IMG/VR virus record: IMGVR_UViG_3300037247_001290 | Span: 1 to 26,848 of that record | Direction: 5' to 3' (one strand) | DNA: 26,848 bases | Source: a virus | Shown here: one piece after another, positions 1-26,848 of the stretch | How positions within the stretch are numbered: the stretch's first letter is position 1 | How the letters are laid out: every line of letters begins with the position of its first letter | Position numbers and translations under genes: made by a program | The notes under the pieces: generated by a model | The model's database searches: none | What the model was told of the DNA's origin: nothing | Seen by the model: the letters and a program-made list of their open reading frames with translations, nothing else

Positions 1-127
1 CGGTCTCTGTAACATATACCCACGCCGCAATACTAAACGGTTTAGTACCTGAGTCATCAAAGCTAAAATTTGCACTATCGTCAACTGTTATATATTTTGA
101 ACCACCAAAATTTAATGCGCCATTTAT
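1..127. repeat. Terminal direct repeat, left copy (circle closure)
   Basis: Positions 1-127 are identical, base for base, to the last 127 bases of the window. The coding frame of the tail gene passes through the join without a stop, and the two halves form one sensible protein. An odd-numbered overlap of 127 is what a de Bruijn assembler leaves when it closes a circle with k=127, so this is most likely an assembly overlap and not a biological terminal repeat. Confidence 0.93.
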
Positions 128-1192
128 TTTGCCGGTTTCATCTATCGTATCTGTATTTACCGAGCATACTCCGGCATGTGGGGCTACTGTTCCGCCAACC
201 GTTGTATTGGTCAATGATCCAGTAGCAATGTTTATCGTAAAATCAGGGTCGCCGGCAAATGAAGTACTGACAACCGAATACTGACCGTCATTTGCAGCCG
301 AGCCGTCTATTGTAAATTCTGAGCCGTTCGGGAACGACGACGACAGGTCCCCGTCACCTGTTATAGTGACAACATCTTCACCCGCCCCTCCATCGGTAAA
401 CCCATCTACTGTATATTGCGGCAAAGAAGATATAATATTTGTATTTGAGTCGTTGTCGTTTAGCTTCCACTGCCCAACAACATTACCTGATATGTTTGTG
501 CTTACGTCGGACAGGTGGAGTTGTAGCTTTCTGTCCATATCGAGACTGAGTCGCCATTCATTTATAACCGTCCCTGTGGTTTCATCCCACTTTGATAGGA
601 TATTTTGAAGGTCGTTCTGTTTGGTTACAAAACCCCATGCCATGATACTAAAAGGGTTAGTGCCTGAATCATCGAAACTTAAAGATGCGTCATTAGGTAC
701 GGTTATATTATACTGTCCGTCAAGATTAAAACATCCGTCAACCTTGCCCGTTTCCGCTATTAGATCTATACTCGCTGAGGCTGTGCCGTCATTGGGAACT
801 ACTGCAACCGCGTCGTCTACCGCCGTTCCGGTTGTCTCGTTTAGCTTCCAATGTGCAATCTGAGCGTCAAGTGCTGAAATATCGTCCGTCCCTACACCTG
901 AAAGTATCTGACCTCGATCCTTATAGAATCTTATGTATTCGTCGCCGTATTCCAGAATATACGCTTGTATGGTTGAAAACTTAAAAGGTATCAATCTGGT
1001 TTTCTTGGAACTGTCTTTGACTTCTGCGACGAATTTCAGGCCCGGCCTTCTCTGCGCAGGTCCGTATCGAGTGGGGAACATATTTTCAAGCAAGCGACAT
1101 GCGGAGTAGTATTTCTCCAAGTCGGATCGCTGATCGAGATCCGGACTCCATTCGCCGCCACTGAAACTTTGTTGTATTAAATCTAAAGCCAT
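1..1192 (-). CDS. Podovirus nozzle-like tail protein with LamG domains, N-terminal part
   Basis: This is the 5' part of a 1480-aa gene that continues through the circle join at 26721. No stop occurs in frame between 1192 and 2. The start ATG at 1192-1190 follows a TTAAGGAG ribosome-binding site. Residues 1-95 (MALDLIQQSFSGGEW, CRLLENMFP, GPAQRRPG, YGDEYIRFYKD) match the N-terminus of the tail-tube/nozzle family of podovirus-like phages (the T7 gp12 role: the channel between portal and cell). At about residue 112 the family pattern is interrupted by the first half of a LamG-like domain (AHWKLNETTG to LQLHLSD, 112-229). A second LamG-like domain then starts at about 238 (VVGQWKLND), with a small insert at 263-335. 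The role in attachment or ejection is inferred from the family; the boundaries are read by eye. Confidence 0.85.
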   Translation of the reverse strand, partial: MALDLIQQSFSGGEWSPDLDQRSDLEKYYSACRLLENMFPTRYGPAQRRPGLKFVAEVKDSSKKTRLIPFKFSTIQAYILEYGDEYIRFYKDRGQILSGVGTDDISALDAQIAHWKLNETTGTAVDDAVAVVPNDGTASASIDLIAETGKVDGCFNLDGQYNITVPNDASLSFDDSGTNPFSIMAWGFVTKQNDLQNILSKWDETTGTVINEWRLSLDMDRKLQLHLSDVSTNISGNVVGQWKLNDNDSNTNIISSLPQYTVDGFTDGGAGEDVVTITGDGDLSSSFPNGSEFTIDGSAANDGQYSVVSTSFAGDPDFTINIATGSLTNTTVGGTVAPHAGVCSVNTDTIDETGKINGALNFGGSKYITVDDSANFSFDDSGTKPFSIAAWVYVTET

Positions 1193-1214
1193 GATTAAAA
1201 CTCCTTAAAAACAA

Positions 1215-1290
1215 TTATTTAGCCGCTTTACGGGCACTTATTTTGAAAACCTTCTTTATTGACGTCCGTTTTCGGTTCACTGTTATTTTG
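1215..1290. repeat. Dispersed repeat copy 1
   Basis: This copy shares TTATTTAGCC-type sequence, CTTTACGGGCACT, TTTTGAAARCCTT and a right end like ACTGTTRTT with the copy at 1481. It overlaps the end of the 58-aa gene. Differences and small indels between copies shift the reading frame, so the conservation is probably not at protein level. Confidence 0.55.
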
Positions 1291-1404
1291 GCCGGCTTCC
1301 GCCATTGCTGCCTGAGTTTCCCGTCGTTTGTTTCTGCGCATCTCGCCGCCCGGAATGAGTTTTGGTATAGCAAGCCGCACTGGCATAACTTTTGATTTTT
1401 TCAT
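1228..1404 (-). CDS. Small basic protein of unknown function (58 aa)
   Basis: I do not recognise this protein. The ATG at 1404-1402 is preceded by AAAGGAAATAAATT, a reasonable ribosome-binding site. The protein begins MKKSKVMPVRLAIPKL, continues with a basic stretch MRRNKRRETQAAMAEAG, and ends GFQNKCP. No membrane segment is visible. It lies between the largest ejection-type gene and the nozzle gene, 35 bases upstream of the nozzle start and in the same direction, so co-transcription with the virion genes is likely. Its 3' end lies within a repeated sequence also found at 1481 and 18341, so the end may have been remodelled. Confidence 0.6.
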   Translation of the reverse strand: MKKSKVMPVRLAIPKLIPGGEMRRNKRRETQAAMAEAGQNNSEPKTDVNKEGFQNKCP

Positions 1405-1480
1405 AATTTATTTCCTTTTTTTATTCTCTGAATAGCCATGCCGATGTGGGGTGCATCAGCCCATTATCAGAGAAACCCAC

Positions 1481-1560
1481 TTATTTAGCCCCTTTACGGG
1501 CACTCATTTTTTGAAAGCCTTGTTTTTAAGCCAGTAACCCGAAGGATTAACTGTTGTTAT
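1481..1560. repeat. Dispersed repeat copy 2 (intergenic)
   Basis: This lies in the gap between the 1793-aa gene and the 58-aa gene. It shares an uninterrupted 22-bp block (GGGCACTCATTTTTTGAAAG plus CC) and the motif GATTAACTGTTGTT with the copy at 18341. It also shares TTATTTAGCCNCTTTACGGGCACT with the copy at 1215. The rest of the 1405-1596 gap shows no gene; only an 8-codon frame beginning ATGAGTGCCC is open. Confidence 0.6.
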
Positions 1561-1596
1561 ATCAGTTATTGCAAATTAGCGAAAATAATTATACTC

Positions 1597-4500
1597 CTAT
1601 TCTATTCTTTGGGCCTTTTTCTTTTTTTCGTCCGGTTTGCTTTTCGCTAAAACAAACTGAAGTTTTTCTACCAGGTCCCTATTTACTTTTTCAATGCCTC
1701 GGCTCTTATATTCGCTGTCGATAGCCTCCCTGACCTTTCGGAGTGCCACGCGGTCTATGTTCTTCGTCCCTAAAGTTGCCTCAACTGCTCTCAATCCAAG
1801 ATCATAGTACGGGATAAACATATCCGCGGCTCTCGGTATCGCAACCGTAAGGGCTGCAAGTGCTTTGGAGTCACCCTTTGCGGCTCTTAACATGCTATTG
1901 TATACGTCGGTTATAGTTTCAACCGCGGCCTGCATTAAACCGCCTGATTCAAACTCAAGGAAATTAACAAAGTCGTAGGCTCCGAATTTCTTGCCGGTGA
2001 TCTTTTTCCATAATAGACTTGTAAGTGTTGACCATACTATAAGATTTACAAATACAAGTGCAGCTCTTTTCCTGGCCTCAAAAGTTCCCTCTGATTTTAC
2101 TGCTTTTTGTGCTTGTAATGTCGCCTTTTCCAGTGCCGCTTTCTTAAACAATGCCAGGTTTAATACCATTTTGCCAAGTTTCGTTTGCTCCGCTGGTGAT
2201 CGCTGCTCTCTGGCATAAAGGAAATGCGTGTTGTCGGTATGAACCTTTGCAACAAACCTTGACATAGCATCAACGCCGTCCCTTGCCAGTATGCCGAGTG
2301 CTAACTGCTGTTCTGGCTTTTGCATATCTGAGAATCTTGCTTCTTTCATTTTCTCGGCAAGAGTGATGTTTTTACTGAAAGCCCTTTTGATCCTATTGGT
2401 CTTAGCCCAAAAGCTGGCTGTCCGGTTCAATCTGTCTGATGCCGGGTATAGTGTCCGTCGCTGTATCCATTTGTTCAAGGTAGTGAGTCCAAGTCTTTTC
2501 TGCCCGATTATCGGCAAGTCAAACGGTTCTTCGCCCGCAAAAGCCCAGTCGCTTAACATTACTCTGTCTTGATGTACGAAAGTTTCCATATATTCAACGT
2601 CGCGGGGACTTAACTTTTTATTGTCGGGGTTCAAGAAGTCTTGGCGATCCTCGGCAAAGGCGGCGTTCTGTAAAAGGTTTCTGGCTGGTTTTATCGGATC
2701 TGCAAGTATAAGCGTAGTGATGGCTTGAGAGTATATCTTCCTTAAAACTTCCTCTACAAGTCCGTCCTCGTAGTTTGTCCTTTTGAGGTTGTCGAGATAA
2801 GTACTTATGGCGGCGCTGACCTTCTGTGGTTCGTCGAATTTCTCTAAAACATCGTCGGTAGCTCTAACAAGGGATTTTATCTTAGGCTGTAAAAACGACA
2901 TCATATCCATTTGCCTCATATACGAGTCAAGCCTTTGTAATATGTTCCGATCCTGCTTGGAATATTCTATATCCCTGACTTTGATATGCGCTTTACCTAT
3001 GGCAATATCTGGCATACGGTGCGTACTTACTCTGCGTATTACAGATTCGGTCGGCTCGTAACCTGACTTGATTATTCCCCAAGGTTGGGTTTTGAGGTAT
3101 TCTATAAGTGGGTCAAGCCCTTCGGAGTCGTAAATATCCAAAGCTTTGTCGATGGCTTTTTTATGGCGGAGGTATTGCGGCATTTGCGAAAGATTCTCTT
3201 TATGCTCGAAAAACTTGCCAAGCCTTGCCTGAAATTCGTATAATTTGAAAATCTCCTGTATTCTTTTGGCTATGGCTTTTTCTTCAGGAGTAATGTTCTC
3301 CGGACTTTTCGGTGCGTTTTTGAGTTTTGATTGGCTTGATATAAAATCGCTGACCCGTTGTAATGCCGCTTCTGATCTTGCTATTACTGTGAAATTCTCC
3401 ATTTCTTCAAGTGAATTGAGCAGCTTTCGCCTTTCCCTTAACCTGACTTGGTGGGTAAATGTCAAATCCTGCCATACATGATAAATAGGCTCGCCCGTGC
3501 GCTCCGCCATTCTCTGTGTAAAGAATCTCATAGCCAACAATCTGGCTGGTGATTTTGCCCCTAAAAATTCGTCCTTCTCCAAAATCTTGTCGTGTTCAAG
3601 GGCAATTTCGGAGTCTGCGTCTATCGCCCGCGCAAATGATTCGGTAGCTCTTAGTTTTTCGGCGGTATCGTGCATCCGGTTTATTACGTTCCGGCCTTCC
3701 TGTTGAGTGATAAATGCTTTGCTGTTGATATATTTCGGCAGCTTGCCGCCTGTTTCCTTTGCTAAAATATCGTCGAAAGCCTCATCTGTCATAAGTTCGG
3801 CATTTGTCAGATTGTCTTTTAGAGATTGTATTTGGCGTTCTGTTTTCAGTTTGACTACTTTCTTTTGGCCGATTATCTTTGGCCTGGCTCGCTTAATTGC
3901 TTTCAGGATAGCTCGGAGCTGTTCTTCGGTCCGGGGCTTTGTGCCGGTCAATCTCCGGGATCCGCCTTGTTGCAGCTTTATGTCGGAGAAGTCTTTGTCG
4001 GTCAAGCCTTTCTTTTTCTGTTCAATGTTGATTCTCTGGATTAAGAGTTTGGCTTCTCTGGTTTGCGGCGGCGGTCCCTTGGGCTTGCCTTTGATCCGTT
4101 CCAGCTTGCCTTCGAGTTTTCCTGGGGCTGCTGGTGTTATTTTGATAAAGTCGCCTTTTCGCGGTTCCAACTTGGTAACTGTAAACTTGCCGTCTTTTTC
4201 CCTGACAAAAGCTGGCTTCTTGGTTCTTGCGGCTATTTTTCCGGCTTTTTCGATTGCGATTTTTTCGGGGTCACTAACTTTCTTGACCTTATCCGCTTTA
4301 ATCGTTCTATCCAGTTCTCGTAAAATCTGCTGCTTCTTTCCGACATCGGTAATCTCCTGTAATGGAATTAGATCGGCTTCCAGGTCCGCAAGGTCAACGT
4401 CGTTTTCTTCGGCGTGCCTTGTGACTTCTTTATTTATTTCTGCGGCGGTAAAGCCGTTTTTAAGCATATCGTGTTTCAATGCGAATAGTTCTATGTCGAA

Positions 4501-6978
4501 AGCCGCGTCTGATCCCTGTGCGTCATTAAGCGCTTGCGCAAGTGCGGCTTCATGGATGGCCCCTTTGCCAGCCTTATTTGAATCTACAAATAATTCTATC
4601 TTATCCATAAACTCATCAAGGGTTGTATCTTGCGGTAAGCCGAGTTCGTCATGTTGTGAATCCCATCGCTTGCCGCCTGTTTCTACCAGGTCGAATTTCT
4701 TTAAGATATCTGGCCTGCCCTCGAATCTGGCTCTTATATCGCCGATTTCTGTACTGTCTACATTAAAAGATCCGCTTAGGTCTGGTAAATCGCCTACCGC
4801 GTCAAGTGCGGCCTGATATGGCCCGCTTTGTGTTATTTGGGTTTGTACCTTTTTGATTTCTGCATTGCGGGTTTTTGGAGTTATGTCAATGTCCGGAAAT
4901 TCGTCAGCATGTTTCAATACAAGTTCGTCCTCGATTTCAGTTAACCGCTTTATCTGCCGTGGAGTTCGTTTTTGGGCCGGTGTGCTGGTGATCGCTTTGC
5001 GCTCGTCCAAAAGCTGTCTGCTGGTTATTGTCGGCGGCTTGGCCGCTTCTGCTGGCTTGGCTGTAGGAGTGGGTTGGATTCGGTCTCTTGGTTGTAGAAA
5101 TTCTTCTGTTAATGGTTGGTTTATGAGTTCGTTAAATTTGTCTGGATTTTCTTTTGCAAATTTATTTCTCCATTTTGCAAAAGCTTCTTGTATCGGTTTG
5201 TCGAGTTTTGCGAAGTGCTGTTGAAGGTCCGCAACCGTAGCTTTGACTGGCGTAGCTTGTAGTCTTGGGTCTACTTTTTTGCCAGGTTCAGCGTCAAGAG
5301 GTACTAAAAAAGCAACTTTTCCGGTTTCTTCGTTCAGGTTAAAAAACATCCCTTTGAATTTCGGCGGAATGAGTTCTTTGAATTTCCCCTCTACGGCCTC
5401 TGGCTTGGCTTCTGCTGCTTTGGGGGCTATAATCGTCGACTCTACGGGAGTTACAGGCTTAGTCGGCTGCGTAGGCTCTAATTCGGCTACTGTGGCGGGT
5501 TCAGGGACTGTCGGTAGAGTCACTGTCGGAGCCTGTTTGCTAACCGAAGACGTAAAAGCCCTTCGCATGGCGTCGTTATTTATCTTGTCGATCTCTACTT
5601 GCGCCGCCTCGGTGTCACCCTTCACCATCAAGTCCAATATCTTGTCGGCTCGTTTCCCGGCAACGCCTTGCTTGACAAGATCAATTTTGACCCCTTGGCG
5701 AAACAGGTCAATCTGCTTGTTAATCTGCGCTTTCCGTTTCTGTGATACAATGCTCCGTCGCCCACTCCGTATATCAAGTACCACATTAGGGCCGGGAAGA
5801 AGAGCCATAGCTTGTGCCGCACCCTTAGTCGTTTCCCAAAGTCTCTGCGAGTTCTCCAGAATAAACTCTTTGACGCTTTCCTGCTGTGTTACATCACTTA
5901 GGCTCCCGGAAATCTTTTCAGCAGTTATCGCTATCATCTCTTGGACGACTTCCTCAAACACCTCCTGTGTCCAAGTCTTGCCGTACTTAATGGCTGCCGC
6001 TTTGACGACATCAATCATCACTGTTGCCGCAAGAGCCTCTGCGTTCTTTCTTCCACCGGGAATGAGTTTTGATACTTGTGAGTGTTCCACTATTGCATAA
6101 GGTATAGCCGCAATACCAGCCACTTGCTTGGCTATTTCAGGGTCATGTCCCTTGTCAATCATATTGGCATACATCGAGCCTGCCCCTTGCTTGTACCAAT
6201 ACACCATGGAGCCAACAGAGAACCCAATCTTGGTTCCTGTCATTGCACCTTTGGAAATCAAACCCGGCTCATCTGCAAGGGTGAGAACTTGCGGCCCTAA
6301 CTGTCCTAACACAAGACCTGCGCCTGCACCAATCAACATGCCTTCAAATGCAGTAGGTACAGCATCCCAATACCCTCTTGCCATGGCGGGTACAATTCTC
6401 GATGAGGCGTAGAATAATTCCGACACCTTATTGCCTTCGATAGGAACGGCCTCTTCAAAAGACTGCAACCTTTTCCTGTGAGCAAGTGCATCTTCCTCAG
6501 AACCCACGCCCTCAAAGACAGCACTGTATATTGCCTGATCGTTGACAGCAGCGGCATCGCCTCTCCTCAACGATTCTATTGACTTTTCAAAGAAACCACC
6601 CTCCATCGGATTTTTGGCGAATCTCTTAGATATCCTCTCCAGTTCGTCGCCATAGATAGCCTTCATCATGGCAGGTTGCATTATCCTCATGGTATCTATG
6701 TCGGCATCGAACATATCAGCCAACAGTATGGCTGAGGACATTCTATCTCTCTCGTCCCGTGGCTTATCGAGGGAATTAAATAGGTCGCCTGCAAGTTCTG
6801 CTTGATCGGTTGGTAGCCAGTCCTCGATAGGTTCACCGAGAACCATACGTTCTATATGTCCAGCAAGAGGAGATGTTATATCTTCCGGCTCTTGGGCTAT
6901 AAGCGAATCAATTCCGCTAACTGCCGAGACTTCGGCCTGCCCTTGTGCTTCGGCTATAAGATCATCTATTGCTGCCAT
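1597..6978 (-). CDS. Very large ejection-type virion protein (1793 aa)
   Basis: This is probably an internal virion protein ejected with the DNA, comparable in size and position to the largest core/ejection proteins of podoviruses (T7 gp16-like role); this is inferred from context, not from a recognised catalytic domain. The N-terminus is helical. Hydrophobic, glycine-rich stretches occur at about residues 213-260 (LIGAGAGLVLGQLG, IGFSVGSMVYW) and 290-300 (AGIAAIPYAIV), and another near the C-terminus (AALVFVNLIVWSTLTSLLW). A proline/threonine-rich linker lies at about 485-540 and long charged helices follow. The C-terminal region (FLYAREQRSPAEQTKLGK, ARDGVDAMSRFVAKVHT) resembles those of large phage polyvalent or internal virion proteins. 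The ATG at 6978 directly abuts the stop of the upstream 508-aa gene, so translation is likely coupled. I see no muramidase motif. Confidence 0.75.
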   Translation of the reverse strand: MAAIDDLIAEAQGQAEVSAVSGIDSLIAQEPEDITSPLAGHIERMVLGEPIEDWLPTDQAELAGDLFNSLDKPRDERDRMSSAILLADMFDADIDTMRIMQPAMMKAIYGDELERISKRFAKNPMEGGFFEKSIESLRRGDAAAVNDQAIYSAVFEGVGSEEDALAHRKRLQSFEEAVPIEGNKVSELFYASSRIVPAMARGYWDAVPTAFEGMLIGAGAGLVLGQLGPQVLTLADEPGLISKGAMTGTKIGFSVGSMVYWYKQGAGSMYANMIDKGHDPEIAKQVAGIAAIPYAIVEHSQVSKLIPGGRKNAEALAATVMIDVVKAAAIKYGKTWTQEVFEEVVQEMIAITAEKISGSLSDVTQQESVKEFILENSQRLWETTKGAAQAMALLPGPNVVLDIRSGRRSIVSQKRKAQINKQIDLFRQGVKIDLVKQGVAGKRADKILDLMVKGDTEAAQVEIDKINNDAMRRAFTSSVSKQAPTVTLPTVPEPATVAELEPTQPTKPVTPVESTIIAPKAAEAKPEAVEGKFKELIPPKFKGMFFNLNEETGKVAFLVPLDAEPGKKVDPRLQATPVKATVADLQQHFAKLDKPIQEAFAKWRNKFAKENPDKFNELINQPLTEEFLQPRDRIQPTPTAKPAEAAKPPTITSRQLLDERKAITSTPAQKRTPRQIKRLTEIEDELVLKHADEFPDIDITPKTRNAEIKKVQTQITQSGPYQAALDAVGDLPDLSGSFNVDSTEIGDIRARFEGRPDILKKFDLVETGGKRWDSQHDELGLPQDTTLDEFMDKIELFVDSNKAGKGAIHEAALAQALNDAQGSDAAFDIELFALKHDMLKNGFTAAEINKEVTRHAEENDVDLADLEADLIPLQEITDVGKKQQILRELDRTIKADKVKKVSDPEKIAIEKAGKIAARTKKPAFVREKDGKFTVTKLEPRKGDFIKITPAAPGKLEGKLERIKGKPKGPPPQTREAKLLIQRINIEQKKKGLTDKDFSDIKLQQGGSRRLTGTKPRTEEQLRAILKAIKRARPKIIGQKKVVKLKTERQIQSLKDNLTNAELMTDEAFDDILAKETGGKLPKYINSKAFITQQEGRNVINRMHDTAEKLRATESFARAIDADSEIALEHDKILEKDEFLGAKSPARLLAMRFFTQRMAERTGEPIYHVWQDLTFTHQVRLRERRKLLNSLEEMENFTVIARSEAALQRVSDFISSQSKLKNAPKSPENITPEEKAIAKRIQEIFKLYEFQARLGKFFEHKENLSQMPQYLRHKKAIDKALDIYDSEGLDPLIEYLKTQPWGIIKSGYEPTESVIRRVSTHRMPDIAIGKAHIKVRDIEYSKQDRNILQRLDSYMRQMDMMSFLQPKIKSLVRATDDVLEKFDEPQKVSAAISTYLDNLKRTNYEDGLVEEVLRKIYSQAITTLILADPIKPARNLLQNAAFAEDRQDFLNPDNKKLSPRDVEYMETFVHQDRVMLSDWAFAGEEPFDLPIIGQKRLGLTTLNKWIQRRTLYPASDRLNRTASFWAKTNRIKRAFSKNITLAEKMKEARFSDMQKPEQQLALGILARDGVDAMSRFVAKVHTDNTHFLYAREQRSPAEQTKLGKMVLNLALFKKAALEKATLQAQKAVKSEGTFEARKRAALVFVNLIVWSTLTSLLWKKITGKKFGAYDFVNFLEFESGGLMQAAVETITDVYNSMLRAAKGDSKALAALTVAIPRAADMFIPYYDLGLRAVEATLGTKNIDRVALRKVREAIDSEYKSRGIEKVNRDLVEKLQFVLAKSKPDEKKKKAQRIE

Positions 6979-8505
6979 TTATTCTCCAAATGCTTCCAAT
7001 ACTTCGTCAAGTGTTTTGTTTAACCGGAAAGCGGTTTTTGCTTTTTCGATGTCTGAGTCACTTAGGGTTTCAAATATTGACTTCTTTTTGAAAGCCTCAA
7101 ACCGCTTGCTTTGTAAAGTGGTTTTTTGTGCGCCAAATATTTTTGGCGTAAATAGCCCTGTAAAGAAACCCAATACCACTTTGTCGGCTGGCATTCTGGT
7201 TAGCGATTGTATCTTTTTTTCCGTTTCCTCGTCGGTGCGGGGTTTTTCTAAAGCCCATTTATCAAATTCATTTTTCATTTCTCCTTTTTCCCGGATCATT
7301 CTACCCTCTTGCTGGACAGAAATGTCCTCTATACCTTTTATACGCGCGTCGAATATTTCCTCGATAGCAGTAATGCCCCTTTTGTGAAATTCTCTTTTGG
7401 TCGGACTGTTATCTGTTGATTTCTCTGCAAGTTTAGTTCTAAGGGCTTTACCCGCTGTGCCGTCAAAATGTACCCCAACCCCTGCCGCGATAGCGTCAAT
7501 GGCAGTTTGTTTTTCTATGTTGCCGAGTGCAACCTGGTCTATCATATCAAATACTTTGTTCCATTCCGCCCAATTCATTGGGGTTTTTGTGCCGATAGAG
7601 TTCCGTAGTCTCTGCTGTTCTGCTTGGTCAAGTGATGATGCTTCAATGGCGCTTACCGCGTCGGGACTGTTGGAGTTTATTAGATCGTAGATTTTATCAC
7701 GTTCGACTTCTTTTTGCTCTTCGACCTTTTCCTTATCACCGGCTTTTTGGGCGTTATTTCTGGCATTGGCAGTTTCGGCAAGGCCTTTGAATATCTTCGG
7801 GTCAATGCCTTCAAGGTTCTCGGCGGTATCCAGCCAATCATTAGTAGCTTGCCAGTCTACTTCGCCGTCCGTCCTTGGAGGTCCAGCCGCCATAGCTTGC
7901 CGCCATAGGTCGGCGCGTGTCCAATCGTCGGTAGCTTTTTCAAGGTCAGAGGCCCCTTGGTTTGGAGTTCTTAATTTATCGTCTACCGCCCCGGCTGTAA
8001 GGCTTGCAGCTTCTTTTGTAAAGGTTTCCTTATCGGCGATCTTAGCAAGGTTTACTATGTTGTTGAAATATGCCTGGCCGTTTTTTACGGCGATCATTTT
8101 GATTTTCTTGGTTGCGTCAATTTTCTCAAGGCTGGCGTTGTTCAAGTCAGACCACGAATTATATTTTGTCGCTCCTGATTTATTCTTGGGCGCAAAACCT
8201 TTTAGGTCTGCTTTGAGTGCTTTGAAAGCTGCATCGTGTTCATTTGAATTATCAAAGTTTGTCCGCTGAAATTCTCCTATGCGATCTTGTGCCAGGCCCC
8301 TGGCTGTGTCATATTGCGAGTTGCCTTCTCGCTCAAACCATTTGAAAACTACGCCGGCGGTTCCGGTTAGTGCTGCTCCGGCCGCTTGTAATGTCTGAGC
8401 CTCAAGCTCTTGCCCGGTTCGGGATAGACCTACCGCATCCGCTCGCGGTAAAGTTTCCGGCTTAAATTGCTCTGTTGCAAAATTGGTTCCGAGTTTATTT
8501 GGCAT
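6979..8505 (-). CDS. Helical internal virion (ejection) protein (508 aa)
   Basis: This protein is almost entirely alpha-helical and charged, with a short alanine/glycine-rich patch near the N-terminus (AAGAALTGTAGVVF, about residues 41-54). Long coiled-coil-like stretches follow (KAGDKEKVEEQKEVERDKI), and there are no cysteine clusters or nuclease motifs. It lies between the gp13-like gene (2-bp gap) and the 1793-aa gene (0-bp gap), matching the T7-like order 13-14/15-16. That position is the main reason for assigning it to the ejection proteins. The sequence itself does not identify a family with certainty. Confidence 0.65.
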   Translation of the reverse strand: MPNKLGTNFATEQFKPETLPRADAVGLSRTGQELEAQTLQAAGAALTGTAGVVFKWFEREGNSQYDTARGLAQDRIGEFQRTNFDNSNEHDAAFKALKADLKGFAPKNKSGATKYNSWSDLNNASLEKIDATKKIKMIAVKNGQAYFNNIVNLAKIADKETFTKEAASLTAGAVDDKLRTPNQGASDLEKATDDWTRADLWRQAMAAGPPRTDGEVDWQATNDWLDTAENLEGIDPKIFKGLAETANARNNAQKAGDKEKVEEQKEVERDKIYDLINSNSPDAVSAIEASSLDQAEQQRLRNSIGTKTPMNWAEWNKVFDMIDQVALGNIEKQTAIDAIAAGVGVHFDGTAGKALRTKLAEKSTDNSPTKREFHKRGITAIEEIFDARIKGIEDISVQQEGRMIREKGEMKNEFDKWALEKPRTDEETEKKIQSLTRMPADKVVLGFFTGLFTPKIFGAQKTTLQSKRFEAFKKKSIFETLSDSDIEKAKTAFRLNKTLDEVLEAFGE

Positions 8506-8507
8506 AG

Positions 8508-8981
8508 TTACGCTCCTATTGAAACGTCCTGTTTATTTTGCTGAATTTCAACTCTGCTATATTGAAAAAGGTCCGTTCCGTCCGATTCGTGATTTCTCAT
8601 TATACCTTCAACCGTAAACCCTAAATACCTCAAATAACTCATTCCAGCCGGGAAGTCACGCCTGCAAGTGACTTGCACTCTGTGATATCCTCGCTGTTTA
8701 ATAATTTCGTTCATTTTATCTCTGACTACTTGAGGATCGATATGGTAACTGCCAATGTCAAGCGAATACATCGCCCACGCGAGGCCGACACCCGGTATAT
8801 AATAATCATGTAGGCCCGCACACCCCAACAATTCACCATCCCAAAAAAAACTAAAGCCTTCGCCGTGTGTCTCGTAACATTGCGCTAAATCGTCGGGGAA
8901 TTGTTGCGGTTTACGCCGCTTTTTACACCGCTCTATCATTTCCTCGCCATCTTCAACTTTGTATTTTTCGATTGATAGCAT
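8508..8981 (-). CDS. T7 gp13-like protein with GNAT acetyltransferase fold (157 aa)
   Basis: The GNAT-like pattern is visible: FFWDGELLGCAGL resembles beta strands 2-3, VTCRRDFPAGMSYLRYLGF resembles the helix and strand 5, and FTVEGIMRNHESDG resembles the common GNAT ending GF..EG..R......D. Phage proteins of this type (DUF2833, T7 gp13) sit between tail and internal virion genes and are needed for infectious virions; whether they acetylate anything is uncertain. The ATG at 8981-8979 is preceded by GGATAATCGGATA. A second, truncated version of this gene start lies at 23471, directly after the tail gene, which is the order expected in podoviruses. The stop is followed closely by the 508-aa gene. 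Confidence 0.7.
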   Translation of the reverse strand: MLSIEKYKVEDGEEMIERCKKRRKPQQFPDDLAQCYETHGEGFSFFWDGELLGCAGLHDYYIPGVGLAWAMYSLDIGSYHIDPQVVRDKMNEIIKQRGYHRVQVTCRRDFPAGMSYLRYLGFTVEGIMRNHESDGTDLFQYSRVEIQQNKQDVSIGA

Positions 8982-8994
8982 TATCCGATTATCC
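8947..8994. repeat. 48-bp repeat at the gp13-like gene start (copy 1)
   Basis: This block is about 90% identical (43 of 48 by my count) to 23437-23484. Read on the minus strand it covers the first 12 codons of the gp13-like gene plus about 15 bases upstream. Those upstream bases, at the other copy, are the last codons of the tail gene (GGATATTCGGATAATG there, GGATAATCGGATAATG here). The homology starts exactly where the 201-aa gene ends, suggesting a recombination junction. Confidence 0.75.
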
Positions 8995-9599
8995 TAAAAA
9001 CAACTATAATTACTTACCGCTATTGTCTGCTGTGGCGACCTGTCCACCTGCCTGATTAGTTCTTTCCACCCGTAATAAGCATAAAGTAAACTTTGCATTG
9101 CGGGACTATCGCCATATTTTACCGCTGCGGGATTTTGGAGTTCCTCGGCTTTTAACCTCAAATTCAAAAGGCTTTCGTCGCTGATCTCAATAGTACCCTT
9201 TTTGCGTTCCCTCCATATTTCCGGCAATAGCAAAAGAAAAGGCCGGTGCTCATCCTGTCCGTATAATATCGCTGAATGACTTACCCCAATTTCATATCCC
9301 TTTGCCGTAACCTCCTTTGAGTTATAACCCGAACCATCTCCAAATATAAAATCGCCGGCGTGCCGATAAGAGCCGCCCCTACAATGAAACTTTGTCATTA
9401 ACCATTTCAACTGCTCGGTAAGTTCAAGGACATCTTGGCTTTCGGCTTCGTCAAGTAGTTTTATACTTCGCTCATTTTTCAGGACTCCAAAGTATGATAC
9501 AAAACCCGGCTGACCTGCCGATGGTAGAGCAAAGCCAACTACAAAAGACCTGTACTTTTTCAACTCCTCAACACTGATCTTGTCTTTTTGTCTATCCAT
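8994..9599 (-). CDS. Unknown terminase-linked protein (201 aa)
   Basis: I do not recognise this protein with confidence. Its ATG overlaps the stop of the large terminase gene (TAATG), so it is translationally coupled to it. The N-terminal half reads as alternating strands and a helix (FVVGFALPSAGQPGFVSYFG, LKNERSIKLLDEAES, VLELTEQLKWLM) followed by HAGDFIFGDGSGYNSKEV. This vaguely recalls an RNase-H-like layout, but I cannot assign catalytic residues. The C-terminal half is helical. It may assist packaging. Its stop falls exactly where a repeat shared with the tail-gene end begins (8994), so the C-terminus could have been altered by a recombination event; I see no proof either way. Confidence 0.6.
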   Translation of the reverse strand: MDRQKDKISVEELKKYRSFVVGFALPSAGQPGFVSYFGVLKNERSIKLLDEAESQDVLELTEQLKWLMTKFHCRGGSYRHAGDFIFGDGSGYNSKEVTAKGYEIGVSHSAILYGQDEHRPFLLLLPEIWRERKKGTIEISDESLLNLRLKAEELQNPAAVKYGDSPAMQSLLYAYYGWKELIRQVDRSPQQTIAVSNYSCF

Positions 9600-10873
9600 T
9601 ATTTTCCCTCTATCCCATAAATCGCATACCGCAACGAATCAATCGTATGATCGTCGATCTTTAGCGGCATATCTTTAGCGTCTGCATTATCGGTTCCCTC
9701 TGCCCACCGATAACCCTGCATCGCACGAATGGTATTCCGGCAAGTATCAAATATATACAGTCTCGGTTTTCCGTCTGGTTGGACTTTCAGGCAAGCTTGA
9801 ACTGATTCTATACCTAAGTTTACATCTTTTCTGGCGGGGGTAGTCATAATGCCTAAAGCGTTTAACTCGGCGCGTCCCTGTGCATCGTGATCGGCCCACG
9901 TCATACGGTATCTATTGCCTTTGCTTATTTGCTTAATACGCTCAGCATGACACCCCAAAAGTTCTCTGGCTTGCTCGTACTCGGCGTAAACATACCACCG
10001 CTGGTCGCCGTCCCTGGCAAGCCATAGACAAGCGAAAGGATTATTAAAGCCAAAGTCTATCGCTCTGAATCGTGACCATTCAGGAGGTATTTCAAACGGC
10101 TTGATAACATGTGTGTCTTTTGTGAAGTCCCTAAAGACCGCTCCAAGGAACGCTGCGAAGTGTCCTTTGATTCTTGTCTCTTTTACGGAATCCGGCCATT
10201 CAGCTATCATCAAGTCAATTTCCGCATCGTCGATATAACCGCCCCGGCTTTTGCGATTGTCCTCAAGGTTTGCATAAAAGACTTCATCGCTCGGCGGTAA
10301 GTTCTTGATCCGTTCCTCAAACCAAGGTTGAAAAACAATCGGTGTCATTGTCTGCGCAGAAAACCCCGACTTGTCTAATAGCCGGGCTTGTATCTCCTGC
10401 CAGATACCTAAAGCGTCGCTTTTACACTGCTCATCGCCGTAGAAAGCGTCGATTGCTCTACCCTGAAAGCTTCTCCGTCCCTGATCGTAGCTTTTCAGTT
10501 CAATGGTATTACCGTTAATCAAGTCGATCTGTTTTGGAATGTTCTCGGCTTTGTTGTGCCATACCACGTTAGCAACCTGGCTTTCGGGTAGGTACTTTAG
10601 GATCTTTTCTTCGTACAGAATCTTGCCGACCAGTGACCAGGTATCAGTCACACACCATATCACGGCGTTCGGAGGCGTCGGTCTATACGGATGGATCCCC
10701 AAAGCAAAAGAGCATAAGTCATAGCCGGTATTACTTTCGGATTTGCCCGACCTGTTTCCGCCAAGTAACCACCTGAACTTTGCAGGGTTCTTGTGAAAAG
10801 CTTTTGGGGCGGGTAGCGGCTTATACGTCAATATAGCCTCGCCCGCTTTGCGAATCGTATCGTTAGTCAGCAT
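9599..10873 (-). CDS. terL: Terminase large subunit (424 aa)
   Basis: This is the ATP-driven DNA packaging motor with a headful or site-specific nuclease. Counting from the ATG at 10873, Walker A is GGNRSGKS at residues 38-45 and Walker B ends at YGDEQ (about 145-149). The nuclease domain has RAIDFGFNNP (Asp near 273), ADHDAQGRAEL (Asp near 328) and KIDDHTIDSLRYAIYG near the C-terminus, giving the expected set of acidic residues. A longer frame starts at 10912 but has no ribosome-binding site and overlaps the small terminase gene by 50 bases. I prefer the inner ATG, which overlaps by 11 bases and has GGGAG upstream. A portal gene would normally follow; here a 201-aa gene follows and no portal is seen. 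Confidence 0.93.
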   Translation of the reverse strand: MLTNDTIRKAGEAILTYKPLPAPKAFHKNPAKFRWLLGGNRSGKSESNTGYDLCSFALGIHPYRPTPPNAVIWCVTDTWSLVGKILYEEKILKYLPESQVANVVWHNKAENIPKQIDLINGNTIELKSYDQGRRSFQGRAIDAFYGDEQCKSDALGIWQEIQARLLDKSGFSAQTMTPIVFQPWFEERIKNLPPSDEVFYANLEDNRKSRGGYIDDAEIDLMIAEWPDSVKETRIKGHFAAFLGAVFRDFTKDTHVIKPFEIPPEWSRFRAIDFGFNNPFACLWLARDGDQRWYVYAEYEQARELLGCHAERIKQISKGNRYRMTWADHDAQGRAELNALGIMTTPARKDVNLGIESVQACLKVQPDGKPRLYIFDTCRNTIRAMQGYRWAEGTDNADAKDMPLKIDDHTIDSLRYAIYGIEGK

Positions 10874-11738
10874 TTCGTTTGAGAATCTCCCTGATGTTTT
10901 CGCATTCTTCATCGCTCATTGGTTTTGCGGTGATTATCGTTACTAATGATTTGCCCTTTTGGGCGTTATCCTCAAGGTAGAAGCCGATATGTTTGCCCAT
11001 TTTCTCGATTGCCCCAAGTTTATCGTGTAGCTTAAATTGGAAGTTTCGTGTTTCGTATTCCCGGTCACCGTCCTTGTTTGATGTTATGTTAATAACCTGC
11101 TTGATCGACTCTATTGCCGCCAACTTACGGCTATCCATCTGGCCGAAGTCCTTACCAATAACATTGCCCTCATCGTCTATCCGTAGATAATCGTCAATGT
11201 TAGAAAACCCTATCTTCTTTAGCTCATCCATTAACATCTCTGCTGTAACGCCACACGCTTCAGATAGTTTGGCTTGAAGGTGGAAAATTCGGCCTACAAC
11301 CTTGATATTTTTAAGTAACTTGCTGCCGTTTTGTTCTGCGGTTGACTGACTTGCTTTTGGATAAGCCTGTTTGTAAGCATCTGCAACTACAAGTTTTACG
11401 ACATACTCTTGGCTGAATCGCTCATGTTTGTTATTCTTTAGTGGTTTGGAGTAGTCTATTGCGTTTTCTGTTTTCTTCTTGGCTTCGACCTTGGATTGGA
11501 GTTGTTTGATTCTTGCCTTAACCTGAGTAAACCTGAGTAAACCTGGTCCGTTTGTTTCGGCTGTTGCCTTAGAGCATTTATACACTTTGAAGTATGCTTT
11601 TGCGGCGTTAGGGTCAATGTTGTACGCTTGACAGAATCGCTCCCTGTGCGGGGTGAGTTTCTTAGCAGCTTTCTTCTTTGTTGCTTTACGTTTAGCCTTC
11701 TTGGGTGCGGCTTTCTTAGCTGTTTTCTTTTTAGTCAT
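10863..11738 (-). CDS. terS: Terminase small subunit with two HTH repeats (291 aa)
   Basis: This is the DNA-recognition subunit for packaging. After a lysine/alanine-rich N-terminal tail (residues 1-27), two similar Terminase_2-type HTH units occur in tandem: LTPHRERFCQAYNIDPNAAK...NGPGLLRFTQVKARI at about 28-80, and HERFSQEYVVKLVVADAYK...NGSKLLKNIKVVGRI at about 104-155. One unit is usual. The C-terminal part (GVTAEMLMDELKKIGFSNIDDYL) matches the region after the HTH in this family. A 12-bp tandem repeat (AACCTGAGTAAACCTGAGTA region, 11521-11544) falls inside the first unit. AAGGGATTTTGAACT precedes the ATG. The gene leads the packaging/virion block. Confidence 0.9.
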   Translation of the reverse strand: MTKKKTAKKAAPKKAKRKATKKKAAKKLTPHRERFCQAYNIDPNAAKAYFKVYKCSKATAETNGPGLLRFTQVKARIKQLQSKVEAKKKTENAIDYSKPLKNNKHERFSQEYVVKLVVADAYKQAYPKASQSTAEQNGSKLLKNIKVVGRIFHLQAKLSEACGVTAEMLMDELKKIGFSNIDDYLRIDDEGNVIGKDFGQMDSRKLAAIESIKQVINITSNKDGDREYETRNFQFKLHDKLGAIEKMGKHIGFYLEDNAQKGKSLVTIITAKPMSDEECENIREILKRNAD

Positions 11739-11741
11739 AGT

Positions 11742-11760
11742 TCAAAATCCCTTGTAACTG
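11742..11760. repeat. 19-bp direct repeat at the small terminase leader
   Basis: TCAAAATCCCTTGTAACTG here matches TCAAAATCCCTTGTAATTG at 12760-12778 with one difference. Both lie just upstream of a minus-strand gene and supply the same AAGGGATTTTGA ribosome-binding context. Together they bracket the second recombinase gene in direct orientation. Confidence 0.7.
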
Positions 11761-11779
11761 TCAATATCAATCTAACAAT

Positions 11780-11797
11780 CGGGCTTGTTTTTGCCCG
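11780..11797. terminator. Possible weak stem-loop after the recombinase gene
   Basis: CGGGC and GCCCG form a 5-bp stem around an 8-base loop, in the 134-base gap between the recombinase stop and the small terminase start. T-rich sequence follows it on the plus strand (GTTCGGTTTTCGTTTTT), not on the coding strand. As a terminator for the minus-strand operon it is weak. Confidence 0.25.
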
Positions 11798-11872
11798 TTC
11801 GGTTTTCGTTTTTACGTTTACCACTATAATTCCTTATAACTCTTTTCTTACTGACGACTTACGATATAGGTG

Positions 11873-12712
11873 TTATGGTATACTATTAGAAGCGATAACA
11901 TCCGTGCCGGTCCCCCCACCAAACATTAACCCATCCATAGCGTCCATCTGCTGTAACTTCTCTTTATTTAAGGTCTTAGCATAAATGCGGGTTGTCTCGA
12001 TTGATGAGTGTCCAAGCTGCTCGGCAACGAAGTTTATATCTTTTTTATAATTATATAATCCAGTGGCAAACGTATGGCGAAGGCAATGACAGTGAAAGTC
12101 TGGATCGCCCAGGATCCTTTTGATTCTATTGGCCCGGTACCGCAGATCATTGTAGGTAAGTGATCGCCCACCTGATTTAGTAAACACCGGCTGCCGGCGT
12201 CCTTTGCCAGCCGTACACCGTTTGAGTATTGCCGCAACGTGCTCACCTATCTTAACGGTTCGCTGCTTGCATCCTTTGCCCCTCAGCACGTTAATCATCC
12301 GCTTACTACAATCGCAGTCAGCAACACGCAGAGAACAAAGCTCAGCGGCCCTCAGGCCAGTACCGACCAGCACATCATAAATATCAAGCAACCCAGGCAA
12401 ACCGCCCAGGGTCAGCCTATCCTGGCTAATCTGGGCGGCTGATCGAAAATCACCTGAATTAAGCTGGGTTTTTTTGACAATCTTCTTTGATGTGCTAACC
12501 TCGCGATATTGCAATAGTTCCTGAACCGTCCTCGCTCTAAACTCTTTGCCATCGGCAGTCAACAAACCCTCGGCGTTGAGTTCCTTTGCAATCTGATGGA
12601 GAGATGTAGGGCCAGCCGCACCTTTGCGCTTGCGGCGCTTCAATACAATCAAGTCCCGTGCCTGTATTCCAGCTTTGCTTTTAGCAAATGTTTTGCGGCC
12701 TGGCCTTGCCAT
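11873..12712 (-). CDS. Tyrosine recombinase with serine-recombinase-like N-terminal HTH (279 aa)
   Basis: The catalytic domain is complete: GTGLRAAEL (Arg121), RGKGCKQRTV (Lys146), HCLRHTFAT (His209, Arg212), LGHSSIETTRIYAKT (His235, Tyr244). The N-terminal 75 residues do not look like the usual SAM-like core-binding domain. They read SLHQIAKELNAEGLLTADGK and ARTVQELLQ, the pattern of the DNA-binding Recombinase domain of large serine recombinases. The ATG at 12712 has GAAAGG seven bases upstream; a TTG start at 12763 is possible but less likely. The gene lies between the replication and packaging blocks and is bracketed by a 19-bp direct repeat. A role in dimer resolution, DNA inversion or a host dif-like reaction is possible; only the recombinase chemistry can be inferred. 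Confidence 0.85.
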   Translation of the reverse strand: MARPGRKTFAKSKAGIQARDLIVLKRRKRKGAAGPTSLHQIAKELNAEGLLTADGKEFRARTVQELLQYREVSTSKKIVKKTQLNSGDFRSAAQISQDRLTLGGLPGLLDIYDVLVGTGLRAAELCSLRVADCDCSKRMINVLRGKGCKQRTVKIGEHVAAILKRCTAGKGRRQPVFTKSGGRSLTYNDLRYRANRIKRILGDPDFHCHCLRHTFATGLYNYKKDINFVAEQLGHSSIETTRIYAKTLNKEKLQQMDAMDGLMFGGGTGTDVIASNSIP

Positions 12713-12759
12713 TATACTACCTTTCAATTGTTCGGTGTAGCGATCACTTCTTTTCTCGC

Positions 12760-12778
12760 TCAAAATCCCTTGTAATTG
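12760..12778. repeat. 19-bp direct repeat at the recombinase leader
   Basis: This is the partner of 11742-11760, 1018 bp away in the same orientation. It may be a duplicated gene leader or a recombination footprint. Its TTGAGC part could serve as an alternative TTG start for the recombinase. Confidence 0.7.
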
Positions 12779-12835
12779 ATGCTACAACAGTTACTTTCCT
12801 TTGTTTTCAACTTGTTATCCCTACTTTCCATTTTC

Positions 12836-12853
12836 GAGTGCCCTGTGAGTGCC
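12836..12853 (+). repeat. Tandem GAGTGCCC site A
   Basis: GAGTGCCCTGTGAGTGCC is two GAGTGCC units with an 11-bp period, i.e. one helical turn. It lies in the 154-base gap just upstream of the recombinase start. Two further sites with the same design are at 18330 and 18510 in the opposite orientation. This looks like a protein-binding site (recombinase arm, directionality factor or regulator). Confidence 0.6.
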
Positions 12854-12866
12854 AAATCGTTTCATT

Positions 12867-13178
12867 TTATGCCGCGATAACCTTTCCGCTGGTGTCGGTT
12901 ATCCCATAACGATTCACGCCGGCTGGTAAATCCAAGCTGGACAGCTTTACAAGATCCCGACCATGCTTTTGTAATTCCTGTCGAAGATCCGTGCGCCTTG
13001 CCGTGGGGTTCATTGATCCAGTCAACTTCTGGAGTTCCGTATTTGTCGCCGGCCCACGGAGTAATCGGCGGTACATGATCTTACATTGCCGGGTCAAGCG
13101 AAGCTCATCCGATGGCAATACACTCGAATTAACCATGCTGTCGAAAAGAGGTAGTTTTTCTTTCACGCGTTCGCTCAC
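12867..13178 (-). CDS. Winged-helix-like DNA-binding protein (103 aa)
   Basis: The middle of the protein has a helix-turn-helix pattern (CKIMYRRLLRGPATNTELQK, SMNPTARRTDLRQELQKHG) followed by a short strand pair (KLSSLDLPAGVNRYGI), typical of a small winged-helix protein. The GTG start at 13178 overlaps the stop of the upstream 40-aa gene (GTGA), so it is translationally coupled. It is the last gene of the replication operon before the recombinase. It may regulate the late genes or recombinase; the target is unknown. Confidence 0.7.
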   Translation of the reverse strand: MSERVKEKLPLFDSMVNSSVLPSDELRLTRQCKIMYRRLLRGPATNTELQKLTGSMNPTARRTDLRQELQKHGRDLVKLSSLDLPAGVNRYGITDTSGKVIAA

Positions 13179-13297
13179 GATATAACCCTCTCGATCAATT
13201 CACATCGTGCCTGGGGAATCGCCTCATCTTCCGACAATCCGCCGTCGATAACCAAGATCGCCATGCGTTCCTCAAATTCATACATACTATCACTCAC
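13175..13297 (-). CDS. Small conserved-type phage protein, FEERMAIL..DGGLS motif (40 aa)
   Basis: The frame starts with GTG at 13297 (or ATG at 13285, giving 36 aa) and ends in a TGA that overlaps the next GTG start. It contains FEERMAILVIDGGLSEDEA, which resembles a short motif (EERAAILEFDGGL..EEA) often seen in small proteins next to phage and plasmid replication genes. No function is established for it to my knowledge. The tight packing (10 bases after the loader stop, 4-base overlap downstream) supports it as real. Confidence 0.65.
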   Translation of the reverse strand: MSDSMYEFEERMAILVIDGGLSEDEAIPQARCELIERVIS

Positions 13298-13307
13298 GAT
13301 ATTACTT

Positions 13308-14093
13308 TCACGTTTTCAGTTTACGTCTATCCGGTCCGATCATTTCAATCATTGTGGTTGTACTTAGTCGGCTTTCAATTCGCATATCAAAAGTTGATGC
13401 AAGATCGGCGGTGGTTTTATTCGATGATAAATAAGTTGACAATTTTCGTTCTTGCCGCTTATCGAGGATCGAATATAAAATGCCGTAGACAAAATCAGTC
13501 TCTATTTTCGACCGTAAGCCGATGTCGTCGATAACCAGCTTGTCAACTTCTACCAGGCCTTTGATAAGATCATCCTCGGTTTTGCCGCCCTGACTATTCA
13601 TCGTAGCCCGGATCTCTCGGCAAAACGCATCAAGGTTTATTTTTTTGCAGTTAAAACCCTCACAGAGGAAGTGTTTGACCAGGGCTGCCATTGCCCATGT
13701 TTTACCAACTCCAACATTACCCCATAGGAAAATATCACCGGGGGCTGCAAGTAATTTGTCGGCAATTTCTACGCCGACAAGGTCTGCATCGATATAGGCT
13801 TCGCCGACAACCTCGATGTATTTCTTGAGAATGTATTGCGGTTTTAAACCCGCCTTGCGTTGGGCTATGCCGCTGCAATAACTACATAGCTTCAACGTCC
13901 TGTACGGCTCGTCCCTTTCAGCTCTACGCCGCGATTGATCTGCGCGGGTTTCCATGGGCTTCGGTCTCACCCTGCAAGTCTCACACTTAGCGGACAAAAG
14001 GTTTCGGACGGTTTCCGCTATTGTTGGCGGAGTTTCCGGCTGCCGTACTTTCAGATTGTCGTTGCTCTGATTGAGTTGTTTTTCCGTTGTCAT
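13308..14093 (-). CDS. DnaC-like helicase loader ATPase with zinc-finger N-terminus (261 aa)
   Basis: This AAA+ ATPase would load the host replicative helicase at the phage origin. It has four cysteines that could bind zinc (C37, C40 and C70, C73), Walker A GNVGVGKT at 125-132, Walker B LVIDD at 186-190, a sensor-like YLSSN at 221-225 and an Arg-finger-like RIESRL near 238-243. GGAG lies 10 bases before the ATG. It follows the initiator gene, as expected for an O/P-type or DnaD/DnaC-type pair. The sequence coding for its residues 13-40 has a diverged, frame-shifted copy just upstream (14090-14191). The 51-aa protein at 14822 also resembles its N-terminus. Confidence 0.88.
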   Translation of the reverse strand: MTTEKQLNQSNDNLKVRQPETPPTIAETVRNLLSAKCETCRVRPKPMETRADQSRRRAERDEPYRTLKLCSYCSGIAQRKAGLKPQYILKKYIEVVGEAYIDADLVGVEIADKLLAAPGDIFLWGNVGVGKTWAMAALVKHFLCEGFNCKKINLDAFCREIRATMNSQGGKTEDDLIKGLVEVDKLVIDDIGLRSKIETDFVYGILYSILDKRQERKLSTYLSSNKTTADLASTFDMRIESRLSTTTMIEMIGPDRRKLKT

Positions 14094-14191
14094 CTGCTTT
14101 TAACTCCACACTTCGTACACTCAGCGGATAAAAGACTTCGCAGGACTTCCGCCATTGGTCCCGGTGTGTTGGGCTGTTGTACTTGTTTGTT
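14090..14191 (-). pseudogene. Fossil copy of the helicase-loader N-terminus
   Basis: Read in a frame different from the initiator gene, this stretch encodes NKQVQQPNTPGPMAEVLRSL and then LSAECTKCGVKSR before a TGA that overlaps the loader ATG. It aligns without gaps with loader residues 13-40 (NLKVRQPETPPTIAETVRNL then LSAKCETC), 15 identities in 28 by my count. Most of it is overprinted by the initiator C-terminus. A 21-codon frame from ATG at 14155 remains open with a 4-base overlap to the loader, so a micropeptide cannot be excluded. Confidence 0.6.
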
Positions 14192-14834
14192 CGTTTGCTC
14201 TCGACTCCAACAAATCAAAATGTTTTCGTAGCTTATTTGTCGATAATATATTATGCTGCCAGAATGAATCCGCTTGACACCATCGAATAACCTTTTCGAT
14301 TCTATCCTTTGTCCGATTATCTCGGGTGAACATTAACCCAACTTCTTTCGCCCACTTCTGGAGGTCGGGTTTTTTCAGGTCTGGTTTTCTTTTGAGGATC
14401 AATTCAAGAAGTAGCGACGACAAATAAATCTCATCTCCTTCAAGGGAAAAAGATTTATCTTTTTTCTTGGTTGCGGTTTTAGTTACTTTGTTATGGTCGG
14501 CTGTCGTGTCGGTACTTACCCCCCCTGATGTCGGTATCCCTGCCGACATTGTGTCGGTATCTTCTACCGACATTGTGTCGGTATTAAACTTGAGACATCT
14601 ATCATTCCGACCAGTTCCATAATTGATTATATGCCCGCTTTTCCGCAACCTTGCCAACGCTCTTTCTATAGTTCTTTTGTCCGTTTGTAAGGCGGCGGCG
14701 ATCTTGCCATTTGATAGGGTTAAGCCTTTGGCGCCAAAATTATATGCTAATGCAACAATGCTTAATTCATAAATACCAGTAAGCGACAAAGAAAAAAGTT
14801 GGGTAGGTATTCGGATGTGTGTTATATCGCCCAC
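14121..14834 (-). CDS. Replication initiator, HTH (lambda O/DnaD-like role) (237 aa)
   Basis: The N-terminal winged helix-turn-helix (about residues 30-75: LTLSNGKIAAALQTDKRTIE, RALARLRKSGHI) is the type found in phage replication initiators. The middle (84-120) is a threonine/serine-rich linker encoded by the iteron repeats at 14507-14583. The C-terminal domain ends in SFWQHNILSTNKLRKHFDLL, a pattern common at the end of phage replication proteins. The last ~25 residues (from NEQTSTTAQ) lie on the fossil copy of the loader gene in another frame, so this tail is probably a recent extension. The start is GTG at 14834, overlapping the upstream gene by 13 bases. An origin inside the initiator gene is the lambda arrangement. 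Confidence 0.8.
   Translation of the reverse strand: MGDITHIRIPTQLFSLSLTGIYELSIVALAYNFGAKGLTLSNGKIAAALQTDKRTIERALARLRKSGHIINYGTGRNDRCLKFNTDTMSVEDTDTMSAGIPTSGGVSTDTTADHNKVTKTATKKKDKSFSLEGDEIYLSSLLLELILKRKPDLKKPDLQKWAKEVGLMFTRDNRTKDRIEKVIRWCQADSFWQHNILSTNKLRKHFDLLESRANEQTSTTAQHTGTNGGSPAKSFIR
14507..14583. other. Candidate replication origin: TGTCGGTA iterons
   Basis: TGTCGGTA occurs four times on the plus strand at 14507, 14529, 14552 and 14576, with spacings of 22, 23 and 24 bp. Inverted partners at 14541 (TGCCGACA) and 14565 (TACCGACA) make two 19-bp palindromes, the second perfect (TACCGACATTGTGTCGGTA). The cluster lies inside the initiator gene, in its linker-coding region, as in lambdoid origins. 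Confidence 0.72.
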
Positions 14835-14977
14835 GTTGTACCTCTTTTCGTTTTAACATTAGCCATGATGTCCCGGACGGTATTACCTATAGGTTTCATG
14901 TTTGACCCGGCGTGGGGGATCCTCGCTCTTTTAACGCGCAGCTGCTTGTTAGCGGATTGGAATTGTTTTTCGGTCAT
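14822..14977 (-). CDS. Small protein resembling the helicase-loader N-terminus (51 aa)
   Basis: The ATG at 14977 overlaps the stop of the upstream HTH gene (ATGA), so it is coupled. The protein starts MTEKQFQSANKQLRVKRARI and later has KPIGNTVRDIMANVKTKRG. This lines up with the loader N-terminus (MTTEKQLNQSNDNLKVRQ, then PTIAETVRNLLSAKC), allowing one gap. The cysteines are missing. It may be a stand-alone version of the loader's partner-binding segment, for example a helicase-binding adaptor, or a decaying duplicate. The alignment is by eye and short. Confidence 0.6.
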   Translation of the reverse strand: MTEKQFQSANKQLRVKRARIPHAGSNMKPIGNTVRDIMANVKTKRGTTWAI

Positions 14978-15183
14978 CCCACCCCCTTCCGCTGCTTGGC
15001 AACTTCGTCGCGGATCATGTTCGCAAGTGCCTCGGTGGACCATAACCTCAATTTGCCGTATCGCAACGGTTCCATTACGCGGCCCAAAGCAACTTGTGTA
15101 TAAAAAGTCGTTCTTGACATACCAAGCATACTTGCAGCGTCGCTGGCTTTAACGAGTAACGGGGATATAGGAGGTTTATCCAA
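14974..15183 (-). CDS. HTH protein, AlpA/excisionase-like (69 aa)
   Basis: This is a small MerR/AlpA-type helix-turn-helix protein: LLVKASDAASMLGMSRTTFY for the HTH, then VALGRVMEPLRYGKLRLWST for the wing. Proteins of this size serve as excisionases or as early regulators. The apparent start is TTG at 15183, overlapping the end of the upstream HTH gene by 8 bases. Its stop overlaps the ATG of the 51-aa gene. It lies in the replication operon, not next to the integrase, so a regulatory role is as likely as excision. Confidence 0.75.
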   Translation of the reverse strand: MDKPPISPLLVKASDAASMLGMSRTTFYTQVALGRVMEPLRYGKLRLWSTEALANMIRDEVAKQRKGVG

Positions 15184-15394
15184 CGTGACTTACAACCCCC
15201 TCACTGTAGCTTGATTGTGCCGCCAGAAGTGCGACCGCCTCTATTACAGCCTGTAACTCAAAACGCATTATCTGCTTGCCAATCCTTAGACATGGTACAT
15301 CGCCTTTGATCGCAGTGGCTTTGAGCCATTTGGGAGTAACTTGTAATTGCTCTGCACATTCGTATAAGTTTAATAATCTCTTTTTTGATTCCAT
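15176..15394 (-). CDS. HTH protein at the head of the replication operon, probably leaderless (72 aa)
   Basis: MESKKRLLNLYECAEQLQVT followed by PKWLKATAIKGDVPCLRIGK is a helix-turn-helix plus wing of the excisionase/AlpA type. I start it at ATG 15394. The longer frame to 15427 uses TTG and runs through the promoter and operator. TATAAT ends eight bases before the ATG, so transcription would start at or next to the start codon and the mRNA would be leaderless. It is the first gene of an overlapping series (72, 69, 51, 237 aa). Confidence 0.7.
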   Translation of the reverse strand: MESKKRLLNLYECAEQLQVTPKWLKATAIKGDVPCLRIGKQIMRFELQAVIEAVALLAAQSSYSEGVVSHVG

Positions 15395-15401
15395 GGGCCT
15401 T

Positions 15402-15430
15402 ATTATACCGTCCCACATGTGGGACAATTC
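15402..15430 (-). promoter_or_regulatory. Promoter of the replication operon with palindromic operator
   Basis: On the minus strand TATAAT is at 15407-15402. A perfect 16-bp palindrome, GTCCCACATGTGGGAC (15410-15425), fills the spacer, extended on one side to TTGTCCCAC. The -35 region is poor (GAATTG at 17 bp), which suggests activator dependence or tight repression. A protein bound to the palindrome would block polymerase. Confidence 0.65.
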
Positions 15431-15514
15431 GGGGTTTTTGAAATACGGCGGAAATACGGTGTGACAGTCTGTAAACGCAGTAAATTCTTTTTATCTTTTT
15501 TACTACGTCGTTAC

Positions 15515-15544
15515 TTGTCCCATACGGTTACAAGGATTGTCCCA
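15515..15544. promoter_or_regulatory. Two direct TTGTCCCA operator half-sites
   Basis: TTGTCCCA occurs at 15515-15522 and 15537-15544, with a 22-bp period (two helical turns). It is the same word that makes each arm of the palindrome at 15410-15425. The sites lie between the putative regulator gene and the replication promoter. Nothing else is visible in the 15428-15552 gap. Confidence 0.6.
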
Positions 15545-15552
15545 TGAAGTAA

Positions 15553-16401
15553 TTAGTCTGGTTTCACTAAAGCATAGACGCCATTGCCTATGTACTCAAT
15601 CATTGTGCCCCATGCAGGATGAGTTTTGTTGTGTGACCTGAACGAATCTATAAAACGATATTCATTGGCAACTGTGTTGATATGTTTTGCGACGGTTTTT
15701 TGATCTACTCCGATATTCTTACAAGAGGCTTTCCAGAGGAGTTCTATAATTATGGCTTGCTTGCTATTGAAAGTGTAGGGCATCCCATTCCACGTTACAG
15801 AAGTAAAATTAGTATTGTGTTCGCAGGTATTATCTTTCGGGGGGTCAACAGGCCCCTCATCTGCGTTTGTTTTTATGGCTAACCACTCCAGGTCATCAAG
15901 TTTTCCCTGAAACTTCACCTGTTCAATTCTTCGCTGTTCTGTTAAGGCTTCCAGTCGGATAACTTTATCTTCCAGTATTGCCAAACCCTCATTTTCCGAT
16001 AGCATTAGGAGGGACTTGTCGGTTTTGCGTAGGTCAACCAGTTTTGCCTTTGCCGCTTCCACGACAGCCCCTGGGGCATCTGTTGCGCCCGGCTGTGGGT
16101 AAATTAAGAATTGATTGTACCAGGACAGGAGGCAGTTAATCTCGGATTCGGTTTCAGCCAACAACATATTTTCAACCATATTTCTGCCGCGAACAATACC
16201 CCTGCTGTGATATTCTCTGCACATGCCCTCGGCATCACAGAATATATCCCCGTTCTTGCCAGTTTCGGCCATGTAGTTGTATATGGCATCGGCGGCTTTG
16301 ACGGCATCTTCAGTGCCTACTTCATAATCAGAGAAAAGAAATCCTTTGGGGAGTAGCTTGTGATTTTTCGGTGGTTTTTCTGTTTCTGTGTTCTTTGTCA
16401 T
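15553..16401 (-). CDS. Putative transcriptional regulator with C-terminal winged-helix-like domain (282 aa)
   Basis: The C-terminal part (about 205-282) reads FTSVTWNGMPYTFNSKQAII, then ELLWKASCKNIGVDQKTVAK, FRSHNKTHPAWGTMIEYIGN and GVYALVKP. I associate this pattern with winged-helix-like domains in planctomycete proteins and phages, but cannot name a family. The middle (about 125-190) is coiled-coil-like and suits dimer formation. Its position between its own promoter and the TTGTCCCA operators makes it a reasonable candidate for the repressor that binds them; that is inference. Its start codon lies just behind a perfect 10-bp hairpin that hides the ribosome-binding site. Confidence 0.6.
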   Translation of the reverse strand: MTKNTETEKPPKNHKLLPKGFLFSDYEVGTEDAVKAADAIYNYMAETGKNGDIFCDAEGMCREYHSRGIVRGRNMVENMLLAETESEINCLLSWYNQFLIYPQPGATDAPGAVVEAAKAKLVDLRKTDKSLLMLSENEGLAILEDKVIRLEALTEQRRIEQVKFQGKLDDLEWLAIKTNADEGPVDPPKDNTCEHNTNFTSVTWNGMPYTFNSKQAIIIELLWKASCKNIGVDQKTVAKHINTVANEYRFIDSFRSHNKTHPAWGTMIEYIGNGVYALVKPD

Positions 16402-16405
16402 TTTC

Positions 16406-16450
16406 GTAGCCTTTCAATACTGGGCAGTCAGCGGCACGTCGAAAGGCTAC
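16406..16450 (-). promoter_or_regulatory. Hairpin occluding the ribosome-binding site of the 282-aa gene
   Basis: On the minus strand GTAGCCTTTC (16450-16441) pairs perfectly with GAAAGGCTAC (16415-16406) around a 25-base loop. The GAAAGG within the second arm is the Shine-Dalgarno sequence, eight bases from the ATG. Translation would need the stem to open, for example by a ribosome, protein or temperature. Confidence 0.65.
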
Positions 16451-16483
16451 TAACTCCGCCCCGCTTAACTGTCCATTTTCAGT

Positions 16484-16511
16484 ATATTATCAGGTTATAC
16501 AAACTTGTCAA
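16484..16511 (-). promoter_or_regulatory. Promoter of the 282-aa regulator gene
   Basis: On the minus strand TTGACA (16511-16506) is followed after 16 bp by TAATAT (16489-16484), about 75 bases ahead of the start codon. A stem CGCCTG/CAGGCG with a 5-base loop lies just upstream at 16534-16550; it has no T-run on the coding strand. Nothing else is seen in the 16402-16590 gap. Confidence 0.6.
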
Positions 16512-16590
16512 CCATAACTTTCTATTTTCCGCCTGTTTGTCAGGCGTTACTTTGTTGTAATAAAAGAAAACTTGAATCCTCTTGAACCTT

Positions 16591-16902
16591 TCATTTTAAG
16601 ATACCGAGCCTCTCGAGTATCTTGGTAACGGTACCGCTTTGCCATTTACAGCCGGTCCGGGTCGGTCTATTCTCGCGGGTAAGAACCTTGGCGATTCGAT
16701 AGCAGGATAGGCGATCATCGCCTGGGCGTTTCCGGTATAGCTGTTTGATCCGATTGACGGTATCAGCTTCGCCCGGTAGATATCCGAAAGGTTTCCGGCC
16801 CTCGCAGCGGCCATCCTTAGCCCGTTTCGCGTCACGTCCCTTTTTGAGTCTGTCCAGGAGCAAGGCTTTGTCGATCTGTGATAATCCTTTGCCGGTTTTC
16901 AT
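16591..16902 (-). CDS. Serine-recombinase DNA-binding domain without catalytic domain (103 aa)
   Basis: RDAKRAKDGRCEGRKPFGYL, followed by TVNRIKQLYR and SCYRIAKVLTRENRPTRTGC KWQSGTVTKILERLG, matches the Recombinase domain (PF07508-like) of large serine recombinases. That domain normally follows a resolvase catalytic domain with a nucleophilic serine. No catalytic part is present here and none lies upstream. I prefer the ATG at 16902, seven bases after AGAGAG; an ATG two codons earlier (16908) is also possible. As a lone DNA-binding protein it may act as a regulator or accessory factor. The N-terminus of the recombinase at 11873 has a similar HTH. Confidence 0.72.
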   Translation of the reverse strand: MKTGKGLSQIDKALLLDRLKKGRDAKRAKDGRCEGRKPFGYLPGEADTVNRIKQLYRKRPGDDRLSCYRIAKVLTRENRPTRTGCKWQSGTVTKILERLGILK

Positions 16903-16939
16903 AAGCATACTCTCTTTTCTGAATTACACGTTTTCAAGT

Positions 16940-17104
16940 TTAGGCTGTTTGGAGAGGTTCGGATTTTGGGAGAGTCTCAAAAGATTCCAACAAAAAAGAG
17001 ACGCGCTCAATCGGCCAACCCCTTAGAAGCTGGCTAATCTTGCGTATTTGCAGCTCTTTTTGAAAGTCGATAACTGGCGTTTCATTAGTACCTGAATTCT
17101 TCAA
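16940..17104 (-). CDS. Small protein, tandem paralogue of the upstream gene (54 aa)
   Basis: The TTG start at 17104 overlaps the stop of the upstream gene (TTGA), with GGGG about eight bases before it. The first 28 residues (KNSGTNETPVIDFQKELQIR, KISQLLRG) are closely similar to the upstream protein (KNSKTNEMPVMDFQKELDIR, KLGQLLRD). After that the two diverge; this copy ends SFLLESFETLPKSEPLQTA. It is a tandem gene duplication that kept its reading frame, which argues that both copies are translated. The function is unknown. Confidence 0.65.
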   Translation of the reverse strand: MKNSGTNETPVIDFQKELQIRKISQLLRGWPIERVSFLLESFETLPKSEPLQTA

Positions 17105-17325
17105 GATTCATCCCCTTTTTGCGTAACGAGAGTAAGGCGTTCTCTTTGCTGTGCAACAGTAAGGGGTTCTCGCTGTTCAGGCTGCACCCGCAGGCGGACC
17201 TGATACAGTAAAGAAAAAACGTATTCCGAAGAAAAAGAATCCCTTAGAAGCTGGCCAAGTTTGCGGATGTCGAGTTCTTTCTGAAAGTCCATTACCGGCA
17301 TTTCGTTGGTTTTTGAGTTCTTCAC
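17101..17325 (-). CDS. Small unknown protein of the ArdC-like operon (74 aa)
   Basis: The ATG at 17325 overlaps the stop of the ArdC-like gene (ATGA), so the two are coupled. The N-terminal 28 residues (VMDFQKELDIRKLGQLLRD) are shared with the downstream 54-aa paralogue; the C-terminal half (QVRLRVQPEQREPLTVAQQR) is basic and glutamine-rich. I do not recognise a family. Its place beside an antirestriction-type domain suggests an early or anti-host function, which is inference only. Confidence 0.65.
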   Translation of the reverse strand: MKNSKTNEMPVMDFQKELDIRKLGQLLRDSFSSEYVFSLLYQVRLRVQPEQREPLTVAQQRERLTLVTQKGDES

Positions 17326-17684
17326 GATGCCCCCCCCGTCTCATCGGTCTGGGTGATATGAAAAACGGTTGTATTGCGGCGCTTGTTGACAGTCTTGATC
17401 TTAACATCATCGGTCTTTTCGTCCTTTTCTTTCACGTCAACAGGGATAAAGGTGCGTATCTTCACGCCGTGCTGACCTTTGCGGACTTGCCGACCTTGCG
17501 CCCGCCATGCCTGATAAGTAAATACATTGTTCCGGGGTTTGATCTCACTTTCACTAAGACCCATAGCGACAAAGCCAGCTATGATGATCGGAAAGTTTTT
17601 AAGTGAGGTTCCATTTTTCGCCCTGTCCAGCGACAAGGCTTGTACTTCATTGACTTTACTTCGCTTTTCTGTTACAGTAACCAT
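17322..17684 (-). CDS. ArdC N-terminal-like ssDNA-binding protein (120 aa)
   Basis: NVFTYQAWRAQGRQVRKGQH followed by GVKIRTFIPV matches the core of the ArdC N-terminal domain (N..TY..W...G..V.KGe.g..i), a ssDNA-binding module of plasmid antirestriction proteins. The metallopeptidase-like C-terminal domain of ArdC is absent; a basic tail (KIKTVNKRRNTTVFHITQT) follows instead. I start it at ATG 17684, eight bases after GGAG; an upstream in-frame ATG at 17714 lacks a ribosome-binding site. It is the first gene of a coupled operon (120, 74, 54, 103 aa) with its own consensus-like promoter. It probably acts early, protecting entering DNA or coating ssDNA. Confidence 0.72.
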   Translation of the reverse strand: MVTVTEKRSKVNEVQALSLDRAKNGTSLKNFPIIIAGFVAMGLSESEIKPRNNVFTYQAWRAQGRQVRKGQHGVKIRTFIPVDVKEKDEKTDDVKIKTVNKRRNTTVFHITQTDETGGAS

Positions 17685-17714
17685 GTTAATATCTCCATCA
17701 TAGATATTGACCAC

Positions 17715-17775
17715 GGTCCGGGATATTGATAGTATCGCCGGGCCAATTTATTAGATCGTCCCGCCGTTCGGGACG
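17715..17775 (-). promoter_or_regulatory. Leader of the ArdC-like operon: imperfect palindrome and hairpin
   Basis: Positions 17757-17775 form a perfect 7-bp stem (CGTCCCG/CGGGACG, 5-base loop). Positions 17715-17744 form an imperfect 30-bp palindrome (GG.CCGG..ATA on one side, TAT.CCGG.CC on the other). Both lie between the promoter and the start codon and may be an operator or an RNA control element. Confidence 0.45.
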
Positions 17776-17800
17776 CTATTCACTTCAAAAGAACATATAT

Positions 17801-17829
17801 AATTTACCCGATAGAACGCACTTTGTCAA
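17801..17829 (-). promoter_or_regulatory. Promoter of the ArdC-like operon
   Basis: On the minus strand TTGACA (17829-17824), then 17 bp, then TAAATT (17806-17801). This is one of the strongest promoter matches in the window. The rest of the gap 17776-17901 is AT-rich with no gene. Confidence 0.7.
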
Positions 17830-17901
17830 CTGTTTTTTTGAATTTTACACAATAAATTTCTAAGTGTAGAAATGAAAGCTACTTATGAAAGATAATTTAT
17901 T

Positions 17902-18084
17902 TTAATTTTGTGCAGATACTATTGGATTCTTACTGTACCCCATATCCAGTATGATCCTGAAATGGTCAGTAGCCCTCAAGACGTGCCGTCCTGTCTTTGT
18001 TCGATAATCCCCAACAGCCCTCAAGAACTCCCCTTGCTCCTCGGTGTAGTCGCCTGGGTCTGCTTTCGGTTTTGTTGCGTTCAT
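17902..18084 (-). CDS. Small protein of unknown function (60 aa)
   Basis: The ATG is preceded by AAGGGG at a good distance. The core FLRAVGDYRTKTGRHVLRAT followed by DHFRIILDMGY looks like a small helical protein of the kind often encoded near phage integrases (a single helix pair around a conserved LG/MGY turn). No function can be given. It follows the integrase and the doubtful 106-aa frame in the same direction and ends just before the ArdC-like operon promoter region. Confidence 0.6.
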   Translation of the reverse strand: MNATKPKADPGDYTEEQGEFLRAVGDYRTKTGRHVLRATDHFRIILDMGYSKNPIVSAQN

Positions 18085-18099
18085 GTATCAGCCCCTTAC

Positions 18100-18420
18100 T
18101 TAACCTTGTCGGTCGGTATCGTAATCGGCCTGCATAATTTTTGCAACCTTACCAATTACTACCGTCCTTGCGCTATTGGATTCGGCAGTTTGACAGCCCT
18201 TTGCGAATCCCCTGGATAAAGCCGCTGGCTTCGCCTGTGTTGCGTTGAGGGTATAATCTATACGGGCGGCGGGGGCGTTCGTCCACTGGTGAGGACGTGA
18301 GGCGGTATTTACTATGCTCTGGAATATTCGGGCACTCATAGGGCACTCATTTTTTGAAAGCCTCGTTTTCAAGTCGCAACTAAAGGAGATTAACTGTTGT
18401 TGTGTTAATTCCCGTTCCAT
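18100..18420 (-). CDS. Doubtful ORF downstream of the integrase (106 aa)
   Basis: The frame is open and ends 15 bases before the well-supported 60-aa gene. However, its first 27 codons fall on a repeat that is non-coding at 1481, it contains the tandem GAGTGCCC site, and the start at 18420 has no clear ribosome-binding site. An internal ATG at 18339 would give 79 aa (MSARIFQSIVNTASRPHQWT...). No family is recognised. It may be a real small gene built partly over a repeat, or only an open stretch. Confidence 0.3.
   Translation of the reverse strand: MERELTQQQLISFSCDLKTRLSKNECPMSARIFQSIVNTASRPHQWTNAPAARIDYTLNATQAKPAALSRGFAKGCQTAESNSARTVVIGKVAKIMQADYDTDRQG
18330..18348 (-). repeat. Tandem GAGTGCCC site B
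   Basis: The minus strand reads GAGTGCCCTATGAGTGCCC, with an 11-bp period. It lies 149 bp beyond the integrase stop and overlaps the start of dispersed repeat copy 3. Confidence 0.65.
18341..18403. repeat. Dispersed repeat copy 3
   Basis: This copy shares a 22-bp identical block (GGGCACTCATTTTTTGAAAG plus CC), the following GTTTT.AAG and GATTAACTGTTGTT with 1498-1560, in the same orientation. The two sites would split the circle into about 9.9 kb and 16.8 kb. Confidence 0.6.
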
Positions 18421-18496
18421 CGTATAGGCCCATAAATGCGGTTTTTGGTTAGTAGTTAATGTTCAACTGTCCGTGGTAATTCGTTGTTGTCCATTA

Positions 18497-19699
18497 TCAT
18501 GCACGTTTCGGGCACTCATCGGGCACTCCGGTTGTCAAGTCAGGCAGTGCATCGATGATACCCTGCAATGATTTTCTCTCGGTGTGCGTGTAATAGTTCA
18601 TAGTCAGAGTGATCGTGCTATGCCGGGCAAGGGCCATAGCATCGGACGGGTGGACACCTGCCCTTGCCAGATTTGTAATGAAGCTATGCCGCAAGCTATG
18701 AAAATCTGCCGTCCCCTCATCAGTCTTGTACTCTATCCCAGCGGCGGCATGATCTCTTTCGATCATTAAGGATGGGGCACGTCGAACACGAAAAACCTGC
18801 GTATTCGGTAGTTTGTTTGCAACATAGGCTTGGATATCCGCGGCAAGAGGTTGTGGCATTGTCAGAATAGCCGTTTTTTTGTTCTTCGTATAACCCTGCG
18901 TGAGCGTGATCGTCCTGGTCTTAAAGTTAAAGCATGAAACTGTCAGGCTGCGTAATTCGTTGGCTCTCAATCCTGTTTGTAAGGCCGTGCGGTACAACAA
19001 CGCCCTTACCGGTCCCGTCAGGTTGCTATGCTCCGGTTCATTGGCTGTGGCCTCTATAAGCCGGCGTTGTTCGTCGAGCGTCAATGCCCTGCGTTGTCGT
19101 CGTTTCTCTGTTTGAGTAACCCTCTTTAGATGTTCAAGGGGGTTTTTGGCGGTCCTCTTTTCCTCGATCATCCATCGGAAAAATTGTTTTACTGCCCCCA
19201 AATAAGTATTAAACGTACTTTGCCCGATACCGTTATCACCCCGCATATCTGCTAAATGCTTATATACAGCGTGTGCGTCGACGTCCTCAATATCCTCAAA
19301 GTCACATGCTTTAAATATCTTAATCAGTGTTCTTTGCACTTGTGAGGCGTATTTTTCTTTTACGTCAGCCGCCCTCAAAGAATCCGTGAAGTCTGCAATA
19401 TGGGCGGTAAGCAGCTTGTGAGCGTGTTTCGATGTTTCGGGTACATGTTCCTTGCGAATAACCCCAAACGATAACAGCTTGCTCCGTAGTTGCGGATTCA
19501 TACCCTCAATAAATATCTGCAATTCAGGAGTTAAGCTGCCGTTGCAAGCAAGGATCCCATCAATGGCCGCTGCGATCTTTTCCGTAGCTTTCTTGTTGGT
19601 CGATATTGCCATGCGGCGGCGTATGCCATTACTGCAAAAAGTGATATACCAATTTTTGCGGTTCCTGCCGTGGTGATCTTTGGGTTTGTATAGTTTCAT
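18497..19699 (-). CDS. int: Tyrosine integrase, planctomycete type (400 aa)
   Basis: This is a full-length phage integrase for site-specific recombination between attP and attB. The arm-binding N-terminus is basic (YKPKDHHGRNRKNWYITF). The core-binding region ends in YLGAVKQFFRWMIEEKRTAK NPLEHLKR. The catalytic domain has QTGLRANELRSL (Arg245), FHSLRHSFITNLARAG (His334, Arg337), ALARHSTITLTM (His360) and NYYTH (Tyr370). This block pattern is common among Planctomycetota integrases. I start it at ATG 19699, seven bases after AAAAGGA; a TTG frame extends to 19723. It follows the 142-aa gene in the same operon. A candidate attP lies about 1.5 kb upstream. Confidence 0.92.
   Translation of the reverse strand: MKLYKPKDHHGRNRKNWYITFCSNGIRRRMAISTNKKATEKIAAAIDGILACNGSLTPELQIFIEGMNPQLRSKLLSFGVIRKEHVPETSKHAHKLLTAHIADFTDSLRAADVKEKYASQVQRTLIKIFKACDFEDIEDVDAHAVYKHLADMRGDNGIGQSTFNTYLGAVKQFFRWMIEEKRTAKNPLEHLKRVTQTEKRRQRRALTLDEQRRLIEATANEPEHSNLTGPVRALLYRTALQTGLRANELRSLTVSCFNFKTRTITLTQGYTKNKKTAILTMPQPLAADIQAYVANKLPNTQVFRVRRAPSLMIERDHAAAGIEYKTDEGTADFHSLRHSFITNLARAGVHPSDAMALARHSTITLTMNYYTHTERKSLQGIIDALPDLTTGVPDECPKRA
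18510..18528 (-). repeat. Tandem GAGTGCCC site C
   Basis: The minus strand reads GAGTGCCCGATGAGTGCCC, again with an 11-bp period. It lies inside the last codons of the integrase gene (encoding VPDECPKRA), so coding and binding functions may overlap here. Confidence 0.65.
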
Positions 19700-19727
19700 A
19701 ATCTCATCCTTTTCATCAAGCAAAGAC

Positions 19728-19757
19728 AGCCCCCCAACGATTGCCGGGGGACCCCCC
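19728..19757. terminator. GC-rich weak stem-loop before the integrase
   Basis: CCCC/GGGG runs around positions 19731-19745 can form a short stem in the gap between the 142-aa gene and the integrase. No T-run follows on the coding strand, so it may slow but not end transcription. Confidence 0.25.
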
Positions 19758-19770
19758 TTGCGTTTTCTTA

Positions 19771-20199
19771 TTAGCTGGCCATTATTTCAATTGTGGTTGC
19801 GAGTGTAGCCATAGCGCCGAGTTCCGGGTCGCTTACTAAAACCTTTACGTCTTCCACACACTGTTTCCGCTTTTCCTGCCATAAATCCGCTAAATAACGA
19901 GCGCCTTCGTTGTGTGAACAATTATCAGCCGAACTTAAAGCAGACAGTAAGGCGAATAAAACTATTTCTCGGTCTGTCATGCTGTCCAGGAAAGTCTTTA
20001 TCGGTGCAAACTCAGGAAACTCCGTTTCGTCCTGGCTTTCCCGGCCCGGCAGGATAACATCAAGGTAGTTGTCGATGTCCCGAAATACTTCCAGGAAGTT
20101 TTCTTGCTCTGGTTTGCCGAATGGTTTGAGGAATGCTCCGATCTCATCCAATTCGGCCTCGACGGTTTTTACGTCTGTTTTGTTTTCGAGATTTTTCAT
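19771..20199 (-). CDS. Acidic protein of unknown function upstream of the integrase (142 aa)
   Basis: I do not recognise this protein. It is acidic and helical (VEAELDEIGAFLKPFGKPEQ, PIKTFLDSMTDREIVLFALL, SALSSADNCSHNEGARYLAD), with no membrane segment. GAAAGGGTAGAATT precedes the ATG. It is the first gene after a consensus promoter (20333-20362) and a structured leader (20216-20285), and the integrase follows after about 70 bases. It is therefore placed to act with or control integration, but nothing in the sequence shows how. Confidence 0.6.
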   Translation of the reverse strand: MKNLENKTDVKTVEAELDEIGAFLKPFGKPEQENFLEVFRDIDNYLDVILPGRESQDETEFPEFAPIKTFLDSMTDREIVLFALLSALSSADNCSHNEGARYLADLWQEKRKQCVEDVKVLVSDPELGAMATLATTIEIMAS

Positions 20200-20215
20200 A
20201 ATTCTACCCTTTCAT

Positions 20216-20285
20216 AAAAAGTGTCCAGGGTTATGAACGCAACTCGATGCGCGGCCGTTCTTACGAAACAGGCCCGCCCTGGACA
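20216..20285 (-). ncRNA. Structured leader / attenuator-like hairpin before the integrase operon
   Basis: On the minus strand TGTCCAGGG (20285-20277) pairs perfectly with CCCTGGACA (20230-20222), followed at once by C and five T (20221-20216), as in an intrinsic terminator. The 46-base interior has further pairings (GAACG/CGTTC, GGCC/GGCC). It lies between the promoter and the 142-aa start codon, so it would either stop the transcript at about 110 nt or be read through. A small RNA, attenuator or riboswitch-like element is possible. Confidence 0.6.
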
Positions 20286-20332
20286 TTAAAGTTTGAGAAA
20301 CACATTGATTTGATTCGAGTTTTTTCATAATT

Positions 20333-20362
20333 ATAATATACCACATTTTGAGGATTTGTCAA
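20333..20362 (-). promoter_or_regulatory. Promoter of the 142-aa/integrase operon
   Basis: On the minus strand TTGACA (20362-20357) is followed by overlapping -10 candidates TATATT (spacer 16) and TATTAT (spacer 18). Transcription would begin near 20326. The gap 20363-20477 holds no gene that I can see. Confidence 0.7.
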
Positions 20363-20477
20363 GAATAAAAAATAAATATATCTGCATTGGACAGGTGGTA
20401 AGTAGAACATCCACCCTTAAAACGCTGTTTTTGGATAGATTAGAGGTGTTGACTTTATTTTTCTAAAACACGGAATG

Positions 20478-20774
20478 TTACGGGCCGTCTGGTGATTTGT
20501 TATTGGTAAGTCGCTCTATTGCTAACTTGGATTCCACAATAACCATTCGAGTACCAAGACCGCCGACACTATCGGTTAAATGTTTAAGATCGGTTCTTAT
20601 CTCAAGATGATTGCGAGATATGGTTTTTTCGATTCTCATAGAATCGCCCCTTATGGAACCGAATTTATCTTGCAGAAACCAACCGATTATAGCCATGCAA
20701 ACAATCATCCCTGCTGTAAATACTTTCAACCATATTTTTAATCCGCCGATTGTCACAGAATTTTCTTCGCTCAT
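20478..20774 (-). CDS. Membrane protein with one TM and a coiled coil (98 aa)
   Basis: One strong membrane segment lies at about residues 14-35 (IWLKVFTAGMIVCMAIIGWF), followed by a helical, coiled-coil-like tail (SMRIEKTISRNHLEIRTDLK, MVIVESKLAIERL). TGAGGAC precedes the ATG. It follows the 55-aa membrane protein by 15 bases, so the two form a small operon. Pairs of small membrane proteins in phages are often holin or lysis-accessory genes, but no endolysin is present nearby and the sequence is not diagnostic. Confidence 0.6.
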   Translation of the reverse strand: MSEENSVTIGGLKIWLKVFTAGMIVCMAIIGWFLQDKFGSIRGDSMRIEKTISRNHLEIRTDLKHLTDSVGGLGTRMVIVESKLAIERLTNNKSPDGP

Positions 20775-20789
20775 TTTGTCCTCATTATT

Positions 20790-20957
20790 TTAAGTGTGTT
20801 TTTTTAGAATTTTCATTATCATAAACCAACTAACTACGGTGATGCCAATTCCAATTATTAAAGCAAGTACTTTTACCAGAAATGCAAAATCAACATGGGA
20901 GCTTTCGGATAATACCGAAAAAAGAATTACATACAGATATGAAACGGTATCGCTCAC
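20790..20957 (-). CDS. Small membrane protein, GTG start (55 aa)
   Basis: The GTG at 20957 is preceded by GGAGGAGA at an ideal distance, the best ribosome-binding site in the window. The protein has two hydrophobic stretches: VSYLYVILFSVLSES at the N-terminus, and FLVKVLALIIGIGITVVSWF followed by the basic end MIMKILKKHT. A consensus-like promoter lies at 20997-21025. Together with the downstream 98-aa protein it may be a holin-like pair. Confidence 0.65.
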   Translation of the reverse strand: MSDTVSYLYVILFSVLSESSHVDFAFLVKVLALIIGIGITVVSWFMIMKILKKHT

Positions 20958-20996
20958 AGCTTATCTCTCCTCCGAAATAGTTTACTTAACGATACA

Positions 20997-21025
20997 ATCA
21001 TAACATTTTTACTGCCTTAAGTCAA
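20997..21025 (-). promoter_or_regulatory. Promoter of the small membrane-protein operon
   Basis: On the minus strand TTGACT (21025-21020), a 17-bp spacer, then TATGAT (21002-20997). It lies about 40 bases upstream of the GTG start. Confidence 0.65.
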
Positions 21026-21222
21026 CAAAAATATATACTACAAACAATGAAAAAAACCGATGACCTGTGTTTTTGGCCCAAAAACCAATGGTTATTAATT
21101 TATTATCGACATTTTGTCAGTGAAGCATCATATTTATCGATGGAATCTGCTTAATTTCCTATACATGAGGCCCTCAATGATTGTCTCACTTTAAAAATTT
21201 GTCAAGAAAAAAATAATTCTTT

Positions 21223-21243
21223 CCTGCCGACCTACGGATTAGA
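21223..21243 (-). other. Candidate attP core: tRNA-Arg(UCU)-like segment
   Basis: The minus strand reads TCTAATCCGTAGGTCGGCAG plus G. This fits a tRNA from the anticodon (TCT, Arg) through the 3' anticodon stem (TCCGT), variable loop (AGGTC) and the start of the T arm (GGCAGG). It stops there, so no full tRNA is encoded. Short tRNA identities of this kind are typical attP cores for tyrosine integrases. The tRNA assignment is from memory of tRNA layouts. Confidence 0.45.
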
Positions 21244-21327
21244 TCATGAGATACACCAATGCTAAAAAGACAGAAAACCCTTGTACTGCATATTGCAAGT
21301 TTGATTTCATTTTGTAGATAAGTTTTG

Positions 21328-21349
21328 TTGGTATCCGTTTGGTATCTGT
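21328..21349 (+). repeat. Tandem arm-type repeat TTGGTATCYGT
   Basis: TTGGTATCCGT and TTGGTATCTGT follow each other with an 11-bp period, about 85 bp from the tRNA-like core. Tandem 10-11-bp direct repeats beside a core are what integrase arm-type sites look like. Confidence 0.5.
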
Positions 21350-21397
21350 TTTTGAGTGTAAAGTTTTTTTCACTTCTTTTTTGCTGTGAGATTTTCC

Positions 21398-21427
21398 TTG
21401 CAATTTCCACGACAAAACCATTATACT
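21398..21427 (+). promoter_or_regulatory. Promoter of the plus-strand cargo gene
   Basis: TTGCAA (21398-21403), an 18-bp spacer, then TATACT (21422-21427). It lies about 38 bases before the start codon. This suggests the cargo gene is expressed on its own, possibly in the lysogen. Confidence 0.6.
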
Positions 21428-21464
21428 TCTACTGTTGGGGGTACTTAAAAAATGAGAGGATGGG

Positions 21465-23159
21465 ATGATGAAAAAGTACACGATTTCTGTAATGATGGTT
21501 CTGATGTCAGTCAATGCAGTGTTAGCCGACATATTTGGCACAGGGGTTAATCAATTCACAATCGACTTTGTGAGTATCACAGGCGACACGAATCCTGCCA
21601 GCGGTTACGGTATTGTCCACAATGACTACCGTATAGGAATCTATGAGATCACTAATGACCAGTGGGATAAGTTCAAAGATTCCTACGGTACAGTAACAGG
21701 TTATCCGCCAGGTGCGTATGATACAAGCTCATACTATACTGGTACAGACATTCCAACCAATAATACTAGCTGGTACGAAGTTGCTCAATTTGTCAACTGG
21801 CTCAATACAAGCACCGGCCATCAGGCGGCATATAAGTTTACTGGCGCACAAGGACAGAATGATTACACTTTTGCTGTGTGGGAATCCGGCGATTCAGGTT
21901 ACAACGCTGCCAATCCCTACCGCAATAGTAATGCGTTTTATTTCCTTCCAACCGAGGACGAATGGGTTAAGGCCGCCTACTGGAACGGCATGAGTCTTCA
22001 AACCTACGCTACTAAGCCGAGTGATACATTGTATCAGGGAAATGGTTCAAATGGCGGCTGGAATTATTACGACGGTGGATATGCCACTGATCCTTATGGC
22101 CCTTGGGATGTGAGCAGTGGTTCAGAGGAACTCAACGGGACGTTCGATATGATGGGTAATGTATGGGAGTTTATGGAAAGTCCATATATTATTGCAAATT
22201 ATTTGCTTGGTTCCAATCGCAGCCTCCGCGGTGGTTCGTACGAATACTTCGGCGGCGGCGAGCCGTATCTCAGGTCGACCACCCGTACCTACGACGGGTC
22301 CCCGGATCTTGAGTACGACTATGTAGGCTTTCGTGTCGCTTCTATCCCTGAATCGACACCACCAATAGCCAATGCAAGCGGCCCTTACTCGGTTTTCGTC
22401 GGCGATACGCTTACGCTGGATGGTAGCGGTTCGACCGATCCTGACGATGATATTGTCTCGTACCTATGGGACATGGATTACGACGATATCTTTGAAACGG
22501 ATGCGGGTGGACAGGCAATTTTTGATGTCAGTTATTCATATTTGCAATCGCTCGGACTTCTTGTTAATTACGAATATGAAATACACTTAAAGGTTACTGA
22601 CAGTCAAGGTCAAAGCGATATCGCTGAGAGTACATGTATAATTATTCCAAAGCCAGCGACTAAGGTTGCTGTTGATATTAAGCCTGGCAGTTGTCCGAAT
22701 CCGGTTAATACTAAAAGTTCCGGTGTGCTGCCAGTGGCTATATTAGGCTCAAATAACCTTGACGTAACTATGATCGATCCTGCCTCTATCCGATTAGCCG
22801 GCGTCGAACCGCTGCGTAGTGGCTACGAAGATGTAGCTGCACCCGCCCCGGATATTACAGATTGTAACTGTATTGAGACTGGCCCGGACGGTTTGCTTGA
22901 TCTCACGTTGAAGTTTGCGACTCAAGCGATTGTAGAAGCTGTTGGCGATGTTGACGACGGCGATATAGTGACACTGGAGCTTACCGGCATTTTATATGAT
23001 CCGATACCCCACGAAATACCTATCGAGGGATCTGATTGTATATTGATTAAAGGTAAATACAAAGCTCATAACAAAGCGGATATAAACAAAGATGATATAG
23101 TCAATGGCTTTGACTTTTTTATTATGGCCTCGGAATGGCTTGCGGACAATACGCTGTAA
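21465..23159 (+). CDS. Secreted FGE/SUMF-like protein with PKD and dockerin-like domains (564 aa)
   Basis: This is the only plus-strand gene. A signal peptide is clear (MMKKYTISVMMVLMSVNAVL ADI). Residues about 30-290 form an FGE-sulfatase (C-type-lectin-like) domain: YRIGIYEITNDQWDKF, FYFLPTEDEWVKAAYW, GTFDMMGNVWEFMES, SLRGGSYEYFGGG, YVGFRVASIP. The two active-site cysteines of formylglycine-generating enzymes near RGGS are absent, so catalysis is unlikely. A PKD domain follows (ANASGPYSVFVGDTLTLDGS, about 300-395). Next is a domain common in planctomycete proteins (VAVDIKPGSCPNPVN, VLPVAILGS, about 402-530), then one dockerin-like repeat (ADINKDDIVNGFDFFIMASE). AGAGG precedes the start. It is probably a cell-surface or secreted cargo protein. 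Confidence 0.85.
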   Translation: MMKKYTISVMMVLMSVNAVLADIFGTGVNQFTIDFVSITGDTNPASGYGIVHNDYRIGIYEITNDQWDKFKDSYGTVTGYPPGAYDTSSYYTGTDIPTNNTSWYEVAQFVNWLNTSTGHQAAYKFTGAQGQNDYTFAVWESGDSGYNAANPYRNSNAFYFLPTEDEWVKAAYWNGMSLQTYATKPSDTLYQGNGSNGGWNYYDGGYATDPYGPWDVSSGSEELNGTFDMMGNVWEFMESPYIIANYLLGSNRSLRGGSYEYFGGGEPYLRSTTRTYDGSPDLEYDYVGFRVASIPESTPPIANASGPYSVFVGDTLTLDGSGSTDPDDDIVSYLWDMDYDDIFETDAGGQAIFDVSYSYLQSLGLLVNYEYEIHLKVTDSQGQSDIAESTCIIIPKPATKVAVDIKPGSCPNPVNTKSSGVLPVAILGSNNLDVTMIDPASIRLAGVEPLRSGYEDVAAPAPDITDCNCIETGPDGLLDLTLKFATQAIVEAVGDVDDGDIVTLELTGILYDPIPHEIPIEGSDCILIKGKYKAHNKADINKDDIVNGFDFFIMASEWLADNTL

Positions 23160-23162
23160 GCC

Positions 23163-23187
23163 CGTACAAGCTCGCGGGCCTTGTACG
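23163..23187 (+). terminator. Stem-loop after the cargo gene
   Basis: CGTACAAG and CTTGTACG form a perfect 8-bp stem with a 9-base loop, four bases after the stop codon. The T-run that follows is poor (AAGTTGTATATTT). It may serve both converging transcripts. The rest of the gap to 23260 shows nothing. Confidence 0.55.
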
Positions 23188-23260
23188 AAGTTGTATATTT
23201 AACTGAACCACCTAAGACATATTATCGAATATCTCAAGTAAACCTACGGTGGATATATAC

Positions 23261-23416
23261 CTAAGGCGTACTTTCGCCAAGACGTGTATCGATTTCGTCA
23301 AGACGTTTCTTTTGTGCGGCAAGGTCGGCTTGCAACGCATCTATTTCGGTAGGTTTAACCCTTACCGGTATCACTTCTGTTTTGGTTGACGCTCCGGGAT
23401 TTTCTATATTACGCAT
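23261..23416 (-). CDS. Small coiled-coil protein (51 aa)
   Basis: The ATG at 23416 overlaps the end of the truncated gp13-like frame. The protein begins MRNIENPGASTKTEVIPVRV and ends in a charged heptad-like helix (EIDALQADLAAQKKRLDEID TRL), a likely short coiled coil. It is the last gene of the virion operon, facing the cargo gene. The function is unknown. The frame, overlap and helix pattern favour a real gene, but it is short. Confidence 0.5.
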   Translation of the reverse strand: MRNIENPGASTKTEVIPVRVKPTEIDALQADLAAQKKRLDEIDTRLGESTP

Positions 23417-23471
23417 CGTACAGGAATCCAAATACCCCATCTTCAGCTTTATATTTTTCGATTGTCAGCAT
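23409..23471 (-). pseudogene. Truncated 5' copy of the gp13-like gene
   Basis: The ATG at 23471 overlaps the tail-gene stop (TAATG). The first 12 codons (MLTIEKYKAEDG) match the intact gp13-like protein (MLSIEKYKVEDG) in 10 of 12 residues. The frame then runs into unrelated sequence and stops after 20 aa. This preserves the ancestral gene order tail nozzle, then gp13. Confidence 0.75.
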
Positions 23472-23484
23472 TATCCGAATATCC
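23437..23484. repeat. 48-bp repeat after the tail gene (copy 2)
   Basis: This is the counterpart of 8947-8994. On the minus strand it holds the last codons of the tail gene, the overlapping TAATG, and the first 12 codons of a gp13-like reading frame. After those codons the sequence diverges completely from the intact gene. Confidence 0.75.
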
Positions 23485-26400
23485 CCAATTCTGCGGTAAT
23501 CGATCTTAATGTTAATGGTAGCGGTTGTTCTTGTTTTACGAATATATTCCCTGATAATTCATAACCGCCCGTAAAGGTCTGTTGTTTTTCGCCGGTGAAT
23601 AACGGTACTGCTTCGCCTGCGGGATCGGTTGTTTTTCTGAATGGCACTTGGTCTATTACTTCGGCTCCATCTTCAGTACCGAAAGAACATCCTACGGTAT
23701 CTTTGAAGGAGAATGTTAATTGACTGATCTTCTTTTTCTTGGCGTTTGAAGCCCCGGAGTTCGTTGGGACTATGATTTTCATAGGTTGCAGCTTTGAAGT
23801 GTACTGTAAGCCGATATGGACTTTGTTGTAATAATCTGTGAGTGTTGCTACGCCACTGGTTACTACTACGTCGGCATGTACCGAACCGTCGCCAAGTACC
23901 GATACCGTTTTTCCCTCCAAGTGTCCGAGTCCAGAAAATCTATTGTCTACCTGTTGAGCTGTACCGTCTGAGGTGTAAGCTCCGAATCCTGTACTGTCAA
24001 TGTCTACTTCGTCCAGCTTGTCGCGTAGCGTGAAGTTGGAGGTTGAAGGGCTTTCTACGGTAAATACTTTATTGTTCAGTTCTACCATGCCGCCAACGTC
24101 TACTATCTTGATCTGTTGGCCGTCACTGAAAGTATTCGTAGCGGTCACTACGCAAGGATCGGCGTTTGTAATACCGGTGATCGTCACCGCATCGCCGCCG
24201 TCAAAAGATAGCCCTGAATCCACGAAGAACATATCAGCTATATCATCGCCCCAATCTCTCGGAGTGAAATACTCTATGTTTCGTTTTGTAGCGCCACCAA
24301 TAGTCCGGTTTACTATACACCAGATTTCATCTTCACTAACGCCGGGGCTTACCGCAACATCTTCAAATAGTCCCTCTGTTACTACCCGGAACCATCCCCA
24401 AACTTTCTCCCCTGGCTCGAATGTCATGCCGATCAAGAATCCATTGCCAAGCACACACCATAGGACCGGCGAAGGATTCTGTTGGTACGCCATACTTACT
24501 ATTCCGCTTTCAGTAATATGGTTTGCAAGTGTGGTATAATCGGGCGCATCATATCCTCCAGATTCGCCCTTATCAAATATGTATTGTGCCCCTCTGACAA
24601 CCGTTCCCTCCTGTTGTACGAATAGTACGATATTAGCCAGCATGATCGCTTGTACGTCCTTGCTTCCGTATGTGGTTTGTACTCTCGGTACAGTAGGATT
24701 GTCCGGTGTAAGTGGCTCTCCAGAGTCAAAGGCTCCGAGTTTCCATTCTGCCCCGCTTGTACCCATCAAGAGTACTTCTTTTGAGATCAGCCATCGAATA
24801 GCATTTACTTCGTTGGATGATAATTTGTAAGAAACGCTATCATCGGCAAGCGTTCCGGCCCTGAAGTTGTGCCAGTCATCCGTTTTGCTGCCATTGAGTA
24901 CATTGGGATTATTGTTTGTGCCGCTCAACATCAATCTTTCTTCGTGGAATGTGCCTGCGGATGGATACCCTCTTTCGTCTGACCATGACCCTTCGGACCA
25001 TAACTCCGTAGCTTCGGTAGAACCTATATTCCTTGTAACCGTACCTGTAACCAAGGTCGAACTCGAAAAGCCGGTTATCTTGACAATACCGTAATGATAG
25101 AACCGCTCGCAGGATAGAGTTACGGTCGGGTCAGCACCAGGGGTTTCTGCGATTTTTCTTGCCCTTAAATACGCATCACCTACGATTTCTTCGCCGGGTG
25201 CATTAAAGTTTTGGTCACTTTCCGACTGGAATGTTTCCAATATATGCCAACCTTGGTACCGCGGCCATGAAGTGGCTGTGTCGCGAGCATTACCGGATTG
25301 ATTCGTAAGAATCTCACCGTCAGAGAAACTACCTGATAATTGTTTAATTTTGTAATGCGTAGTATCTATCGCCGTGACTATTACGCAAGTGTTCCCACTT
25401 GTGCCCCCTGTGATAATATCGTCAACCGCCCATGCTCCGCCAGCCGGGGCAGCATCTAAGACTAACTCCAGAATCCCATCATAAGACCGTTCAAGTATTA
25501 CCGTCCCTGCCCATGTATCCGAAGTCCTTAACCGGTAAGAACCTTTTACGTCAACCAGAATATCGGAAACACCCGCAATATTGTAAGAATCAGCCGCATC
25601 GCCTAAGACTATAAGAGTTGCAATCTCAGTGAATTGTTCTTCTATATGATTATCCGTCCGGTTATGTCTTATCAGCCAGCTTGACCCTATATGGTCCGCG
25701 GTAAAGATAGGTGAAGTTGATGCCAGTTCGATAGTGCCTACCGTGCCCGATGGCGTTATTGTGGTAGTGGTTTTGTTCTCGCTCATAAATGCAGGCCAGT
25801 CAAAAACTACGCTGTCGATTTCCCATAGTGCGTGTTCAAACCTTGTTAGTGTTCTTGGGTTGTAGCTTCCATGAAAATTATATAGTAAATCCGCTGATTG
25901 TATTCGCTGGATTCCAAAAAGATCATCTTCGAGATATGAGCTGGTTATCTCGTAGGCCTCTGTGGTGTAGAGGCTTGCTATTTCGGTAGGAGTAAGGACA
26001 TCGCTGAAAAGCGATATTTCGTCAAGTTTATCCCCCCAAAACTTCTCTGCCGCTCCGGCCGCAGACTCTTGCGCCCCTATTCTTACAAGTGCCGCTCCCG
26101 CCTGCATACCGGTATAGCCTGCGTTGTTCGTCCCGGTAGAATTCACAGCTACGCCGTCAACATAAAGGATTATTCCGTCTGCTGCGGTAGCAACTCCTGG
26201 GCTTGAGTAAGTTGCGCCTAAGAAATGCCAACCGGTCGTAATAGCGTCGTCAGAAATCGCAGATACCACCTCATCGGCCATAACTTCTTTGCCATCGCCT
26301 GAGTTATATAGACCCAACACATCCCCTTCCGTCAGTACTTTGTCAAATAAAACTACATTATCAATTTTATCCGCCCAAAAATCATCAAGGGAACCGCCGG

Positions 26401-26848
26401 TATATTTCGCACCAATTGCCACCTTAGTTGTAGTGTCCTCCATTGCCACGTAAGAAACATTATTGGTGGCCGTAGAGGCAACGGCAACACTATCAACATA
26501 CAGAGTTATCCCTGTAGCGGCAGTGGCCCCACCACTACTGTCATAAGTTACTACTACGAAATGCCAACCGGTCGCTAACGCACTGTCACTACGGCGAAAT
26601 ACACTAATACCGACGCTTTTGTCATGTAACCACAATTCGATTTCCCCGGAAGATCTGACATCAAAAATCCATTCTCTATTATCTGGTGTGTCCCATTTTG
26701 AGAGAATTATTTGATCGCCAACGGTCTCTGTAACATATACCCACGCCGCAATACTAAACGGTTTAGTACCTGAGTCATCAAAGCTAAAATTTGCACTATC
26801 GTCAACTGTTATATATTTTGAACCACCAAAATTTAATGCGCCATTTAT
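23471..26848 (-). CDS. Podovirus nozzle-like tail protein with LamG domains, C-terminal part
   Basis: This continues the gene that starts at 1192. Residue 427 of the whole protein lies at 26635, and the stop TAA is at 23473-23471. The second LamG-like domain ends near residue 543 (LTEGDVLGLYN). The second half of the first LamG domain then resumes (TTGWHFLGATY to LTPTEIASLYT, about 544-650). After that the nozzle family pattern returns (SSYLEDDLFGIQ, QSADLLY, RTLTRFEHALWEI, FTADHIGSSWLI). A small beta module (VTITGITNADP, FSDGQQIKI, ELNNKVFTV) sits near the C-terminus. The stop overlaps the ATG of a truncated gp13-like reading frame (TAATG). The 127 bases at 26722-26848 repeat positions 1-127. 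Confidence 0.85.
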   Translation of the reverse strand: MNGALNFGGSKYITVDDSANFSFDDSGTKPFSIAAWVYVTETVGDQIILSKWDTPDNREWIFDVRSSGEIELWLHDKSVGISVFRRSDSALATGWHFVVVTYDSSGGATAATGITLYVDSVAVASTATNNVSYVAMEDTTTKVAIGAKYTGGSLDDFWADKIDNVVLFDKVLTEGDVLGLYNSGDGKEVMADEVVSAISDDAITTGWHFLGATYSSPGVATAADGIILYVDGVAVNSTGTNNAGYTGMQAGAALVRIGAQESAAGAAEKFWGDKLDEISLFSDVLTPTEIASLYTTEAYEITSSYLEDDLFGIQRIQSADLLYNFHGSYNPRTLTRFEHALWEIDSVVFDWPAFMSENKTTTTITPSGTVGTIELASTSPIFTADHIGSSWLIRHNRTDNHIEEQFTEIATLIVLGDAADSYNIAGVSDILVDVKGSYRLRTSDTWAGTVILERSYDGILELVLDAAPAGGAWAVDDIITGGTSGNTCVIVTAIDTTHYKIKQLSGSFSDGEILTNQSGNARDTATSWPRYQGWHILETFQSESDQNFNAPGEEIVGDAYLRARKIAETPGADPTVTLSCERFYHYGIVKITGFSSSTLVTGTVTRNIGSTEATELWSEGSWSDERGYPSAGTFHEERLMLSGTNNNPNVLNGSKTDDWHNFRAGTLADDSVSYKLSSNEVNAIRWLISKEVLLMGTSGAEWKLGAFDSGEPLTPDNPTVPRVQTTYGSKDVQAIMLANIVLFVQQEGTVVRGAQYIFDKGESGGYDAPDYTTLANHITESGIVSMAYQQNPSPVLWCVLGNGFLIGMTFEPGEKVWGWFRVVTEGLFEDVAVSPGVSEDEIWCIVNRTIGGATKRNIEYFTPRDWGDDIADMFFVDSGLSFDGGDAVTITGITNADPCVVTATNTFSDGQQIKIVDVGGMVELNNKVFTVESPSTSNFTLRDKLDEVDIDSTGFGAYTSDGTAQQVDNRFSGLGHLEGKTVSVLGDGSVHADVVVTSGVATLTDYYNKVHIGLQYTSKLQPMKIIVPTNSGASNAKKKKISQLTFSFKDTVGCSFGTEDGAEVIDQVPFRKTTDPAGEAVPLFTGEKQQTFTGGYELSGNIFVKQEQPLPLTLRSITAELGIFG
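26722..26848. repeat. Terminal direct repeat, right copy (circle closure)
   Basis: This is the same 127 bases as the start of the window. Removing one copy gives a 26,721-bp circle. The copy lies inside the coding sequence for the second LamG-like domain of the tail protein. That domain has a diverged paralogue nearby (around positions 630-790), but the paralogue is far from identical and should not have caused a false join. Confidence 0.93.

Follow-up and report, generated by a model that had tools for sequence, protein, structure and literature searches.

Introduction

Can a viral element that carries its own packaging motor and injection parts dispense with genes for a head? The question is raised by a small closed circle of viral DNA. 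The window, meaning the whole stretch analysed here, is the virus record IMGVR_UViG_3300037247_001290 (G000), 26,848 nt. An earlier sequence-only reading described terminase, ejection proteins and a tail nozzle without portal or capsid, and offered two explanations, a satellite that borrows the heads of a helper or a defective prophage circle. The relatives described below favour the satellite, while the defective reading retains a rearrangement that left a relic of gp13.

Gene content of the window

Read along the minus strand, the main genes follow one another in this order:

14121 to 14834, minus strand: replication initiator, O/DnaD-like (PHROG_2514, E=7e-30)
13308 to 14093, minus strand: DnaC-like helicase loader (PHROG_50, E=4e-31)
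11873 to 12763, minus strand: second tyrosine recombinase, 296 aa, upstream of TerS (PHROG_216)
10863 to 11738, minus strand: TerS, small terminase, 291 aa (PHROG_51, E=2.4e-39; Pfam Terminase_2, E=2.6e-32)
9599 to 10912, minus strand: TerL, large terminase, 437 aa (PHROG_5653 and PHROG_2; 16-row alignment A1)
8994 to 9599, minus strand: TerL companion, 201 aa (AlphaFold and Foldseek; family alignment A2)
8508 to 8981, minus strand: gp13-like / GNAT-like virion-associated protein, 157 aa (PHROG_4177, E=9e-15)
6979 to 8505, minus strand: ejection-type protein, 508 aa, helical (homology to a 505-aa protein of podovirus G001)
1597 to 6978, minus strand: giant ejection-type protein, 1793 aa (position and size)
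2 to 1192, minus strand: nozzle (tail tubular B), N-terminal part with lectin region (PHROG_376)
23471 to 26848, minus strand: nozzle, C-terminal part with LamG lectin domains (PHROG_376, E=3e-147; Laminin_G_3; 61-63% to the nozzle of L022)
18497 to 19723, minus strand: tyrosine integrase, 408 aa (PHROG_1, E=5e-43)

A recombinase-like fragment lies at:

16591 to 16908: recombinase-like fragment

The content and order first described hold for TerS, TerL, gp13-like protein, two ejection-type proteins (the 508-aa one by homology, the 1793-aa one by position and size) and nozzle, and the block of TerS, TerL and companion does run straight to gp13. The TerL motifs are intact, with Walker A GGNRSGKS, Walker B FYGDEQ and the nuclease Asp motifs. 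An integration and replication module is formed by two integrases, the initiator and the DnaC-like loader; these had been anticipated with a single integrase, and the tyrosine recombinases number two (11873-12763 and 18497-19723). A tyrosine recombinase ahead of TerS is seen in complete and head-less relatives alike (L005, L008, L009, L014, L021, L057). Relatives of the 408-aa integrase adjoin tRNA genes in G009, G006, L143 and L144; a tRNA end as the integrase site of the window was considered and rejected, no tRNA-like sequence being found near it. The claim that a tail fibre is absent needs qualification, as the nozzle carries LamG lectin domains that could have a receptor-binding role.

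Several further observations concern the remaining DNA. The plus-strand gene at 21465-23159 is host-like, with FGE-sulfatase and PKD domains, and is likely a moron or captured host DNA. A 99-nt direct repeat, 76% identical (17017-17115 and 17238-17336), lies inside small early ORFs and is a partial duplication within them. The 130-aa protein encoded at 17322-17714 has an ArdC N-terminal domain, ArdC being an anti-restriction factor.

Search for head genes

With PHROGs and Pfam, no portal, capsid, scaffold, adaptor or endolysin was found in the window. HMMs for two portal types and for the capsids of relatives, the G001 capsid (PF20911) falling inside the mcpT7 set, were run with --max on the six-frame translation of the circle and gave a best E of ~1, with controls at E<1e-80. 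Searched against whole records, portal alignments A4 and A6 found nothing in the window and were positive for complete relatives. The genes for a complete particle (portal, capsid, scaffold, adaptor) are absent from the closed circle; set beside the complete-podovirus complement of TerL, portal, capsid, adaptor and nozzle, the window is without portal and capsid. The first reading had found these genes and the endolysin unrecognisable, and the searches agree; nor did the profile searches and the structure matches obtained give any portal or HK97 signal. It had also held that no free space remained, which is correct for the late operon, where room for portal and capsid is lacking, and too strong for the rest, where 21465-23159 and several unassigned early ORFs remain. 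No gene for capsid reshaping or helper blocking was recognised in the window.

The TerL companion

The AlphaFold model of the 201-aa protein has a pLDDT of 71, and its top Foldseek matches are TerL nuclease domains, with SPP1 G2P first (E=1.9e-4), followed by G20c, D6E and T4 gp17. The companion is therefore predicted to have a TerL-nuclease-like fold. No row of the family alignment A2 has the first-strand catalytic Asp, and at Glu169, which most rows conserve, the window has Gln; because of these two changes, nuclease activity appears doubtful. Members of the family lie next to TerL both in complete phages and in loci without a head. The 201-aa protein was considered as a hidden portal or capsid and rejected, on the grounds of its TerL-nuclease-like fold and its presence in complete phages. 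The family of this stand-alone protein is broad, and the gene is doubled in L007 and L008.

Homologies of the injection genes

The complete podovirus G001 (IMGVR_UViG_3300041402_000217, 49.4 kb) has the order TerS, TerL, portal, capsid (PF20911), adaptor, nozzle, gp13, a 147-aa-plus frame, the 505-aa protein and a giant. The 508-aa protein of the window matches the 505-aa protein at 44% over 279 aa, and the latter lies between gp13 and the giant; this homology to a non-portal protein rules out the 508-aa protein as a portal. Its single-sequence model was poor (pLDDT 48) and gave no structure matches. The nozzle is 61% identical to that of G001. G001, G002 and G004 each have a giant at the distal late end, which the 1793-aa protein resembles in position and size; it is classed as a giant ejection-type protein by these two features, clear sequence homology not having been found. 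For the 508- and 1793-aa proteins, a single-protein viral scan returned no close relatives, and an alignment scan returned only G001. The late genes of G001 also include a DegT-type aminotransferase (L137:6504-7649) and other sugar-type genes.

In Pelagibacter phage HTVC010P the order is TerL, portal, capsid, nozzle and gp13-like, and gp13 lies downstream of the nozzle in Pelagibacter phages and in L022. G001 and HTVC010P resemble the window in nozzle and gp13, G001 also in the 505/508-aa protein. In contrast to the window, both are complete phages with portal and capsid, and the TerL of G001 falls outside the close TerL family of the window. That family co-occurs with the T7-like portal type, which G001 shares.

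Recurrence among viral relatives

Viral contigs and genomes were searched for TerL relatives. Ejection-type genes come immediately after terminase and companion in four lineages or more. A mid-size protein begins ~12, 13 and 77 nt after the companion in L009, L010 and L011, respectively, and a giant comes next, all three being fragments whose contigs end inside the giant, so that head genes could lie beyond. Their giants match those of the complete phages G004 (E=2.5e-76), G001 (3e-24) and G002 (5e-69), respectively, which stand at the far late end with the portal-capsid block between TerL and giant. No sequence homology of the three mid-size proteins to their complete-phage counterparts was found. 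In the complete types L012, L017, L020, L056, L057, L059 and L063, the portal lies 0-6.5 kb after the companion, the distance in L063 exceeding 6 kb. L068 was examined as a head-less candidate and rejected, a portal having been found further off.

Encoded in G006 (18.6 kb) are TerS, TerL and companion, together with an initiator, a primase-helicase, xis and an integrase whose end lies on tRNA-Arg. It also has a virion protein that is 60% identical to a protein beside the G002 giant, and no portal was found within the 18.6 kb of this fragment, whose left end is missing. In the lineage of G006, TerL is, judged from a dN/dS of 0.12 (L014-L021), under purifying selection.

Chromosomal relatives in Planctomycetota

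A related 13.6-kb element was found in a Planctomycetota MAG (G009) between direct repeats of 33+14 nt that represent the 3' end of tRNA-Arg. The att repeats are exact and the integrase lies beside the intact tRNA. Its genes are TerS, an intein-bearing TerL, the companion, primase-helicase, integrase and one resembling an initiator; no head gene was found in its 13.6 kb. The intein sits in the Walker A motif of TerL (L031:8819-11179).

Among host genes in Phycisphaerae, orphan pairs of TerL and companion were detected at three loci: L028 and L029, which share a genome, and L030 on chromosome CP070806. The TerL motor motifs are intact at all three (around 9600-12200), TerS was read in L030, and neither integrase nor head genes were recognised within ~9 kb. 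The TerL dN/dS between L028 and L029 is 0.08, a value that includes the history before isolation. The TerL family has four chromosomal copies in 161 genomes of the order, each of them in a tRNA-bounded element or an orphan pair; portal alignments gave no match in these genomes, a weak negative. In two further Phycisphaerae genomes, an integrase overlapping or abutting a tRNA has a TerS-like gene and a more distant TerL as neighbours.

In the TerL tree, head-bearing rows cluster above chance, head-poor and ejection-type rows occur in several places, and the head-lacking elements are not one clade. The scatter of head-poor rows implies more than one transfer of terminases between complete phages and head-less elements.

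Rearrangement and alternative explanations

Relative to the order in G001, the head block is gone between companion and gp13, and the nozzle is placed behind the giant. Four features mark these changes:

8947 to 8994, minus strand: junction of the 201-aa stop, the last 15 nt of a nozzle gene and the gp13 start; site of the missing head block
23437 to 23484, minus strand: relic of the nozzle end and first gp13 codons, 48 nt, 90% identical to 8947-8994
1498 to 1567: att-like repeat 1, between giant and nozzle, ~60-nt gapped match to 18341-18410
18341 to 18410: att-like repeat 2, beside the 3' end of the 408-aa integrase, match to 1498-1567

The relic reads MLTIEKYKAEDG and diverges thereafter. 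The gp13 relic behind the nozzle is proof of rearrangement. The att-like repeats lie 16.84 kb apart and share the motif CGGGCACTCAT, which occurs 5 times vs 0.3 expected; the two copies suggest that two segments were joined. No match to the att-like repeat was found elsewhere among viral contigs. A simple deletion between the gp13 repeats was considered and rejected, as it leaves the position of the nozzle unexplained.

These traces are the strength of the foremost alternative, in which the circle is a defective derivative of a temperate podovirus, plasmid-like or an excised dead prophage, whose head block was removed and nozzle moved by recombination, perhaps at the gp13/nozzle junction and the att-like sites. 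In G001 and Pelagibacter phages the nozzle canonically precedes gp13, and in the window the nozzle bears a relic of gp13 and gp13 a relic of the nozzle; the doubled att-like sites and the recombinase-like fragment point the same way. However, every large structural and packaging ORF is intact, three other contigs repeat the terminase-ejection junction with unrelated giants, and the relic copies differ by 10%, which rules out one simple recent deletion. A defective origin is considered unlikely, though a serious contender.

An assembly artefact, whether chimeric or produced by the collapse of a larger phage genome, is improbable. The record comes from an uncultivated virus, and the first 127 bases of the window equal the last 127 exactly (circle length 26,721 bp), which is the mark of an assembly self-closed at k=127; the same 127-bp end mark, resembling k-mer closure, is present in the complete podovirus G001. 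The nozzle nevertheless runs as a single 1480-aa frame through the circle join (~residue 397), and a single alignment to the nozzle of L022 (residues 354-1309, 61% identity) covers that join. A loss of several kilobases at 8994 had been raised as a way in which the sequence-only reading could fail; the only repeat at this junction, 48 nt and 90% identical, could not collapse at k=127 because it is too short and too diverged. Similar terminase-ejection junctions in other contigs also speak against an artefact.

That the circle is a complete phage with portal and capsid diverged past recognition is very improbable: early ORFs of 282, 142 and 106 aa match no family and the majority of PHROGs lack a function, but the 508-aa protein, gp13 and nozzle have relatives in G001 and the companion has relatives in the phages L012, L017 and L057, all with separate portal and capsid, and the leftover unknowns are early genes, none a portal-sized frame.

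The circle is judged somewhat likely to be a satellite-like element that brings its own motor and injection parts and needs the heads of a helper. Such a head-less element is favoured over a dead recombinant because of the recurrence among relatives and the intact genes.

Comparison with known satellites

cf-PICIs are integrative satellites with their own TerS and TerL that carry the head and take tails (PMC10690885, PMC11389934). The window likewise encodes TerS and TerL; cf-PICIs encode capsid, protease, portal and connectors, whereas the window has injection parts and no head set. PICIs and SaPIs carry integrase and replication genes, and some redirect packaging through their own TerS (PMC10690885). 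The window shares integrase and replication genes with them, and TerS with some PICIs; they use the TerL of the helper, whereas the window has a TerL with intact motifs, the TerL-like companion, ejection proteins and nozzle. MiniFlayer and MulchRoom are satellites with terminase, to which MiniFlayer adds a tail fibre (PMC10690885). Terminase is common to both and the window, yet they encode portal and capsid and the window does not. The Pseudomonas satellite AH14b (~17 kb) has integrase, primase and one tail-assembly gene and no capsid genes (PMC4936722). Capsid genes are lacking in AH14b and the window alike; terminase is not recognisable in AH14b, in contrast to TerS and TerL here. No satellite with TerS, TerL and injection parts but without a head is described in the literature searched, in a search that was incomplete.

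Proposed life cycle and implications

The host is probably a Planctomycetota bacterium, and the element probably temperate, with the circle as its excised or replicating form. During infection by, or induction of, a helper podovirus with a compatible T7-gp8-like portal, that podovirus would supply capsid, scaffold, portal and adaptor. The TerS of the element would recognise its own DNA and its TerL would fill helper heads. Its ejection proteins and nozzle would then be built into the helper particles, allowing injection of the element DNA.

More broadly, and tentatively, there may exist a Planctomycetota class of satellites that steals only the head, keeping its own motor and injection machinery and pirating shell and portal. 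The injection machinery of such a class may have been taken repeatedly from different podoviruses, making it the mirror image of cf-PICIs. Known satellites either borrow an entire particle or make their own heads and borrow only the tails. If the present reading is true, virion modules would be pirated in the reverse direction too, with own motor and injection parts and borrowed heads. This would help to explain chromosomal terminase genes that occur without phage head genes, and portal compatibility would become a test for the choice of helper.

Follow-up and report, generated by a model that had tools for sequence, protein, structure and literature searches.

A nozzle gene across the contig junction

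The window, that is, the whole stretch of 26,848 nucleotides analysed here, carries a long gene on the minus strand that leaves the record at one end and re-enters it at the other. An end-to-end comparison of the record showed that bases 1-127 are identical to bases 26722-26848. Identical contig ends of assembly k-mer length are the usual signature of a circular contig, and 127 bp is a typical k-mer. The gene spans the contig junction, running from 1192 to 1 and then from 26721 to 23471, and its in-frame join gives 1480 codons and one stop, with no internal stops. Coordinates 23471-26721 hold residues 398-1480 only, the remaining residues being encoded at 1192-1 on the minus strand, and residue 398 straddles the junction. 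The joined protein matches the PHROG 376 (tail protein) profile over residues 1-1476 (E 3.3e-186). Judged by its sequence, the product belongs to the tail nozzle proteins (PHROG 376, tail tubular protein B type), and its carrier is a short-tailed phage or an element resembling one. We name its outer LamG domain A (A1, residues ~109-231, plus A2, ~544-655) and its inner LamG domain B (~238-543). The features are as follows:

899-1192, minus strand: nozzle core, N-terminal part (residues 1-98); nozzle N-terminus HMM, 161.7 bits; 75-76% identity with L003 and L113
500-868, minus strand: outer LamG A, first half A1 (residues 109-231); h1 HMM, 175 bits; alignment with the uninterrupted L113 LamG
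1-481, minus strand: inner LamG B, first part (residues 238-397), running on over the junction; h1 HMM and Pfam Laminin_G_3
185-421, minus strand: small insert inside B (residues ~258-336); aligned with L114; no known family
26285-26721, minus strand: inner LamG B, second part (residues 399-543); h2 HMM, 163 bits; Laminin_G_3 at 362-532
25949-26284, minus strand: outer LamG A, second half A2 (residues 544-655); h2 HMM, 163 bits; Laminin_G_3 75-151, E 2e-8
23474-25948, minus strand: nozzle core, resumed (residues 656-1480); PHROG 376; 63-68% identity with L113 and L003; homologue model resembling the Carin1 nozzle 8ck1, Z 25.3
23945-24190, minus strand: E1_FCCH-like domain at a second, C-terminal insertion site (residues 1242-1323); Pfam PF16190, E 9e-8; nozzle-derived profile, 101 bits
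23409-23471, minus strand: 20-codon remnant of the start of an acetyltransferase gene, overlapping the nozzle stop codon; 48-bp, 90% repeat with 8947-8994
26722-26848, no strand: closing assembly overlap, an exact duplicate of bases 1-127

HMMs built for LamG half-domains give the order N-terminal core, h1, h1, h2, h2, core. The limits are 1-98 for the N-terminal core, 109-231 (175 bits) and 328-433 (156 bits) for the first halves, 439-543 and 551-654 (163 bits each) for the second halves, and 651-722 for the segment POST; the domain boundaries proposed in an earlier note on this DNA agree with them to within a few residues. B covers positions 1-150 of Pfam Laminin_G_3 (PF13385) and A2 separately covers 75-151, with scores of 78 bits for B alone and 34.9 bits for A2 against a curated cut-off of 27.6; in the same Pfam profile search A1 alone had no Laminin_G_3 match. 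The extra segment within B, also noticed earlier, is real. It comprises about 80 residues, has a homologous segment only in L114 among the aligned relatives and matches no Pfam family above cut-off. The possibility that it is a copy of the E1_FCCH domain, whose Pfam match in this protein lies at residues 1258-1322, was rejected: the segment scored 2.9-4.4 bits with the nozzle-derived FCCH profile, hhalign gave a probability of 1%, and Pfam E1_FCCH did not match. Two other nozzle ORFs (L096, residues 1157-1374; L115, residues 774-998) carry a LamG in the C-terminal part, probably near the E1_FCCH site of the window.

Since the closing overlap, of k-mer length, falls inside B, and the gene content of the contig is unusual, the architecture could in principle have arisen where contig ends within a repeated LamG were wrongly joined. 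This is highly improbable, because the two pieces align in register with one set of nozzle relatives, L114 aligns to each of them across the junction, and L003, L114 and other loci encode this architecture without a break.

The closed 26.7-kb circle encodes small and large terminase subunits, an acetyltransferase-like protein, replication genes and two integrases, the two integrase genes (11873-12763 and 18497-19723) lying in one small element. Profile and similarity searches gave no recognisable match to portal, capsid or adaptor genes in the circle; the 48-49 kb contigs of L113 and L003 carry the adaptor. For two proteins of the circle, of 1793 and 508 aa, a pattern scan found no relatives, but tblastn against the collected loci found some; both have counterparts encoded downstream of the nozzle gene in relatives. 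The order in those relatives is nozzle, acetyltransferase, internal virion proteins, whereas in the window the nozzle and acetyltransferase genes are separated. Reciprocal scars mark the two places: the start of the acetyltransferase gene follows the nozzle (23409-23484), and the last codons of the nozzle stand before the intact acetyltransferase gene (8947-8994). These scars suggest that the nozzle gene once directly preceded the acetyltransferase gene.

Possible readings of the circle are a satellite, a phage with deletions and a genome of unusual make-up. That it is a satellite with a terminase, ejection proteins and its own LamG nozzle, lacking portal, capsid and adaptor and bearing scars of its derivation from a full phage, is in our view doubtful; if true, the satellite would dress a helper capsid with its own host-choosing tail tip. 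Two fragments (L199 and L200) have a terminase, a protein of ~240 aa and internal-virion-type proteins with no portal between, which may be compared with window positions 1597-12763. Elsewhere in the window, the product of a host-like gene at 21465-23159 (plus strand, opposite to most genes) begins like a signal peptide and contains FGE-sulfatase and PKD domains; this gene hints, through resemblance only, at a Planctomycetota-type host. Repeated intergenic boxes (1207-1244, 1473-1510, 1498-1530 and 18341-18373) occur upstream of the nozzle start and near an integrase gene.

The insertion site in related nozzles

Further nested loci, drawn from several metagenomes, came to light when IMG/VR was scanned with the nozzle and insert alignments. 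The order A1-[B]-A2 recurs in at least 16 other loci, among them L003, where a contiguous 1477-aa ORF has the same domain order without the small insert in B and reaches 72% identity with the window protein in the best segment of the nozzle C-terminal part. Another nested nozzle (L138) comes from a bacterial genome bin. Among 123 nozzle homologues, 57 have nothing at the site, 37 have an E1_FCCH-like domain there and 17 a nested LamG, and the remainder have another segment (six), a single LamG (four) or a different nesting (two).

An uninterrupted single LamG occupies this site in six loci (L113, L116, L118, L119, L120 and L122), of which L116 and L122 are short ORFs additional to the four singles among the 123 nozzles, and A1 and A2 are homologous to this uninterrupted domain. 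By its core sequence, L113 is among the window's two nearest relatives. The global alignment of L113 with the window places part of the L113 second half on B and not on A2, so that the hairpin is ambiguous in this pairwise comparison. Two ORFs differ in their nesting: in L139 another loop of the first LamG half holds a complete but different LamG-like segment (residues 171-620), and L126 has an insert (residues 121-513) in the second half with a weak F5/8 type C match, possibly a domain. The nozzle LamG therefore seems to accept independent insertions at several loops. Searches of annotated phage genomes for a LamG-nozzle gave no match at 1e-5, and we found no description of nested LamG domains in nozzles in the open-access literature.

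In 20 of 39 LamG-bearing nozzle ORFs and in 1 of 82 LamG-free ones, the nozzle core is immediately preceded by a Sec-type signal peptide; these counts include redundant loci and were made by a simple hydrophobicity rule. The LamG nozzles concerned include L010:4938, L103:~5695, L104:5704, L106:5695, L109:5716, L118 and L120; such a peptide also occurs in a LamG-free nozzle from Phycisphaerae (L145) and in some neighbouring genes. It is absent from the window nozzle.

In place of the junction-crossing window protein, AlphaFold models were made of relatives, namely the L114 insert and residues 1-1200 of L106. Over A1, B and A2 the pLDDT is mostly 75-94 in both models; it is low in the small insert of L114 and in parts of the L106 core. 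The L106 model matches the Carin1 nozzle (8ck1_A; Z 25.3, 455 aligned residues, rmsd 8.0) and the LME-1 nozzle (9efk_M; Z 20.0). A fold search with B returned domain 4 of AbnA (Z 19.5-19.8) and other jelly rolls, and in the search with the outer domain the match list was filled by B, leaving A with no match of its own. Many of the fold matches are clostridial neurotoxin binding domains, with which only a common jelly-roll fold is shared and nothing is implied on toxicity. Homology and model confidence together suggest that A1 and A2 may pack as one domain in mutual contact. Three domains in a row, or the lack of a jelly roll, would have spoken against nesting; neither was obtained in the models of relatives, in which the A1-A2 contact itself is a deduction.

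Ancestry and exchange of the LamG cassette

The outer A domains and most of the single LamGs (S) fall in one clade (96/89 with 22 rows; 94/87 with 24 rows), the single LamG of L119 lying outside it. In both halves S is nearer to A than to B (45.6 vs 41.2; 43.8 vs 40.5). The two outer halves also co-vary with each other (0.75) more than with the inner second half (0.61), a modest contrast whose jackknife range reaches -0.04. The B domains form at least two groups, seven of them lying beside LamGs of other sites and other genes and not beside A. A single origin of all B domains was rejected in the AU test (p 0.011; p 0.019 without L103). The clade and the AU results speak for a descent of A from the single form and for more than one insertion or replacement of B. 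The HMM order, the uninterrupted relatives, the clustering of the outer halves and the predicted folds of relatives all bear out the view, first put forward in the earlier note, that one LamG is interrupted by a second within a nozzle protein; we consider it very probable that this nested architecture exists and that it originated by insertion.

The same note had suggested that such domains could change quickly by duplication, which the data for the most part do not support. If one LamG had been duplicated locally in each lineage, B would be a recent paralogue of the A in its own protein. Over 18 proteins, mean A/B identity in the two halves is the same within a protein (38.4 and 36.5%) as across proteins (38.3 and 37.6%), seven B domains group away from A, and a plain tandem copy would give h1-h2-h1-h2, not h1-h1-h2-h2. 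What speaks for duplication is that A and B of the window share 46-48% identity in their halves, more than the mean, and that the B of L103 sits among A and S domains in the tree. Local copying in some lineages (the window and L103) is possible, whereas a duplication in every lineage is improbable. Repeated insertion or replacement of B, with exchange of the cassette between phages, fits better, L103 being a possible exception.

Such exchange is indicated by the disparity between cores and inserts. In its core (N-terminal/resumed part) the window protein is 75/68% identical to L003 and 76/63% identical to L113, but its insert shares only 50% (A) and 39% (B) with that of L003. The best match of the window A is found in L104 (62%), the core of which is only 46/39% identical, and the best match of B is in L114 (54%), with a core only 54/39% identical; the insert tree and the core tree are likewise discordant. 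On these identities and trees, the LamG cassette appears to move between nozzle genes.

Possible function and comparison with known nozzles

The explanation that we favour, and think probable overall, is a nozzle with an exchangeable nested LamG cassette that is a candidate receptor- or glycan-binding module. One loop after the N-terminal core serves as an insertion site. The LamG jelly roll A would have been acquired there first, a complete LamG B would later have entered a beta-hairpin loop of A, and in this virus B would then have gained its own small insert. The hexameric nozzle has a narrow DNA channel, for which six copies of ~540 residues are too large, so the cassette is expected to face outward; the six copies would project around the tail, with nesting placing B farther outward than A.

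The cassette may bind cell-surface glycans or other receptors and so help to set host range, a role suggested by its fold, its variability and its exchange. The scanned ORFs of the window included no recognisable tail-fibre or spike gene, which makes the nozzle cassette the obvious receptor-binding candidate in the element. We regard the chances for and against this binding role as evenly balanced. LamG domains can also be structural, and the fold is common in phage proteins; the cassette might instead stabilize or protect the tail, act as a spacer or contact tail fibres, binding no host receptor. We think such a purely structural or protective role possible and the less probable of the two, because exchange among distant cores and the many site alleles better suit a fast-changing part that interacts with the host. 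The nozzle site resembles an exchangeable docking point, with a possible part in the choice of the bacteria that are infected.

A beta-sandwich split by another of its own kind, with empty, single and nested forms in nature, preserves the successive steps of domain nesting, which is rare. Should the cassette bind receptors, then the nozzle, usually seen as a conserved piece of the channel, would prove to be a host-range locus that annotation pipelines overlook, a role that could be tested in laboratory phages by means of the single-LamG, nested and empty forms.

Among known systems, the PHROG 376 nozzles of Carin1 (8ck1) and LME-1 (orf18, 9efk) have the N- and C-terminal core and the core fold predicted for a homologue in common with the window protein. 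However, where the 8ck1 site seems to be short, the window protein has a nested LamG of ~540 residues. In nozzles of Pelagibacter phage and other podoviruses (such as Lederberg and HTVC010P), E1_FCCH-like domains occupy the same insertion site as a single domain of ~78 aa, where the window has a nested LamG. B and A2 match Laminin_G_3, a ConA-like jelly roll, and a jelly roll is predicted, but the A of the window is discontinuous, split by another LamG. Finally, the predicted fold of B resembles, over ~194 residues, domain 4 of AbnA (5hon, 5ho2), the jelly roll of a GH43 arabinanase, at ~15% identity, a likeness of fold that does not imply the same ligand.
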